Below are positions 1-64,000 of a stretch of DNA of 64,000 bases, in pieces. This DNA comes from Flavobacterium circumlabens (GTDB lineage: Bacteria; Bacteroidota; Bacteroidia; Flavobacteriales; Flavobacteriaceae): contig NZ_SLWA01000003.1 in assembly GCF_004345565.1 (NCBI RefSeq), positions 558,001-622,000 on the forward strand. Direction: 5' to 3'. A program made the translations under genes and the position numbers. A model generated the notes under the pieces. That model was given only the letters and a program-made list of their open reading frames with translations, did not search any database and was not told the DNA's origin. Position 1 is the stretch's first letter, and every line of letters begins with the position of its first letter.

Positions 1-800
1 AATTATTAACTGTAACTCCTGTTATACCTCCAGCTGGTACAAATTTAGTAACAAATCCAACTTTTGATGCCAATACAACAGGTTGGAGTTTTTCATATAA
101 AAATGGTGCAACAACTACTCTGGAAAATGTTATTGGTACTGGATACACAACCAAGGTTGCCAAAATTACTGTGACAAATGTTGGAACATCTACAGGAACA
201 GATAATGTTCAATTTAGTTACAACAAATTTTTTATAGAAAAAGGCAAAACGTATATCGTTTCGTTTACAGCTAGTGCTGATGTTGCTCGTAATATTAATA
301 CGGTATTTATCATGAATGGTTCACCATATTCACAATGGGCTCTAAAAAGTGGTATCCCATTAACAACATCACCTACCAACTTGGGTCCTTATAATTTCAT
401 AAGTACTTTTACAGGCTATGTAGATTTGCGTTTTCATATAGGAGGTTCAGGTTCTCTAAATGCGCCTATATACCTTAACAATGTATCAGTAGTAGAGGAT
501 GGAAATCTTGATGTAGACGAAATCGAGGTTGCCACATCTCAAGCACCAGTAGTATATGTTTATCCAAATCCTGTAGGGGATTTATTGAGTATTGATTTTG
601 ATTCTGAAACGGGTCAGCAGGTAACAGTTAGCATAATTGATTTACATGGACAAGTTTTAATTACTACTGAACAATTAGCTGTATATGGTGAAAATACGAT
701 TGAATTGAATGTAAGCTCTTTAGCCAATGGCCTTTACCTTATAAAAACCACGGAGAATAACATAAACTACAATACAGTAAAAGTGGTGGTAAAACATTAA
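1..800 (+). CDS. C-terminal part of a secreted protein with a type IX secretion sorting domain (partial, runs off left edge)
   Basis: The reading frame is open from the first bases of the window and ends at the TAA at 798-800, so the true start lies to the left. Its first part (NLVTNPTFDANTTGWS, then a beta-rich stretch) resembles a carbohydrate-binding module of the CBM4/9 or galactose-binding type. The last 75 or so residues, beginning VYPNPVGDLLSIDF and ending TVKVVVKH, have the form of the type A C-terminal sorting domain that sends proteins through the type IX secretion system of Bacteroidota to the cell surface or medium. The catalytic or main part is outside the window, so the activity is unknown. 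A surface polysaccharide-active enzyme or adhesin would fit beside a utilization locus, but that is inference. The sorting domain is the confident part. Confidence 0.85.
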   Translation, partial: LLTVTPVIPPAGTNLVTNPTFDANTTGWSFSYKNGATTTLENVIGTGYTTKVAKITVTNVGTSTGTDNVQFSYNKFFIEKGKTYIVSFTASADVARNINTVFIMNGSPYSQWALKSGIPLTTSPTNLGPYNFISTFTGYVDLRFHIGGSGSLNAPIYLNNVSVVEDGNLDVDEIEVATSQAPVVYVYPNPVGDLLSIDFDSETGQQVTVSIIDLHGQVLITTEQLAVYGENTIELNVSSLANGLYLIKTTENNINYNTVKVVVKH

Positions 801-1118
801 AAAACAAAAAAAATATTTTAAAACCTTTGGGTGTAATTATTTTTAATACATGGAAACATAGAATTTATAGTTTATAAAAAAAGTTTGATAGACCTCTAAA
901 TTTGCTTCATTTTGTTAATAAAGAATTACACCAGAGGGTCAATTTTAAATTTAGCTATACGGCGTATAAGAACCCAAAAACTCATTTCATTTTAGAAATA
1001 GATGGAGATATGGTGGTGAAGGGCTGTATATCTTAAATATTAAAAACCAAAAAGCACAGAATAACTTTAAAAATAGAATTTACAACAAAACAGGCTTTCT
1101 AAACCGATAAAAAAAGAA
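801..1118. other. AT-rich gap with an imperfect inverted repeat
   Basis: No intact gene is visible. An imperfect inverted repeat spans roughly 815-945: GGTGTAATT at 830-838 pairs with AATTACACC at 924-932, and the similarity continues outward on both sides (TTTTAAAACC on the left, GGTCAATTTTAAA on the right). The loop is too long for a simple terminator, so this may be the ends of a small non-autonomous mobile element. It lies at the edge of a stretch of broken genes. Confidence 0.35.
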
Positions 1119-1432
1119 ATGAAAAAGACTGGCCATAGGCATTGACATTGGAGGAACACGCACTAAGGTAAGGTTAGTTGACGTATATAAAGGCGAAGTT
1201 TTAGAAATGTTGATTTTACCGACTGAAACAAAAATTCGAATAAATTTCTAAAAACAATAAATTTCGCAATAGACCAGCTAAAAGTTTTTGCCCAAAAACA
1301 ACAGTCCACTATATTAGGAGTGGGATTTGGGGTTACTGGTTTTGTTTTCGAGGACGGAAAGGTGGATTCTACTTATGGATTTTTGGAATTTATGGATGAT
1401 TACCCTTTATCTAAATATATTCAAAAATATTG
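1119..1432 (+). pseudogene. ROK-family sugar kinase, N-terminal remnant
   Basis: Starting at the ATG at 1119, one extra G near 1131 shifts the frame. Correcting it gives MKKTAIGIDIGGTRTKVRL, the phosphate-binding start typical of ROK sugar kinases (DIGGT). A second shift near 1235-1245 leads into a frame reading FLKTINFAIDQLKVFAQ and then LGVGFGVTGFVFEDGKV, which matches the next ROK segment. Only about 105 of the usual 300 or so residues remain; the sugar-binding and zinc-motif half is absent. At about 1430 the sequence runs directly into the tail of an unrelated esterase, so a deletion fused the two remnants. The intact ancestor would have phosphorylated a hexose in the cytoplasm. It is clearly non-functional. 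Confidence 0.75.
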
Positions 1433-1726
1433 GTTAATACATATTCGAAAAAACTGAAGGGTTTGTTTGTAAGTTTCAGAAAAATCATAGATGATAAGAA
1501 ATTATCAATTTTTACAGGTGAAATAGAAACTTTTTCTACTGATACTACTTTCGAAAATGCTATTAACAAGGTTATTGTAAATAATGCTAAAAAGGATAAA
1601 TATACTTTCTTGATTCAAACTGACGACTTTACTGATAAAGGTGATAAGTTGCATTTCGATTCAAGGTCACAGCGGATAATGGGTGAGCGGTTTGCTCAAA
1701 AATATCTAGAAATAAATAAGAAATAA
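1433..1726 (+). pseudogene. Sialate O-acetylesterase-like (SASA family) C-terminal remnant
   Basis: About 97 codons are open here, but no proper start exists: the only candidate is a TTG inside the junction with the ROK fragment. The end contains GDKLHFDSRSQRIMGERFA, the C-terminal signature of SASA-family (DUF303) carbohydrate esterases, where the His of LHFD is the catalytic histidine next to its Asp. The N-terminal two-thirds with the GxSN nucleophile motif is missing. An intact protein would remove O-acetyl groups from sugars in the periplasm. The fragment lies 12 bp before the isomerase gene. It is probably the rear part of a gene whose front was lost in the same deletion that truncated the ROK kinase. 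Confidence 0.7.
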
Positions 1727-1738
1727 AAAAGTTGTACT

Positions 1739-2666
1739 ATGAATGCTAAAATGCTTGCCGAAATCAATGAAATTCCTGTAAAAGCCATGGAGTTTCTAAA
1801 TCAATCTCCAACCTATACTTTGCCCCATGGTGTGCCTTATCTTGGAATGGGTTCTTCGTTTTTTTGCCCCATTGGCATTCAAATATATGGGAGTGGATAT
1901 TCAGCCAGAGATGGCTTCGGAATATTTCAATTATCTGCAACCAAAGACTAAATTGGAAAATGGAGTAATCCTTTCCCAATCAGGCAGCAGCAGTGAGGCA
2001 TTATGGTGCACTGATTTATTTCAAAAATATACAGCCATAACCAATTATCCCGAAAACACATTAAGCACAAACCCAAATGTTGCCCAAAAGATTAATTTGT
2101 TGGCTGGTGACGAACAATATTCATCTTCAAAAACTTATATCAATACTTTGCTTGCTTTGTTTAAAGGTTTTGATATGGATTGTCAAAACGCTGTAGATAT
2201 TTTGTTTAAAAACATACCAAAGTATGAACAGCTCGGCGAGCGTATGGCGAGTGAAGTATTCCAATTAATTTCTACCAAAAAGATTCACGGTATTTATATC
2301 ATTGGAAGCGGCCCCAATATTGCAACGGCTTTTCAATCGGCATTGATTATGTGCGAAATTACCAAACTTTGTTTCAACGGTATGGCTATGGCTCAATACG
2401 ATCACGGCCCAAAAGAAACCGCTGCCAATAGTATTGTAATTCAAATTATTGCCAAAGGAAAATCGTATGAACGTTCACAAAAATTAACCGAAATAATTAA
2501 GAATTCTGGGGCACATGTTATCACGGTTGAAGAACCAGAAGTAGCAGAAAATTTCTCAGTAATCCATAATATGGTACCTTTTAATTATATGGCCTATTAT
2601 CTTGCTGAAAAGCTAAATATAACGGAAACCTTTGTTGTTGGCGGAAAAGTCACTGAGGTTTTTTAA
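1739..2666 (+). pseudogene. SIS-domain sugar isomerase/deaminase (AgaS-like), frameshifted
   Basis: From the ATG at 1739 the protein reads PHGVPYLGMGSSFFCP and then goes out of frame. From about 1866 the +1 frame carries on with APLAFKYMGVDIQPEMASEYF and an SIS fold to the stop at 2666. The break is a run of seven T at 1859-1865; six T would restore GMGSSFFAPLAFKYMG. Conserved SIS features follow: SQSGSSSEA (sugar-phosphate binding, about residue 85) and IIGSGPNIATAFQSAL in the second SIS half. Corrected length is about 308 residues, slightly short for AgaS-like enzymes (about 340-390). Such proteins isomerise or deaminate amino-sugar phosphates in the cytoplasm. The single homopolymer change could be a real mutation or a sequencing error, although the neighbouring remnants make decay plausible. 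Confidence 0.7.
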
Positions 2667-2713
2667 AAGCCAAAAAAAAACTGTTATTCACAATTAATAA
2701 AATCTAAAAGAGC

Positions 2714-4918
2714 ATGATTAATTATAAGATTAAATTTCAATTCATTATAATAGTATTGCTGATAAGCTTGCAATCTAGCTTAGCACAATCTAAAAAACAG
2801 CCCGTAGATTATGTCGATAATTTCATTGGCGTAAGAGATAAAAACAGCAGTTGTGTTCTTGGTCCACAATTGCCAAATGGAGCCATAAGTCCAAGCCCGC
2901 AAACGGCACCAGGATCTGTAAATTATGATATGGATGGATATATTATGGGGCAACCCATCCGCGGTTTTGGTCAATTGCATGTAAGTGGCACCGGTTGGGG
3001 TAAATACGGACAAGTGTTTATCTCGCCACAAGTGGGTTTGGCAGTTGGAGAAACGGAACACGATTCACAACAGGAGAATGAAGAAGCAAAACCATACGAG
3101 TATAAAGTATCCTTGAGTCGTTATGGAATAAAGACGGCAGTTACACCAGCAGCGCATTCAGCCATTTATAAGTTTACATTTCCAAAGTCGGACAATTCAA
3201 ATATCTTGTTGGATGTGAGTCATAACACAGCCGATATTGCTACGGCATTGAAACTCAAAAACGGGAATTTTTTGAAAGGAACGGTAACATTTACTAATTC
3301 AGATGGAACCGAAATTAACGGCTATGGGGAATATCAAGGCGGTTTTTCTGACGGAACTTACAAAGTTTTCTTTAGTATGAAATTAAGTAAAATTCCACAA
3401 AACAAAGGAACTTTTATAAATGGAAAAATTAATCAGGGGCAATTAACGGAAGCTCCTATAAAAGCGGATGATCGTATTGGAGCTTATGTTCAATACAAAA
3501 CTTCAGAGAATGAATCTGTTTATTTGAAAGTAGCCGTTTCGATGATAAGTGTCGAACAGGCGACCGCTTGGTTAGATGCAGAAATTCCAGCTTGGGATTA
3601 CAATAAAGTAAGGGATAATGCCAAAAAGATTTGGAATAAGGAATTGGGAAAAATTAAAATGGAAGGCGGAACTGAATCCGAAAAACGAATTTTTTATACT
3701 GCATCGTATCATACTTCGATAATGCCTCGCAATAAAACGAATGATATGATGGGTTTTGAGAAAGGTGAATCTGTTTGGGACGATCATTTGGCTGTATGGG
3801 ATACTTGGCGTACACTGTATCCATTAAAGGTATTGACAAATCCTGATATGGTTAGTGGAACAATAAATTCATTTATCGCTAGGTTGAAAAAAAATGGCAG
3901 AGTAAAAGATGCTTATGTGGCAGGGAAAGACATGACAGCAGAACAAGGTGGAAACAATATAGACAATATAATTGCTGATGCTTATGTAAAAGGAGTCAAA
4001 GGAGTTGATTGGAAAGAAGCCTATAAATTAATAAAATCTCAGGCTGATAACGAGCGAAATGGAATAGGAAAGAATGAAAATGATAAGATATACAAAACAT
4101 TGGGTTGGATTCCGGGGGGAAAAATGAGTTGTTCATTAACCTTGGAATATGCCTATAATGATTTTTGTGCAGCTCAAATGGCCAGGACGCTTGGTACAAA
4201 AGAAGATTATGAAAAGTACTTAAACCGCAGTCAGCAATGGGTAAATCTTTGGAATCCAGAAGCTGTTAGCGATGGTTACAAAGGATTTATTGAGCCAAAA
4301 AACATAAAAGGAGATTTTATTCCTATAGATTTAAAAAAGAACTGGGGTTCGTGGCAAGATTATTTTTATGAAGGAAGTTCGTGGACTTATTCCTATTTTG
4401 TTCCCCATCAATTTGAAAAACTGGTTACTATTTCGGGAGGGAAAGAATTATTTGCCAAGAAGTTACAATATGCATTCGAGAATAATTTGATTGATTATGG
4501 CAACGAACCAGCATTTTTGGCGGTACATTCTTTTCACTATGCTGACCGATCCGATTTAGCAAGTTTTTATATTCGCAATCTCAAGAAAAAACGCTTTACA
4601 GAAGAAGGCTCTATTGAAAACGATGATAGCGGCGCCATGAGCAGTTGGTATATTTTTTCATCTTTGGGATTTTTCCCGAATGCAGGACAAGATATATATT
4701 ACTTAACCGGTGGTTCATTTCCAAAAGTAGCGGTGACCCTGGGTAATGGAAAAGTTTTGACTGTTACATCCAAAAATGCATCAGAGAAAAACATCTACAT
4801 TCAATCATGCAAAATAAACGGTAAAGTATGGAATAACCCTTGGTTTACTCATAAAGAAATTGAAAATGGTGGAACTATTGAATTTGTGATGGGTGAAAAC
4901 CCTGTTTTCAAGAAATAA
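2714..4918 (+). CDS. GH92 family alpha-mannosidase, exported
   Basis: This 734-residue protein begins with a signal peptide (FIIIVLLISLQSSLAQ, cleavage near residue 25). The GH92 N-terminal domain follows (VDNFIGVRDKNSSCVLGPQLPNG, FGQLHVSGTGWGKYGQV), then the alpha/alpha-barrel. Family hallmarks are visible: the E of YGNEPAF at residue 598, a candidate general acid, and ENDDSGAMSSWYIFSSLGFFP around 635-655 with the acidic residues of the base site. GH92 enzymes are calcium-dependent exo-acting inverting alpha-mannosidases, commonly acting on alpha-1,2- or alpha-1,3-mannosides. Length is normal. The gene starts 47 bp after the isomerase pseudogene and is 249 bp from the next gene, so it may be the tail of an older operon. 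The exact linkage is not readable from the sequence. Confidence 0.93.
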   Translation: MINYKIKFQFIIIVLLISLQSSLAQSKKQPVDYVDNFIGVRDKNSSCVLGPQLPNGAISPSPQTAPGSVNYDMDGYIMGQPIRGFGQLHVSGTGWGKYGQVFISPQVGLAVGETEHDSQQENEEAKPYEYKVSLSRYGIKTAVTPAAHSAIYKFTFPKSDNSNILLDVSHNTADIATALKLKNGNFLKGTVTFTNSDGTEINGYGEYQGGFSDGTYKVFFSMKLSKIPQNKGTFINGKINQGQLTEAPIKADDRIGAYVQYKTSENESVYLKVAVSMISVEQATAWLDAEIPAWDYNKVRDNAKKIWNKELGKIKMEGGTESEKRIFYTASYHTSIMPRNKTNDMMGFEKGESVWDDHLAVWDTWRTLYPLKVLTNPDMVSGTINSFIARLKKNGRVKDAYVAGKDMTAEQGGNNIDNIIADAYVKGVKGVDWKEAYKLIKSQADNERNGIGKNENDKIYKTLGWIPGGKMSCSLTLEYAYNDFCAAQMARTLGTKEDYEKYLNRSQQWVNLWNPEAVSDGYKGFIEPKNIKGDFIPIDLKKNWGSWQDYFYEGSSWTYSYFVPHQFEKLVTISGGKELFAKKLQYAFENNLIDYGNEPAFLAVHSFHYADRSDLASFYIRNLKKKRFTEEGSIENDDSGAMSSWYIFSSLGFFPNAGQDIYYLTGGSFPKVAVTLGNGKVLTVTSKNASEKNIYIQSCKINGKVWNNPWFTHKEIENGGTIEFVMGENPVFKK

Positions 4919-5167
4919 AAATCAGTTTTGGGTTTTATTGCCGGTTTTCAGACAAGCATTTCCTTGCTATTGCTCACACCTCCATATTTGGCCGTATTTC
5001 TGTTATTTTAAATTGAGGGAATAAGTAGTGAAGACTTTTGCCTGATCTGAAAGTTATTCAGGACTTACAAAAAATGAATCCTTTACAAATTATACTGACT
5101 AAATATTTCTTTAAAACCACTTGTGAAAGCAATATTTCAAATTATAAAAATTCAACACATAAAAAAA

Positions 5168-7399
5168 ATGAAAAATCTCATTGCCTTCATTGTTACACTA
5201 TTTTTCGGATGTTCCATGTCTATTGCACAACGAAATGTAATTAGTCTCAACGGAACTTGGGAAATTGCCAAAACAGATGTTGGGTCAATGATTCCAGTTA
5301 ATTTTAGCTCCAAAGTATCTGTCCCGGGACTTGTTGACATGGCTATTCCTGCTGTGGAACCCCCTTTTACAGGTACATTGGACAAGGATAAAAATAATCC
5401 TTTTGCCAATAATTATGGCAATAAAAGTTATATGTATAATAATTCATTGTATTGGTACAAACGAACGTTTAGTTTGGAAAACATCAAATCGGAAGTAATT
5501 CTGTTGAAGATAAACAAAGCCATGTTTAGCACCCACATTTACTTAAATGATAAGTTGATTGGACAAAATAGTTACTCTTTTACTCCCACCTATGTTAATA
5601 TCAAACCTTATTTGAATGAAGCTGGCAAAGCCAATGAGCTAATCATTTCTGTTGGTTGTCGCAATAATTTGCCGGATACCATATGTAGGGCTGATGATGG
5701 CGAAAAAGTACTTTTTTGTCCCGGAATATATGATGATGTGAATATTATTATGTCTGGATTTCCATATGTTACCAATGTTCAGACTGCACCCGATATTTTG
5801 AACAAGCAACTCCGTGTTGTAGCCGAAATACAAAACGACCAAAGAGCAAAAAACACTCAACTTTCATACGTGGTTCGTGAGCTAAAATCCAATAAGGTTG
5901 TGGCCAAAGGCATTGCGCCTCAAAATATATTGGTGGGTGAAGAAAACCAAAAAATTGATTTCAAAATAGCTTTACAAAACTGCAAGTTTTGGTCTCCCGA
6001 AAATCCATTTCTTTACATACTTGAACTTAACACGGGTGCCGATAAAACTATTACCCGTTTTGGAATGCGTACTTTTCGTTCCGACAAACAGAATGGTGTG
6101 GTGTTGCTCAACGAGAAAACCTACTACATGCGTGGGACAAACATAGCCATCCTTCGTTTTTTTGAAGACAGTCAACGGGGAAATTTGCCTTGGGATAATA
6201 AATGGGTAACTAAACTTCATAAAAATTTCAAAAAAATGCATTGGAATAGTTTCCGCAATACGCTGGGCTTTCCTCCTGAAAGATGGTACGAAATTGCCGA
6301 TAGTTTGGGGTTTTTGATTCAAGATGAATATCCATTGTGGAAACAAGCTGACCCTAAAACTCTTACATCTACACATTTGGCAAACGAATACAACGCTTGG
6401 ATGCGTGAACGTTGGAATCATCCCAGTGTAGTAATTTGGGATGCTCAAAACGAGTCGAAATTCGATACTACAAATGTGGCCACAAACAAAGTGAGATCGC
6501 TCGATTTGTCCAATCGTCCCTGGGACAATGGGTATAACCGACCAGCGGGTGAAAACGATATTATGGAATCTCATCCTTATCTGTTTGGCAAATACTTCAA
6601 TCAGTATGATTTAAAGAAGATCACAACCATAGCCGATGCCTATTTTGAAGCCAATGATGTAAAAAAGGACGGAGTAAAATCTCCAGACGATTATCTGAGT
6701 TTAATGGCAAATCCACGAATTCCCGATAATTCGTGGGTAAATAAATCCAAAGACGAGGATAGAAAAACAGTTAAATTTCCAATAATTATTAATGAATACG
6801 GATGGTTATGGTTGAATCGCGATGGATCGCCTACCACGTTGGACAAAGGAATTTATGCCAATGTGTTCCCCGAAGCCGATACACCAGAAAAACGATTTGA
6901 AGTCTATGCAAAAATAATGGGCATGAAAACCGAGTTTTGGCGGGCGCACCGCTTAGCTGCTGGAGTGTTACACTTTTGTGGTCTGTCTTATTCGCGTTCA
7001 ACCTACCCAGTGGGACAAACTAGTGATAATTGGCATGACTTGAAAAATTTAGAAATGGAGCCTCATTTTGTGAAATACATGAAACCTGCTTTTAGCCCTG
7101 TAGGATTAATGATTAATTTTTGGAAAAGCAAATTACAAGCTGGAACAGAACAAGCATTCCCAATAATCATGGTAAATGATACTTACAAATCTTGGTCGGG
7201 AAATATTAAATTTTCCATTGAAAAAGAAGGTAAAATAATTCAAAAACACAAAATTAAAGAAGTAGTTCAAGCATTGGGCAACGAAAACTTTAACACTACA
7301 ATGAAATTGCCTACTGCAAAAGGCAAATACCTACTTGTGGCTGAAATAATTGTAAAAGGAGAATCGGTAAAAAGTATTAGGGAATTTTATATTGAATAA
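5168..7399 (+). CDS. GH2-family glycoside hydrolase, exported
   Basis: I place the start at the ATG at 5168, because the signal peptide MKNLIAFIVTLFFGCSMSIAQ begins there; an upstream in-frame ATG at 5123 would put 15 odd residues in front. The protein (743 residues) has the GH2 plan: sugar-binding jelly-roll domain (SLNGTWEIAK, WYKRTF), immunoglobulin-like domain, TIM barrel. The acid/base is E429 in HPSVVIWDAQNES and the nucleophile E543 in PIIINEYGW. GH2 includes beta-galactosidases, beta-mannosidases and beta-glucuronidases. This sequence lacks features that let me choose, and it is clearly different from the beta-mannosidase at 45790. A GH92 gene follows after 18 bp in the same operon, so a side-chain-trimming role in the periplasm is likely. 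Confidence 0.87.
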   Translation: MKNLIAFIVTLFFGCSMSIAQRNVISLNGTWEIAKTDVGSMIPVNFSSKVSVPGLVDMAIPAVEPPFTGTLDKDKNNPFANNYGNKSYMYNNSLYWYKRTFSLENIKSEVILLKINKAMFSTHIYLNDKLIGQNSYSFTPTYVNIKPYLNEAGKANELIISVGCRNNLPDTICRADDGEKVLFCPGIYDDVNIIMSGFPYVTNVQTAPDILNKQLRVVAEIQNDQRAKNTQLSYVVRELKSNKVVAKGIAPQNILVGEENQKIDFKIALQNCKFWSPENPFLYILELNTGADKTITRFGMRTFRSDKQNGVVLLNEKTYYMRGTNIAILRFFEDSQRGNLPWDNKWVTKLHKNFKKMHWNSFRNTLGFPPERWYEIADSLGFLIQDEYPLWKQADPKTLTSTHLANEYNAWMRERWNHPSVVIWDAQNESKFDTTNVATNKVRSLDLSNRPWDNGYNRPAGENDIMESHPYLFGKYFNQYDLKKITTIADAYFEANDVKKDGVKSPDDYLSLMANPRIPDNSWVNKSKDEDRKTVKFPIIINEYGWLWLNRDGSPTTLDKGIYANVFPEADTPEKRFEVYAKIMGMKTEFWRAHRLAAGVLHFCGLSYSRSTYPVGQTSDNWHDLKNLEMEPHFVKYMKPAFSPVGLMINFWKSKLQAGTEQAFPIIMVNDTYKSWSGNIKFSIEKEGKIIQKHKIKEVVQALGNENFNTTMKLPTAKGKYLLVAEIIVKGESVKSIREFYIE

Positions 7400-7417
7400 A
7401 AAAACTCAGATAGAAAC

Positions 7418-9736
7418 ATGAACTTACAGGACAAAAAATCATCGCTCACTATCCATTTCATACTATTTTTTACTTTCCTAAATAGTATGGTAGTACTTGG
7501 TTCAGAAAGCAAAACAAATGGCGAAACTATCGTTTCAAACAAAACGACATCACAAGAAAAAAATCAAGTTAAGACAGAAACATTTCTTCTGAATAAAGTT
7601 CCCAATGATAATCTAACTCGATTTGTCGACCCTTTCATTGGAACATTAGGAGATGGGAATGTGTTTGCAGGAGCTTGTTTACCTCACAGTTTTGTAAAGT
7701 TAGGACCAGATACCAAATACAACAGTGGAGCTTCTGGTTATAAAAAGGATAAAGAAATCAAAGGTTTTTCGCACTTGCATATTTCTGGAATGGGGGGGCC
7801 TATGTATGGCAATATTCAGGTTATACCAACGACAGGCACTATAGAATCCTTAAATCATAGTTCGGATAAAGGTGAAGAAATTGCAGCACCGGGTTATTAC
7901 AAGGTGCAATTGAAAAAATATGGAACAACTGCTGAACTAACCTCTACAGCTCACGCGGGTTTTCATAAATATACTTTCCCAAAAAGCGAATCCTCACACA
8001 TTTTGATTGATGCCGGAGCTACGCTTTATGGTGTTGCAAAAAATTGGAATTCAAGTCAACCCATTGGAGGCGAAGTACACATCGACCCTTTAAAAAAAGC
8101 TGTGTACGGCTATGGTACCTATAGTGGTGGTCGATCAACCAGAAAACCTTGGAGGGTTTATTTTTATGCAGTATTCGACACAGCATTCGATTCTTTTGGG
8201 ACGTGGTTTGATAGCATTAAACACGATGGAATAAATAAAATGAATGGAAATGAGATTGGAGCCTACTTGAATTTCAAAACCAAAGAAGGGCAAAAGATAA
8301 ATCTCAAAGTAGGTATTTCGATGATAAGCACCCAACAAGCTGAAGAAAATGTTGGAAAGGAAATACCCCATTGGGATTTTGATCAAATTAAAAATCTTGC
8401 CAATATGCTATGGGAAAAGGAGTTGCGAAAAATTGAAATTAAAGGAATGTCTGAGGTAAATAGCCGAATTTTTTATACTTCATTGTATCACGCACTACTC
8501 TCTCAAGATGATTGGACAGGTGAAAATCCTGTATTTGATTATAAAAGACCCTACTATGAAAATTTCCTTTGTGTGTGGGATTTGTTTAGAACCGTAAGTC
8601 CATTGTTAACTCTTATTAGCACAAAGGAACATACCGATATGTTGAACACTTTGCTGGATGTATACAAACATGATGGATGGTTAGCAGATGCACACAGTAG
8701 TTTACAAAGAGAATTCACTCAAGTAGGTACCAATACCGATGTATTATTTGCCGATGCTTTTGCAAAAAAACTCAAAGGAATAGATTATAAATTAGCATAC
8801 GAAGCAGTAAGAAAGAATGCAACAGATACTAGCTTTACGAATAAAAAAGTGGATCATGCCGGTAGAATTGCCTTACCTTATTATTCCAAATATCATTACA
8901 TACCCATTGATGTCAATCAAAAAATAACAGTTTCCAGAACACTCGAATATGTGTACAATGACTTCAGCGCTTATCAATTGGCAAAAAGTTTTGGAAACAA
9001 AGGGGAGGTTAAAATGTTTAAAGAAAGAAGTTTTTGGTATAAAAATTTATGGGATAATGATTTGAAATTGATGCGTGGCAAAAATTCAAATGGTACTTGG
9101 GTTACCCCATTCGATCCATTAAATAATGAAACCGGACCTAATTATTACGAAGGGCATGCCTACACCTGGAGTTTTTCTACACCACATGATATAAAAGGAT
9201 TAATTGAATTGAATGGAGGAAAAGAAAAATTCATCAATAATCTAACCAATGCAGTTTCCAACCATTACGAAGCGTATAACGAACCTTGTATGTTGCAGGC
9301 TTATCTTTTTGTTTGGGCAGGCAGACCAGATTTGACACAGAAATTTATTCGAAAAGCAACTTCCGATAATTTTACAGATAAATATGATGGTTTACCAGGG
9401 AATGATGATAGTGGCACTACTTCGGCTTGGTATCTGTGGAGCAGAATGGGTATTTTTCCAGTAGCAGGACAGAATTTATACATAATAGGTAGCCCAAGTT
9501 GTACCGAAACTACCATCCATATAGAAAGCGGAAAAGACGTTGTTATTTCAGCAAAAAATGCTTCGGAGGAGAATATTTATATTCAATCGGCTAAACTCAA
9601 TGGTAAAAATTACGACAAAGCATTTTTTACTCACGATGACATTGTAAATGGTGCAAAATTTGAATTTGTGATGGGTGCAAAACCTTCAAATTGGGGGGCT
9701 AATGCTGTGCCACCATCAATGAGTGATAAATATTAA
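7418..9736 (+). CDS. GH92 family alpha-mannosidase, exported (second copy)
   Basis: This is a second GH92 enzyme of 772 residues. It has a hydrophobic export signal (IHFILFFTFLNSMVVLGSES) followed by a linker rich in Thr, Lys and Asn up to about residue 62, where the catalytic fold begins (TRFVDPFIGTLGDGNVFAGACLPHSFVKLGPDT). Family motifs are GFSHLHISGMGGPMYGNI, E622 in YNEPCM (candidate acid) and GNDDSGTTSAWYLWSRMGIFP at about 661-681 (acidic base-site residues). It differs clearly from the copy at 2714, so the two probably have different linkage or position preferences. It sits 18 bp after the GH2 gene and 33 bp before GH3, in one operon. The cell location is probably the periplasm. Confidence 0.93.
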   Translation: MNLQDKKSSLTIHFILFFTFLNSMVVLGSESKTNGETIVSNKTTSQEKNQVKTETFLLNKVPNDNLTRFVDPFIGTLGDGNVFAGACLPHSFVKLGPDTKYNSGASGYKKDKEIKGFSHLHISGMGGPMYGNIQVIPTTGTIESLNHSSDKGEEIAAPGYYKVQLKKYGTTAELTSTAHAGFHKYTFPKSESSHILIDAGATLYGVAKNWNSSQPIGGEVHIDPLKKAVYGYGTYSGGRSTRKPWRVYFYAVFDTAFDSFGTWFDSIKHDGINKMNGNEIGAYLNFKTKEGQKINLKVGISMISTQQAEENVGKEIPHWDFDQIKNLANMLWEKELRKIEIKGMSEVNSRIFYTSLYHALLSQDDWTGENPVFDYKRPYYENFLCVWDLFRTVSPLLTLISTKEHTDMLNTLLDVYKHDGWLADAHSSLQREFTQVGTNTDVLFADAFAKKLKGIDYKLAYEAVRKNATDTSFTNKKVDHAGRIALPYYSKYHYIPIDVNQKITVSRTLEYVYNDFSAYQLAKSFGNKGEVKMFKERSFWYKNLWDNDLKLMRGKNSNGTWVTPFDPLNNETGPNYYEGHAYTWSFSTPHDIKGLIELNGGKEKFINNLTNAVSNHYEAYNEPCMLQAYLFVWAGRPDLTQKFIRKATSDNFTDKYDGLPGNDDSGTTSAWYLWSRMGIFPVAGQNLYIIGSPSCTETTIHIESGKDVVISAKNASEENIYIQSAKLNGKNYDKAFFTHDDIVNGAKFEFVMGAKPSNWGANAVPPSMSDKY

Positions 9737-9769
9737 ATAGAATAACTAAGAATTTATAACAGATTTAAA

Positions 9770-12025
9770 ATGAAAAAAAATAATCAAGCTAAAGTAAAAA
9801 TTTCAAAAATTGTATTACTGTTCACTTTTTCAGTTGGAGTTATTACAGCTCAAAATACCTCTACTATGGATAAAAAAGTCAATGCCCTAATCCAAAAAAT
9901 GACTTTAGAAGAAAAAGTGGGTCAGCTTAATTTAGCCACTTTTGTAAATGAAAATAACACTACGAATTCACTTTCTGAAATGATTAAACGTGGTGAAATT
10001 GGATCTATCTTAAAAAGTAATGGTGCCGAAAAAAACCTTCAATTGCAGAAGATTGCCGTCGAGCAATCAAGGCTTGGAATTCCAATTATGTTTCAAGAAG
10101 ATGTAATTCATGGTTACAAAACCATTTTTCCTTCCCCGTTGGGTGAAGCTGCCGGCTGGAATCTGGAGACAATTGAAAAATCGGCAAGTATTGCTGCCAA
10201 AGAAGCCTCTGCAAGCGGTATTCATCTTACCTATGCCCCCATGGTTGATATATCCAATGATCCTCGTTGGGGAAGAATAGTTGAGGGAGCAGGAGAAGAT
10301 CCATTTTATGCAAGTTTGGTTGCATCAGCTAGAGTTAAGGGTTTTCAAGGCAATGACTTGGCTAGCGGACAAAATGTAATGGCTTGTGTGAAACACTTTG
10401 CGGGTTATGGTGCTGCATTGGCAGGACGCGATTACAATATTGCAGATTTCTCGGAACGAACTTTAAGAGAAATTTATTTGCCACCATTTAGAGCGGCTAT
10501 CAATTCAGGTGTTGGAAGTGTAATGGCTGCTTATTCTGCTTATGATGGTATTCCAGCCACTGCCAATCAAAAGTTGTTAAAAGATATTTTAAGAAAAGAG
10601 TTAGGCTTCAATGGTATGTTGATAACGGATTGGGAAACAGTTCGTAATTTAGTAAAAATTGGTACCGCTGCCAATGAAAAAGAAGCTGTTTTACAGTCCA
10701 TTAATGCAGGGGTAGATGTCGACATGACTAGTGGTTTATTCCTAAAACATATAAAGGAATTAGTTCAAGAAGGCAAAATTAATGTTGATGTGATTGATCA
10801 AGCTGTAAAGCGAGTTTTGATTGCCAAATACAAATTAGGATTATTCGATGATCCTTATAGATTTTTTGACCTTAAAAGAGAGAAAGAGACATTGATGAAT
10901 GCGGAGCATCTAGAATTTGCCCGAAAAGCAGCTCGTGAATGTATGGTACTTTTAAAAAATGAGAACCAGTTATTACCATTAAATAAAAACATAAAAAAAA
11001 TAGCTGTCATTGGACCGCTTGCCAACCGCAAAAAAGATTTACTGTCTTGGTGGGGAGGTAACTATTCTCAATGGAAACCAGAAGAAGTAGTTTCTATATT
11101 AGATGGATTGAAAAAAAGTGTGGATTCTTCTGTTGAAATCAAGTACGCCGAAGGAGTAAAATTAGATGGTTTCGAAGCAAAAGGGCTTGAGTTGATTCCA
11201 GAAGCAGTAAAATTGGCATTGGAATCGGATGTAGTTATTTTGGTTGTTGGCGAGGAGTTTTCGATGAGTGGCGAAGCTGGAAGTATTTCAAATATTAACC
11301 TGCCTGGAGCACAAGAAGAATTGGTGAATGCAATTGCCAAAATAGGAAAACCATTAGTAACGGTATTGTTAAACGGACGCCCGTTTGATATTCAAAATGT
11401 AAACACAAAATCGAATGCAGTGCTGGAAGCTTGGCAGCCTGGAACAATGGGTGGTTTGGCTGTTGCCGATATACTTCTTGGAAAATACAATCCATCAGGA
11501 AAGCTGACGGTTAGTTTTCCTAGAAACACCGGGCAAATTCCAATTTATTATAATTACAAAAGAACTTCGCACGATGTAAATGAAACCAACAAAACAGTAC
11601 GTTGGACAAACAAATATTTGGATATTCCTACCACACCTTTATTCCCATTTGGATATGGTTTAAGTTATACTGAATTTAGTTATTCCAATCTTAAATTATC
11701 AAGTTCTGCTATCAACCCAAATCAATCCGTAAATGTTAGTGTGGAAGTTTCAAATACAGGTAAGGCTGATGGAGAAGAGGTAATTCAATTGTATGTCGGA
11801 GACGATGTGTCTTCTGTTGCCAGACCAGCGAAAGAGCTGAAAGAATATGCCAAAATTTCATTAAAAAAGGGAGAAAAAAAGACTGTGAATTTCATTTTGA
11901 CCCCAACAGATTTCTCGTTTTACAACAAGGAGATGAAATGGGTTTTGGAACCAGGTAGTTTTTCAATAATGATTGGAGCTTCTTCAGCAGACATAAAGTT
12001 TACTGAAAAATTGAGCATTCAATAA
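9770..12025 (+). CDS. GH3 family beta-glucosidase-like enzyme, exported
   Basis: This 751-residue protein with a signal peptide (KIVLLFTFSVGVITAQ) has the three-part GH3 layout. First comes a TIM barrel (MTLEEKVGQLN, VKHFAGYGAALAGRDYN, and the nucleophile D287 in MLITDWETV). An alpha/beta sandwich follows (GPLANRKKDLLSWW, VGEEFSMSGEAGSI). A fibronectin-III-like C-terminal domain closes it (FPFGYGLSYTEF onward). It is full length and similar in organisation to the periplasmic BglX type. GH3 enzymes remove beta-linked glucose or xylose from non-reducing ends with retention. It is co-directional with its neighbours, 33 bp after GH92 and 66 bp before the next gene. I would expect it to finish beta-glucosidic oligomers made upstream; the sugar specificity cannot be read from the sequence. 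Confidence 0.93.
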   Translation: MKKNNQAKVKISKIVLLFTFSVGVITAQNTSTMDKKVNALIQKMTLEEKVGQLNLATFVNENNTTNSLSEMIKRGEIGSILKSNGAEKNLQLQKIAVEQSRLGIPIMFQEDVIHGYKTIFPSPLGEAAGWNLETIEKSASIAAKEASASGIHLTYAPMVDISNDPRWGRIVEGAGEDPFYASLVASARVKGFQGNDLASGQNVMACVKHFAGYGAALAGRDYNIADFSERTLREIYLPPFRAAINSGVGSVMAAYSAYDGIPATANQKLLKDILRKELGFNGMLITDWETVRNLVKIGTAANEKEAVLQSINAGVDVDMTSGLFLKHIKELVQEGKINVDVIDQAVKRVLIAKYKLGLFDDPYRFFDLKREKETLMNAEHLEFARKAARECMVLLKNENQLLPLNKNIKKIAVIGPLANRKKDLLSWWGGNYSQWKPEEVVSILDGLKKSVDSSVEIKYAEGVKLDGFEAKGLELIPEAVKLALESDVVILVVGEEFSMSGEAGSISNINLPGAQEELVNAIAKIGKPLVTVLLNGRPFDIQNVNTKSNAVLEAWQPGTMGGLAVADILLGKYNPSGKLTVSFPRNTGQIPIYYNYKRTSHDVNETNKTVRWTNKYLDIPTTPLFPFGYGLSYTEFSYSNLKLSSSAINPNQSVNVSVEVSNTGKADGEEVIQLYVGDDVSSVARPAKELKEYAKISLKKGEKKTVNFILTPTDFSFYNKEMKWVLEPGSFSIMIGASSADIKFTEKLSIQ

Positions 12026-12091
12026 GAAGTATTATTTAAGGAAAATTAATTATACAAGTGATTTTACAATTCAATTTTGAAATAAAAAGTA

Positions 12092-14011
12092 ATGAAAAAA
12101 CAGCTAATATTCCTATTTCTATTTACCCTGATTTCAGTTCAAGCTTATTCAAAAGTTTGGACAATTTCGGATAACAATCTTGTGGTAAAGTTCGATGATC
12201 AAACTGCTCTTTTGAGTGTAACGGACAAACGCTGCAATAAGGTCTGGAATCAATCTCCCTTGAAGGAAAAGTATTTGGTTAAAAAAACTTTGATTAAGGG
12301 AAATGAGATAACAGTTAGTTTGTCAGGAAAGTTTCCGTTTAAAGTGATTTATACTTTAAATTCAAAATCAGCTTTAGAAATAAAACTAATTGCAGATAAA
12401 AAATTGCAAGTAGAAAATTTTGATTTTCCATCAGCCTTTGAAACGCCAGATACGAATCATTATTTGCTGTTAACAGATAGTGAAGGATTATTGCTCCCTG
12501 TTGATGACACCGAATATCCAATTGGTTCTAAGGAAGAACGACCTTTTTTTTGTGGAGGAAACACCGCAATGTCTTGGATGGGAATGGTAGATAAGCAGTT
12601 TGAAGCTGGATATATGGCCATTTTGGAAACGCCATATGATGCAAATTTTCACACACAAAAAGTGGATGGTTTGATCACGTTCTCAACGGTATGGCAGCCA
12701 TCATTGGGTAAATTTGGTTACGACCGTAAAGTTACGTATCATTTTTTCGATAAAGGGGGATATGTTGCACAAGCAAAAACCTATCGCGATCATATTTGGA
12801 AGAAGAATGAGGTAATTACCTTGAGAGAAAACGAGAAAAAAACGCCGGCTTTGGCGAAAATGATTGGTGCAGTGCATCTTTATGTGTGGGACAATGCTCG
12901 CGAAGTTAGTTTTGCAAAAGAATTAAAGGATTCGGGTATAGAAAAAGTTTTTGTCATTTGGAATCCCAATCACACCCCTTATCCTGAAGTGGGTTATGAT
13001 AAAAAGATTGCCGCTTTGGGCTATGCCACGGGAGGATATGAATTATTTACAGATTTGAAATTAAGAGATACTGTAAAAAAAACTTTTACACCATCTAGAG
13101 AAGGACTTCATTTGGGAAGAACATCTTATCCTGGACAGTTTAATGAATTGGCAGCCCGAACCAAAGAAGGCAAAACCTATTCCAATAATTTTGGACACAC
13201 TTCCTGTCCTTTGGCCATTCGTCCTGAAATCATCAAAAGAGTAGAGAGAGAGTTAAAAGATTATCCACACGAATCCTATTTTTTAGATGTTTATCAAGCC
13301 AATGGATTATTCGAATGCTATTCTGATAAGCACCCATTGACCAGAGAACAATTTGCAAACGAGGTAAAGAAAAATCATCAATTATTGACGGATCAGTACC
13401 ATCAATTTGTGGGTGGTGAATGGGGCGCAGACTATTTAGGTTCCAATAGTGTTTATGTTCACGGAATGATGACGTTGCAACGCACTTGGTGGGGAAGCGA
13501 AATAGATAATAAAAACACCATTTATTATACTGGAAATTGGAAAAACAACTCGCGTCCAACTCAAATGTTAGGAACAAGAGTGGCTCCGGGTAAATATTTA
13601 AAATATTCCATTAACGAATATTCTCGCGTGCCTCTTTACGAACTGGTTTATCACGATGCAGTGGTAACATCCTGGCGCTGGGAAGACAGCAATCACCATA
13701 ATCCAGAAATTTGGTGGAAAAAAGACCTTTTTAACATGCTTTATGGTTCAGTGCCACTTTGGAATTTAGCTCGTGAACAATGGGAAGATCATAAAGTTAC
13801 CTTTATTGAAAGTTATAAAAATGTTTGTCCTTGGTTGCAGAAAATTGGTTATGATGAATTGGTTTCACACAAGTTTGTGTCAGCAGATCACAAAGTACAG
13901 GAGTCAATCTTTTCTTCCGGAAATAGAATTGTGGTCAATTTTGGTGATGAAAATTTTGTGTTAGAAGGAAATGTTATTAAAGCTAAAGGATTCTTGACAT
14001 TTACGAATTAA
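12092..14011 (+). CDS. Putative glycoside hydrolase, DUF5696 / GH101-GH129-like barrel, exported
   Basis: The protein has 639 residues and a signal peptide (MKKQLIFLFLFTLISVQAYS). An N-terminal beta-sandwich is followed by a TIM-barrel-like middle (MIGAVHLYVWDN, KVFVIWNPNHTPYPEVGYDKK). The pattern SYFLDVYQANGLFECY, then HPLTREQF, then GGEWGADYL resembles the catalytic region of GH101 and GH129 alpha-N-acetylgalactosaminidases and the related DUF5696 proteins. By analogy D399 would be the nucleophile and E443 the acid/base. These are assignments by position only. The best-supported statement is a retaining-type glycoside hydrolase of unassigned specificity. It belongs to the same operon as the flanking GH3 and heparinase-like genes (66 and 33 bp gaps). 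Confidence 0.6.
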   Translation: MKKQLIFLFLFTLISVQAYSKVWTISDNNLVVKFDDQTALLSVTDKRCNKVWNQSPLKEKYLVKKTLIKGNEITVSLSGKFPFKVIYTLNSKSALEIKLIADKKLQVENFDFPSAFETPDTNHYLLLTDSEGLLLPVDDTEYPIGSKEERPFFCGGNTAMSWMGMVDKQFEAGYMAILETPYDANFHTQKVDGLITFSTVWQPSLGKFGYDRKVTYHFFDKGGYVAQAKTYRDHIWKKNEVITLRENEKKTPALAKMIGAVHLYVWDNAREVSFAKELKDSGIEKVFVIWNPNHTPYPEVGYDKKIAALGYATGGYELFTDLKLRDTVKKTFTPSREGLHLGRTSYPGQFNELAARTKEGKTYSNNFGHTSCPLAIRPEIIKRVERELKDYPHESYFLDVYQANGLFECYSDKHPLTREQFANEVKKNHQLLTDQYHQFVGGEWGADYLGSNSVYVHGMMTLQRTWWGSEIDNKNTIYYTGNWKNNSRPTQMLGTRVAPGKYLKYSINEYSRVPLYELVYHDAVVTSWRWEDSNHHNPEIWWKKDLFNMLYGSVPLWNLAREQWEDHKVTFIESYKNVCPWLQKIGYDELVSHKFVSADHKVQESIFSSGNRIVVNFGDENFVLEGNVIKAKGFLTFTN

Positions 14012-14044
14012 ATTATAATCAATACAATCTAAAACACATAAGAA

Positions 14045-16003
14045 ATGTTTTTAAAAAACGCAAAGACCGCTATTTTTCTATTGATGTTGCTCGTTATAGC
14101 AAAGAGTTCGGCGCAAAACAAACTGAAATCTCATACAGTTTCTCAACAATTTGTGTCTGAATACCCGAGTGAAAAACAATGGGAAAGTATACCAGTACAT
14201 CCTAGGTTATTTGCCAACGATGCACGTATAGAAACATTGAAATTACAAAACGATGAGGTTTCAAAAGCACTATTGTTGTTATTGAAAAATAATGCAGAAA
14301 AGACATTAAAGGCAGGCAAGATTGAATATCCTTCTAAAGGTTTTAAATTAGAAGCTGTTCGGAATGTGCAAGACCGGATATTGACGTTAGGGCTGGCTTT
14401 CCAGGTATTTGGAGACGTACGTTATTTCGAACGTGCCAAAGCAGAGTTGATGCAATTGACAGAGTTACCAGACTGGAACCCGTCTCACTTTCTGGATGTT
14501 GGCGAAGCCACTTTGGCTGCAGGAGTTGGTTTGGATTGGTTTTACAACGATTTTACCCCAACTGAAAGAGAAAAAATTACTCAGGCAATTATAAAAAATG
14601 GAATCAATCCTTCACTGGATGTAAAAGAAAGCAAAGAAAATAATAGCTGGATGAATGCCAACTTCAATTGGAATCCTGTATGCAATGGCGGACTGTTGGT
14701 GGGAGCATTGGCCATTTATGAAAGGGAACCCAAATTGGCACGTCAGATTGTGGAACGTTCCATCAAGTATATACCATACCACGGAGCGGTATATGCACCC
14801 GATGGAACTTATGCAGAAGGGATGGCTTATTGGTCGTATGGTACGCTATATCAAGTAGCTATGATTGAAGCATTACGATCCGTATTTGGGTCTTCTTTCA
14901 AAATAGAATCCTTTCCGGGTTTTCTAAAATCAACAAATTTTATTACACAAAATGTTGGCCCTACAGGTTATGAATATACTTTTTCAGATGCAGGATTTAA
15001 AGAGTCAAAATTGTCCGCAAAACCTCTTGCCGAAAGATTTACTTCTGAACCACTTATGTTTTGGTTTGCCCGAGAAAATAGAAACAGGGTAATTGCTCGA
15101 GATGAGATAATTAGTATTTTATTGGCCAAAAGCATAGTAATAAAGGATACTGTTTCTAATGCTCAAAAAAAACACAGCAGACATTTTGCATTAGAAGTAT
15201 TATGGTGGGATCCAAAATTACCACCTATGGATAAAAAGAGTTTTTTACCCTTGCACTGGACTGCCGATGGTCATATGCCTATGGCGGTAATTCGCTCGGC
15301 TTGGAATGATCCTTTGGCTTCATATATAGCCATAAAAGGCGGTACACCCAATAATTCGCATGGACATATGGATGTAGGTAGTTTTATCATTGAATCCAAT
15401 GGAGTGCGTTGGGCACTGGATTTAGGCGCAGAAAGTTATGACAAAATGCGTGCAGCCAAACTCGATTTGTGGAATTACTCACAAGACAGCAATCGCTGGA
15501 CTACTTTCAGGCCGGGACCGGATTCTCATAATATAGTGCGATTCAATAATTCCAGACAAGATGTTTCGGGTTTAGCAACTATCAGTAAATTAACTGATCA
15601 AAAAGGGGTAGTTGGAAATGTTGTTGACCTCACTTCACTCTATAAATCGCAGGTAGAGAAAGTTTTCAGAACAGTAAAAATGTTTCCAGATAAATCAATA
15701 GTAATTCAAGATGAATGGGAAACGGGAGAGAAGGAGGGAGAATATACTTTTCAATGGGTAACGGGAGCCAAAGTTAGTATTAAGCCGTATGGTGTATTAT
15801 TAGAACAAAATGGTGAATCGATGAAATTGAACGTTGAAATTCCAAATTCCAATGTGAAACCACAAATCCTTATTGAAGATGTTTCAAAAGCAAAAGCAGT
15901 ACAGGATTCAGATAATCCCGGCGTCAGCAGGATGTTAATTAAGCTAAAATACGCTAAAATGAACAAATTTGTATTAAAAATAACTGCTGTGCCTGTAAAA
16001 TAA
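14045..16003 (+). CDS. Heparinase II/III-like polysaccharide lyase, exported
   Basis: The 652-residue protein has a signal peptide (IFLLMLLVIAKSSAQ), then VHPRLFANDARIETL, the opening of many heparinase II/III-type lyases. An alpha/alpha-toroid carries NANFNWNPVCNGG (about 205-216) and PDGTYAEGMAYWSYG (about 252-266). The C-terminal beta-sandwich has NNSHGHMDVGSFIIESNGVRW (about 434-454), the His-rich core of the family. Enzymes with this fold (PL12, PL15, PL17, PL21 and others) cut uronic-acid polysaccharides by beta-elimination, leaving a 4,5-unsaturated uronyl end. That product is the substrate class of the GH105 enzyme encoded at 25198, which ties the two operons together functionally. 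The lyase family and polymer cannot be named from the sequence alone. Confidence 0.82.
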   Translation: MFLKNAKTAIFLLMLLVIAKSSAQNKLKSHTVSQQFVSEYPSEKQWESIPVHPRLFANDARIETLKLQNDEVSKALLLLLKNNAEKTLKAGKIEYPSKGFKLEAVRNVQDRILTLGLAFQVFGDVRYFERAKAELMQLTELPDWNPSHFLDVGEATLAAGVGLDWFYNDFTPTEREKITQAIIKNGINPSLDVKESKENNSWMNANFNWNPVCNGGLLVGALAIYEREPKLARQIVERSIKYIPYHGAVYAPDGTYAEGMAYWSYGTLYQVAMIEALRSVFGSSFKIESFPGFLKSTNFITQNVGPTGYEYTFSDAGFKESKLSAKPLAERFTSEPLMFWFARENRNRVIARDEIISILLAKSIVIKDTVSNAQKKHSRHFALEVLWWDPKLPPMDKKSFLPLHWTADGHMPMAVIRSAWNDPLASYIAIKGGTPNNSHGHMDVGSFIIESNGVRWALDLGAESYDKMRAAKLDLWNYSQDSNRWTTFRPGPDSHNIVRFNNSRQDVSGLATISKLTDQKGVVGNVVDLTSLYKSQVEKVFRTVKMFPDKSIVIQDEWETGEKEGEYTFQWVTGAKVSIKPYGVLLEQNGESMKLNVEIPNSNVKPQILIEDVSKAKAVQDSDNPGVSRMLIKLKYAKMNKFVLKITAVPVK

Positions 16004-16036
16004 TGGAGTATTACTTATTTTCAATAACTAAGTAAG

Positions 16037-18202
16037 ATGCTGATTAAAACATATGTGATGAAAAATGTCTCACAAAATACAAATTATCCAATTATGAGAG
16101 TAATCCTTGCTTTCCTATTTTTTGCTACAAATTATTTGTTTGCTTCACCATTTGCCACTTGGACAAGTACAGAACTAACCCTTAATAATGGACTTGTTCA
16201 ACGAAAAATAAAGCTTCCAACTACCGAAGGAAATTTTATTACGACTTCATACAAGCCAGTAAATGGTGAGTTTAAGTATTTCTCAGCTAAAATCACCGAC
16301 TTTCAATTCGAAGCAAATAGTGTTTCATATTGTGGTTTAAGTAATTGGAGTTTGGTAAATATTCAACAAATTTCAGATAAAAATCAAGGAGATGGAGCTG
16401 CTGTAACATTACAAAGTGCAGATAAAAAAATAGAAGTCACCATCAATTTTCTTTTATATCCAAACTTGCCGGTGATTCGCAAAAGTTTGACTATTAAAAA
16501 TTTAGGTGCTAATGAAATTGCATTGGAATCAGTCGATGTTGAAAAACTAAATACGGTGTCCTATTGGGCAAGCACTTTCAGTTGGATTTGTTCCGATTAT
16601 GGTCGTCGTCGTCATATTGGGCCTTACGAGGGAAATATGCAGGATGCACTTGTGATTATTCATAATATGGATTGGGCATCAGGAATAGTAATTGGCAATG
16701 AAGCAACAGGAGTCTTGAAGAGGACATCTGCTTACTGGAATGCGAATGATATTTGTGCCGGACTAACACATAAAGAGGCACGTTTTCCCTTTAGAAAATG
16801 GATTAAATCCAATCAATCATTTGAAACTCCACAAGTTTTTACTATGGTGTACAATAATTGTAAAGATCCAAATGAGATCTTAAATACTGTCGTACCTGAC
16901 TTTATTCGTAAAAATATGGATATTCGTCTTTCTGCCCTCGATGAAAAACCAACTTTTGTCTATAATACCTGGGTTCCTTTCGAGAAAAATATTAATGAAA
17001 AATTGATTTTTGAATTAGCTAAATCAGCCTCTGATGCAGGGATGAAAGAATTTGTAATTGATGACGGTTGGTCCAGTAATTATGGTGACTGGGAAATTGA
17101 CAAAGAGAAATTTCCAAACGGTCTAAAGCCGGTGTTCGATTACATTAAGTCTTTGGGTATGAAGCCAGGTTTGTGGATAAGCGTAGGAAGTGCATCGACA
17201 GATAGTAAAGTATATAAAGAACATCCCGAATGGTTTTTGCAGGACAAAAACGGAAATCTGACCAACAATCACATCGAAGTAGAGGATCATGAAATGAAAT
17301 CGGCTTGTTTTTCAACGGGTTGGAAAGATTATATGAAAGGAATATTGTTGAAGTTGAGTCTCGATTACGGATTGGAATATATGAAACTCGACTTTGCCGT
17401 GGTGACAAGTGCCTATATTTTTGATAAAGAAAAGTCGGGTTGTTATGCTTCAAACCATTCTGGACACAAAGATCATAACGAATCTTTTTATACAAATTAT
17501 CAGCAGATGTGGACTCTTTTTGATGAACTACATGCAGCCAAACCAAACTTGTTTATTGATTGCACATTCGAAGCAATGGGAGGTTTACAATTAATTGATT
17601 ACGCAATGCTCAAACATGCAGAGGGCAATTGGTTGTCAAATTTTGATGGAGTTGCGGGTGCAAATACAGATTTACGGGTTCGCAATATGGCGTGGTGGCG
17701 TTCACCAGCAATCCCAGCTACGGCATTGGTAATAGGCAATCCTCAGATGCAAGATAAAGGCTGGGACATGCACATAAAATCTTTGGCAGGTGCTTTGCCC
17801 ATTATGCTCGGTGATCCCCGGAAATTATCTGACCAGGATTTTAAAAAATACCGTGCCTACGCAGATTGGTTGCAGTTAATGGAGGAACGATACGGCATTA
17901 TGTCCTATCGACAGGATTTGGCAAACTTTGGTGAGCCGATGGAAGGCAGTTGGGATGGTTTTCAACGAATAAATTCTGATACAAAAAGTGGAGGAATAAT
18001 TGGCGTTTTTAGGCATGGTGCAATTGAGAGTAAGCGAGTTATTACTATTTCAAGACTTGATTTGAAAAATAATTATCAGGTTAAAAAAATGGATGGTACA
18101 GTAGTGGCAACTTTGACAGGCTTAGAACTCAACCAAAAAGGATTTACTTTAACCTTAGATCAGCTTTACACTGGTGAACTTTTTGAAATTTGTAAAAAAT
18201 AA
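16037..18202 (+). CDS. GH36-like alpha-galactosidase-type glycoside hydrolase, exported
   Basis: The frame is open from 16037. Later in-frame ATGs at 16058 and 16094 are possible starts, and the one at 16094 (MRVILAFLFFATNYLFA) gives the cleanest signal peptide. An N-terminal beta-supersandwich precedes a TIM barrel with FVYNTWVPFEKNINEKL, EFVIDDGWSSNYGDWEID, a candidate nucleophile D452 in YMKLDFAV and a possible acid/base D537 in NFDGVAG. This matches the GH36/GH27 clan-D pattern of retaining alpha-galactosidases and alpha-N-acetylgalactosaminidases. It is the last gene of the operon, 33 bp after the lyase. Its 3' end faces a transposase remnant and the convergent GH30 gene. Substrate specificity is not determined. 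Confidence 0.8.
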   Translation: MLIKTYVMKNVSQNTNYPIMRVILAFLFFATNYLFASPFATWTSTELTLNNGLVQRKIKLPTTEGNFITTSYKPVNGEFKYFSAKITDFQFEANSVSYCGLSNWSLVNIQQISDKNQGDGAAVTLQSADKKIEVTINFLLYPNLPVIRKSLTIKNLGANEIALESVDVEKLNTVSYWASTFSWICSDYGRRRHIGPYEGNMQDALVIIHNMDWASGIVIGNEATGVLKRTSAYWNANDICAGLTHKEARFPFRKWIKSNQSFETPQVFTMVYNNCKDPNEILNTVVPDFIRKNMDIRLSALDEKPTFVYNTWVPFEKNINEKLIFELAKSASDAGMKEFVIDDGWSSNYGDWEIDKEKFPNGLKPVFDYIKSLGMKPGLWISVGSASTDSKVYKEHPEWFLQDKNGNLTNNHIEVEDHEMKSACFSTGWKDYMKGILLKLSLDYGLEYMKLDFAVVTSAYIFDKEKSGCYASNHSGHKDHNESFYTNYQQMWTLFDELHAAKPNLFIDCTFEAMGGLQLIDYAMLKHAEGNWLSNFDGVAGANTDLRVRNMAWWRSPAIPATALVIGNPQMQDKGWDMHIKSLAGALPIMLGDPRKLSDQDFKKYRAYADWLQLMEERYGIMSYRQDLANFGEPMEGSWDGFQRINSDTKSGGIIGVFRHGAIESKRVITISRLDLKNNYQVKKMDGTVVATLTGLELNQKGFTLTLDQLYTGELFEICKK

Positions 18203-18282
18203 ATTGCGAATCGCAAAGTAGTATCAATATTTTTTTGCCTTAAGTTTTATAAATAAATCATACCTATTTTAAAAGATAGCTG

Positions 18283-18549
18283 TCATTGGAAGGAAAATAA
18301 AAGTCGCCAGAAAAAGTGATTTAAAAAGCATTCGAAAAAATCTTCATTTTTCAGTAGTTCTTTATCATCAACATTAGCTTGAGTTACAGCAAAGCTGAAC
18401 AATTCTCCTTTGTCATTAATAATTATATGGAGCTTAAATCGATGAAACCAACCCCATTGTAGACCCTGTAGTAGCAGTTCTTCACGCCAATCTACGCTCT
18501 GAAAGACTACAAAATCACTCCAAAGTGATAACATAATTTTAAATTTCAT
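18283..18549 (-). pseudogene. IS982-type transposase fragment
   Basis: The minus strand encodes GWFHRFKLHIIINDKGELFSF and TQANVDDKELLKNEDFFE. This matches the segment of IS982-family DDE transposases that normally reads GWFYGFKLHLIINDKGE, then NVDDR. Only about 50 recognisable residues remain out of roughly 290, and both ends are unrelated or scrambled. It is therefore a dead remnant lying between the convergent GH36 and GH30 genes. It records an insertion that may have helped bring the left and right enzyme blocks together. No terminal inverted repeats or target duplication could be seen. Confidence 0.6.
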
Positions 18550-18685
18550 TTGTTATGCTTTTGTTTTATAAGCTTTTTTTATAATCTACTTATAAGTTTG
18601 TAAAGGGATGTAATCTTAAATTGATAAGGGTCTTTTTTGTAAACCAGTATTTGAATATCACAGAATTTGCGCAGCGATTAAGCTA

Positions 18686-20089
18686 TTACTGCCTTATAAC
18701 TAGAGTATTAAATGAGCTTGCTTCAAAAACCGGACTAACTTTTTTATTTCCAATTTTAAAAGTAATTGCTTTTTCTGAATCTTCGGGGTTGTGAGCCACA
18801 ATTACAATACTTTTATCGGGATTGATAAATGAAAGCAGATTAGTATATGTTCCGTTGGTTTTTAAGCGTTTGGCACCGGGCTTCACATAATGACTCAAAT
18901 GTTTCATTAAATAATACTCATGATTGTATTTAAACGTTTTGTTTAAAGTATCCACACTAATTAAAGAATTTTGCTGCCAGCCCCAGGTGCTTATTCCCCC
19001 TTCTTTTAAGGAAGTGTTCCAGTACGTATAAGCATTAGCGCCATTATTTAAATACTGTTTCATTAAATCCCAGGTATACAGGCAATATTTCCAGTCGTTT
19101 TTGCCGTCGCCGCATTCTTGCTCGGTTTGATAGAGTGAAAGATTGGGATAGTTTTTATTTAAAGCTGCAATTGCACCTTTTCCTGCCCATTGAATGCCAA
19201 CACCTTTGATGTATTTATTAATGGCAGGTTTTTGCATAATGGTATCCACAAACTTGTCATTATCACTATTCATGGTTCCGAAAAACACATCAACCTTCAT
19301 TGCATTCATTTTGGGGGCTAAGTAACCGATGAATTTTCCGAGCCCCTGCGCTGTCCATGTACAGCTTGGAAAAATTTGCGCCGCTACAAATTCGTTTTGC
19401 GGCATCACCATGCTGATATAGATGTTTTGCTGACGGTAAGCTTTTACAAATTTTTCAAAGTATAGAGCATAGGCTTTAAAGTATTCATCCTTTTGAATGA
19501 ACATATCCTGAAATTCGGAACCGCTTTGCTCAGCCTGCAAATCGTTATATTTACTTGGTTTTAGAGCATAATGTTTATTAGTTTTCATCCAGGTTGGAGG
19601 TGACCACGGTGAGGCCCATATTTTTAAAGACGGTTTGTATTTTTGTGCACTCTTTATAAAGGGAACCAGAGTTTTGAGATCCTGGGCAATGCTGAAATTC
19701 TTCATCTCAAAATCTTGGTCTGTTTCATTATATGAATACCATGCTGTAGAGAAGTCGTTTGCCGCTACAGGCATTCTGCAGAGATTGAAACTTGCGCCAT
19801 AGTCAGGCTTGAATAATTCTCTAAAAATGCTTTGACGATCTTTATCACTTAACAGGCTTAAAGAAGTCCAGCCCAATTCATTAAAGCAAGTGCCAAAACC
19901 ATCAATCGACTGCAATTTGTTTTGAATTTCTATCTCGACATCTGCCATCGAAGTAGCTTTGGTGGTTGTTAAACCGGCTTTCTTTTTCCAGGGTGATGTT
20001 TGTGTTGTACTTACCCAATGAACAGTTGTTTGGCTATAGAGGTTGGTAGATAACAGTATTAAAAACACGATGGCATTAAGTAGTCTCAT
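18686..20089 (-). CDS. GH30 family glycoside hydrolase, exported
   Basis: This 467-residue protein has a signal peptide (LLNAIVFLILLSTNLYS). The GH30 fold follows: IDGFGTCFNELGWTSL near the N-terminus, KIWASPWSPPTWMKTN in the barrel, acid/base E233 in MVMPQNEF and nucleophile E323 in LYQTEQECGDG. A short beta-sandwich ends the chain. GH30 contains retaining glucosylceramidases, beta-1,6-glucanases, beta-glucosidases and xylanases. The WSPP motif and overall form suggest subfamily 1 or 3, active on beta-glucosides or beta-1,6-glucan. It lies 56 bp downstream of GH65 and is co-transcribed with it from the promoter at 22372-22436. Exact specificity is unresolved. Confidence 0.88.
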   Translation of the reverse strand: MRLLNAIVFLILLSTNLYSQTTVHWVSTTQTSPWKKKAGLTTTKATSMADVEIEIQNKLQSIDGFGTCFNELGWTSLSLLSDKDRQSIFRELFKPDYGASFNLCRMPVAANDFSTAWYSYNETDQDFEMKNFSIAQDLKTLVPFIKSAQKYKPSLKIWASPWSPPTWMKTNKHYALKPSKYNDLQAEQSGSEFQDMFIQKDEYFKAYALYFEKFVKAYRQQNIYISMVMPQNEFVAAQIFPSCTWTAQGLGKFIGYLAPKMNAMKVDVFFGTMNSDNDKFVDTIMQKPAINKYIKGVGIQWAGKGAIAALNKNYPNLSLYQTEQECGDGKNDWKYCLYTWDLMKQYLNNGANAYTYWNTSLKEGGISTWGWQQNSLISVDTLNKTFKYNHEYYLMKHLSHYVKPGAKRLKTNGTYTNLLSFINPDKSIVIVAHNPEDSEKAITFKIGNKKVSPVFEASSFNTLVIRQ

Positions 20090-20145
20090 AATTTTATATT
20101 TATTGGTAAGTATATATTAAGCATGTATGCATTGAGTGAAAGGGT

Positions 20146-22236
20146 TTAGTTCTGCCTGCAAACAATATCCTTTTTGCCACTAATTTTAATAGTTAATTTG
20201 TTCCAGTGCGCGGGCAAATTTGCTTTTTCCTGGTAAAGACCATTTTCGCCAATCGTCATCCCGGCAAAGCCAAAAATTATGGTTTGTAACATCCCTCCAT
20301 AACCGGTACAAAATACCGTTACACTCGGGCGGGGTTTTTCTGATATAAAACCAAAAGGAGCTTTTCTGTTAGGCTGATATGCTTTTTTGAAAAGTTCATA
20401 TGCTTTTTGTGTATTGCCTAAACGCGCATAAGCAGCAGCAAGCGCACTATAACTCATTGAAGGTCCATTGGGATCAATTTTTGGCTCGTAATATTGCAAA
20501 TCTTTTAGTATTTGGGCTTTGTCTGTTATATAATCTAATGGGAATGCTAATAAATTGGCATCGGCTTGCTTAATGCGCTCACCCTTATATTGTTCATATT
20601 GAAGTGTTGCTCCGTTTACATCTTTCAAAATTACAATCTTATCGTGCACTTTCTGCCAGTCTGGATTAGCTGTTTGGCCTAGTATCTTTGCGGTTTTTAT
20701 TGCTGCATCCAATACCACCTTCACTGCACCATTGGTAAACGCATTGTCGTCAATGTCTTCATGATATTCATCGGGACCAACTATATTCCTGATATGGTAA
20801 GAACCCTTTTCGTCCTTAACAGATCGAGATACCCAAAAATTGGCAATAGCATGTATCAGCGGAAATCCTTTTTGCTGAAGCCATAACTTATCATTAGTAA
20901 CTTTATAGTAATTCCAGGCAGCTATTGCAACATCGGCAGTTATATGGTGTTCATTCATGTCCAGCTTGTAGGAAATCGATGTAGACTCGTTTCCTTTCAG
21001 ATCAGATTCCCATGGAAACATGGCTCCCTGATAGCCAAACTGCGCAGCCCGTTTTTTAGCTTGGGGCAAGGTATTAAAACGAAAATCCATCATAGATTTG
21101 GCAAAAGCAGGTTGCATTGCAAGTAATGGAGGATACATCCAAAGTTCTGCGTCCCAAAAAATATGACCGCCCCAACCCGTTTCTGACAGTCCGCAGGGAG
21201 GGATGCTTAACTCAAATCCGGTTGTGATAGAGGAATACAATGAATATAACGCCAGACGCGCATCTATTTGAGCTTCATCATCTCCTTCAATTTCAATATC
21301 GCTTTTCCATAATTTAGCCCATGCAGCTTTATGGTTATCAAGAAGGTGTTGGTATCCCAGATTGTAATCCCTACCGCAGATACGCACCGCATCACTATAA
21401 GCGTCTCCGGTAATTTTAGAATGGGTAAAGGTGTTTAACGAGCAGAAAGAGTATTTTTCTCCCTTTTTAAGCTTTACTAAAAATGCAAGTTGCTGACTGG
21501 TAGCACTGTTTTTTTTGTAGTTAAGTTGTGGTGTATGACCGTTGAAGAAGAACGTATTTGCCCCTGCAACGCAATCTGTGCCTGATTCGGTTGGAAAAAC
21601 TGCAGACATTACAGGGATTTTTTCTTTTACAGTAGTGCTTAAACCATACATGTTATAATCAAGATGGCTCTTATAGATACTGAACGTTTTCTCTCGATTA
21701 GGAATATTCATTACACTTTGTACAGTAAATTCAATGTCTTCCAAAGCTTCAAACTCATATACCCCCATTGTGGCCATTGGCAGGTTTCGTAATGCCACCT
21801 GCTGTGTGCGAATATTTAATTGGTTTCCGTATGTATAGGAGGTTTCAAGACTGGCTTCTTTAAGGTTCAAACGTTGTTTCCAATTTTTTACCTCAGAACC
21901 ACATTGAAGTTCTTTGTTATTCGCAAACACGACCTTTATGTTAATAGGATTAAAGTTATTGATCAGACGTACATAATCGCTCAGAGGAGCACGGTCATCC
22001 AGTCCGTTTATCAGAACACGCTCTGCACCCAATCCAGTTTTTAAACTCCTGAATCCAATCATTCCGTTACCAAGATATGCTGGAGTATACTTGATAGTAT
22101 CGGTTGTCTCTACCATCCATAAATCTTTTATTCGAGGTTGAGAATAGACTGTTGAAAGATTTAAAAGGCTTTGTAGAAAAAATACAGTTGTTAATTTAAG
22201 TACTTGCTTAAGTGAATAGTTTTTTACTGTTATCAT
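20146..22236 (-). CDS. GH65 family alpha-glucoside enzyme, exported, hydrolase-like
   Basis: The protein has 696 residues with a signal peptide (LTTVFFLQSLLNLSTVYSQ). GH65 features are clear: LGNGMIGFRS near the N-terminus, GWGGHIFWDAELWMYPPLL, PWESDLKGNE, and NIVGPDEYHEDIDDNAFTNG with the general acid E490. Most GH65 members are cytoplasmic phosphorylases. An exported enzyme would have little phosphate donor chemistry to exploit, and this protein has a Glu (E633 in FGFISEKPRPSV) 143 residues after the acid. As I recall, the kojibiose hydrolase FjGH65A of Flavobacterium johnsoniae uses a base Glu about that distance away. I therefore infer a hydrolase for alpha-1,2- or similar glucosides. It is the first gene of a two-gene operon with GH30, with a 5' leader of about 130 nt. 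Confidence 0.85.
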   Translation of the reverse strand: MITVKNYSLKQVLKLTTVFFLQSLLNLSTVYSQPRIKDLWMVETTDTIKYTPAYLGNGMIGFRSLKTGLGAERVLINGLDDRAPLSDYVRLINNFNPINIKVVFANNKELQCGSEVKNWKQRLNLKEASLETSYTYGNQLNIRTQQVALRNLPMATMGVYEFEALEDIEFTVQSVMNIPNREKTFSIYKSHLDYNMYGLSTTVKEKIPVMSAVFPTESGTDCVAGANTFFFNGHTPQLNYKKNSATSQQLAFLVKLKKGEKYSFCSLNTFTHSKITGDAYSDAVRICGRDYNLGYQHLLDNHKAAWAKLWKSDIEIEGDDEAQIDARLALYSLYSSITTGFELSIPPCGLSETGWGGHIFWDAELWMYPPLLAMQPAFAKSMMDFRFNTLPQAKKRAAQFGYQGAMFPWESDLKGNESTSISYKLDMNEHHITADVAIAAWNYYKVTNDKLWLQQKGFPLIHAIANFWVSRSVKDEKGSYHIRNIVGPDEYHEDIDDNAFTNGAVKVVLDAAIKTAKILGQTANPDWQKVHDKIVILKDVNGATLQYEQYKGERIKQADANLLAFPLDYITDKAQILKDLQYYEPKIDPNGPSMSYSALAAAYARLGNTQKAYELFKKAYQPNRKAPFGFISEKPRPSVTVFCTGYGGMLQTIIFGFAGMTIGENGLYQEKANLPAHWNKLTIKISGKKDIVCRQN

Positions 22237-22371
22237 TGTTTACTTATGTGTATAAATTTATTTACTAATTAAAATGGTTTATAGTTAAGTGGTAGTTGTA
22301 AAGGAGAATTTTTATTTCAATGCCAGCCCGGATATTGACTTTTTAGCATTATGTTAATCATTTTTTTGCTA

Positions 22372-22436
22372 CAAATGTATTATCGTAAAAGTTGTAGGGA
22401 TAGAATGCATCGCTCAATAAATAGAAAAAAATGTTC
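22372..22436 (-). promoter_or_regulatory. Operator-promoter element, copy A (for the GH65-GH30 operon)
   Basis: Read on the minus strand: a degenerate distal half-site GAACATT (22430-22436), the 14-bp spacer TTTTTCTATTTATT, the proximal half-site GAGCGAT (22409-22415), 29 bp, then the -7 box TACATTTG (22372-22379). Half-site starts are 21 bp apart, two helical turns. From the proximal site to the -7 box it differs from copy C at only 7 of 44 positions. No good -33 box is present, as expected for an activator-dependent promoter. Confidence 0.82.
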
Positions 22437-22925
22437 ATTCTGTGCGTACTTCAATAATATTGATTTACAATTAAAAAAAAGTATATTAAATTGTAACCAC
22501 CACTATAAGAATATTGATTGTATTATTAATTAAGAAGTAGCTAACCGAAACTACATCAAATAATATTCAACACGCTCATGCCTTTTTTGATAAATTTCTA
22601 GTAAAATCTTTGAGCCAAGCCTTAAGTTTTAATACCTGCTGACCAGATCATTTATTGCATTTAAAATTTTCGAAATAAGAGTTTTAGAATTTGATCAACT
22701 TCACTTTATAAAATTGACCTTATATAAAAAATCAAACATAGAGAAAATCAGGCTTTATACTTGGGAGGGAAAATTTTTAACCTAACCATTTATCTATACT
22801 TTCTGAGCGGTTACTTATATGAGACCAATACGGCTGTAGAATATGTCATCATTAAAAGCTTAATTTACCGATTAAGTCGTAATTCTTTAATTAAGTATTG
22901 TTTAGCAATGATTAGTTAGTATCAT
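22437..22925. other. AT-rich divergent intergenic region
   Basis: This region separates the back-to-back promoter copies A and B. I see no intact gene. A short minus-strand stretch around 22575-22640 reads LKAWLKDFTRNLSKKA, which could be a protein fragment but is not recognised. A small open frame at 22351-22533 overlaps promoter copy A and is treated as chance. Confidence 0.5.
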
Positions 22926-22990
22926 GAGCGATTTTTTCTATTTATTGAGCGATGTATCCTATAACTCTTAATCTATCGATAATATATTTG
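22926..22990 (+). promoter_or_regulatory. Operator-promoter element, copy B (for the GH10-GH105 operon)
   Basis: Two exact GAGCGAT half-sites at 22926-22932 and 22947-22953 have starts 21 bp apart and the same 14-bp spacer as copy A. The -7 box TATATTTG lies at 22983-22990, again 29 bp after the proximal half-site. The segment between operator and -7 box is less similar to A and C, so the conserved parts are the half-sites, their spacing and the -7 distance. The next intact gene, GH10, begins 337 bp downstream behind a leader with gene remnants. Confidence 0.82.
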
Positions 22991-23326
22991 GTGTCTCAAA
23001 ATTGTTTTTACATAATTCTATAATAATTAACTAAATATAAAAAATGAATAACAAATTTCTATTCTGGATTTATGTATCACTCCGGTATCCGCAAAAGCAA
23101 AATTTGGTGCAGGAAACCTAGTGGTTTCGAAATTTATATATCATTTGGATAAAACTATAGTTACCTTTATTTACGTGCCTTTCAAATGTTTGAACATCAG
23201 CAGAATGAAAATCATAAATAGTCCCTAAATCAGAATTTAACGTAGCTAAATTATAGAAATCTCCAAGCCGACTGCGATGAGTACAAAATATTTAATGAAA
23301 AAATAATTATAAAATAAAACATAGTA
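22991..23326. other. Leader of the GH10 operon with apparent gene remnants on both strands
   Basis: At 23044 an ATG opens MNNKFLFWIYVS. A shifted frame then reads ITPVSAKAKFGAGNLVVSKF, which looks like the end of a signal peptide and the beginning of a secreted protein; it is broken by a frameshift and a stop. On the opposite strand, about 23132-23275, a 48-residue open stretch contains RLGDFYNLATLNSDLGTIYD and DFHSADVQTFERHVNKG, which has protein-like composition but is not recognised. One plausible reading is that the original first gene after promoter B was lost here. Confidence 0.35.
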
Positions 23327-25120
23327 ATGAAATTTAGAATACTTATAATAAGCTTATTTTTTAGCGCCAGCTATATGCTTTCTGCTCAGGAATATCAGCC
23401 GCTGAATCAATCACTAAGTGCACTTGCACCATCAAATATTTTTCCGGCAGACGCTACTAAAAGTTTTAGTTTTACCGATACCAGTAATGGAACTAAACCA
23501 GCCACATTTGAGGTCAATAGTAATAAGAACTCACCTGTATTTGTAGCAGAAGTTTTTTCAACTGCAAAATCACATTTCAATATACAAGCAAGATGGAAAA
23601 GTAACGGAAAAATTAAGAAAGGAGCTGTTTTAATGGCGCGAATGTCCATGCGTGCTGTGTATGCTAAACAGGAATCAGGGGAATCGAATGTTAATTTTTA
23701 CATAGATTCGAAAAATGGTAGCAGAAGTGTCGCCATATTTCTGGCAGCGGGTCCAGAATGGAAAAGTTACAATATTCCTTTTACTGTTAATGCGGATATA
23801 CCTGATGGGGAAGCTTTAATCGGTATTACATTTGGCGCACTTGCTCAAAAAGTTGAAATAACTAATATTGAAGTTTTGAATTTTGAAAATAAAACAACAT
23901 TAGAAAAGTTACCGATTACCCGATTTACCTATTTAGGGCGTGAAGAAAATGCGGCATGGAGAATAGCTGCTCTTAAAAGGATTGAAGAAATTAGAACAAC
24001 ACCACTTAATATTCAAGTTGTGAGTGCAGACGGTAAACCCGTAAAAGGGGCAAAAGTAGAAGCCCGACTTGTACAGTCTGATTTTATTTGGGGAACGGCT
24101 GCCAAAGAAGATTTACTTGCAGAAGATTTACCAAACTCAGTTAAATATAAACAGACTTTAAAAGAATTTTTCAATACAGCTGTCGTTGAAAATGGTTTTA
24201 AGTGTCTTCGCTGGGATTCGCCTTTGCAACCTCAAACTAAACGTGCTTTTGAATGGCTGGAAAAAGAAGGACTGCGTCAGCGAGGTCATAATTTGGTTTG
24301 GATGGGTTGGAAATTCAATGATCCAAAAGTGAAAGAGTTGGCTTTGACAGATACTGCGGCTTTTGAAGCTTATATTATCAAAAATATTAAAGAAAAAATG
24401 GCTTACACCAAAGGTCGTGTTATTGCTTTGGATGTAATTAATGAATACAATCATGAGCAGGATTTTTTAAAATACTTACCAAAAGATATTGCCATAAAGT
24501 TTTATAAACTGGCAAAAGAACTCGATCCAAAAGCGCAACTTTTTATGAATGAGTACGCAATGCTCAACAGTATCGAGAGTCCACGTAATATTAAAACCTA
24601 TCTCGATACTATTGCAACAATGCGTGCAAAAGGTGCGCCGATAGATGCCATTGGTATTCAAGGACATGTGGGACGCCAGCCCCGAAATCCGGCTCAGGTA
24701 ATTACCGATTTGGATATGTTTAATTCTACTGGTTTGCCAGTACAAATTACCGAATTTGACGTGAATACTCCCGACGAAGAATTGCAGGCCGATTATACAC
24801 GTGACTTTTTGATAGCTTGTTACAGTCATCCTACTGTTAGCGGTTTTGTTAAATGGGGATTTTGGCAAAATGCACATTGGAAACCTGATGCCGCTATGTT
24901 TCGCACCGATTGGACAGCTAAGCCAAGTGCCGCTATATGGCGGGAATGGGTATTAGGAAAGTGGAAAACATCGCTGTCAGAAACTACTACCCAAATAGGT
25001 AAAGTTGAATCACGTGGGCATTTTGGCAAATATGAAATCACTGTAACCAAAGGAAAAAAAACTAAGAACGTAATTTACCAGTTGTCGAAAAATGCTGAAC
25101 CAATTGTTGTGAAATTATAA
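23327..25120 (+). CDS. GH10 family glycoside hydrolase with N-terminal CBM-like domain, exported
   Basis: The 597-residue protein has a signal peptide (FRILIISLFFSASYMLSAQ), a beta-sandwich of about 170 residues that resembles a carbohydrate-binding module, and a GH10 TIM barrel from about residue 225. Catalytic residues are E373 in ALDVINEYNHE (acid/base) and E476 in VQITEFDVN (nucleophile). GH10 enzymes are retaining endo-beta-1,4-xylanases or related endo-glycanases. The barrel motif is INEYNHE rather than the usual VNEA, and the DFIWGTAAKEDLL region is typical of divergent non-classical members, so xylanase activity should not be assumed. It is the first intact gene after promoter B and is followed by GH105 after about 80 bp. 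Confidence 0.88.
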   Translation: MKFRILIISLFFSASYMLSAQEYQPLNQSLSALAPSNIFPADATKSFSFTDTSNGTKPATFEVNSNKNSPVFVAEVFSTAKSHFNIQARWKSNGKIKKGAVLMARMSMRAVYAKQESGESNVNFYIDSKNGSRSVAIFLAAGPEWKSYNIPFTVNADIPDGEALIGITFGALAQKVEITNIEVLNFENKTTLEKLPITRFTYLGREENAAWRIAALKRIEEIRTTPLNIQVVSADGKPVKGAKVEARLVQSDFIWGTAAKEDLLAEDLPNSVKYKQTLKEFFNTAVVENGFKCLRWDSPLQPQTKRAFEWLEKEGLRQRGHNLVWMGWKFNDPKVKELALTDTAAFEAYIIKNIKEKMAYTKGRVIALDVINEYNHEQDFLKYLPKDIAIKFYKLAKELDPKAQLFMNEYAMLNSIESPRNIKTYLDTIATMRAKGAPIDAIGIQGHVGRQPRNPAQVITDLDMFNSTGLPVQITEFDVNTPDEELQADYTRDFLIACYSHPTVSGFVKWGFWQNAHWKPDAAMFRTDWTAKPSAAIWREWVLGKWKTSLSETTTQIGKVESRGHFGKYEITVTKGKKTKNVIYQLSKNAEPIVVKL

Positions 25121-25197
25121 ATTGGGAACATAATACACTTCGATTGAAGGACAGGTTGTAATTAAATTTAATGATAAATATAAATAGTATAAAATAT

Positions 25198-26337
25198 ATG
25201 AAACGTCAATTCACTTTCTTATCTGTGTTATTTTTGATAAGCATAAGCCTATTTGCTTCAAACAATACAGAAAATAAAAAAAAGTATTATAACCCAAAAC
25301 AAATATTAGCAACAGTTGAAAAAGTAGCCGATTGGCAACTTAATTCTTGGAAAAAAGACGGTATGATTTATCCAAAATGGGACTGGACAAATGCGGCAGG
25401 GTATGTTGGTATGTATCATTTGGGTACTATTAGCAAAAAATCAGATTATCATGATATTTTATTGTCGATAAGCAAAGAATTGGATTGGAACACGGGTCCT
25501 GAACGATTTTATGCCGATGATTATTGCATAGGTTATACGTATTCAAAGCTTTCGTTAAAACATAAAGACCCGAAAATGATAACTCGATTTCGGTTGTTGG
25601 CAGATAGTATTGTAGCGCAACCACATACTGAATCATTAGAGTGGAAAAATGAAATTAATCATAGAGAATGGGCTTGGTGCGATGCATTGTTTATGGCGCC
25701 TCCAGCGCTATCGATGTTATCTATCGCTACTAAAGACCCGAAATATTTGGAGATTACTGATAAACTTTGGTGGAAAACGTATGATTATTTGTATGATAAA
25801 GAGGAGCATTTGTACTACAGAGATGGAAGTAATTTTACCAAACGTGAAGCAAACGGACAAAAAGTGTTTTGGTCTCGTGGTAATGGCTGGGTTATGGCAG
25901 GTTTAGTTTTATTGCTTGATAATATGCCAAAGAATTATTCAACTCGCGCCAAATATATTTCACTTTACAAAGAAATGGCGGCAAAAATGGCTTCCATTCA
26001 ACAGCCCGATGGAAGTTGGCATACTTCTTTGTTAGATCCTGAGCGTTTTGATGTGATTGAAACAAGTGGGACTGGGTTTTATACTTATGCAATATTGTGG
26101 GGATTAAACAATGGTACATTAGATAAGGCAACCTATTTGCCTGTAGCATTAAAAGCTTGGAAAGCATTAGAATCTGCCATACAGCCTAATGGAATGTTAG
26201 GATATGTGCAGCCAATCGGTTGGCAGCCTGCAGCGGCAACTCAAAGTAGCACGGCAATTTTTGGCGTTGGAGCTTTTTTGCTCGCTGGAACAGAGATGTA
26301 TAAATACACAAAAAAATCAAAAATAGCTAAAAATTAG
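25198..26337 (+). CDS. GH105 family unsaturated uronyl hydrolase, exported
   Basis: I chose the ATG at 25198, where the signal peptide MKRQFTFLSVLFLISISLFA starts, over the in-frame ATG at 25171. The 379-residue protein is an alpha/alpha-barrel with YADDYCIGYTY (D107/D108, catalytic Asp region), REWAWCDALFMAPP, WSRGNGWVMAGL (225-236) and ETSGTGFYTYAILWG, all GH105 hallmarks. These enzymes hydrate and release the 4,5-unsaturated uronic acid left at the non-reducing end by lyases. Its presence implies a uronic-acid polymer attacked by a lyase, in line with the heparinase-like gene at 14045. The next gene starts 7 bp after its stop, so the genes are translationally close. Confidence 0.92.
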   Translation: MKRQFTFLSVLFLISISLFASNNTENKKKYYNPKQILATVEKVADWQLNSWKKDGMIYPKWDWTNAAGYVGMYHLGTISKKSDYHDILLSISKELDWNTGPERFYADDYCIGYTYSKLSLKHKDPKMITRFRLLADSIVAQPHTESLEWKNEINHREWAWCDALFMAPPALSMLSIATKDPKYLEITDKLWWKTYDYLYDKEEHLYYRDGSNFTKREANGQKVFWSRGNGWVMAGLVLLLDNMPKNYSTRAKYISLYKEMAAKMASIQQPDGSWHTSLLDPERFDVIETSGTGFYTYAILWGLNNGTLDKATYLPVALKAWKALESAIQPNGMLGYVQPIGWQPAAATQSSTAIFGVGAFLLAGTEMYKYTKKSKIAKN

Positions 26338-26344
26338 AATTGAT

Positions 26345-27631
26345 ATGAATATCGTAAGAAAAATTATTGTACTTACAATACTAATTACAGGACTCTTCAG
26401 TTCCTATACACTATTTGCTGGATCCAAAGCAAAACGACCAGTAATCTTACTTCGATCGGGCTGGCAAGTGGAAAATATCGGAGACATCGCCCATACACCT
26501 GGTTTTTTAGCTTTGACAGAAAAGTATATCCCTAAAGCAGAAGTAATCTTTTGGCCATATTATCATTATTTGCCTGAAAATGAAGTGGCAATGCTAAAAA
26601 AACGTTTTCCAAAGATGAAAATAGTGCTAGGAAAATTATCTCCAGAAGGAGTGGCATCGACTCCAGAATTGGCTGAAGCGATAAGTAAATCAGATATTCT
26701 CATTAATAACTCGGGTCCAGCAACAATAGGATGGGCAGATTTAAAAGCATACAAAAAAGCAACAGGAAAGCCAATCGGTGTTTATGGTGTTACTTATGGT
26801 TTGTATGGTATGCCGGAAAAGGAAATATTGAGCGAAACAGAATTTGTTTTTTTTAGAGATACTGTTTCTTTAGATAAGGCTAAAAAAGAGGGAATAGATG
26901 CCAAGATTATGACTTGGGGACCTGATGCCGCTTTTGCTACCGATGTAGAAGATGAAACCAAAGCTAAAGCTTTTCTAAAGGAAAATAATCTTGAAACAGG
27001 TAAATTTGTTTCTTTCATTCCCAAGCATCGGATGACTCCAGTTTGGTTACACGAACACAAAAACAAACACTTTGATGCAGATCGCAATGCACGCAATGAA
27101 GCAATGAAAGAACATGACCATGCACCAATGATTGAGGCAATAACGGCTGTAGTTCGACAAACAAATCTCAAAGTGCTGATAGTGTCCGAAGATGAAACGC
27201 AAATCTCCATAGGCAAGGATTGGATTTTTGACAAGCTTCCTGAAGATGTAAAGCCACGGGTGGTGTGGAGAAATACAGGATGGCTTACTGACGAAGCTGT
27301 AAGTATATATAAACGATCTGCCGGGCTAGTAAGCCACGAGCAACATAGCCCGATAATGTGTATTGGCCATGGAATACCTGCCCTTTTAGTTCGTTGGGAG
27401 GAGCAAAGCTCCAAAGGATATATGTGGAATACCATTGGGCTTCAAGATTGGCTATTTGATTTCGATAAAGAGGCCGACATCAAGCGCTATGTTCCGACAG
27501 TACTTGATATGGTCAAAAATCCCAAAGCCGCCAAAGCAAAAGCCAATAAGGCTAGGAAGTTTGTTCAAGAAAAACAGAAAGAAACGATGAAAGTGGTAGA
27601 AAACAGTTGTTGGGTTAATATAAAAAAATAA
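26345..27631 (+). CDS. Polysaccharide pyruvyl transferase-like protein with a signal peptide
   Basis: The protein has 428 residues and begins with an export signal (KIIVLTILITGLFSSYTLFA). The mature part follows the polysaccharide pyruvyl transferase pattern (PF04230-like): LRSGWQVENIGDIAHTPGFLAL, DILINNSGPATIGW, FFRDTVSLDKAKKEGI, TWGPDAAFATDVED and SHEQHSPIMCIGHGIPALLV. Classical family members add pyruvate ketals from phosphoenolpyruvate in the cytoplasm while capsules are built. An exported relative between a GH105 and a GH154-like gene is in a degradation context, where phosphoenolpyruvate should not be available. A role in recognising or removing a sugar substituent is an inference only. 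It is tightly placed (7 bp after GH105, 58 bp before DUF2264). Confidence 0.8.
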   Translation: MNIVRKIIVLTILITGLFSSYTLFAGSKAKRPVILLRSGWQVENIGDIAHTPGFLALTEKYIPKAEVIFWPYYHYLPENEVAMLKKRFPKMKIVLGKLSPEGVASTPELAEAISKSDILINNSGPATIGWADLKAYKKATGKPIGVYGVTYGLYGMPEKEILSETEFVFFRDTVSLDKAKKEGIDAKIMTWGPDAAFATDVEDETKAKAFLKENNLETGKFVSFIPKHRMTPVWLHEHKNKHFDADRNARNEAMKEHDHAPMIEAITAVVRQTNLKVLIVSEDETQISIGKDWIFDKLPEDVKPRVVWRNTGWLTDEAVSIYKRSAGLVSHEQHSPIMCIGHGIPALLVRWEEQSSKGYMWNTIGLQDWLFDFDKEADIKRYVPTVLDMVKNPKAAKAKANKARKFVQEKQKETMKVVENSCWVNIKK

Positions 27632-27689
27632 GGTATTATTGATTGCTTATTTTAAAAATAGCCAATCAAAGCTAAAAATCAAATAACAT

Positions 27690-29744
27690 ATGACAATAGA
27701 TTTATTGAGAAAGCCATTACTTTTAGTTGCTTTATTTTACTCAGCCAATATGATTGCACAACAAAATGTGATTAATTCACACCAAGTTGTATCTGAAAAA
27801 TCACAAGTTTTTCAAATAAAAAACCCTGACAACTTATTGAGCCCTTATACCGGGATGACTCGCGAGCACTGGAAAGATGCCGGCCTTTACTTATTAAAAG
27901 GAGCATTTAGTTATATCAAAACGCTGGACGACCCGATGCTCTTCCCGAAACAAGAAGGAAAATCATATCCGCGTGACGGGAAAGATTCAGAGACTGAAAT
28001 GCTGGAAGGGCTTTGTCGGACGATGTTCATTGCAGCGCCGCTGTTGAAAGAAAATCCATCATTAAAAATAAATAATATTAGTGTGGCTGACTATTATCGT
28101 CATCAAATAGAAAAATTGACTGACCCAACAAGTGCTACTTTTATCAAGCGCAGGGAAGGTAATTATTCTAGTCAGAATTTGGTAGAATTTGGTGCTTTAT
28201 CGATATGTCTTTTTGCAGCCCCTGATGTTCTTTGGAAACCACTGTCTCAAGAGAAGAAAGATGCACTGGCAATTACTATGCTTAGCTATGGCGACGGGCC
28301 GACAGTAGATTCTAACTGGAAATTCTTTAATATTTTTGTATTAAGCTTCTTTAAAAGCGAAGGGTATGCTATGGATGAAACTCTTTTAGAAGGCTATCTT
28401 AAAAAATCGTTGGCACATTATCGTGGCGATGGTTGGTATAATGATGCTCCATGTTACGATTATTACAGCATGTGGGCATTTCAAATGTATGGTTCAATCT
28501 GGTCGGAGTATTTTGGAAAAAAATATTATCCAGAATTCGCAGCACAGTTTAAAACTAATTTCAAGGATTTGAAAAATAATTATCCATACATGTTCAGCCG
28601 TGATGGGGAGATGATTATGTGGGGACGAAGTATAACCTATCGTTTTGGTTCAATTTCTCCATTTCCATTGATGGGATTCGAAAACGACCCACAAACTAAT
28701 TATGGCTGGATGCGCAGAATATCTTCCGGCGTTTTGCTTCAGTTTTTAAAGAATCCAAATTTATTAAAGGATAATGTTCCAACACTGGGTTTCTATGGTG
28801 AATTTGAACCGGCAGTGCAAAGATACAGTTGTCGTGGCAGTGCTTTCTGGATGGCAAAAGCGTTTTTAGGCTTATTGGTTCCTGCCGAGAATCCATTCTG
28901 GACTGCTACAGAAAATGATGGTGCTTGGGAAAATGAATTGATTAAGGGTAAGGTATATAATAAATTTTCAGAGAAATCCGAGGTTTTAATAACCGATTAT
29001 CCCAACATTGGTGCGGCCGAAATCCGTGCTTGGAGTAGTGCAATAAAAGGCACCGGCGATCCGAATGATTTTTATCGCTCAAATGAAAATTACAACCGCC
29101 TTGCATACAACAGTGCTTTCCCGTGGCAGGCAGATGGTGTAAATGGCGAAGTGGCCATGAATTACGTGTTCAAAAACAATACCCAGAAATGGGAAGCAGT
29201 TACTTTATACACTTTCAAAAAATTTGAAAATGGAATTTATTATCGCGATGTGGTGTTGGAAAGTGATGCAGCAATAAGTATGCGTTTAGCTGATATTACG
29301 CTGCCTAATGGAATTCTGAGAGTGGATAAAAATGTAAGCACTAAAACTGTTGACCTTCGATTGGGGCATTATTCGTTGCCAGTAGTTAAAAATAAAATTA
29401 AACGTTCGAATCGTGCCATAAATGGATACAATGTACAAATCATAGATAATGGAGTTTATCAACTGGCAATGATTCCAATTTCTGGTTGGGGCAACTCAAT
29501 GGAAGTGATCGATACAAAAGGATTGAATCCAGTGAGTAATGAAAGTTCTATTATAAATGTATCCGATAAATTTGTTACAACTAAAAACCCTCTTTATATT
29601 ACCCTGATGCTTTGGAAAAAATCGGGTGAGAAATGGACTAATAATGAATTAGTTCCAATAAAAAACCTTACAGTATCCAACGATAATAATAACGTTAGTT
29701 TTGATATCATTGGAGGTGACAAAAAAACAGTTTCATTCAATTAA
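27690..29744 (+). CDS. DUF2264 protein, GH154-like candidate beta-glucuronidase, exported
   Basis: The 684-residue protein has a signal peptide (PLLLVALFYSANMIAQ). Its body begins SPYTGMTREHWKDAGLYLLKG and has YPRDGKDSETEMLEGLCR, DSNWKFFNIFVLSFFKSEGY, GDGWYNDAPCYDYYSMWAFQMYG and SRDGEMIMWGRSITYRFG, typical of DUF2264 (PF10022). That family has been linked to CAZy family GH154, which includes beta-glucuronidases; I rely on memory for this link. An alpha/alpha-barrel exo-enzyme is likely. It is the last gene of the operon and ends at the strong terminator at 29770-29806. With GH105 it suggests that the substrate carries both internal and terminal uronic acid. Confidence 0.78.
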   Translation: MTIDLLRKPLLLVALFYSANMIAQQNVINSHQVVSEKSQVFQIKNPDNLLSPYTGMTREHWKDAGLYLLKGAFSYIKTLDDPMLFPKQEGKSYPRDGKDSETEMLEGLCRTMFIAAPLLKENPSLKINNISVADYYRHQIEKLTDPTSATFIKRREGNYSSQNLVEFGALSICLFAAPDVLWKPLSQEKKDALAITMLSYGDGPTVDSNWKFFNIFVLSFFKSEGYAMDETLLEGYLKKSLAHYRGDGWYNDAPCYDYYSMWAFQMYGSIWSEYFGKKYYPEFAAQFKTNFKDLKNNYPYMFSRDGEMIMWGRSITYRFGSISPFPLMGFENDPQTNYGWMRRISSGVLLQFLKNPNLLKDNVPTLGFYGEFEPAVQRYSCRGSAFWMAKAFLGLLVPAENPFWTATENDGAWENELIKGKVYNKFSEKSEVLITDYPNIGAAEIRAWSSAIKGTGDPNDFYRSNENYNRLAYNSAFPWQADGVNGEVAMNYVFKNNTQKWEAVTLYTFKKFENGIYYRDVVLESDAAISMRLADITLPNGILRVDKNVSTKTVDLRLGHYSLPVVKNKIKRSNRAINGYNVQIIDNGVYQLAMIPISGWGNSMEVIDTKGLNPVSNESSIINVSDKFVTTKNPLYITLMLWKKSGEKWTNNELVPIKNLTVSNDNNNVSFDIIGGDKKTVSFN

Positions 29745-29769
29745 TTAAGTCCATTTAATTTTTGAAATC

Positions 29770-29806
29770 AAATACAGGAGATTCTAAATCTCCTGTATTT
29801 ATTTTT
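29770..29806 (+). terminator. Rho-independent terminator of the GH10-GH105 operon
   Basis: A perfect 14-bp stem (AAATACAGGAGATT at 29770-29783 pairing with 29787-29800) closes a 3-nt loop and is followed by ATTTTT. It starts 25 bp after the stop of the DUF2264 gene, so it insulates the regulator gene downstream. Confidence 0.9.
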
Positions 29807-30035
29807 AGCCTATTACTATTATCACTCTAGCAAAACCAGCGAAAGTATAGTTTTAAATGTTGTCTCGATGGTCGAGGATGTAACTTTCTCCATACCTGTA
29901 AAAGACTGTTTTTTTAATTGAAAAGTAGCTAATAAGGAAGCTAAATCAATGAAATCTTAGGAGTGAAAATATTTTTTTTTGAATTATATTCATCAAAACT
30001 GACTTTAATTTTTATATAATAAAAAAAAATGGCGT

Positions 30036-30079
30036 TATTTTATTTAAAACGTTTTAAATAAAATATTTAAATATCTTTG
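30036..30079 (+). promoter_or_regulatory. Promoter of the regulator gene with a perfect 30-bp palindrome
   Basis: Positions 30036-30065 form a perfect inverted repeat centred on CG (core TTTAAAACGTTTTAAA). It ends 6 bp before a good -7 box, TATCTTTG at 30072-30079. The palindrome would cover the -33 region, so a bound protein should block or shape transcription. A central CG in an AT-rich palindrome is typical of LacI-family operators; no such regulator is encoded in the window. It is not a terminator: there is no T-run and it lies in front of a gene. Confidence 0.75.
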
Positions 30080-30129
30080 TATCTACTCCCACTACTACTA
30101 TTACTATTTAATTGATACATCATATTGCT

Positions 30130-32943
30130 TTGAAAAAATTTATAAGTATTTTAATCTTCCTTTCTCTGTTAGGACTGCAACCATCCTATGCACAAATTGT
30201 ACCTCTTCAGATTTTCAATACAGAGGGAAATAGTGGAAGAGTTAATTGCCTGTTTCAGGATAAAATGGGTTTTATCTGGATAGGAAAAGAAACAGGATTG
30301 TACCGTTATGATGGACATGAGTTGAGGAGCTTCAAGTCAAAACCAAATGATGTAAATTCTATTAGCAGTGATAATATTGTAGCAATAAATGAAGATACAT
30401 TGGGGAACTTATGGGTTGGTACAAGAAGTGGCGGTCTGAATTGTTTGGATAGAAAAAGTGGTAATTTTAAGCGTTATATACATGATGAGAACAATCCAAA
30501 CTCTTTTAGTTTTAATGAGGTTTGTACTATTTTGCCTGATGCTGTTGGTAATTTATGGATTGGAACAGATGGTGGCGGTTTAAATTTTTTCAACAAAACT
30601 ACAGGTAAATTCACCGCTTTTAAAGTGGGCAAAAAGAAATGTAAAAATCTAGACAGCAATAAGATAATTCACATAGAGCCTGCCGGAAAAAATAAATATT
30701 GGCTGGGAACATGGGCGGGAGGTCTGTATCTTTTTGATTCAGTGACCAACTGTTTTCAAAAAATGGGCAAAGGGACAAATTATGAGAGCAGCAATATTTA
30801 TTTTATAAAAGAAGTAAAACCTGGAACGCTATGGATTTCGACAGATAACAAAGGATTAATTTCTTTTGACATAAAATCCAAAACATTTTCTACCGTGATT
30901 CCTGAAGGCCAAGCTTTTTTTTTACATAACATAATTAATACAAATAAAGGTGAGGTGTATGTTGCATCTAACAGAGGATTATATTACTTTGCCTCTGTAA
31001 CTTCGCAACCACGGTTATCCTTCGAATTCAATTCCATACAGTGTTTCTTTTTAGATAAAACACAAACGCTCTGGGTCGGGAACTCAAATGGCAAGGTTGG
31101 AAAAATCAATTCGTTTAACAAGCAGTTTCATTCAATTTCAGCCAATGACGTACTTAAAAATTTTGTTTCGTCCATGTTTTTTGACACTATTTCTAATACA
31201 TTGTATTTCTCTTCTCAAAACCATTTTGTAGCATACAATCCTATCACCAGGAAAGCAAATTTAACATCGTTGCCACAGCAGTTTTGGTATTCGTTTTTTA
31301 AAATTCGAGGAAAAAAGGATGAATTTATTGTAGCGATACGCTCCGTCGGATTGCGGATATTCAATTATAAAACTAAATCATTGACACCTTTGAAATTTGA
31401 GAGCAACCCGTACAAAAATCTCTTGGATTCTGAGATTAACATGATTAGCCCAGATGGTTCTAAAGGTTTTTGGATTAGTGCCAATGGAGCGGCATTTCAG
31501 ATTAATCAAAATGAAAAATCAGGTAGTTGGAAAATTGTCAAAGCAATAATTCGGAGTGAAAAAGGGTTACTTTCAGATTCGGACTTTCCAACTTGTTTTC
31601 AATTGCATCCTAATGGTGATTTTTTTATTGGAACTCAAGGAGGCGGCTTAAATCAGCTGACTAAGTCAGGAAAGCAAAAAAAATATTTGTCGTCCGCGAC
31701 CGCAAGTGATTATAAATTGTCAAACGATTTTATTGAGTGCATGGCAGTCGACAAAAAAGGAAACCTTTTGGTTGGTACGCAAGCGGGATTAAATAGATTT
31801 AATGTAAAAACAGGGTCATTTAGCAAATTGATGACTACCTCCGGACTTATTGATAATTGGATTTTATCAATAGTCACAGATGCTAAAGACAGAATCTGGA
31901 TTAGTACAAGAAAAGGTATTTCCCGAATTTCATCTGACTTTAAAAGTATTAAAAATTATAATACGGATGACGGAATACTATCTGATTCTTTCCTTGCAAG
32001 ATCTGCTGCAAAAGATATTCTTGGTAATATTTATTTTGGTTCATCAAAAGGGATGGTTTGGTTTCACCCTGACAGCATATATGATAATCCACATATGGCG
32101 GATGCAGCGATAGTAGGTTTGAAAATTAATGAAAAATATGTAGGTGTCTCTGAAAATTCAGTTTTAAAACAAAGTATAGAGCTTACGAATGAAATAGTAT
32201 TAAATAGAGATCAGTCTTCTTTTTCATTCCAATTAGCAGCTTTAAACTATTTTAATCCCGGAAAAAATAAAATTCAATATAAGCTGGAAGGATACGAGGA
32301 GGATTGGCAAGTGGCCGATGTCAATCAGGTTGCATCTTATTCTGAAGTCTCTCCCGGAACCTATACTTTTAGTGTTCGGGTTTCGAACGATGATGAAGTC
32401 TGGAATCCGGTTCAAAGAAAACTGGTGGTAAAAATAATAAGACCTTTCTGGATGTCGTGGTATGCTATTATTATTTATTTATCAGTAGTAGGGGGGACTT
32501 TCTATTTTATACGTAAAAGTATTACAAAAGAGTTGAACTCTCGAACCATTTCAAGTGAATTAATAATTCAAATTCCTATAAAGGAAGAAGATACAGCCGA
32601 TCAGAAATTTATCAAAAAAGCATTGGCGTTAATAAATGAAAATATTGGCAATAGTGAATTTGGAGTACTCCAATTGGCCGAAAAAATGAATTGTAGTCGT
32701 GCTCACTTATATCGAAAAGTGATTGCAATGACTGGAGTCTCAGTTTCGGATTTTATAAAACAGACACGGATAACAAAGGCAGCTCAATTACTTTTACAAA
32801 AAACAGGAAATATTTCGGATGTTGCTTATAGCGTTGGATTTGATAATCCTGGTTATTTTAGCAAATGCTTCAAAAAACAGTATGGTGTTACTCCTGCAAA
32901 CTATATTGTAAATCATTTAGATCAACAAAATACTGATGATTAA
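30130..32943 (+). CDS. Membrane-spanning one-component regulator: Reg_prop/Y_Y_Y sensor fused to AraC DNA-binding domain
   Basis: I place the start at the TTG at 30130, giving KKFISILIFLSLLGLQPSYAQ as the signal peptide; a TTG at 30112 is also in frame. About 640 residues of Reg_prop propeller repeats follow (MGFIWIGKETGLYRYDG, GNLWVGTRSGGLNC, GNLWIGTDGGGLNF), then a Y_Y_Y domain (IQYKLEGYEEDWQVA) and one membrane helix (about residues 773-795). A short linker leads to an AraC helix-turn-helix (LAEKMNCSRAHLYRKVIAMTG, DVAYSVGFDNPGYFSKCFKKQ). In hybrid two-component regulators of Bacteroidota a histidine kinase and receiver sit between these parts; here they are absent (937 rather than roughly 1,350 residues). 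It is the best candidate to bind the three GAGCGAT elements. Confidence 0.9.
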   Translation: MKKFISILIFLSLLGLQPSYAQIVPLQIFNTEGNSGRVNCLFQDKMGFIWIGKETGLYRYDGHELRSFKSKPNDVNSISSDNIVAINEDTLGNLWVGTRSGGLNCLDRKSGNFKRYIHDENNPNSFSFNEVCTILPDAVGNLWIGTDGGGLNFFNKTTGKFTAFKVGKKKCKNLDSNKIIHIEPAGKNKYWLGTWAGGLYLFDSVTNCFQKMGKGTNYESSNIYFIKEVKPGTLWISTDNKGLISFDIKSKTFSTVIPEGQAFFLHNIINTNKGEVYVASNRGLYYFASVTSQPRLSFEFNSIQCFFLDKTQTLWVGNSNGKVGKINSFNKQFHSISANDVLKNFVSSMFFDTISNTLYFSSQNHFVAYNPITRKANLTSLPQQFWYSFFKIRGKKDEFIVAIRSVGLRIFNYKTKSLTPLKFESNPYKNLLDSEINMISPDGSKGFWISANGAAFQINQNEKSGSWKIVKAIIRSEKGLLSDSDFPTCFQLHPNGDFFIGTQGGGLNQLTKSGKQKKYLSSATASDYKLSNDFIECMAVDKKGNLLVGTQAGLNRFNVKTGSFSKLMTTSGLIDNWILSIVTDAKDRIWISTRKGISRISSDFKSIKNYNTDDGILSDSFLARSAAKDILGNIYFGSSKGMVWFHPDSIYDNPHMADAAIVGLKINEKYVGVSENSVLKQSIELTNEIVLNRDQSSFSFQLAALNYFNPGKNKIQYKLEGYEEDWQVADVNQVASYSEVSPGTYTFSVRVSNDDEVWNPVQRKLVVKIIRPFWMSWYAIIIYLSVVGGTFYFIRKSITKELNSRTISSELIIQIPIKEEDTADQKFIKKALALINENIGNSEFGVLQLAEKMNCSRAHLYRKVIAMTGVSVSDFIKQTRITKAAQLLLQKTGNISDVAYSVGFDNPGYFSKCFKKQYGVTPANYIVNHLDQQNTDD

Positions 32944-32968
32944 AAGTAAACATCTTTCTTTTGTATTT

Positions 32969-33012
32969 AAAATCATTCATTAATGCCTTGTATGCATGAT
33001 GAGTGATTTTTC
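32969..33012 (+). terminator. Probable terminator after the regulator gene
   Basis: An imperfect hairpin pairs AAAATCATTCATTAATGC with GCATGATGAGTGATTTTT, with a bulge and a short loop, and ends in a T-rich stretch. It begins 26 bp after the regulator stop codon. Confidence 0.6.
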
Positions 33013-33377
33013 TTTACGTAGCATAACCTGAAAAGTATAAATTTATATCTGAGTAATAACATGGATTAATCTTCACCATTAGGGATTTTCTCAAGGTCAA
33101 TTGATTATTACTTGCTTCAAAAACAATTTCGATCCCCGTGCAAAACCTCCTGGTTTTTATTCTTCTTCATATTATTTTAATTCCTAATTCACTTTTGTCC
33201 TGACCTGCAATTGGCTGTATGAATTAAATATTTTGACACAGTTTTAAAATGTTATTGATGTAATTCAGTTTGGTATTTCTTAATTATACGACTAATCAAT
33301 ATTCTTATAATAGTTGATTACAATTTCAACATACTTCTTTAATTGTAAATCGATATTATTGCATTACCGCTTATAAT
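33013..33377. other. AT-rich intergenic stretch, nothing recognised
   Basis: Between the regulator terminator and promoter copy C there are about 365 bp without a credible gene. I see no repeat or hairpin that I can interpret. The length would leave room for further regulator sites, but none similar to GAGCGAT is present. Confidence 0.5.
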
Positions 33378-33442
33378 GAGCGATTTTTTCCATTTATTGA
33401 GCGATATATTCTATCCATACAACCCTTGTGATAATACATTTG
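33378..33442 (+). promoter_or_regulatory. Operator-promoter element, copy C (for the susC/susD operon)
   Basis: Exact GAGCGAT half-sites lie at 33378-33384 and 33399-33405 (21 bp apart), joined by the spacer TTTTTCCATTTATT, one base different from A and B. The -7 box TACATTTG is at 33435-33442, 29 bp after the proximal half-site. The sequence GATAATACATTTGTAGCAA around the -7 box is shared with copy A. Downstream, 131 nt separate it from the ATG of a truncated susC, about the same leader length as in copy A. Confidence 0.85.
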
Positions 33443-33573
33443 TAGCAAGAAAATGAAATGGAAGATTACGAAAAAATCAATATATTCCAATAAATAAATA
33501 TTTCGTGAAATTTTATAGGTGTTTTTTTTCGTTTTCTATAAACCACCAAAATACTAACTAAAAAAATTAACCA

Positions 33574-33789
33574 ATGAAAAAACAATTAACTTTATTAATT
33601 TCATTTCCACTGTTGTTGGCAACTCAACTTATAAGTGCACAATCAACAACTGTAAGCGGATTGATTTATGATCAATCTGGAAGAGCAATTCCCAAATCGA
33701 ATTTTAGAGAAAAAATACTGCTAACATTTCTTCTTCCTATTATTTCAGGAGCTGTAGTATTAAGATTGGAGAATCTGAATCAATATTAG
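33574..33789 (+). pseudogene. N-terminal remnant of a SusC-type outer-membrane transporter
   Basis: The 71-codon frame begins with a typical SusC signal peptide (KKQLTLLISFPLLLATQLISAQ) and the first strand of the carboxypeptidase-regulatory-like domain (TTVSGLIYDQSGRAIPKSN, matching the usual GTVxDxxGxPIPGANV). After residue 43 the homology stops and the frame ends within 30 codons. It stands in the expected place for the first gene controlled by promoter copy C. I read it as the start of the original susC, cut off when the present susC-susD block was inserted or rearranged. A function as a short leader peptide cannot be excluded but has no support. Confidence 0.65.
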
Positions 33790-34318
33790 TTTTTCTCAAT
33801 TATTGATTATGTCTCAAAACAATTCTTTGAATATAAATGAAACACTAAGTTTCTTTTTCAAAAGAAATAGGAGCGGATATGGCACAGTAAAGAAAAAAAT
33901 TGACAGGTCATACCCAGGTAAATTTAAAAAACAATTTCACGAAGCTCCTAACATCAATATTTTGCATTTGCTGAATTCTTTGCGTGATTGTTAATTAAGA
34001 TTTTTATTAAAATTTAAAAAGGTATTAGCTTCATAAAATAGTGCTGAGTTTTAAAGCTGAAATAAACTTTAGAAAAAATCAACAATGAAAGAATTACTTT
34101 TTTAAACATGTTTAAAATGAAGTGTTTTTAAAAGATAAATGACACTGACTTAAATTTTATTTATAAAAACTAACAATTAAAATTTAAGAATCCAACCAAC
34201 TATAACCAAGCATTTGGGCTTAAATTACTGTAGAAGATTTAATTAAAATCTACATTTAAATAAAGTCCATTATTTTAAACCATAAGGGATTTCGATTCCT
34301 TTAAAAAAAATATACTCT
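33790..34318. other. Gap between susC remnant and susC1, with an 18-bp palindrome
   Basis: A 63-codon open frame at 33803-33994 (containing KKKIDRSYPGKFKKQFHE) has no recognised relatives and may be a remnant. A perfect 18-bp palindrome centred on CATG lies at 34100-34117 (TTTTAAACATGTTTAAAA). No TAnnTTTG box stands in a suitable position before the susC1 ATG at 34319, so susC1 may depend on promoter copy C, with an 877-nt leader. This is inference. Confidence 0.4.
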
Positions 34319-37300
34319 ATGAAAATAGTATTCTGTAAGATTAATTACCTCGTAATGACTTTAAGTGTTTTTTCTTTAGTACCTGAAATCGCTGCCAACA
34401 ATGTTGGTGCGATAAAAGGTAACAGTTCAAAAACAACTGAAGTTACTGCCGAAATCGGCAATGGGTTAAATGTATCCCGTCCTGCTGCTGAAGATTATTG
34501 TATTACTTTAATACCAATTGAAGGCAATTCTTCTAATGAAACATTCGATTTAAATGACTCTGACTTAGGTTTAAAAAACATAGTCGTAAAAGGTAAAGTA
34601 ATAGATCCTGCCACCGGATTAGGTATTCCCGGGGTAACTGTTTTAATAAAAGGAACCCAAAAGGCGGTTTCTACGGATTTTGAGGGAACCTTTCAAATTG
34701 ATGTAGATAACAGCAACGCCATATTGATTTTCAGTTTTATAGGTTATGATACCATTGAAGCGGCAGTAGGAAATAAAACGTTACTGAATATATCGCTCCA
34801 GCCTTCCAATACAACTTTAAGTGAGGTTATCGTGGTAGGTTTTGGTAAACAGAAAAAGATTAATGCGACGGGAGCTATATCCACTTTATCAGGAGAAGCT
34901 TTAACTCAATCACCTGTTGCAAACATTAGTAACTCATTAGTTGGTCGTGTTTCGGGTGTATTCGCTACACAAGGCGGAGGTGAACCTGGAAATGATGCGT
35001 CAAAAATTAGAATAAGGGGTGTAGGTACTTTTACAGGAAACACAGATCCTCTCTATTTAGTAGATGGAATGCAAGTTGACAACATCAATAACATTGATCC
35101 CAACGAAATTGAATCCATAACAGTTTTGAAAGATGCATCATCTACCGCAGTATATGGAATTAGAGGAGCAAATGGTGTATTGATTGTTACCACTAAGAGA
35201 GGTAAAACAGGTCCGCCAAAAATCAGTTACACATTCAACATAGGTGTAAATAAATTTACCGACATGCGCGAGGGCATGAATAGTGCCGATTATGCTTCAA
35301 ATTTTAATCGTGCGTTAGAAAATGATTCTTTTGTTACTGGGGCAGTTTATGTACCAAAATTTACCGAAGCTCAAATTGAATTGTATAGAAATGGAAGCGA
35401 TCCTGTATTTTACCCAAATAAAAATTGGCCTGATGAAATGTTTAGTAAAAACTCCACTCAAACACGCCACAACCTACAGTTAAGTGGAGGTTCGTTGAAA
35501 ACAAAATACTTAGTGTCTTTAGGCTATTTCTCTCAAGAAGGATTGTTTAAGGATACCAAAGATATTGTTGATGCATTTTCCCCACAATCCACTTTCAAGA
35601 GATATAACCTTCGTTCCAATTTTGATTTTATCATTACTGATCGCTTAAAAATGAAAATTGATTTGTCCTCTCAAACAGAAGCCAGAACCGGTAATAACGC
35701 AAGTAATACTGAGAGAGTAATTGGAGATATTTTTCGTGCTAGTCCATTAAGTTCGCCGGGAATAATAGATGGTAAAATAGTTAATCTTACTACTGTTGAA
35801 AACAATCCTTACACGTCTTTACTTTTACCAAATAACGCTGGAGGGTTAAAACGTTCTTATCGTAATTATTTTAATGGTCTCATTCGTTTCGATTATGATT
35901 TAGGCTTTATTACTAAAGGGCTTTCTGCCCAAGCGAACATTGGCGTTCGAACCTATAATGACCAAACCGTTACAAATGCTAGAACTCTTGTTACCTACTT
36001 AGCAGTTAGACAAACTCCACCTGCCACTGGAATAAATTTTATACCAAGTCGTGATGAAGCTAGTCAATTTAATTTTGCACAAACAAGAAACTTTTATCGA
36101 CAAATTACTGCCGAAACTGCTTTAAATTATTCAAGAAGTTTTGGAAAACACAATGTAAAGGGCTTATTGCTTTACAATGAGCAAAAAACCTTCGACCCGG
36201 ATTTAGCTTTCGACATACCAAAAGGATATCAAAGTTATGTTGGTCGTGCAGAATATAACTACGATAGTCGTTATTTAGCAGAATTTAACATTGGTTATAC
36301 TGGTACTGAAAATTTTGCAGAGGACCAACGATTTGGTTATTTTCCAGCTTTTTCATTAGGTTGGGTAGTTTCACAAGAATCTTTTTTTCCAAAAGATGCT
36401 TTTGTTAGTTTTCTGAAAATCAGAGGTTCTTATGGAGAAGGAGGGAATGATAATATTGGAGGTAATCGCTTCTTGTATAGACCAACAAGCTATAGTACAT
36501 TTCCAAATGCGTATTATTTTGGAAATATAGGTTCAACTCTTGCCACTACTCAAGGAGTTAGAGAAGGTGCTACTGGGAATCCAGATGTAACTTGGGAAAG
36601 ATCCGTTAAACGAAATATTGGTGTTGAATTAAATGTTTTAGATAATAAAATAAAATTTAATGGTGATCTATTTGATGAATATCGTGATGGTATTTTAGCG
36701 GCAACTCAAACAATTTCATCAATATCAGGATTGGAACAACCTTTTACTAACCTTGGAATTATGGCAAACAAGGGATTTGAGGCAGAAATATCATACAGTG
36801 ATAAAATAGGTCAAGTTGGTTTCAGTATTTCAGGTAATTATAGTTTTGCGCGAAATAAAATTCTATACCAAGATGAAATTCCTAGAGAATTTGATTATCA
36901 AAGAAGAACTGGTCAAAGTACAGGTCAATTTTTTGGTCTAGTTGCCGAAGGTCTTTTTAATACGTGGGATGAAGTAAACGCCCCTGATAGACCTATTTAT
37001 TCTTTTGCTAACAACAAAATTCAGCCTGGAGACATTAGATACAAAGATGTAAATCAAGATGGCGTAATTGATTATGATGATTCCGTGCCAATTGGGTATT
37101 CACGAATACCAGAATCGACATTTGGGGTAACACTTAGAGCAGATTACAAAGGGTTTGATGCAACTGTTTTATTTCAAGGCGTAGGTAATGTATCTCACGA
37201 GTATACTCGTTTTCAAAGAAGTACTGGTTTTAATCAAACCCCAAATGAGGGTTCTGCAAGTTATATGAATGAAAGCTGGACTCAAGAAAGATACGATGCA

Positions 37301-37609
37301 GGGTTACCTATTAACTTTCCTCGTTTTACTACATCTGCCAATCCAAACCAAGAAGCATCATCGTTCTGGTTGGCTGATGCTAGTTATATACGTTTAAAAA
37401 GTGTAGATGTTGGATATAATTTTAAGGGCAGTTTTCTGAAAAAAATTAGAATTACTAGCTTACGTTTTTATGTAAATGCAAACAACTTATTTACATGGTC
37501 TAAAATGTTGCCAGGTATTGATCCGGAGAATGTTTCAGCAGTTAGTCCCAATGAGGAGCCATATCCTTTGACACGTACAATAAATACAGGTTTTAACATT
37601 AATTTTTAA
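34319..37609 (+). CDS. SusC/RagA-family TonB-linked outer-membrane transporter (first pair)
   Basis: The 1,096-residue protein is a full SusC. A signal region lies at about 1-27, followed by a Ser/Thr/Asn-rich stretch of about 60 residues and a carboxypeptidase-regulatory-like domain (VVKGKVIDPATGLGIPGVTVLIKGT, about 89-165). The TonB box/plug comes next (LSEVIVVGFGKQKK, then DPLYLVDGMQVDNIN and TVLKDASSTAVYGIRGANGV), then the 22-strand barrel ending TRTINTGFNINF. With the SusD partner it imports oligosaccharides across the outer membrane using TonB energy. The extra stretch between signal and first domain is longer than usual. susD1 follows after 11 bp. Confidence 0.95.
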   Translation: MKIVFCKINYLVMTLSVFSLVPEIAANNVGAIKGNSSKTTEVTAEIGNGLNVSRPAAEDYCITLIPIEGNSSNETFDLNDSDLGLKNIVVKGKVIDPATGLGIPGVTVLIKGTQKAVSTDFEGTFQIDVDNSNAILIFSFIGYDTIEAAVGNKTLLNISLQPSNTTLSEVIVVGFGKQKKINATGAISTLSGEALTQSPVANISNSLVGRVSGVFATQGGGEPGNDASKIRIRGVGTFTGNTDPLYLVDGMQVDNINNIDPNEIESITVLKDASSTAVYGIRGANGVLIVTTKRGKTGPPKISYTFNIGVNKFTDMREGMNSADYASNFNRALENDSFVTGAVYVPKFTEAQIELYRNGSDPVFYPNKNWPDEMFSKNSTQTRHNLQLSGGSLKTKYLVSLGYFSQEGLFKDTKDIVDAFSPQSTFKRYNLRSNFDFIITDRLKMKIDLSSQTEARTGNNASNTERVIGDIFRASPLSSPGIIDGKIVNLTTVENNPYTSLLLPNNAGGLKRSYRNYFNGLIRFDYDLGFITKGLSAQANIGVRTYNDQTVTNARTLVTYLAVRQTPPATGINFIPSRDEASQFNFAQTRNFYRQITAETALNYSRSFGKHNVKGLLLYNEQKTFDPDLAFDIPKGYQSYVGRAEYNYDSRYLAEFNIGYTGTENFAEDQRFGYFPAFSLGWVVSQESFFPKDAFVSFLKIRGSYGEGGNDNIGGNRFLYRPTSYSTFPNAYYFGNIGSTLATTQGVREGATGNPDVTWERSVKRNIGVELNVLDNKIKFNGDLFDEYRDGILAATQTISSISGLEQPFTNLGIMANKGFEAEISYSDKIGQVGFSISGNYSFARNKILYQDEIPREFDYQRRTGQSTGQFFGLVAEGLFNTWDEVNAPDRPIYSFANNKIQPGDIRYKDVNQDGVIDYDDSVPIGYSRIPESTFGVTLRADYKGFDATVLFQGVGNVSHEYTRFQRSTGFNQTPNEGSASYMNESWTQERYDAGLPINFPRFTTSANPNQEASSFWLADASYIRLKSVDVGYNFKGSFLKKIRITSLRFYVNANNLFTWSKMLPGIDPENVSAVSPNEEPYPLTRTINTGFNINF

Positions 37610-37620
37610 ATTCTTTTATC

Positions 37621-39423
37621 ATGAAAAAAATATATAGTTTTGGGTTATTATTATGTTTATTAATAACATCCTGTAATGATGATTTTTTAGAAAAAGCCCC
37701 AGGAGTAGATTTAACGGAAGATTTCGTATTTACCAATAAAGCTAACTTAGATGTATTCATAAATACAATTTATAGATATGGTGTCCACTCTAATTTTCGT
37801 TATGGAAATTATGCGAGTAGTTATCCTTTTTCAAAAACAACAAATACTGGTAGCATTCATCCAAGTTCTAGTATTAGCGATGAAGGTGATGCCTCACAAC
37901 AACCTGGTACTGAAGGAAACAACGTTTGGAACTCAGGTAATATATTACCAACAAACATTCATACTACCGAAGATATTCGTTATTACATTCGTTGGATAGC
38001 CATACGCCAAATCAATTTGGTTTTGAAAAGAATCAATGAAGTGCCAGACCTTGATGAAAATTACAAAAATCGAGTAATTAACGAGATTAAGTTTATTAGA
38101 GCTTTGAACTACATGGAAATGCTTAAGCGCTATGGTGGCATGCCAATTGTTACTGAAGTATATGAAGCAGGAGCACCAATTGTTAATCCGAGAGCTACTT
38201 TCGAAGAGTGTGTTAATTTTATTTTAGAAGACTTAGAAGGAGCCATCATAAATTTACCAGCTACACATTCTGCGTCTGAGACAGGAAGAGCGACCAAAGT
38301 AGCCGCAGCGGCACTAAAATCTGAGGTATTACTATATGCGGCTAGTCCTCAGTACAATACGGCAACTCCTGTATTATCCATGGCTAATGCAGCAGACAAT
38401 AAATTGATATGTTATGGTAATTATGACGCCAATCGCTGGAAGCTAGCAGCTGATGCTGCAAAGGAAGCACTTGACTTAGCGACAGCAAATAATTATCTAT
38501 TAGTTGATGTAGTAGCCAATAGAAATCCAAATGATTTAAACAATGGAACATTAGGTCCATTAGGTAATTATCGTGTTTCTTGGGAAGTTCCTAATAACTC
38601 AGAAGTAATTATGATGTATCAAGGGGGAGCTAATAGAGCTAATGGTGTAACTGCCAATTATTGGGATCCATTGGCATTTTGGAACCCTAGAAGTTTCGGC
38701 TCTTTTTGGAGTGGCATAACTGTTCCCTTAAACTTTTTTAAGAAATATGAGAAATTGGATGGAACACCTCAAACTTGGGAGGCTACTGGTGGTACAGATT
38801 TAATTGCAAAATATGCACAATTAGATCCTCGATTTAAACAATCAATGACATATACAACTGCCTATCATTTCAGTAGTTTTAATTTTGCTGAAATTTACGA
38901 AGGAGGAAGAGACTATCCGCTCTGTAATGGTGGGATGTGGTTACGAAAATACATTCCAAGAAATGGGAATAATGCATATTTTCCAATGGATGTCATCTTT
39001 CGAGTTAACGAACTGTACCTCAATTATGCCGAAGCACTTAATGAAGCATCAGGAGTTCCTCCAATAGAGGCTTACAATGCTGTTAACGCCATAAGAAACC
39101 GCTCAGCCATGCCTAATCTTCCAGCGGGACTAACCAAAGATCAATTTAGAGAGCGTGTTAGAAATGAAATTGCAATAGAAATGCTTAATGATGATCATCG
39201 CTTTTGGGATGTGAAACGTTGGTTAATAGCTCAAGAGGAAGGTGTAATGCAAGGAGATTTTCATGGAATAAAGATTACTAGAACAGGTACAGCACCCAAC
39301 TATAAATACTCATGGGTGCCTTATAAATTTGAAACTAGAGTTTTTCCAGATAAAATGTATCTACACCCTTTGCCACTAAATGAAGTACAAAAAGGGAATT
39401 TAATACAAAATCCAGGTTGGTAA
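37621..39423 (+). CDS. SusD/RagB-family glycan-binding lipoprotein (first pair)
   Basis: This 600-residue protein has a lipoprotein signal (LLLCLLITSC, acylated Cys18 followed by NDD, a surface-export-compatible start). The SusD TPR-type fold is clear: FLEKAPGVDLTEDFVF, RWIAIRQINLVLKRINEVPDL, EIKFIRALNYMEMLKRYGGMPIV. The C-terminal family end is LNYAEALNEASG, YNAVNAIRNRSAMP, RNEIAIEMLNDDHRFWDVKRW and PLPLNEVQKGNLIQNPGW. It caps the SusC1 barrel at the cell surface and binds the glycan. It lies 11 bp after susC1 and 46 bp before a second susC, in one operon. Confidence 0.95.
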   Translation: MKKIYSFGLLLCLLITSCNDDFLEKAPGVDLTEDFVFTNKANLDVFINTIYRYGVHSNFRYGNYASSYPFSKTTNTGSIHPSSSISDEGDASQQPGTEGNNVWNSGNILPTNIHTTEDIRYYIRWIAIRQINLVLKRINEVPDLDENYKNRVINEIKFIRALNYMEMLKRYGGMPIVTEVYEAGAPIVNPRATFEECVNFILEDLEGAIINLPATHSASETGRATKVAAAALKSEVLLYAASPQYNTATPVLSMANAADNKLICYGNYDANRWKLAADAAKEALDLATANNYLLVDVVANRNPNDLNNGTLGPLGNYRVSWEVPNNSEVIMMYQGGANRANGVTANYWDPLAFWNPRSFGSFWSGITVPLNFFKKYEKLDGTPQTWEATGGTDLIAKYAQLDPRFKQSMTYTTAYHFSSFNFAEIYEGGRDYPLCNGGMWLRKYIPRNGNNAYFPMDVIFRVNELYLNYAEALNEASGVPPIEAYNAVNAIRNRSAMPNLPAGLTKDQFRERVRNEIAIEMLNDDHRFWDVKRWLIAQEEGVMQGDFHGIKITRTGTAPNYKYSWVPYKFETRVFPDKMYLHPLPLNEVQKGNLIQNPGW

Positions 39424-39469
39424 ATGCATTGGCGATTTTAACTATCAATTTAACCCGAAAAAAATAATT

Positions 39470-42361
39470 ATGAAAATACAATATAAAAACATATATATAT
39501 TCATTACCCTCTTGTCTTTGCTTATAAATAATGCATTACAAGCACAAGAGGTAAATAATGAAGCCTTAATAAACCAAGATACCATTGGTATATCCATAGA
39601 GGAAAATCATATGGATATTGGGTATGACAAACAACGAAGAGAAAAGGTTACGAGTTCTATTTCAACGGTAAAAGGTAAAGATTTAGAGCAAAATTTTAAT
39701 CTAAATTTAGGAAACACATTATATGGTCGTTTAGCGGGGGCAACGGTAACCCAGGGAGGTTCTGAACCAGGTATTTCAGCACCAGGCATATCCATTAGAG
39801 GTTTAAATACTTTTGGTAATGCGGGTAGTGGACCACTTTATGTCATTGATGGCTTTGTTACTAGTGGGTCAGGTACTTCTAATGCCTTCATGCAACTAGT
39901 ACCTGAAGAAATTGAAAGCATTTCAATTCTAAAAGATGCTTCTGCAACTGCCGTTTATGGAGCAAGAGCAGCAAACGGTGTTGTATTGGTAACCACTAAA
40001 ACAGGAAAAGAAGGACCTATGAAAGTTAGTTTTACTACTAGACAAGGTTTTAATCAAGCACAATCGTTACCTAAGTTTCTTGGAGCATATGATTATAGCC
40101 TTTTATATAATGAAGCTTTAGCCAATGATGGTTTAGCTCAAAAATATACTGCTAGCGATTTGGAAGCTTACAAGAATGGTAGTGATCCCTTATTCCATCC
40201 CAATGTAAATTGGTATGATGAAGTTCTACAACCGATAGCACCAGTAGCTAGCTATGACATAAAATTTACAGGTGGTGATAAATTTATTAAATATTTCGTT
40301 ATGGCAAACGCCATCAATAGTAATGGTTTAATAAAAGAGTTTGGTGATTTAGATGAGGAAAGTTCCAATTCGAAGTATGAAAAATATAATTTTCGATCTA
40401 ATTTAGATCTTAACATAACAAAAAATCTATTAGCTGAATTTAAAATTGGTGGAGCAATTGAAAGAATTAGAAATCCTGGCACCTATAATGTTGGTGGAAC
40501 GTTTACCTTGTTGCAACAATTACCACCAAATGCGTTCCCTGTATTTAACCCAAACGGAAGTTATGGTGGAACTAATATTTATGCAAATCCAGTAGGTAAT
40601 TTACTTTCAACAGGTTTTGCCGAAACCAATACAAGAACGATTCTAGCTTCATTGAAAATAACTCAAAAACTAGATGTAATTACCAAAGGCTTGAGTGTGT
40701 CAGGAGCAATCGCTAACAATAATTATTTTGAATCAGGTACTATAAAAACGAAGACGTATCCACGCTTCTCTATCACAAAAGGTGCTAATGACGCAGTAAT
40801 TTATAGTCCAGCAACTGGACAATTATCTCCGTTAACAAATACTGATGAAACTTTAGATCAATATAGAAACATTACCATTCAAGCTTTTTTAAACTATAAC
40901 AGAACTTTTGGGAAATCAGACATTTCTGCAATGACCATGTTTAATACAGACAATATCACGCTTAATGGTACTACTGCCAATGCTACAGATCCTTATAAAC
41001 ATAATAGTTTTTCAGGACGCCTTACTTACATGTATGATAATCGATTCATAGCTGAATTTTCGGGATCGTATATGGGAACTGAAACTTTTGCACCAGGAAA
41101 AAGATATGGTTTTTTTCCAGCGGGTTCAGTAGGTTACATCATCTCAAATGAGTCATTTTTGAAAGACAACAACACCCTTAATTTCCTAAAATTACGCGCA
41201 TCTTATGGACTTGTTGGAAATGATGTCATTCAAACATTAGGTTCAGGTACTAGATATGGTTATTTTCAAACTTATGGTGGTCCAGGTTACACTTTTGGAA
41301 CTGGAAATTCTGGCTTTGGTGGTTTTCAGGAAAATACCATTGCCAATCCAAACATTACCTGGGAAAAAGAAAAAACCCTGAACATAGGTTTAGATTTTAC
41401 GATCTTTAAAAACCTTCACATTTCTTATGATTATTTTAATCGTGATCGCTATGACATTTTAGTTTCTGCTAATAGTATAATTCCTGCGTTTACTGGTATT
41501 CCATCACCAAACTTAAACCAAGGAAAAACTAAAAGTGAAGGTTTTGACATGTCATTACGCTATAACTTTAATAGTAAAAAACAATTTAGATTTTTTGCTG
41601 AAATAAATGGAGGCTATTTTGAAAATAAAATCGTTTTCAATGCTGAAGCACCAAATTTAAATACTCAATCACTTAGAACAAACTCAGTAATTGGACAACC
41701 ATTTGGATTAAATGCCATCGGTTTTTATAGTGCTGATGACATTCTTTTACGTCAGACTGATCCTGCCAGCGTACCAGGTGTAGTAACTGAGGTAATCAAA
41801 GCGGGAGACATTAAATACCAAGACATTGGAGGGCCAAATGGAATGCCTGATGGCATCATTGACGTAAATGATGTTATGGCAATAGGAAATCCAAGCATGC
41901 CTAATTTCACCATGGGTTTGCACACAGGATTTAAGTATAAAGGTTTTGATGCCGATTTTGTTTTACAAGGTGTAACAGGTAATACTGTTTATTTGGGTGG
42001 TAATACATTTCACGCTTTTCAAGGTAATGGACAAGTTGGTCCAATTGCTTTGAATAGATGGACTCCCGAGACAGCTGCAACTGCTGATTATCCAAGATTA
42101 TCCTCAAGAGATAACCTAAACAATTATCAGTATTCAAATTTTTGGCAACGTGATGGAAGCTTTATCAAATTAAGAAGTGCAGAAATTGGTTTCACGTTTC
42201 CAACAAATGTTGCCAAATCAATAAAAATGGATTCAGTTCGATTCTTCCTCACAGGAACAAATATTTTTTCCATAGATAAGATAGAATATGGTGATCCAGA
42301 ATCATTAGCAGGTTATCCCGTAATGAGAACTATTAACATGGGTATCAATTTACAATTGTAA
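39470..42361 (+). CDS. SusC-family outer-membrane transporter lacking the N-terminal regulatory-like domain (second pair)
   Basis: This 963-residue protein has a signal peptide (IYIFITLLSLLINNALQAQ) and moves after only about 45 residues into the plug domain (EKVTSSISTVKGKDLEQNF, GPLYVIDGFV, SILKDASATAVYGARAANGVV). The usual carboxypeptidase-regulatory-like domain is absent. The barrel is complete and ends RTINMGINLQL. It is therefore likely to be a working transporter of the shorter SusC type. A different start upstream cannot add the missing domain, because the preceding 46 bp belong to the gap after susD1. Having two SusCD pairs in one operon suggests import of two oligosaccharide types or sizes. 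Confidence 0.93.
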   Translation: MKIQYKNIYIFITLLSLLINNALQAQEVNNEALINQDTIGISIEENHMDIGYDKQRREKVTSSISTVKGKDLEQNFNLNLGNTLYGRLAGATVTQGGSEPGISAPGISIRGLNTFGNAGSGPLYVIDGFVTSGSGTSNAFMQLVPEEIESISILKDASATAVYGARAANGVVLVTTKTGKEGPMKVSFTTRQGFNQAQSLPKFLGAYDYSLLYNEALANDGLAQKYTASDLEAYKNGSDPLFHPNVNWYDEVLQPIAPVASYDIKFTGGDKFIKYFVMANAINSNGLIKEFGDLDEESSNSKYEKYNFRSNLDLNITKNLLAEFKIGGAIERIRNPGTYNVGGTFTLLQQLPPNAFPVFNPNGSYGGTNIYANPVGNLLSTGFAETNTRTILASLKITQKLDVITKGLSVSGAIANNNYFESGTIKTKTYPRFSITKGANDAVIYSPATGQLSPLTNTDETLDQYRNITIQAFLNYNRTFGKSDISAMTMFNTDNITLNGTTANATDPYKHNSFSGRLTYMYDNRFIAEFSGSYMGTETFAPGKRYGFFPAGSVGYIISNESFLKDNNTLNFLKLRASYGLVGNDVIQTLGSGTRYGYFQTYGGPGYTFGTGNSGFGGFQENTIANPNITWEKEKTLNIGLDFTIFKNLHISYDYFNRDRYDILVSANSIIPAFTGIPSPNLNQGKTKSEGFDMSLRYNFNSKKQFRFFAEINGGYFENKIVFNAEAPNLNTQSLRTNSVIGQPFGLNAIGFYSADDILLRQTDPASVPGVVTEVIKAGDIKYQDIGGPNGMPDGIIDVNDVMAIGNPSMPNFTMGLHTGFKYKGFDADFVLQGVTGNTVYLGGNTFHAFQGNGQVGPIALNRWTPETAATADYPRLSSRDNLNNYQYSNFWQRDGSFIKLRSAEIGFTFPTNVAKSIKMDSVRFFLTGTNIFSIDKIEYGDPESLAGYPVMRTINMGINLQL

Positions 42362-42386
42362 CTCCTTAATATTTAAAAAAATTATT

Positions 42387-44132
42387 ATGAAAAAATATAA
42401 GTATATTATAATTGCCTTAATTAGCCTTGCATTTAATGGCTGTGAAGATCTTGATAGAGAATTTGTTACAACACTTCAGCGTGACGAAATCGATGCTTCT
42501 TTTGAGAATGTTAGTTCTTTATTAAACTCCATATATTCAGAGCTTCCCGATGGTTTAACGCCCATAGGTGGAGCAGCCATGATGGCATCTGCATCAGACG
42601 AAGCTGAATTTAGCATTCCAACTAACAGTGTACAGAATTTTAATACTGGTGGATGGAATGCAGTTAGTAACCCAGAGTCATTTGTTTGGGGGAATTATTA
42701 TAGGGGTATTCGTAAAATAAATCAGTTTTTAGTATCAACAGATAAAATTAATCTTGACCGATGGAAATTAGACCCTTCATCGCAAATCATTTATGAACAA
42801 AACCTTGCCGCTATTGCAAGATGGAAATATGAAGCCCGATTTTTACGTGCGTATTTTTATTTTGAATTGGTAAAACGATACGGTGGTGTTCCTCTTTTAA
42901 ATACAGAACTATCTCTAAATGATGATTTTACATCTTATAAGAGAAATACTTTAGAAGAATGTATTAATTTTATTACTTCAGAATGCACTATAGCTGCTCA
43001 AAACTTACCATTAAATACATCTACATTGCCTTACGCAAATCTTAATGATTTAGGCAGGGTAACAAAATTATCAGCGTTAGCGCTGAAAAGCCGTGTATTA
43101 TTGTATGCAGCAAGTGATTTATTCAATACTCCGTCTTGGGCTGCCGGATACCCTAATCCAGAATTAATCTCATTACCCTCTGGTAATCGTAATGATCGAT
43201 GGAAAGCGGCTTCGGATGCAGCAAAAGCTGTAATTGATGCTGGAACTTTACCTGTGTTGGGGGCATATAAAGCATTGTTTAACACTAACAATAATGCCGA
43301 AATTATTTTAGCAAGAACCAGTGGTCGCAGTAATGCGTTTGAAAAAATTAATGCACCTATTGGGTTTAACACTGCCACAGGTGGTAATGCACCCTCTCAA
43401 GATCTCGTTGATGCATATGAAGTAAGAGTTGGATCTGGTGCTAGTGCTACCGCAGTGATGTTTAACTGGAATGATCCAGCAATGGCAGCTAATCCTTATG
43501 CTAATAGAGACCCGCGTTTGGATTTTTCAATTGTGGTTAATAAATCTAATTTTGGTACACCTGCTCGTCCTGTACAGCTATGGGAAGGAGGGTTAGATGG
43601 CAAACCAATCATAAATGCATCTAGAACGGGTTATTATTTAAGAAAATATCAATTCGAGAGTTTTAATCTTACAAATAATGCTGATGGTATAAAAAGTTGG
43701 ATTCTTTTCCGTTTTCCTGAAATTTATCTTAATTATGCTGAAGCCTTGAATGAATGGAGTCCTGGTAATGCGGACATTAAAATTTATTATGATAGGGTTA
43801 GGTCTAGAACTGGTGTTGCGATGCCAGGTCTACCAGCAGGTTTATCTCCAGCACAAGTTAGAGAAAGAATCCGTAATGAAAAAAGAGTGGAATTTGCCTT
43901 TGAAGATCACCGTTTATGGGACGTTCGTAGATGGATGCAAGGTCCTGAATTTTTAGGAAAACCATTAAGAGGTGTTAAAGTCATCAGTACAAATCCAATA
44001 AATACGACTTTTAGCTATACTCCGGTAATTGTAGAAAACAGAACTTTTGATGCTAAAATGTATTTATATCCTATTCCTCAAAGTGATTTGAACATTAGTA
44101 AAGGAGGACTTATTCAAAATCCGCTGTGGTAG
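42387..44132 (+). CDS. SusD-family glycan-binding lipoprotein (second pair)
   Basis: The 581-residue SusD-like lipoprotein has Cys19 in LAFNGCEDLDREF. Family segments are FVWGNYYRGIRKINQFL, WKYEARFLRAYFYFELVKRYGGVPLL, ALALKSRVLLYAASDLFN and ILFRFPEIYLNYAEALNEW. The C-terminus is RNEKRVEFAFEDHRLWDVRRW, closing with PIPQSDLNISKGGLIQNPLW. It is clearly divergent from susD1, so the two pairs are not a recent duplication. The gene is followed by a hairpin at 44171-44192 that may end or attenuate the transporter transcript before the enzyme genes. Confidence 0.95.
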   Translation: MKKYKYIIIALISLAFNGCEDLDREFVTTLQRDEIDASFENVSSLLNSIYSELPDGLTPIGGAAMMASASDEAEFSIPTNSVQNFNTGGWNAVSNPESFVWGNYYRGIRKINQFLVSTDKINLDRWKLDPSSQIIYEQNLAAIARWKYEARFLRAYFYFELVKRYGGVPLLNTELSLNDDFTSYKRNTLEECINFITSECTIAAQNLPLNTSTLPYANLNDLGRVTKLSALALKSRVLLYAASDLFNTPSWAAGYPNPELISLPSGNRNDRWKAASDAAKAVIDAGTLPVLGAYKALFNTNNNAEIILARTSGRSNAFEKINAPIGFNTATGGNAPSQDLVDAYEVRVGSGASATAVMFNWNDPAMAANPYANRDPRLDFSIVVNKSNFGTPARPVQLWEGGLDGKPIINASRTGYYLRKYQFESFNLTNNADGIKSWILFRFPEIYLNYAEALNEWSPGNADIKIYYDRVRSRTGVAMPGLPAGLSPAQVRERIRNEKRVEFAFEDHRLWDVRRWMQGPEFLGKPLRGVKVISTNPINTTFSYTPVIVENRTFDAKMYLYPIPQSDLNISKGGLIQNPLW

Positions 44133-44170
44133 AAAAATAAAAAATATTCATTGATACAAAATAGTCAACC

Positions 44171-44192
44171 GTGGCCGGAATTTACCGGCCAC
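44171..44192 (+). terminator. GC-rich hairpin after the second susD
   Basis: GTGGCCGG (44171-44178) pairs perfectly with CCGGCCAC (44185-44192) around a 6-nt loop, 38 bp after the susD2 stop. The T-run that follows is weak (TTGATTTAT). It may therefore be a partial terminator or an RNA-end stabiliser that keeps transporter mRNA levels above those of the enzymes downstream. Confidence 0.65.
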
Positions 44193-44263
44193 TTGATTTA
44201 TACAATTAGCTTTCTGTAAAACTATTCTACTGTTATAAAAAATTAATCTATAAATTATAAAAT

Positions 44264-45664
44264 TTGAAAAAATCAAAATTTTTAATCGTATTGATGTTTA
44301 TCAGTACTTTTTTAGCATCGGCTAACAATTGGTATGTGACCGGATTAGGAAATGATTCTAACGATGGAAAATCTGTTTCAAAAGCATTCCTTACTTTACA
44401 AAAAGCAGCTGATTTGGTACAGCCTGGAGATATAGTTTTTGTAGGAAATGGGATTTACACAAACTCCGACATCTCAGATGGAGGTGCGGTTCTACAAATA
44501 CGAAACTCTGGTAATGCTAATGCCTGGATTACATGGAAAGCTATTAAAGGAGAAAAACCGGTTATTAATCCTAAAGGATGGGCTGGAATTCAGGTTACAG
44601 CTTCGTACAATATTATTGACGGAATTAATGTAATTGGAAATAACGATTCCATTTTTTTACTTCAGGCTCAGGAAGATGCCAAGCTGACAACTCCAAATCC
44701 TTATTTTAACAGCAATGGTATTTGTTTTGAAGGTCGAAAAATGCCTGCAGATCAAAAGCCACACCACCTGATTATTCGCAACTGTGAAGTGGCTAAATGT
44801 GCAGGAGGCGGAATTGTAGGTTTGGAAATAGATTACATGACCATTGAAGATTGCAAAGTTTATAACAATGCCTGGTTTATGCGTTATGGCGGTTCAGGAA
44901 TAACCACATTAAATAACTGGGCATTTGATGATGCAGCGGGTTATCATATTATAATTCAGCGTAATTATGTTTGGAACAACAAAACTATGGTGCCATGGGA
45001 AAAAATTCAAAAGTTAAGCGATGGAAACGGAATTCTTCTTGATGTTACAGATCAAAAAAAGCAAGGAGCAACTAATCCAAATGCTGACGCTGTCGTAAAA
45101 CCTAATGAAAATCAAAATTTAATAGGTACTTCAACGACATCTCAAGCAATTCCTAAAGCTGTAACGCCATCGATAAAGGTAAATCGTCCTGTATGGAAAG
45201 GTAGGGCATTGATTGCTAATAATCTAAGTGCATACAATGGAGGTTCAGGCATACATGTTTTTCGAACCAGTCACGTCGATATTATTAATAATACGACTTT
45301 TTGGAATGGTACAATAGTAGGTTATCAGGAACTTTTTCCTAACAATAGCGATGATATCGTTATTTTGAATAATGTAATTGTTCCCCGTCCTGGAGGGCAG
45401 GTAACCTCAAACAACAAGAACACCAATATACGTTGGGATTACAATTTATATCCGGTAGAACAAAAGGTTTTTAAAGGAGAGCATGATATTGTTGCAGATC
45501 CAGAATTTATCGACATTCATACTGACTTGACAAAAGGAAATTTTAAGCAGGCAAAGGAGAGCTCCGGTATTGACTCAGCTAGTAATGATCTGCCACAATC
45601 CACCGATATTGATGGAAAAAAACGTTCTAATATTCGTCGCGATCGAGGAGCTTTTGAACAATAG
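44264..45664 (+). CDS. Right-handed beta-helix protein, pectate-lyase-like (PL9/PL6-type candidate), exported
   Basis: The start is a TTG at 44264 giving KKSKFLIVLMFISTFLASANNWYV as signal peptide; no ATG stands nearby. The 466-residue protein starts with YVTGLGNDSNDGKSVSKAFLTLQKAADLVQPGDIVFVGNGIY, the cap of many parallel beta-helix lyases. Coil repeats follow (HHLIIRNCEVAKCAGGGIV, YMTIEDCKVYNNAW, IIIQRNYVWNN, VDIINNTTFWNG), and the end is STDIDGKKRSNIRRDRGAFEQ. The fold is certain. Lyase activity is likely but the family is not assigned; catalytic Lys or Asp residues cannot be fixed without a structure. It would cut a uronate polymer and feed GH105. Confidence 0.8.
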   Translation: MKKSKFLIVLMFISTFLASANNWYVTGLGNDSNDGKSVSKAFLTLQKAADLVQPGDIVFVGNGIYTNSDISDGGAVLQIRNSGNANAWITWKAIKGEKPVINPKGWAGIQVTASYNIIDGINVIGNNDSIFLLQAQEDAKLTTPNPYFNSNGICFEGRKMPADQKPHHLIIRNCEVAKCAGGGIVGLEIDYMTIEDCKVYNNAWFMRYGGSGITTLNNWAFDDAAGYHIIIQRNYVWNNKTMVPWEKIQKLSDGNGILLDVTDQKKQGATNPNADAVVKPNENQNLIGTSTTSQAIPKAVTPSIKVNRPVWKGRALIANNLSAYNGGSGIHVFRTSHVDIINNTTFWNGTIVGYQELFPNNSDDIVILNNVIVPRPGGQVTSNNKNTNIRWDYNLYPVEQKVFKGEHDIVADPEFIDIHTDLTKGNFKQAKESSGIDSASNDLPQSTDIDGKKRSNIRRDRGAFEQ

Positions 45665-45789
45665 TCAGTTTTTCACAATTAGGCATTATTGAATAATAAT
45701 CAATTCTATGCATCCAAACGTTAATTATCTTCTTGATATTTAAGGGTATTAACAGCACAGTTATAATTTTTTTTTTAAACTCCAAATAA

Positions 45790-48336
45790 ATGCTCAAATC
45801 AGGAATTTATTTAGCAATATTAATGCTAATTAGTAGCGCTTCAGCCCAGACAGTAAAGGTAGAACTTAACAACAACTGGCAGTTCAGAAAAAAAGGAGAC
45901 AGCCAATGGATGGCAGCTGTCGTACCTGGTACTGTACATACTGATTTGCTTCAAAACAAGAAAATTGAAGATCCTTTTTTTCGTAATAACGAAAAAAACT
46001 TGCAATGGATTGGTACTTCTGATTGGGAATATAAAATGGAATTTCAGGCAGATGATCAACTCTTAAACAATGATGTAATTGAAATTCAGTTTGAAGGTAT
46101 TGATACTTATGCAGATGTTTTTATAAATGGCACTAAAGTAATTACCGCTGATAATATGTTTTTATCATGGAAAGCGGATATAAAAAAATATTTAATTAAG
46201 GGGCAGAACAATTTATCTATCACATTTTATTCTCCTATAAATAGAACAATGCCTATCTACGATAGCCTTCCTTATGTAGTGCCGATAAGCAACAATGATC
46301 AATCAGATAAACGATTAAGCGCCTTTACCAGAAAAGCTGGATATCATTATGGATGGGACTGGGGACCTCGTTTTGTAACTTCGGGTATTTGGCGACCAGC
46401 AAAACTAGTGGCGTGGAAGAAGGTTCATATTGAAGATTTATTTATAAAACAGCTAAAATTAGAGGCAAATAAAGCCAGTCTGGAAGCTCAAATGAACCTG
46501 TCAAGTAGTTCTGAAGGATTAAAAATAGTGCAGCTATTTGTTGATGATGACCAGACTCCTATAGTGACTAAAAATATAATGGTTTTTAAAGGAGAGAATA
46601 ATATAGCTGCAAAATTTGAAATGAATGATATTCAACTGTGGTGGCCAAATGGTATGGGCAGTCAAAAACTTTATAAGTTCAGGGCTGTCATTTTAGATAA
46701 AAATGCTGAAGTTGGAAGTAGCGAAGTAAAGCGTGGTCTGCGTACAATTGAATTGGTAAACCAAACAGATGAAAAAGGTAAATCATTCTATTTTAAAGTC
46801 AATGGAAAACCTGTCTTTATCAAAGGGGCGAATTATATTCCACAAGATAATTTTTTACCTCGGGTTACTAAAGAACGGTATGAACATGTTATTAATACGG
46901 CCGTTTCGTCACACATGAACATGCTACGAGTTTGGGGTGGAGGAATTTATGAAAATGATCTGTTTTATGATCTTTGTGATGAAAAGGGAATTTTAGTGTG
47001 GCAAGATTTTATGTTTGCCTGTACTATGGTTGCACCGCTTGAAAATGTAAAAATGAATATTATTGCCGAGGCAAAATACAATGTAAAACGTCTTAGAAAT
47101 CATTCTTCTATTGCGCTTTGGTGTGGTAATAATGAAGCCACACAGTTCATTAACGAAAAATTTTGGGGACATACAAAAGATAACTTTAAGACAGCAAAGG
47201 ATTCTGCTACTGTTTTTAATACCTATGATGAGGTCTTTCATACTTTGCTTCCGGGTGTACTTAAAGCTTATGATGAAGAAAAATTCTATTGGTCTTCTTC
47301 ACCAAATTATGAAAATTACTCCATGAAATATAAATTTAACCTTGCTTCAGGCGACATTCACTATTGGGGTGTCTGGTGGGGGAAAGAACCCTTTGAAAAG
47401 TATAATGAGGTGGTTGGCAGATTTATGAGCGAGTATGGATTTCAGTCATTTCCAGAACTTGAAACAGTAAAAAAATATACAATTCCTTCGGATTATGATA
47501 TAAATTCAGAAGTAATGACCGCCCACCAGCGTTCTACAATTGGAAACGGAACCATTACACATTATATGAAAGAGATGTTTACCGTTCCGAAAAAATTTGA
47601 AAATTTCCTCTATGTTGGTCAGGTTCTTCAGGCGGAAGGAATAAAAATAGCATTGGAAGCACATCGTCGCGCTAAACCTTACTGTATGGGGACACTTAAT
47701 TGGCAGATAGATGATTGTTGGCCAGTAGCCTCCTGGAGCAGCATGGATTATTATGGACGATGGAAAGCACAGCAGTATATGACTAAACATGCTTTTAATG
47801 AATACCTAATATCGGCAGTTAAAGAGAAAGATAGTATCAAAATATTTGCAATATCAGATGTTTATAAATCTGTAAATGCCGTTGTGCAAATTTCGCTTAT
47901 GGACTTTAATGGTAAAGTTTTAAAATCTAAAAACCAACAGGTGCTATTGCCTGAAAACAGCAGTACTCATATTATGTCCTTTAAGGAAAATGAATTAGTT
48001 AGCTTAAGTAACAGGAAAAATGTGGTGCTTAGTATGAAGTTGCTGATTGATAATAAGCAAGTTTCTCAAAATAATTTTTATTTTGAAAAGCCTAAAAATT
48101 TGGAACTTTCTAAAGTGAAAGTGAAGCTCAGACAACTTAACGAAAATACTATCGAAGTAAGTGCATCCAAAATGGCAAAAAGTGTCTGGTTGTTTTTACC
48201 GGGTGTTGACAATGCTTTTAGTGATAATTATTATGATTTAATTCCCGGTGAGAAAAAGATCATAAAAGTAAAAGCAAATAATTTAAAACACAGTCTGAAT
48301 AAAATTCAGATAAAAACTTTGATTGATGCTTATTAA
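45790..48336 (+). CDS. GH2 beta-mannosidase, exported
   Basis: The 848-residue protein has a signal peptide (SGIYLAILMLISSASAQ) and the typical beta-mannosidase opening (PGTVHTDLLQNKKIEDPFFRNNEKNLQWIG, with DWEYKMEF). The TIM barrel carries acid/base E449 in ALWCGNNEATQF and nucleophile E548 in FMSEYGFQSFPE. NWQIDDCWPVASWSSMDYYGRWKA is a further family signature, and the C-terminal Ig-like domains are complete. It removes beta-linked mannose from non-reducing ends. Together with two GH92 alpha-mannosidases it points to a mannose-containing substrate. Its last 47 residues recur in a remnant at 50240, evidence that a sister gene once existed here. Confidence 0.93.
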   Translation: MLKSGIYLAILMLISSASAQTVKVELNNNWQFRKKGDSQWMAAVVPGTVHTDLLQNKKIEDPFFRNNEKNLQWIGTSDWEYKMEFQADDQLLNNDVIEIQFEGIDTYADVFINGTKVITADNMFLSWKADIKKYLIKGQNNLSITFYSPINRTMPIYDSLPYVVPISNNDQSDKRLSAFTRKAGYHYGWDWGPRFVTSGIWRPAKLVAWKKVHIEDLFIKQLKLEANKASLEAQMNLSSSSEGLKIVQLFVDDDQTPIVTKNIMVFKGENNIAAKFEMNDIQLWWPNGMGSQKLYKFRAVILDKNAEVGSSEVKRGLRTIELVNQTDEKGKSFYFKVNGKPVFIKGANYIPQDNFLPRVTKERYEHVINTAVSSHMNMLRVWGGGIYENDLFYDLCDEKGILVWQDFMFACTMVAPLENVKMNIIAEAKYNVKRLRNHSSIALWCGNNEATQFINEKFWGHTKDNFKTAKDSATVFNTYDEVFHTLLPGVLKAYDEEKFYWSSSPNYENYSMKYKFNLASGDIHYWGVWWGKEPFEKYNEVVGRFMSEYGFQSFPELETVKKYTIPSDYDINSEVMTAHQRSTIGNGTITHYMKEMFTVPKKFENFLYVGQVLQAEGIKIALEAHRRAKPYCMGTLNWQIDDCWPVASWSSMDYYGRWKAQQYMTKHAFNEYLISAVKEKDSIKIFAISDVYKSVNAVVQISLMDFNGKVLKSKNQQVLLPENSSTHIMSFKENELVSLSNRKNVVLSMKLLIDNKQVSQNNFYFEKPKNLELSKVKVKLRQLNENTIEVSASKMAKSVWLFLPGVDNAFSDNYYDLIPGEKKIIKVKANNLKHSLNKIQIKTLIDAY

Positions 48337-48566
48337 ATTTAGTAACAAACTTCCCGGCAGTGCTGTTTAGTTCATAGATTTAGTTTTTGTTGATGAATCA
48401 CAGTTGTTATTAGTAAGACGTGGAAAAAATTCAGTTTAAAATTAAAGTTCTAAAAATTGCCATAAATGTAAAATAGTAAAGCCGATAAATTCAAAGAACC
48501 ACAACAATTTGGCATGTGTACGGCCGCAAGCTATAAAACTATTAGTAACTATTAAGAAAACCCATT

Positions 48567-50159
48567 ATGAAAATCAACACATTTAAAAAAGTATTTTACG
48601 TTACAACGATACTGGTTGCGGTGTTTACCAGTTGCGAAAAATTTGAAGAAAATGAAGGAGGAGAAGTTGAAAAAATCAGCAGTGTAGAAAAAAGCGCTGT
48701 CTTAGCATCTGCAGGTGGACTTACAGTCCCGCCAATAATTAGCCAGACTACTATTAATAATTTTAACACAGCAAACAGTTCCAACCCGCTTAAGCATTTG
48801 ACCATTTCTAATGATTATCGGGTTGAAGTGAAATTAAGTACTTCCAATGTTTATCAGGAAGTGCAGGTTTTTAAGACAGATAATTATGCCATAGCAAAGG
48901 GTTCTGACAGACGGCCTCAAAACTCTGCTTCTTTTGCTAACTTTTCTTTTACCAGCGGAAATACAATAGATATCCGCGTAACGGGCATTCAACCCCTTAC
49001 AGGTTGCGTAATTCGACCTAGACGCTTAGGAATTACTTCGACTAAGGTAAATACTTACCAATATTCTTTCAGAATAAATACCAACCAAAAGCTTTCTCTT
49101 GACATGAACGGCAATAGGCTGAACCCTCTTTTCATTTTTGGCAACCCTCCGGAACCAACTTTAGAAACTTCTGCTGCGGGAGCAATCAACTTCGCACCGG
49201 GAACTATTACAAATGTTGATCATATGGTTATTAATTCAGGTGCCAGAATAAATATTCCCGCGGGAGCTATTGTTCAGGGAAATTTTGTATTGCCAAAAGG
49301 TGCTAACAATGTAAAATTTCTTGGACATGGAATCATAACCAGCGGTAATCTTAATTTCAGCTCTACGGGTGATATCAAATGGGACAATTCAACATTTGCT
49401 CCAGATCCGGGTCATCGCGCCTGGAACGGCGTTAACAATGTTAGCTGGGAGGGGCTTACTATTGTAAATGCAGCACAATGGGTTTTTGCCTGTACTTACG
49501 GTAATGAAGGTACAAACAACGAAACGCACTCCAGCCACCATAATACTTTTAGAGATCTGAAACAAGTACACTGGAACCCTGAAACAGATCCAATGTGGTT
49601 TGACGGGGATTATAATACTGTTAACGACTGTTTCTTTTTCGCTAACGATGATGTAACTTCTCATGGTTCCAATAATTGTACTTTGACTAATTTAGTAATC
49701 TGGCAGGGTGGAAATGGCGGACATCTACTTTTGTTAGATAACTGGAGTTCTTCAAACACCATCACCTATGATAACATAGATCTTATTGGACAGGATAATG
49801 TTATGGAAACAGTGCTTTTAAAAGCTACACAGCCACTAAATAGAACATTCAATAATATAACAATTAAGAATTTGTTTGTAGAAGAACGTACTGCACCAAG
49901 CTCGTATTGGAAAAACAGGTTCTTTAGTCTGTATGCCCCGACTGGTACAGGTAAGTATTCCGTATCTAATTTTTTGTTTAATAACATTCGGCTGCCTAAT
50001 CAAAACTCTGCTGCTGATGGTGAAGGTATCCTGGCGCCTGCTTTAAGTGTTACAGGATTAAAATTTACCAACCTTTATATGGGTGGTACTAAAATGATGA
50101 GTCTCAGTGGAGCACACATTAGTAAAAATGGCAACGTAACCGGTGAGGTGTTCCAGTAA
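48567..50159 (+). CDS. Beta-helix lipoprotein, GH49-like glycoside hydrolase candidate
   Basis: The 530-residue protein begins with a lipoprotein signal (TTILVAVFTSC, Cys23) and a charged linker. A beta-sandwich comes next (DYRVEVKLSTSNVYQEVQVFKT, then CVIRPRRLGI), and then a right-handed parallel beta-helix (VNNVSWEGLTIVNAAQWVFAC, DPMWFDGDYNTVNDCFFFANDD, SNNCTLTNLVIWQGGNGGH). This two-domain plan with paired Asp residues in DPMWFDGD and FFANDDVTSHGS resembles GH49 dextranases/isopullulanases. Distant GH28 polygalacturonase likeness is an alternative. It is probably anchored at the cell surface or the inner face of the outer membrane. Specificity is unknown. Confidence 0.7.
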   Translation: MKINTFKKVFYVTTILVAVFTSCEKFEENEGGEVEKISSVEKSAVLASAGGLTVPPIISQTTINNFNTANSSNPLKHLTISNDYRVEVKLSTSNVYQEVQVFKTDNYAIAKGSDRRPQNSASFANFSFTSGNTIDIRVTGIQPLTGCVIRPRRLGITSTKVNTYQYSFRINTNQKLSLDMNGNRLNPLFIFGNPPEPTLETSAAGAINFAPGTITNVDHMVINSGARINIPAGAIVQGNFVLPKGANNVKFLGHGIITSGNLNFSSTGDIKWDNSTFAPDPGHRAWNGVNNVSWEGLTIVNAAQWVFACTYGNEGTNNETHSSHHNTFRDLKQVHWNPETDPMWFDGDYNTVNDCFFFANDDVTSHGSNNCTLTNLVIWQGGNGGHLLLLDNWSSSNTITYDNIDLIGQDNVMETVLLKATQPLNRTFNNITIKNLFVEERTAPSSYWKNRFFSLYAPTGTGKYSVSNFLFNNIRLPNQNSAADGEGILAPALSVTGLKFTNLYMGGTKMMSLSGAHISKNGNVTGEVFQ

Positions 50160-50211
50160 ATTAATATTTGAAATAAACAGACATAGATCTATTACTATTT
50201 TAATATGCACT

Positions 50212-50244
50212 AAAAGCAGTTGATTACGCTCTACTGCTTTTTTT
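50212..50244 (+). terminator. Terminator after the GH49-like gene
   Basis: AAAAGCAGT (50212-50220) pairs with ACTGCTTTT (50233-50241) around a 12-nt loop, and the T-run continues to 50244. It runs directly into the beta-mannosidase remnant, so the deletion joint lies at its 3' edge. Confidence 0.75.
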
Positions 50245-50383
50245 ACCTAATGTAGATAATGCATTTAGTGATAATTATTTCGATTTGTTGCCCAATGAGA
50301 AAAAAATAATAGAGGTAAAAACTAAAAATTTGAAATCTGATTTAAAAAGAATTGAAATCAAGACATTGATTGACGCTTACTAA
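50240..50383 (+). pseudogene. C-terminal remnant of a second GH2 beta-mannosidase
   Basis: In frame up to the TAA at 50381-50383 the DNA encodes FLPNVDNAFSDNYFDLLPNE, then KKIIEVKTKNLKSDLK and RIEIKTLIDAY. Over 47 residues, 35 are identical to the very end of the beta-mannosidase at 45790-48336 (for example DNAFSDNY, KTLIDAY). No start codon or upstream part exists: similarity begins at the T-run of the terminator. It is the tail of a paralogue whose remaining 800 or so codons were deleted. At about 74% identity it is not a recent tandem copy. Confidence 0.88.
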
Positions 50384-50539
50384 TTAAATTAGCTTCTATA
50401 GCAAATAGTGGCAATCAGGCCGAACTGCTTTTGATTTCCAACAAAGGACGTTATATCTGGATTAATGGGCTATATGCCTTTGTTTTGACAGACTTATTTG
50501 GAAATTGGTTTTAAAATTAATGAGAAAAAATAACAAAAA

Positions 50540-51802
50540 ATGAATACAAAAATTTTAGAAAACCCAGATAAACCAACGAAAATTCTCAATGCAGCAGTAA
50601 TTGTAGCAGCTTTAGGATATTTCGTGGATATTTATGATTTATTACTTTTTGGGATTGTACGTACTGATAGTTTAACGGATCTTGGAATCACTGGCGATGC
50701 TATACGAAATCAAGGAGAGTACCTTATAAGTATGCAAATGTTTGGAATGCTTTTCGGCGGAATTCTGTGGGGAATTTTAGGAGATAAAAAAGGCAGAATT
50801 TCGGTATTATTTGGCTCCATCTTGATTTATTCAGTTGCCAATATTGCCAACGGTATGGTAACTACGGTAGATGGATATGCTTTTTGGAGATTGATTGCCG
50901 GAATTGGTCTTGCAGGTGAATTAGGAGCTGGAATCACACTAGTGGCAGAATCTTTACCCAAAGAAAAAAGGGGTTACGGTACTATGATCGTGGCTTCTGT
51001 CGGGGTTTCGGGAGCGGTGGCGGCTTATTTAGTTTATCAAGTTTTTCAAGATTGGCGCTTATGCTATTATGCGGGAGGCGTTTTAGGTATTTTATTGTTG
51101 TTTTTAAGAATTAGTATTACCGAGTCAGGAATCTTTAAAAAAACGATTGAGAACAATGAAAGAAAAGGAGATTTTTTGTCTTTGTTTACAAACAAAAAAA
51201 GATTTTTCAAATATTTAAACTGCATTCTGATTGGGATGCCCCTCTGGTTTTTAGTGGGAATATTAATTACGTTTTCACCGGAATTTGCTAAAGCATTAGG
51301 AATTCAAGGAGGAGATTCTATTGAAGCTGGAAAGGCTATTGCTTTTTGTTATGGGGGATTGGTTTTTGGTGATATAGCAAGTGGTTTGTTGAGTCAATGG
51401 TTTAAAAGCCGTAAAAAAATCATGTACATTTTTCTGATTTTTAATTTCATAATGAGCTTTGTCTATTTAAATGCTTTCGGCCTATCAGATAGTCTTTTCT
51501 ATTTCCTGTGCTTTTTGATGGGTATATCTGTTGGGTATTGGGTTTTATTTGTAACCATTGCAGCAGAACAATTTGGCACTAACATCCGGGCAACTGTCAC
51601 TACAACGGTTCCTAATTTTGTTCGGGGTTCGCTTCCGCTAATGATTTTGGTCTATTCCTATTTTAGAGATTCGATTTTTGATGGTGATATTCTAATATCC
51701 GGAATGGTAGTAGGCTCTGTAATATCGTTTATTTCTCTATTCTCTTTATCAAAATTAAAGGAAACTTTTTCTGTAGATCTAGATTACTCAGAGAGCGTGT
51801 AG
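50540..51802 (+). CDS. Major facilitator superfamily transporter (sugar or uronate importer)
   Basis: The 420-residue protein with about twelve hydrophobic helices has MFS loops: GILWGILGDKKGRISVLFGS between helices 2 and 3, ESLPKEKRGYGTM, and the repeat GLLSQWFKSRKKIMYIF in the second half. ALGYFVDIYDLLLFGIV at the first helix, with acidic residues in the membrane, resembles the sugar-acid and metabolite:proton symporter group. It is followed after 50 bp by a dehydrogenase for sugar acids and a DUF4861 gene. I infer that it brings uronate-type monomers across the inner membrane. It carries no signal peptide, as expected. Confidence 0.88.
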   Translation: MNTKILENPDKPTKILNAAVIVAALGYFVDIYDLLLFGIVRTDSLTDLGITGDAIRNQGEYLISMQMFGMLFGGILWGILGDKKGRISVLFGSILIYSVANIANGMVTTVDGYAFWRLIAGIGLAGELGAGITLVAESLPKEKRGYGTMIVASVGVSGAVAAYLVYQVFQDWRLCYYAGGVLGILLLFLRISITESGIFKKTIENNERKGDFLSLFTNKKRFFKYLNCILIGMPLWFLVGILITFSPEFAKALGIQGGDSIEAGKAIAFCYGGLVFGDIASGLLSQWFKSRKKIMYIFLIFNFIMSFVYLNAFGLSDSLFYFLCFLMGISVGYWVLFVTIAAEQFGTNIRATVTTTVPNFVRGSLPLMILVYSYFRDSIFDGDILISGMVVGSVISFISLFSLSKLKETFSVDLDYSESV

Positions 51803-51852
51803 TGCAGTTGAAATTCAAGATAAAAAAATATAAGAAAATTTAAAATAGTATT

Positions 51853-52644
51853 ATGTCAATAAACTTATTTGATTTAACGGGAAAAACGGCTTTGATTACT
51901 GGAGGCGTACACGGTTTAGGAATGGCTATGGCCAAAGGCTTGGGACAAGCAGGGGCAAAAATTGTGGTTAATGATCTTTCAGAAGAGGCATTGGATAAAG
52001 CAGTAGAAGAGTATAAGTCAGTTGGAATTGAAGCCTATGGATATGTATTTGATGTTACAGATGAGAAAGCGGTAATAGAGGTTATAACTAAAATTGAAGC
52101 AGAAGTTGGTCCTATCGATATATTGATAAATAATGCAGGCATTATCAAAAGAACTCCACTTATTGAGATGGAAGTTGAGGATTTTACCGCAGTTATAACA
52201 GTAGATTTAATTAGTCCTTTTATTGTTTCTAAAAATGTTGTAAAAGGTATGATTAAGCGTGGCGGAGGAAAAATAATAAATATATGCTCTATGATGAGCG
52301 AACTGGGAAGAGACTCGGTAGGCGCTTATGCCGCTGCGAAAGGCGGTCTTAAAATGTTAACAAAAAATATGGCTACTGAGTGGGCCAGATTTAATATTCA
52401 AATCAATGGAATTGGTCCGGGTTACTTTGCGACCAGTCAAACCGCTCCTATAAGGGTAGATGGTCATCCATTTAATGATTTTATTATTAGCAGAACACCA
52501 GCTGCCCGTTGGGGAGATCCAGATGATTTACAGGGTGCGGCCATCTTTTTGTCATCAAAGGCAAGCGATTTTGTAAACGGTCACATTCTTTATGTTGATG
52601 GAGGAATTCTTGCCACAATTGGAAAACCATCTAACGAATCATAA
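51853..52644 (+). CDS. SDR-family oxidoreductase, gluconate 5-dehydrogenase / KduD-like
   Basis: The 263-residue cytoplasmic short-chain dehydrogenase shows the classical motifs. These are the nucleotide-binding ALITGGVHGLGMAMAKGL, the structural NNAGI, the catalytic Ser in NICSMMSELGRDS and the YAAAK catalytic Tyr-Lys. The C-terminus is RTPAARWGDPDDLQGAAIFLSSKASDFVNGHILYVDGG. It is closest in form to gluconate 5-dehydrogenases and to 2-dehydro-3-deoxy-gluconate 5-dehydrogenase (KduD). KduD acts in the breakdown of unsaturated uronates released by GH105, and the setting beside a transporter in a lyase/GH105 locus favours that role. No isomerase (KduI) or KDG kinase gene is in the window, so the route must be completed elsewhere. 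Confidence 0.85.
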   Translation: MSINLFDLTGKTALITGGVHGLGMAMAKGLGQAGAKIVVNDLSEEALDKAVEEYKSVGIEAYGYVFDVTDEKAVIEVITKIEAEVGPIDILINNAGIIKRTPLIEMEVEDFTAVITVDLISPFIVSKNVVKGMIKRGGGKIINICSMMSELGRDSVGAYAAAKGGLKMLTKNMATEWARFNIQINGIGPGYFATSQTAPIRVDGHPFNDFIISRTPAARWGDPDDLQGAAIFLSSKASDFVNGHILYVDGGILATIGKPSNES

Positions 52645-52656
52645 TACCTACTCGTT

Positions 52657-53092
52657 ATGACTTTATTAAAAATAATATCCTTTGGAATAATTGCTATTTC
52701 ATTATCTTCTTTTACTTCAAAAGATACCATTACAATTACAGTAAAAAATACTTTAAATGCGGAAAGGTCAAATGAAACAGTAGCGGTGACAAAGAAGCTT
52801 TTAAAAATTAATGATCTAAACTCTCTTGGAATTCGAGATAAAAAATCTGGAGAAATACAAATAAGCCAAACAGTGGATATTGATGGTGACGGCACTTTGG
52901 ATGAATTGCTATTTCAACCCAAAATGGGCCCAAAGTCAAAAAGAGAATACACAGTTTTTCAAATTTCGGAACATGAAAGCCCAAAAACGGAAATCTTTTG
53001 TTATTCAGGCATATGTTGGTGTTGTGAAAAAAGAAGCCCCAATATGGATTGAAAATGAAAATCTTTTAGAATGGCTCAAGAATTTTAAATAA
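52657..53092 (+). pseudogene. DUF4861-like exported protein, N-terminal fragment with frameshift
   Basis: An export signal (KIISFGIIAISLSSFTSK) is followed by ITVKNTLNAERSNETVAV and VDIDGDGTLDELLFQPKMGPKSKREYTVF, matching the opening of DUF4861 proteins that often accompany GH105 and kdu genes. Around 52975-53000 the frame breaks. The +1 frame continues with KSFVIQAYVGVVKKEAPIWIENENLLEWLKNFK and stops at 53092, where a family member should go on for about 300 residues (compare the usual DDFAWENDRIAFR with PIWIENENLLEW). The 3' end stops 3 bp before an inverted repeat, so an insertion or deletion at about 53095 removed the rest. It is non-functional. Confidence 0.6.
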
Positions 53093-53095
53093 GAT

Positions 53096-53162
53096 ATAAT
53101 GTAAAGTAGAATGTCTTAATTATCACAAAAGTAATGGTTAGTCATATTCTACTTTACATTAT
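53096..53162. repeat. 17-bp inverted repeat at the DUF4861/DUF932 junction
   Basis: ATAATGTAAAGTAGAAT (53096-53112) is repeated perfectly in reverse at 53146-53162, with a 33-nt interval. It sits exactly between two truncated genes that face each other. It may be the ends of an internally deleted insertion sequence, a recombination site, or a hairpin ending both transcripts. There is no T-run and I found no target-site duplication. Confidence 0.7.
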
Positions 53163-53165
53163 TCT

Positions 53166-53576
53166 TTACTTTCCATAACCGTTGCCCAATGCTCCTGCGG
53201 TTTCGTACAAAATACCCTCGCCACCGCCTACGATAGCATCAAAAAAATTAAAGGCTTCACGGTTTTGTACAATGTGGTAATCTTTACCGACTACACCCAA
53301 TACGGCATTATTATCGGTGCGTATGTTGGCGAAATAGTTAGGAACTTCCAATTCGTTACTGCCTATCTCTATACCGTTTGCCGTTTCTATAATGCCCGAA
53401 CCTTTGGTAATTAGGGGAGATTTTACGACTTCGTAATCTAAACCTGCGTGTTTGATAGCTTCCTCGCTTGTTGGGTATTGCTCCACGATTTGCCCCAAAC
53501 CGTGCCATGCCTTTTGTTGTACGCTAAAAAATGAATAACGTCCTGTTCTCTCGTTGAAATTAATGTTATGTGACAT
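53166..53576 (-). pseudogene. DUF932 protein, N-terminal fragment
   Basis: The first 130 or so residues match DUF932 phage/plasmid-related proteins: FSVQQKAWHGLGQIVEQYPTSEEAI, YEVVKSPLI, YFANIRTDNNAVLGVVGKDYHIVQNREAFNFFDAIVGGGEG. The family normally runs to 300 residues or more, and the place where it should read GERIFITAKLP is replaced by a stop after GNGYGK. These proteins are common accessory genes of conjugative elements; their biochemical role is not known. The truncation point is next to the 17-bp inverted repeat. A short stable product could still be made, since the start is intact. Confidence 0.8.
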
Positions 53577-53621
53577 AATAAAATGATTTAAAAAGTTTGA
53601 AAATTGTTTGAATAATCGTTG

Positions 53622-54014
53622 TTAAAATGGGAGGTCTTCCGCTGTTCCTTGTACTGTAACTTTGTTGTTTTCGACTTGTGCAGTAGCCTGTACGCTTTCT
53701 ATTTTTCTGCTACCTCCGTGTAGTTTAATTTGCGAAGTATGGAAATTGAGTCCTGCTCTTGCTTCTCCATCATTGCCTGTCCACGCTCTTGTACTTACTC
53801 TGCCCGATAGTTCAACCAAAGTGCCTTTGGTAAGTAGCTTGGCTACGTTTGGGGTAATCCAATAGGAGCAGTCGAAAAAGGTCGCTTGCTCTATGCGTTC
53901 GCCCTGCTGGTTACGGTAGCTGTCGTTGGTTGCTACTGAAAAATTTACGACTTGTTTGTTCTGTGACGTTGTGCGTACTTCCGCATCTCTTGTCAGTCTT
54001 CCTGTGATGTTCAT
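53622..54014 (-). CDS. ssb: Single-stranded DNA-binding protein of a mobile element
   Basis: The 130-residue OB-fold protein starts MNITGRLTRDAEVRTTSQNKQVVNFSVATNDSYR and carries FFDCSYWITPNVAKLLTKGTLVELSGRVS in the core. It closes with the short acidic tail AEDLPF that Ssb proteins use to recruit partner enzymes. The core domain covers about residues 1-105. Small Ssb proteins of this type are carried by Bacteroidota conjugative elements to protect transferred or replicating single strands. It lies 45 bp upstream of the truncated DUF932 gene on the same strand, so they formed one operon. Confidence 0.9.
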   Translation of the reverse strand: MNITGRLTRDAEVRTTSQNKQVVNFSVATNDSYRNQQGERIEQATFFDCSYWITPNVAKLLTKGTLVELSGRVSTRAWTGNDGEARAGLNFHTSQIKLHGGSRKIESVQATAQVENNKVTVQGTAEDLPF

Positions 54015-54624
54015 GATTTTTGATTTTTACATTATTAAATTCCTGTTTGATTTTTTTGATTTAATTTATTCGGAAATGAGAGGAGGTGCTGAAGTTTCGT
54101 TTCCCTTTTTTACCATTTTCAATGCTATATTTTTTCATTTCTGACATTTTTTTTATTCGTCTAAAGAGCCGGAGTATGCTTTGTTTCGTTTCACGAGCAT
54201 AAAAGGTTCGTGTTTAGGAGGAACAAGTTTTTGTCAAAAAAATACAACCTGAATAGGTGGAGATTTTTTTGCAAACCCGAAGGGCTTGACCTTGTTCCTG
54301 CGTTAAGAACACGGAAATTCCTTTGCTCTTGAAATGAGAAGAACATCATACTGGCTTCCTGGTTAAAAACTTATGTGGAAGCCAATGGAAAAGGCATTTG
54401 GCAAATGGTCTATGTGATTAGAAAATAGGCATTTATCTATCAGAATTTTTAATCATTTTAAGTATTTGTGGCTATGAAAGCCACCAAAAGAGTATTGGAA
54501 AATATTGTGGGGGATTTGCTCGGAATTTTTCAATATGCTTTTCAGTATTTTACAACCAAAGCTCTTTTATGGAAAGGGTATAGTGCGGGAGGTAAATGTG
54601 CTTTGGGTATAAGAAGTGTGGACA
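54015..54624. other. Non-coding interval inside the decayed element
   Basis: Between ssb and the integrase there are about 600 bp without a convincing gene. A plus-strand open frame at 54468-54680 has unlikely composition and runs through the integrase terminator, so I do not call it. The stretch 54240-54330 contains short GC-richer words (AACCCGAAGGGCTTGACC) unlike the rest and may be a conserved regulatory or transfer site, but I cannot identify it. Confidence 0.4.
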
Positions 54625-54653
54625 TAAAAAAAGCAGAACCTTTAAGTTCTGCT
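54625..54653 (-). terminator. Terminator of the integrase gene
   Basis: AGCAGAAC (54632-54639) and GTTCTGCT (54646-54653) form an 8-bp stem around a 6-nt loop. On the minus strand the stem is followed by a run of seven T. It lies 33 bp after the integrase stop codon. Confidence 0.85.
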
Positions 54654-54685
54654 TCTAAAATCTCACCCAAAAGACTATAAAATTA

Positions 54686-55948
54686 TTAAAGAGTAAGTTC
54701 TTTTTCAGTAGCTATAAATGCAAGTTCCATAGATTGAAATTTACTTGACACCAAATCCATATCCTTACTGATTTTCTGACTCGTAATTTTTGCATAAATC
54801 TGAGTTGTGGAAATGTCTTTATGCCCCATCATTTTGCTAAGACTTTCAAGAGGAACTCCTTCTGTTAGAAACATAGTACCGAAAGTATGTCTGGCTGTAT
54901 GGAAGCCGATTTTGTGTTCAGGAAAAATCTCTGCCTGTTCAATAATCTTGCGGATGTGGGTATTGCAAGTAGGGTTAGAAGGTGTCGGAAAAACAAGTTC
55001 ATTCCGCATAACACCCACGTATTTATCAATTATTCTTTTAGGTATTTCAAGCAAGCGTACATTTGATGCATTATCTGTTTTTTTACGTCTGCTGATAATC
55101 CATTGATGACCGTCAAAGAATGACTGTATATTGCTTCGCTTTAACTTCTTAATATCTGAATATGATAAACCGGTAAAGCAACTGAACACAAATAAATCCC
55201 GGACTAACTCAAACCTTTTATTTGCATTATGAACCAAAATCTTCTCAACATCTTCTTTAAGCAGATAGCCACGGTCTTTTTCATTCATCCTAATCTCGTA
55301 ATCTTCGAAAGGATTTTTTCTGATTAGTCCTTTCTTAATAGCAAGCTGTACCATTCGGATGACTGGCATTGTATAAACACATACTGTATTATGAGTACAT
55401 TCCTTATCTACACGCAGAAAGAAGTCGAACTCACGAATAAAATCTGGGTTAAGTTCACGAAATGCCATATCTTCTTGATAATACCTTTCTTTTATAAAAT
55501 CACAAAGATGTTTGTACACAATAATGTATTTTCTGTAAGTGTTTTTAGCACGTTCACCTTTTGAAACCAACCTCTCAAATTCTTCATTATGCTTTTTGAA
55601 GACTTTTAGGAGAGAGTCTTCCATAACTCCAATACCAAGGAAAGTGTTTTTTAATTTAATGGCGGTTGCAAAACCTTCATCTTTCATTATTTCGTCATAA
55701 TGATGGTCTATACGTAATCTTATTTTATCTAATTTAATGTTGATTGCCAATGCTTGGGCACTCTTGCCCAAAAGCCTACCGTGTTTTAAATCCCAAGTAT
55801 TAGGATTTATCTCTAATTTGGTGCTAAAACAGGCTGGCTTACTGTCTATGGTGATACGCCCCATAATTGCAACTGTTCCATTCTTCTTCGGTTCATTTTT
55901 CTTTAGGTAGTAAAGTAATTTGAACGTGGACTTTTTTGTCTTCTCCAT
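54686..55948 (-). CDS. Tyrosine recombinase (integrase), CTnDOT-type
   Basis: The 420-residue enzyme has an N-terminal arm-binding region (FKLLYYLKKNEPKKNGTVAIMGRI, then FSTKLEINPNTWD), a SAM-like core-binding domain and a catalytic domain. Catalytic residues visible are the HTARHTFGT box with R353, GHKDISTTQIYAKI with nucleophile Y385, and the second conserved His in MMGHKD. Where most tyrosine recombinases have the first catalytic Arg (TGLR), this protein has Ser262 in CFTGLSYSD. The same replacement is known in IntDOT of CTnDOT, so the enzyme should still be active. It integrates and excises a conjugative transposon-like element, of which only ssb and part of DUF932 remain nearby. Confidence 0.93.
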   Translation of the reverse strand: MEKTKKSTFKLLYYLKKNEPKKNGTVAIMGRITIDSKPACFSTKLEINPNTWDLKHGRLLGKSAQALAINIKLDKIRLRIDHHYDEIMKDEGFATAIKLKNTFLGIGVMEDSLLKVFKKHNEEFERLVSKGERAKNTYRKYIIVYKHLCDFIKERYYQEDMAFRELNPDFIREFDFFLRVDKECTHNTVCVYTMPVIRMVQLAIKKGLIRKNPFEDYEIRMNEKDRGYLLKEDVEKILVHNANKRFELVRDLFVFSCFTGLSYSDIKKLKRSNIQSFFDGHQWIISRRKKTDNASNVRLLEIPKRIIDKYVGVMRNELVFPTPSNPTCNTHIRKIIEQAEIFPEHKIGFHTARHTFGTMFLTEGVPLESLSKMMGHKDISTTQIYAKITSQKISKDMDLVSSKFQSMELAFIATEKELTL

Positions 55949-56310
55949 AACTCAAAAATTTAATGTTTAAAATTAACTTTCATTGAGTTACAAGTAAATA
56001 TGAAAAATAACGCAAATAACTGAAATATAGCTATTTAAAACTACTACGCTAAGCCGTAATCAGTAACGATTTAGTAACCTAACTTTGTCGTTTCAATCCC
56101 AAAAACTAAAGTACACAACCTTCCAACTTTAGAACACCATTTTATAAACCACTTTATAGTAACGGTTTTCACCGTTTTACCTATTTTTGCTTTTTATTAA
56201 TTCTTTTAAAGGAAAAAAATAAAAGGATTTCCACTACTATCAGGGCTAGGCACTTAGTTTCATAAGAAGTTTATTTTTATACAATATTTTCTTGAATATG
56301 GTAATCCCAC
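55949..56310. other. Upstream region of the integrase, no gene seen
   Basis: AT-rich DNA without a credible reading frame. It should contain the integrase promoter and possibly the attachment site, but I could not identify either with confidence. A plus-strand TAACTTTG near 56082 resembles a -7 box but has no gene behind it. Confidence 0.4.
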
Positions 56311-56314
56311 TCTT

Positions 56315-56366
56315 GTCATCCGGAGTGAAGTAGAACGTGGGCTTCGACTTCGCTCAGCCTGACAAA
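56315..56366. repeat. REP-like interspersed repeat
   Basis: The segment contains GTCATCCGGAG at its start and GCTTCGACTTCGCTCAGCC near its end. It belongs to a family of short intergenic repeats that I recognise from many Flavobacterium genomes. It is GC-richer than its surroundings and non-coding; open frames across it are artefacts. Confidence 0.6.
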
Positions 56367-56386
56367 ATGAGAATAAAAATAAATGG

Positions 56387-56461
56387 AAATCCGTATAAAT
56401 CTATGCTTTGCGATAGCAATCCGTGTCATCCGTGTGCGATTTTCGCGACCTTCGCGGTTAC
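56387..56461. repeat. Second interspersed repeat (CCGTGTCATCCGTG / CGCGACCTTCGCGG type)
   Basis: Tandem-like words such as ATCCGTGTCATCCGTGTGCG and TTCGCGACCTTCGCGGTTA are typical of another widespread flavobacterial intergenic repeat. It lies just before the TlpA-like gene. The -7 box of that gene, TAATTTTG at 56477-56484, is immediately downstream. Confidence 0.55.
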
Positions 56462-56510
56462 ATTTATTTTTTTGACTAATTTTGAACACCACAATCGTAT
56501 TAATAATTTC

Positions 56511-57284
56511 ATGCAAAAATCAATCAGAATTATATTTCTCTTTTTAGTTTTCAACTCTGGTTTCGCTCAAACCAATTTTGAAAACCCGGAAGTTGATCCC
56601 AATCAGATTCAAAAGAATTTCAGCGACTGGTCAGCTTATCAAAGTAAAAATATCATGCTTTCGAGAGATTTTGTGGCACTTGATGTTCTTTCAAAAGAAA
56701 TTTCAAAAGAATCGTTTTTAGACCAACTGGCCAATGGAAATTATATTCCAGTTCGACTAAAATCAGAAGATTCAGGCTACTATTATAAATTGTTCGAAAT
56801 TCAGCCTAATTCAGATACAAGCATAAAAGCGACAATCAATCAGATCGGTTTTGATGCCTACAAGAATTATAAAATGGAAGGCACGACTTTTCCTGAATTT
56901 TCTTTTAAAGATTTAAACGGAAATCCGGTTACCAATGAATCGATGAAAGGAAAGATAATTGTAATAAAATGCTGGTACATTCACTGCACACCCTGCATAA
57001 GGGAATTTCCACAGGTAAATAAATTAGCGGCATCTTACAAAGACCGAAAAGATATTCTTTTTATAAGTCTTGCCGAAGATGCTCCGGACCAATTAAAAGT
57101 TTTTTTAGCCAAAAGACCTTTAGCATATGCTGTAATTCCAAATATGAAAGTGTATATGAACGAAGCATTGCAACTCAACTCATTCCCAACGCATTTTATT
57201 CTGAATAAAGAAGGTTTGATTTCGAACGTATTGCCTAATTTTGAAAGCCTGGAAGTGGCTTTGGCGAAAGAGAGTAAATTGTAG
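56511..57284 (+). CDS. TlpA-like thioredoxin-fold protein, exported
   Basis: The ATG at 56511 is chosen because a signal peptide starts there (SIRIIFLFLVFNSGFAQ); a longer open frame reaches back to 56337 but only through repeat DNA. The mature protein (257 residues in all) has an N-terminal domain of about 110 residues. The thioredoxin/AhpC-TSA fold follows: FPEFSFKDLNGNPVTNESMKGKIIVIKCWYIHCTPCIREFP, with redox cysteines C159 and C162, and the cis-Pro region SFPTHFILNKEG. It should reduce or exchange disulfides in the periplasm, for example in cytochrome c maturation or protein repair. It is probably monocistronic, with a -7 box TAATTTTG 27 bp upstream. Confidence 0.88.
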   Translation: MQKSIRIIFLFLVFNSGFAQTNFENPEVDPNQIQKNFSDWSAYQSKNIMLSRDFVALDVLSKEISKESFLDQLANGNYIPVRLKSEDSGYYYKLFEIQPNSDTSIKATINQIGFDAYKNYKMEGTTFPEFSFKDLNGNPVTNESMKGKIIVIKCWYIHCTPCIREFPQVNKLAASYKDRKDILFISLAEDAPDQLKVFLAKRPLAYAVIPNMKVYMNEALQLNSFPTHFILNKEGLISNVLPNFESLEVALAKESKL

Positions 57285-57296
57285 TTTTTTTTTAAA

Positions 57297-57597
57297 CATA
57301 TAAGTCATATAAGGTAATATAAGTTTATGTTACATAATAAGGCCTTGGCTCATTAATCCCGGAAAGGGCAAAGTTTTTTTTCAAGTTAATAAGTTCAATC
57401 TTAAATGAACTGATATAACTTATATGGTAAATATTTTACCCAAAGATTTTTTCCTTTTAAATGGTTTTGAAATTAATAGCTTCAGTTTAAGTGAACTTAT
57501 ATAACCAGAAAATTTCCTCCTAAAGTTTGTTTTCTTTGTTTCTCTGCTTCTTTGCATGAAAATCTTTTTCAGGGAAAAAACTTAGCACCTCAGCACC
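57297..57597. repeat. Intergenic repeats of flavobacterial type
   Basis: About 300 bp contain AAGTCATATAAGGTAATAT, an inverted relative ATGAACTGATATAACTTATA, and later the word series CTTAGCACCTCAGCACC. These short words recur in intergenic regions of many Flavobacterium genomes. No gene is present. Confidence 0.5.
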
Positions 57598-57629
57598 TTT
57601 GCAACTTAGAACCTTTTTCCGTACTTTTG
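57598..57629 (+). promoter_or_regulatory. Housekeeping-type promoter of the ABC-F gene
   Basis: A -33 TTTG (57598-57601) and a -7 TACTTTTG (57622-57629) are separated by 20 bp, the classical Bacteroidota arrangement. The start codon of the ABC-F gene follows 26 bp after the -7 box. Unlike the GAGCGAT promoters it has a recognisable -33 element. Confidence 0.75.
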
Positions 57630-57654
57630 CACCAAATTAATTAAAAAGACATTC

Positions 57655-59274
57655 ATGTTAACAGTCAATAATTTATCAGTTCAATTTGGCAAACGAATTT
57701 TGTTTGACGAAGTAAATACTACATTCACACACGGAAATATTTACGGCGTTATTGGAGCCAATGGTGCTGGAAAATCTACTTTTCTAAAAATCATTTCAGG
57801 CGATATGGACCCAACTTCGGGACATATCCATTTAGAACCGGGAAAACGTATGTCGGTTTTAACCCAAAACCACAATATGTTCGATGAGCATACTGTTCTG
57901 GAAACCGTTTTGATGGGGAATAAAGTTCTGTACGCTGTTAAAAAAGAAATGGATGAACTTTATCTGGACTACAACGATAAAAACGCCGACAGAATAGGGG
58001 AGCTTCAGGTTCAGTTTGAAGAAATGAACGGATGGAATGCAGATTCTGACGCAGCATCGATGTTGTCTAACTTAGGAATCAACGAAGAACATCATTATAC
58101 GATGATGGGTGATCTTGAAGGTAAATTTAAAGTTCGTGTGCTTTTGGCGCAGGCCCTTTTTGGAAACCCCGATTTACTTATTATGGATGAGCCTACCAAC
58201 GATCTGGATTTTGAGACCATCGCCTGGTTGGAAAACTTCTTGGCTAATTATGAAAATACAGTAATTGTAGTATCACACGACCGTCACTTTTTAGACTCGG
58301 TTTGTACCCATATATCTGATATTGATTTCGGAAAAATAAACCACTATTCAGGAAACTATACCTTCTGGTACGAGTCCAGCCAATTAGCGGCAAAACAACG
58401 TGCACAGCAAAACAAAAAAGCAGAGGAAAAGAAACAGGAATTAGAAGAATTTATTCGTCGTTTTAGTGCGAATGTTGCCAAATCGAAACAGGCAACTTCC
58501 CGTAAAAAAATGATATCTAAATTGAATATTTCAGATATCAAACCTTCCAGCCGTCGTTATCCTGCGATCATTTTTGATCAGGATCGTGAAGCCGGAGATC
58601 AAATTTTAAATGTTGAAAATTTAAGCGCTTCTGTAGAAGGAGAAATTTTGTTTAAAGATGTTCATTTGAATATGGCAAAAGGCGACAAAATCGTTCTTTT
58701 CTCGAAAGATTCACGTGCTACAACCGCTTTCTACCAGATTTTAAATAATGAGCAAAAAGCAGATTCAGGAACTTATGACTGGGGAATTACAACAAACCAG
58801 GCCTATTTACCGGCTGAAAATCATTCGTTTTTTGAAAATGATTTGAGTTTAGTAGACTGGTTGCGTCAATATGCAAAAACAGAAGAAGAACGTGACGAGG
58901 TGTTTATCAGAGGATTTTTAGGGAAAATGATTTTCTCCGGAGAAGAAGCCTTAAAAACAAGCCGTGTATTATCAGGAGGAGAAAAAGTACGTTGTATGCT
59001 TTCGAGAATGATGATGGAGCGCGCCAATATCCTGATGCTGGATGAGCCTACAAATCACCTGGATCTGGAGTCGATCACCGCTTTTAATAACTCTTTGAAA
59101 AACTTTAAAGGTTCTGTAATTTTTACCACTCATGACCACGAGTTCGCACAAACGGTTGGTAACAGAGTAGTGGAGCTAACACCAAACGGAGTTATTGATC
59201 GTTATATGACTTTTGATGAATATCTGGATGATGAAAAAATTCAGGAACAAAGAAAGAAGATGTACAATCTGTAA
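57655..59274 (+). CDS. ABC-F family ATPase (YbiT-like ribosome-associated factor)
   Basis: The 539-residue soluble protein has two ABC domains joined by a charged linker (about residues 245-310, rich in Lys, Glu and Gln). Domain 1 has Walker A GANGAGKST (34-42) and MDEPTNDLDFETIAWLE. Domain 2 has signature LSGGEKVRC (439-447) and LMLDEPTNHLDLESI. There are no membrane segments, so it is a translation or ribosome factor and not a transporter. Domain 1's signature is degenerate (LEGKFKV, 154-160), and domain 2's Walker A is degenerate too (SKDSRATT, 350-357). In a head-to-tail sandwich only one composite ATP site would be canonical. It is monocistronic, with its own promoter and terminator. Confidence 0.92.
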   Translation: MLTVNNLSVQFGKRILFDEVNTTFTHGNIYGVIGANGAGKSTFLKIISGDMDPTSGHIHLEPGKRMSVLTQNHNMFDEHTVLETVLMGNKVLYAVKKEMDELYLDYNDKNADRIGELQVQFEEMNGWNADSDAASMLSNLGINEEHHYTMMGDLEGKFKVRVLLAQALFGNPDLLIMDEPTNDLDFETIAWLENFLANYENTVIVVSHDRHFLDSVCTHISDIDFGKINHYSGNYTFWYESSQLAAKQRAQQNKKAEEKKQELEEFIRRFSANVAKSKQATSRKKMISKLNISDIKPSSRRYPAIIFDQDREAGDQILNVENLSASVEGEILFKDVHLNMAKGDKIVLFSKDSRATTAFYQILNNEQKADSGTYDWGITTNQAYLPAENHSFFENDLSLVDWLRQYAKTEEERDEVFIRGFLGKMIFSGEEALKTSRVLSGGEKVRCMLSRMMMERANILMLDEPTNHLDLESITAFNNSLKNFKGSVIFTTHDHEFAQTVGNRVVELTPNGVIDRYMTFDEYLDDEKIQEQRKKMYNL

Positions 59275-59324
59275 TTCATTTGTCGTAAATAAACGATATT
59301 GATTACGAGATAAAAATATTTATT

Positions 59325-59362
59325 AAACACTTGCAAAAAACGTTTTGCAAGTGTTTTTTTTT
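59325..59362 (+). terminator. Strong terminator after the ABC-F gene
   Basis: A perfect 14-bp stem (AAACACTTGCAAAA at 59325-59338 with 59343-59356) around a 4-nt loop is followed by a run of T up to 59362. It also stands between this gene and the convergent amidohydrolase and may serve both strands. Confidence 0.93.
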
Positions 59363-59424
59363 ACAGGTTTTCCTATTTAAACAATTTCGTTTTATTATCC
59401 TAACCCTCAGAACTTATTCAGCGC

Positions 59425-60669
59425 TTATTTTTTAGTATAGATAATCCCTGCTTTAATAGTGATAAAACTATCTTTTAAGTTTTCGATATTTTCTACAGGA
59501 TCTGAATTGGTGATATAAATATCTGCGCGTTTACCCACAGCCAGAACACCTCTGTCTTCCAGTCCAATACTTTCGGCTCCAATTTTAGTAGCACTTATCA
59601 ATGCATCCTTATTGGTAAAATGGCAGTCATCAATCAATATTTTTATTTCCTTGAATAATGGAGTACTGTTGACCTCTTCAAATAAGTAAGGCCAATCTGT
59701 TCCAACAGATACTTTTACGCCGAGTTCATGAGCTCTTTTGGTTATTTTCATACCATCAAAAAACTTGTTGTTATGAGCCATATAGTTGGTGGCATCGAGT
59801 ATAATATTGTTGCCCTTCATGAGAAGTAAAAGTTTATCCAGTTTTTTATCATCGATAGCAGGTGGTTTTTTATGATGATCCATCTTTCCTTCCGAAAAAT
59901 CATACGGAATGTCAAAGGCATGTGACATGGAATTTACTTTTGCACTGGCAACGTCGGTAGGAGTAGCAGGAAATACTGCTGCATGGCTCCAGCTTTGTAA
60001 TCTTTGCCTTTTGGCCTCTTTTACAATTTTTTTAATCAGACGGGCACTTAAATCGGCATATATTTTTATTCCCGTTACACCTGCGCCTTTAGCTTCCGCG
60101 ACAGCCATTTTTACATCTGTTGTATCTGTAATAGTGCGTTCCCAGGGAGAATCTTTATTTTCTTTAGAATGTTTTCTGATTGAATTAAAATAGGCTGGTC
60201 CTGCAAATTGCGCGGCATAAAAGATAGAGGGAGCAGGTATTTGGTTCAGATTACCGGCACGTTTATAATCGGCGAGAATAATAGCGTTACCGGTCATATC
60301 CCTGACTGTTGTGATACCGGCATCAATCATTTTGGAAAGTTGGTCGTTCATATACTTAGCATTCTTTTCCCGGTCGGGATCAGGTACTGTTGCCAAATGT
60401 ACATGCGTGTCTGTTAATCCGGGTAGTACGTACTTTCCGGTAATGTCAATGATAGTTGCTCCGACATATTCACTTAGATTATTGTCATATAAAATTGCTG
60501 TAATTGTAGCGTCAGTAATTACTAAGCTGCCTTTGTGTAATTCAAATTTATCGTCAAAGATAAATCCATTCTTTAGTATAGTGACTTTAGGGACTTCTTT
60601 GCGTTGGGAGTGTGCTGTTATTATGGTAAGTAAAGAAAACATAAAAAACAGAACTATTTCTTTTTTCAT
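59425..60669 (-). CDS. Exported metal-dependent amidohydrolase (imidazolonepropionase-like)
   Basis: The 414-residue protein with a signal peptide (IVLFFMFSLLTIITAHS) has the amidohydrolase design. An N-terminal beta-sandwich half (ILKNGFIFDDKFELHKG) leads to VLPGLTDTHVHL with metal ligands H89 and H91. GVTGIKIYADLSARLIK has the bridging Lys, SHAAVFP and MSHAFD hold the next His ligands, and KVSVGTDWPYL holds the catalytic Asp. The C-terminal part returns to the sandwich (VLAVGKRADIYITNSDPVENI). Related exported enzymes cleave dipeptides or cyclic amides; the substrate cannot be inferred. It is monocistronic, with a -7 box at 60708-60715. Confidence 0.9.
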   Translation of the reverse strand: MKKEIVLFFMFSLLTIITAHSQRKEVPKVTILKNGFIFDDKFELHKGSLVITDATITAILYDNNLSEYVGATIIDITGKYVLPGLTDTHVHLATVPDPDREKNAKYMNDQLSKMIDAGITTVRDMTGNAIILADYKRAGNLNQIPAPSIFYAAQFAGPAYFNSIRKHSKENKDSPWERTITDTTDVKMAVAEAKGAGVTGIKIYADLSARLIKKIVKEAKRQRLQSWSHAAVFPATPTDVASAKVNSMSHAFDIPYDFSEGKMDHHKKPPAIDDKKLDKLLLLMKGNNIILDATNYMAHNNKFFDGMKITKRAHELGVKVSVGTDWPYLFEEVNSTPLFKEIKILIDDCHFTNKDALISATKIGAESIGLEDRGVLAVGKRADIYITNSDPVENIENLKDSFITIKAGIIYTKK

Positions 60670-60707
60670 TTAGGAAGGTTTTATAGTTTTAGAAATTATT
60701 CGTCGAG

Positions 60708-60715
60708 CAAATTTA
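60708..60715 (-). promoter_or_regulatory. -7 box of the amidohydrolase gene
   Basis: On the minus strand TAAATTTG matches TAnnTTTG, 38 bp before the ATG. No clear -33 TTTG is seen at the usual distance. Confidence 0.6.
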
Positions 60716-60718
60716 TAG

Positions 60719-60767
60719 CATTCCGGAAACCAGATTTATGGATATATAAACTCTGGCTCCGGAAATG
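60719..60767 (-). terminator. Hairpin after the second-locus susD
   Basis: CATTCCGGAAACCAGA and TCTGGCTCCGGAAATG form a long stem with one small bulge around a loop of about 17 nt, 29 bp after the susD stop. There is no strong T-run. It is probably a transcript-end hairpin for the minus-strand susCD genes. Confidence 0.6.
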
Positions 60768-60795
60768 ACTAGTAGTTCCAAATCAATTATTTGTT

Positions 60796-62196
60796 TTAAT
60801 ATCCGGGATTTGGTGTAATGCCCGAACGGTCTATTTCTGTTTGCGGAATGGGCAACGCAAACCGATTTGCATGAGCGGGTAAACCGGTACCATCTGCTCT
60901 TGTAAAGCCTAGTCCGAGTCTTTTAAGGTCTGTAAATCTAAAACCTTCAAACGCTAGTTCCCTTCTTCGTTCTTTTAAAATTTCGCTGTTAAGATCGTTT
61001 CCGGAATAATTGTCCAAACCACGGGCATTTCTTAGTTTGTTGAGATTGGTTAATGCTGCGGTGTTACTGTTTTCCTTTAGATATGATTCTGCCAGTATCA
61101 GATATAATTCAGGTACTCTGATTAGTTTCAAATCTATGTTTCCCGGATCAAATGCAGCGGCGTTGGTAGTTCTTGTTCCTGCTTGTTTTTTAGGATAATA
61201 ACTGCCTTTTACAGTGGGATGATTTTTAAAATATACCGTAAATCGAATGTCTTTCGTTTTATCGTACAGATTTATTAAATCAGTGGATACCGAATACGGA
61301 TAACTCGAATAAACAGGTATGGCCAGAATTGCGGCAGTTTGTCCGGTCTCGGTTTTTTCAAAACGGATTCTGAAGATAATTTCGCTGGAATCATCCTTAT
61401 CCCATTCTTTTTCTAAAGCACTTAAAGTGTTTTCTAGTTTATATCTGCTGTCTGCTAATGCCAGGTTGGCACTAAGAATAGCATTTTTATAATCAGCAGT
61501 TTCATGATACACTCTGGCCATTAATGCGTAAATAGCTGTTTTGGATATTCGGTATGAATTAACCGTATTGTTCGCTAATGACGCAGCTTCCTTTAAATCT
61601 GCTAAGACATATCCTATAACTTCCTGAGTGCTGTTTCTGGACTTGATTGTCAGCAAAGCATCAGTTTCAAATCTGTAAGGAACAGCCAGTGCGGTTGTAC
61701 TGGTATTATAAGCCGGAGCGTAAAACCGATATAAATTGTAGTATAATAAAGCACGTAATCCCAGGGCCTCACCCAAAAAGGCATCTTTATTTTTTAATGA
61801 ACTTGATCTCGCCTGCTTAATAATCGTATTGACATTATTAATAGCCTGATAAGAAATTCTCCAGAATCCTTCTATTCCTGCCGTTGAACCATTTTACGCC
61901 AGCGGATATAAGGTTTCAACACTATTGTCAAAAGAATAATCATTTGGGCTTGAAGAGGCCAGAAGATCATCACTAATGGCCTCAGGAATCGTATAAATGC
62001 CAAACGAATACCCATTGAAGTCGTGTTTCATGATACCATAAACGCCATCCAAAGCACTTCTGAAACCTCCTTCAGTCTGAAGCAGCGTACCCGGAGCTAA
62101 TTCGTCCAGCGGTTGTCTGTTTATAATATCATCAGAACAACTGCTTAAAAAAATAAACATTGCTGCAGTAAAAAGTAATTTTATATTTGTTTTCAT
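60796..62196 (-). pseudogene. SusD/RagB-family lipoprotein interrupted by an in-frame stop
   Basis: The lipoprotein signal (FTAAMFIFLSSC, Cys20) and the first 100 codons read normally (INRQPLDELAPGTLLQTEGGF, ALDGVYGIM). A TAA at 61894-61896 then replaces codon 101. In the same frame the protein continues NGSTAGIEGFWRISYQAINNV, LGEALGLRALLYYNLYRFYAP, LILAESYLKEN and RRRELAFEGFRFTDLKRLGL to the normal SusD end at 60796. No frameshift is involved; a single base change would restore about 466 residues. The defect should abolish the partner of the adjacent SusC. It could instead be a recent mutation or a sequencing error. Confidence 0.88.
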
Positions 62197-62207
62197 AATC
62201 TTTTGTA

Positions 62208-64000
62208 TTAAAAATTAGCATTAAGACCAAACGAGTACCCTCTTACAATTGACGAGGAAAGCCCAATACCGCCACTTGCAGTCGCATATTCCGGATCTAT
62301 GTAAGACACGGCTGTTTTTGTGAGAAGGTTTTGCCCCTGAACGTAAATTCGTAAACGCTGAATCCCTATTTTATCAGAGATAGTTTTGTTGAGGGTATAT
62401 CCCAGGGTAATATTCTTCAATTTAATGTAACTGGCATCCTGAAGAAATTGAGAGGAAGCTTTGTAATCGGAAACCAAAGGCGAAGTTGGTCGGGTAAGAT
62501 ATACCTGTCTTATGGCTAAATCTGTCTGATCGCCCGCATTTTTCCATGCATTCAATACATTGACATGTTGGTTAAAAGCAGGGTTGTTGTATAAATTATA
62601 AATTCCGTCATTTAATACATAATGTCCTCCGGCATAAGAAATCAGGAACGACATGTCAAGACTTTTAAACCGGAAAGTATTGGTGAGACCACCATGATAT
62701 TTAGGTATAGAGGTCTTATTGATGACTTGTCTCAGACCATTAATTTCGTTGGTATTAGAGGTCGTTCTGTTGGTGTTATAATCTATTAATTTTCCGTCTT
62801 GTGTCCTGTATTGATTAAAGCCGGTTTTCGGATTTACGCCTGCCCAGTCCGCGATATAAAAAGATCGTATGGCGTTCCCTTCTTTAAATACCGTATATCC
62901 TGAATTTACCAGCATATCCTTTTCGTTCGATAAGGATAAGACAGTTCCCTTATTAAAGGCAATATTAAAGTCAGTAGTCCATGAAAAATCTTTGTTTTTA
63001 AAATTTACAAAGTGAAGGCCTATCTCAATACCCTCATTTCTAAAATCTCCAATATTGGAAATCAATTCGCTAAAACCGGAAGTTAATGGAAGTGGTTTAC
63101 TGTTTAATAAATCTTTGGTGTCTCTGATATAATAATCAATTGTTCCGGAAATACGGTTTTTGAAAAAGCCATAATCCAGACCGAAGTTTTTGTTGTTATT
63201 CTTTTCCCAGGTTAAATCTGCGTTTTCTCCTCTTGTCAAGTACGGTACTGTGCTGCCGGCATAATTAATCTGGCTTCTGTAACCGTATAAGGATTGAGAA
63301 GCAAAATCCCCAATAAAATCATTGCCCGAAGTTCCAATACTGGCTCGTAATTTTAAAGAGCTTATAGTGATACTTTCTTTAAAGAAATCATTGTATACAT
63401 TCCAGGAAGTACCAACAGACCAGAAGTTAGCATATTTATGATTATCCCCAAAACGGGAAGACCCGTCTCTCCTGTAGGATAAAGATAGATTGTACGTATT
63501 ATCGAACGAATAATTTAATCTTGAAAAATAAGATAAGGAACCGGCTTGCGATTTACTTTCACTAATCGTAGATAAAGTTTTAGCGGCACTTATGGTTTGT
63601 ATCGCATCGGAATTGAAATCTCTGGCAAATACAGACAGGCTGTTCGTTTCGTATTCATTAAATTCGTTGCCCAGTATAAAATCAAAACTGTGTTTATTTA
63701 TTTTTCTGGCTATCGTTGCTGTTAGCGTTCCGGTATAGTTGTTATTGTCACCGTTAGCATAACTTAATGTGCCTCCGTTGACTATGACTTTTTCGAAACT
63801 GCTGCTTTTTGAAGTATTGTAATTCGCTCCTAAAACGCCGTTTAAACTTAACCATTTAAAAGGTGTATACGTTAGATTAGCACTTCCTCCAATATTTTTT
63901 CGGTTGGCACTTATCTCGGTATTATCGCGAACATACAATGGGTTGTAAGGAATTCCGGAAGAATTACCAACATCCAGAAGTCTTAAGGGATCTCCATTAT
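62208..64000 (-). CDS. SusC/RagA-family outer-membrane transporter, C-terminal part (partial, runs off right edge)
   Basis: The frame is open from the right edge (NGDPLRLLDVGNSSGIPYNP, then LYVRDNTEISANRKNIGG) to the stop at 62208, about 597 residues of TonB-dependent barrel. Recognisable parts are YNLSLSYRRDGSSRFGDNHKYA, SIGTSGNDFIGDFASQSLYG, ADLTWEKNNNKNFGLDYGFF and the end RLRIYVQGQNLLTKTAVSYIDPEY, closing GYSFGLNANF. Plug and regulatory-like domains are beyond the window. It ends 11 bp before the interrupted susD, so it belongs to a second utilization locus. The substrate is unknown. Confidence 0.93.
   Translation of the reverse strand, partial: NGDPLRLLDVGNSSGIPYNPLYVRDNTEISANRKNIGGSANLTYTPFKWLSLNGVLGANYNTSKSSSFEKVIVNGGTLSYANGDNNNYTGTLTATIARKINKHSFDFILGNEFNEYETNSLSVFARDFNSDAIQTISAAKTLSTISESKSQAGSLSYFSRLNYSFDNTYNLSLSYRRDGSSRFGDNHKYANFWSVGTSWNVYNDFFKESITISSLKLRASIGTSGNDFIGDFASQSLYGYRSQINYAGSTVPYLTRGENADLTWEKNNNKNFGLDYGFFKNRISGTIDYYIRDTKDLLNSKPLPLTSGFSELISNIGDFRNEGIEIGLHFVNFKNKDFSWTTDFNIAFNKGTVLSLSNEKDMLVNSGYTVFKEGNAIRSFYIADWAGVNPKTGFNQYRTQDGKLIDYNTNRTTSNTNEINGLRQVINKTSIPKYHGGLTNTFRFKSLDMSFLISYAGGHYVLNDGIYNLYNNPAFNQHVNVLNAWKNAGDQTDLAIRQVYLTRPTSPLVSDYKASSQFLQDASYIKLKNITLGYTLNKTISDKIGIQRLRIYVQGQNLLTKTAVSYIDPEYATASGGIGLSSSIVRGYSFGLNANF

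Follow-up and report, generated by a model that had tools for sequence, protein, structure and literature searches.

How does a protein of a family named for pyruvyl transfer come to be encoded among genes for the breakdown of glycans, and what might it do there? The question is raised by a gene in a window of 64,000 nucleotides of the Flavobacterium circumlabens genome (the whole stretch of DNA analysed here), which encodes a PF04230 (polysaccharide pyruvyl transferase) homologue that begins with an apparent signal peptide. Phosphoenolpyruvate (PEP) is a metabolite of the cytoplasm, outside which it would not be expected. A reading made from the sequence alone had placed the gene in a degradation operon and suggested that its product might recognise or remove pyruvate ketals, or another substituent, from the substrate.

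The gene and its locus

The assignment of the 428-residue protein to PF04230 is borne out by a profile match of E 4.3e-11 and 43.7 bits against a cut-off of 25.3, in which residues 44-351 cover positions 1-278 of the 280 in the profile (PS_pyruv_trans); at E≤0.001 it is the single PF04230 match in the genome. Its N-terminus, MNIVRKIIVLTILITGLFSSYTLFA followed by GSKA after the putative cleavage site, is Sec-like as judged by eye and by hydropathy, in line with the signal peptide read earlier, so that features of the sequence support the predicted export of the protein. The gene is the third of a tight run composed of GH10, GH105, PF04230 and DUF2264 genes, followed by a regulator and two SusC/SusD-like pairs (Table 1), the latter assigned from the first three translations and from similarity to SusC/SusD-like genes of other loci. 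The spacing is as had been described, with 7 bp separating the gene from the end of the GH105 gene (26337) and 58 bp from the start of the next gene (27690). The upstream neighbour had been read as GH105 and indeed matches PF07470 (GH88/105), the nearest solved relative of its product being an unsaturated 3S-rhamnoglycuronyl hydrolase (4ce7). The downstream neighbour had been called GH154-like; it is a PF10022 (DUF2264) gene, the nearest solved relatives of its product are named beta-D-glucuronic acid or glucuronate dehydratase (9o4u, 9nwf), and the GH154 label holds only in so far as DUF2264 is linked to GH154, as we presume. Further upstream in the window are two GH92 genes and genes of GH2, GH3, GH129-like, heparinase II/III-like lyase, GH36-, GH30- and GH65-type, and downstream are genes for a beta-helix protein, a mannosidase-type GH2 and an MFS transporter. 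The description of the context as a degradation operon is therefore supported. The claim that the gene stands under a glycan-responsive promoter is not, since the interval 22237-23326 upstream of the GH10 gene contains one TAnnTTTG, which we take to be the promoter motif, on the plus strand and no full promoter pair.

Table 1. Features of the window bearing on the PF04230 gene (window positions; residue numbers are those of the encoded protein)
Feature	Positions	Strand	Remarks
Heparinase II/III-like lyase	14045..16003	+	nearest solved 8khv, 8khw, PL35 chondroitinase 9o3q
GH10-family gene	23327..25120	+	first of run, 50 bp before GH105
GH105/GH88 unsaturated uronyl hydrolase family gene	25171..26337	+	PF07470
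Gene for exported PF04230 protein (predicted)	26345..27631	+	ATG start, 428 aa; model pLDDT 91.0
Sec-type signal peptide (putative), residues 1-25	26345..26419	+	cleavage site by eye; model low-confidence stretch 18-28
D47 of NIGD motif	26483..26485	+	41/41 homologues
R171, position of PEP-binding Arg of CsaB (R148)	26855..26857	+	41/41 homologues; 29/30 controls
E332, replaces Arg of R-x-H motif (CsaB R306/Pvg1p R337)	27338..27340	+	Glu in 41/41 homologues
H334, position of PEP-binding His (CsaB H308)	27344..27346	+	41/41 homologues; 30/30 controls
S355-S356-K357	27407..27415	+	Ser/Thr in CsaB K328 column; Lys two positions later invariant
DUF2264 gene, relative of glucuronate dehydratases	27690..29744	+	PF10022
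Regulator	30112..32943	+	two-component propeller, Y_Y_Y and AraC-type HTH domains; hybrid two-component-type
Two SusC/SusD-like pairs	34319..44132	+	34319-37609, 37621-39423, 39470-42361, 42387-44132

Two further features of the window were noted. A 530-residue open reading frame without a Pfam match at E 0.001 lies within the locus at 48567-50159 (+). A tyrosine recombinase of the phage-integrase family is encoded at 54686-55948 (−), approximately 10 kb downstream of the SusC/D genes, and no tRNA was detected in the window; the degradation locus may be mobile.

The distribution of the PF04230 homologue gene is rare and patchy. With the window's own genome counted in each case, a homologue is present in one of 150 genomes of the genus, three of 149 of the family and two of 395 of the class; in the family of Pedobacter frigiditerrae it occurs in 16 of 201 genomes, once as a 51-residue fragment. 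A pattern-based scan of species genomes, whose count is incomplete, found at least 20 homologue loci, in Bacteroidota of several orders and in one Verrucomicrobiota MAG, and the viral contigs searched held no relative of the window protein. The nearest relative (79% identical) is encoded in a Saccharicrinis MAG, whereas within the window's own family (149 genomes) the two remaining matches reach 50% and 36% identity, a difference that suggests horizontal transfer.

The PF04230 clade and its gene neighbourhoods

All 26 homologues of one alignment match PF04230 at E≤0.001. In a phylogenetic tree, a branch with an SH-aLRT value of 100 separates 41 homologues from 28 cytosolic PF04230 proteins (Escherichia coli WcaK and 27 proteins encoded in genomes of the window's family), which supports the assignment of the window protein to a distinct PF04230 clade. 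The tree, from which L073 and L077 were omitted for length, is a quick search with long control branches, and as the control sample is small, a place within the clade is still possible for cytosolic members from elsewhere. The predicted signal did not fail in the homologues: a hydrophobic N-terminal stretch ahead of the core, of export type, is found in 40 of the 41, the single miss being L017, whose start was not settable in an over-long frame. A Tat-like RR motif is present in 29 of these N-termini and, by a loose pattern, a lipobox-like cysteine in nine; in this set L047 was dropped as a copy of L015, and L012 was entered without its first residues. By comparison, 21 of 30 cytosolic controls have the start of the NxG[D/A/G/N] motif at residue 25 or earlier, leaving no room for a signal, and a comparably hydrophobic stretch occurs in the first 40 residues of seven of the 30, mostly in or beside the core strand.

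In keeping with the degradation operon of the sequence-only reading, the homologues lie beside SusC/SusD genes and genes for glycan-degrading enzymes and not in biosynthetic clusters. SusD families were the most frequent (12) among 59 immediate neighbours of homologues, a count made one gene to either side with the window, L012 and L017 excluded and neighbouring PF04230 genes skipped. Further families were FAD oxidoreductases (3), GH88 (3), beta-helix proteins (3) and heparinase II/III (2), with single matches to PL8, DUF2264, GH65 and GH92, and no glycosyltransferase family appeared among the best 25 of the 73 families matched by these neighbours. PF14307, named ‘Glycosyltransferase WbsX’, is matched by the neighbour at L018:6866-7966; we take the kin of this family to be hydrolase-like although its name implies synthesis. 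The biosynthetic setting that had been stated for the usual members of the family was also recovered, in that cytosolic PF04230 controls adjoin glycosyltransferases: the 70 proteins beside 18 such genes (two of the 20 control loci, L099 and L100, being left out with their PF04230 frame not located) included 10 of GT2, eight of GT1, four of Polysacc_synt, three of NeuB and three of Wzy_C. Among the homologue loci, 13 carry, as judged by eye, an ECF sigma factor-like and FecR-like anti-sigma pair beside SusC, SusD and PF04230 genes.

The gene content shared with the window is greatest among its close relatives. In the near clade (L005-L017), nine of 13 loci have a homologue at least 45% identical to a gene of the window's degradation locus, and six have two or more, compared with two of 25 other homologue loci and one of 40 SusD control loci; these figures count L048 among the other loci despite its near-clade position in the tree, and moving it to where the tree places it changes them to 10 of 14 and one of 24. 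The 40 control loci were taken in even steps through the best-scoring matches listed, with overlaps replaced, from nine of the ten searched genomes, and when the control was restricted to the 12 loci from near-clade genomes (G000, G685, G687 and G894) the figure was one of 12. The contrast between nine of 13 and one of 40 argues that the near clade is part of a single conserved degradation system, now spread over several orders. A catabolic role of the clade is strongly supported. In G894, which is also the genome of L011, a SusD control locus (L181) contains GH129-, GH30- and beta-helix genes that share 56-66% identity with those of the window, and the degradation system of this genome may be split over two loci.

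A general link to the processing of uronic acids was considered and rejected. Genes of this kind were found in 10 of 39 homologue loci and six of 40 SusD loci, using GH88/105, heparinase II/III, PL8 and DUF2264 seeds with same-locus seeds excluded, an exclusion by which L048 and L143 go uncounted although their GH88 and heparinase-type genes match Pfam; the difference is not clear, and the link is therefore not used as an argument. At the other extreme of gene content are four Dyadobacter records (L019, L021, L023 and L024, positions about 1-10.6 kb), in which SusC and SusD genes are followed by two tandem PF04230 genes of different subclades, the run holding no other gene and hence no glycosidase. 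The next gene is on the opposite strand in these records, and genes that by eye are sigma/anti-sigma-like precede the run.

Fold and putative active site

The structure model of the window protein (pLDDT 91.0, pTM 0.88) has a two-domain GT-B fold. Its best fold matches are UDP-GlcNAc 2-epimerases and GT4 enzymes (3ot5_B by VIA-align, Z 23.5, rmsd 4.5, 344 aligned), which have the overall fold in common with the window protein but use nucleotide-sugar substrates in the cytoplasm, with 7-14% identity among the fold matches listed. MshA (3c48_B), described by the authors of the Pvg1p study as a look-alike of that enzyme in the available part of their text (PMC4872226), is in the Foldseek list, and Pvg1p itself (5ax7) is absent from the best 50 matches of both Foldseek and VIA-align. 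Sequence searches of solved structures with the protein and with the alignment returned only weak matches (MreB, alcohol dehydrogenase and others), which were taken as chance.

The most informative comparison is with CsaB of Paenibacillus alvei and Pvg1p of fission yeast, ketal pyruvyl transferases of PF04230 type that have the GT-B fold and the NxGD motif in common with the window protein. In the available part of the CsaB report, R148, H308 and K328 have important roles in the binding of PEP and R306 also lies in the docked site, the Pvg1p counterparts being R217, H339, K361 and R337 (PMC10435577). We related these residues to the window protein through motifs shared with WcaK-type cytosolic relatives rather than by direct alignment, leaving out CsaB R207 and Pvg1p D106. 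The PEP site proved not to be intact. The positions of CsaB R148 and H308 (Pvg1p R217 and H339) are kept as R171 and H334, whereas that of R306/R337 is occupied by glutamate and that of K328/K361 by Ser/Thr, the latter in all of 45 homologues. The window protein differs from both enzymes also in its predicted export and in its catabolic operon; a predicted transmembrane region is described for Pvg1p (PMC4872226, available part). In the E332 column the 30 cytosolic controls have Arg in 15, Ser in 14 and Ala in one, and this is the unbiased figure, as 13 ‘R-type’ comparison rows were selected for the R-x-H Arg by construction. E. coli WcaK, the colanic acid pyruvyl transferase, has R335-L-H where the window protein has E332-x-H, and its gene, unlike that of the window, is in a biosynthetic operon. 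Pairwise BLASTP between the two proteins gives one stretch of 22% identity over 87 columns (E 0.011), and a profile alignment with WcaK and three relatives repeats the pairing of residues (probability 97.2, 355 columns). Invariance across the 41 homologues, but not across the controls, is also seen for H50, R229, W313 and K357, and 49 positions, clustered in motifs, are identical in at least 40 of the 41.

The invariance of R171 and H334, together with the changes to E332 and Ser/Thr, suggests that the pocket has been kept as a site, and not as the PEP site of CsaB. From the first two residues we infer that the ligand of the clade probably carries a carboxylate. The replacement of the Arg and Lys of the PEP site makes a PEP-using transferase outside the cytoplasm unlikely, and that the window protein is probably not a PEP-dependent transferase is well supported.

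Candidate reactions

Pyruvate ketals cap many bacterial exopolysaccharides, xanthan included. The reading that we favour, tentatively and with somewhat less than even confidence, is that the clade has been recruited to glycan breakdown, most likely to remove such ketals. To judge from the gene neighbourhood, the protein would act in the periplasm or at the cell surface on oligosaccharides imported by SusC/SusD, and, given that PEP is cytoplasmic and that the PEP site has lost two of its basic residues, it would do so without PEP. The reaction would be the removal of pyruvate ketals from sugar residues, with the ancestral carboxylate-binding part (R171 and H334) still holding the pyruvyl group and E332 acting as an acid/base to bring in water in place of phosphate, so that the second half of the pyruvyl-transferase reaction would run backwards with water. 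In the window, the uncapped sugar would then be open to exo-glycosidases, after which the DUF2264 glucuronate dehydratase-like enzyme and GH105 could proceed. Ketal hydrolysis by E332 in particular, a proposal drawn from alignments, we hold with about the same confidence. Several observations count against the ketal reading. A xanthan-lyase-like gene adjoins a homologue in one locus only, as described below, and uronate-processing genes are not clearly enriched. The Dyadobacter runs contain no glycosidase, which would be surprising if the enzyme had an accessory part in removing caps. Only 15 of the 30 cytosolic relatives have Arg in the E332 column, and the name of the PF14307 neighbour in L018 points to synthesis.

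Other enzymes are known to degrade pyruvylated sugars while leaving the ketal in place. PvGal-ase, a beta-galactosidase of family GH1 (ORF1119 of Bacillus sp. HMA207), splits the glycosidic bond and sets pyruvylated galactose free intact, according to the available part of the report (PMC6090015). Xanthan lyase (PL8) likewise acts on pyruvylated side chains but is a lyase of another family, and the ketal stays on the released mannose; as far as the available text of a review goes, characterized xanthan lyases are specific for pyruvoylated mannose, one also taking bare mannose (PMC10881899). Such a PL8 directly adjoins a homologue in L054 (genome G809), where the order is SusC-like, SusD-like, one gene, GH88, PL8, PF04230, two genes and a second PF04230. 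This PL8 scores 577.7 bits in a near full-length alignment against the Paenibacillus xanthan lyase and 565.8 bits against the best Bacillus-type xanthan lyase entry (2e22), compared with 310.8 bits against the best hyaluronate lyase. A Paenibacillus xanthan cluster comprises GH9, GH38, GH92, two GH88 and two PL8 genes in the available text of PMC12827396, and GH38, GH92 and GH88/105 genes also occur beside PF04230 homologues. Between the two PF04230 genes of L054 are genes for proteins of 1400 and 646 residues (8669-12874 and 6497-8440, both on the minus strand), which have no Pfam match except for a sub-threshold secretion tail in the larger and which match heparinase II/III seeds weakly, only in the E 1e-6 seed search.

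A link to xanthan across the homologue loci was likewise considered and rejected. Xanthan-lyase-like PL8 genes (at least 580 bits) were found in two of 34 homologue-bearing genomes (G809 and G893). They occur in one of 201 genomes of the family of G809 (next best 136 bits), in two of 384 of the order of G893 (G893 and G1160, the third match, in G1067, scoring 241.5 bits) and, at E≤1e-60, in none of 390 genomes of the window's class, a set without a positive genome. Among G809, G893 and G1160, a homologue adjoins the lyase gene in G809 only: in G893 there is none on the lyase's 23.6-kb contig and the homologue lies elsewhere (L007, with L008 bearing the same isolate name), and in G1160 there is none in the 60 kb examined with the lyase-like gene.

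In the open-access literature as available, no paper was found that connects the PF04230 family to polysaccharide utilization loci or mentions a depyruvylase by name, and ‘depyruvylation’ appeared only for modified FucoPol and xanthan. Among the literature matches listed, the family name led to one paper, on Klebsiella phage resistance, and the available main text of PMC12827396 has no word beginning ‘depyruv’ or ‘pyruvate’. The clade belongs to a known family, and its enzyme activity would be new if shown. Ketal removal, if true, would fill a gap in the breakdown of pyruvylated polysaccharides, give a function to genes labelled ‘polysaccharide pyruvyl transferase family protein’ (the name on the one annotated homologue record, from Spirosoma) and provide a tool to edit xanthan-type gums. 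Even with a different reaction, the clade clearly exemplifies a biosynthetic family that has passed into catabolism and altered its active site, and its automatic name misleads.

Four other activities were weighed against ketal removal. An unlikely one, which nevertheless fares best of the four, is that the protein is a GT-B-fold glycosidase, transglycosidase or esterase in which pyruvate is no longer involved. The fold matches are broadly GT-B (3ot5_B, Z 23.5; GT4), the contexts of the homologues are diverse, and the Dyadobacter runs without another enzyme would fit a main degradative enzyme; however, the invariance of R171 and H334 suggests that a carboxylate-bearing ligand is still held, and the nine near-clade loci with window degradation genes are already supplied, mostly with glycosidases and lyases. 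Decidedly less probable is action on 4,5-unsaturated uronic acid ends, that is, their hydration alongside or instead of GH88/GH105. These uronates are, like PEP, enol ethers of an alpha-keto acid, so that a pocket once used for PEP could protonate them and add water; the loss of its basic residues fits a ligand without phosphate, and GH88/105, heparinase II/III-type lyases, PL8 and the glucuronate dehydratase relative are among the neighbours. Against this, the window, L009, L010, L020, L022 and L054 already have a GH88/105-type gene, and uronate genes are not clearly more frequent in homologue loci (10 of 39) than in controls (six of 40).

Surface glycan-binding proteins are common next to SusD, and the homologue adjoins SusD in many loci, which together with the loosely defined lipobox-like cysteines would suit a protein that binds acidic, perhaps pyruvylated, oligosaccharides without catalysis. 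We consider this improbable, by a little more than uronate hydration, as the 49 near-invariant positions and the full two-domain enzyme fold look like catalytic constraint and the majority of the N-termini are Tat-like. That the protein is still a PEP-dependent pyruvyl transferase in an unusual place, to which the Pfam family and the kept R171 and H334 would point, is very improbable indeed given the export signals kept across the clade, the catabolic neighbourhoods, the change of Arg to an invariant Glu with loss of the PEP lysine, and a compartment in which PEP is not expected.

A homologue from the actinomycete Nonomuraea gerenzanensis (L143:14995-16281, +) bears on the wider role of the clade. 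Its product is 30% identical to the window protein and 33% to that of L054, has the same NIGD, R, E-x-H and K residues, and from its likely start has no signal; it was not in the 41-homologue tree and may be a cytosolic member inside the clade. The gene lies between one for a LacI-type regulator and those for two ABC permeases, a solute-binding protein and a heparinase II/III-type lyase, a context that supports the catabolic role. Oligosaccharide enzymes of Gram-positives are often cytosolic, and the periplasm in Bacteroidota and the cytosol behind an ABC importer are the usual places for enzymes that trim imported oligosaccharides. The Nonomuraea protein suggests that the activity of the clade does not depend on export in itself. 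The broadest form of the ketal proposal, which we put forward with more reserve than either ketal removal or the part given to E332, is that the clade, exported in Bacteroidota and apparently cytosolic in the actinomycete, consists of depyruvylases whose reaction was enabled by an Arg-to-Glu swap in the PEP site and which supply a missing step for pyruvylated bacterial and algal polysaccharides.

A further family recurs beside these genes. FAD-dependent oxidoreductases (PF12831) adjoin the PF04230 gene at L046:7732-9555, L056:10643-13792 and L057:10546-13716, and a member of the same family with a Tat-like N-terminus (L187:4939-6357) lies two genes from the xanthan-lyase-like gene of G1160; it is possible that this oxidoreductase is a partner of the PF04230 protein or a stand-in for it.
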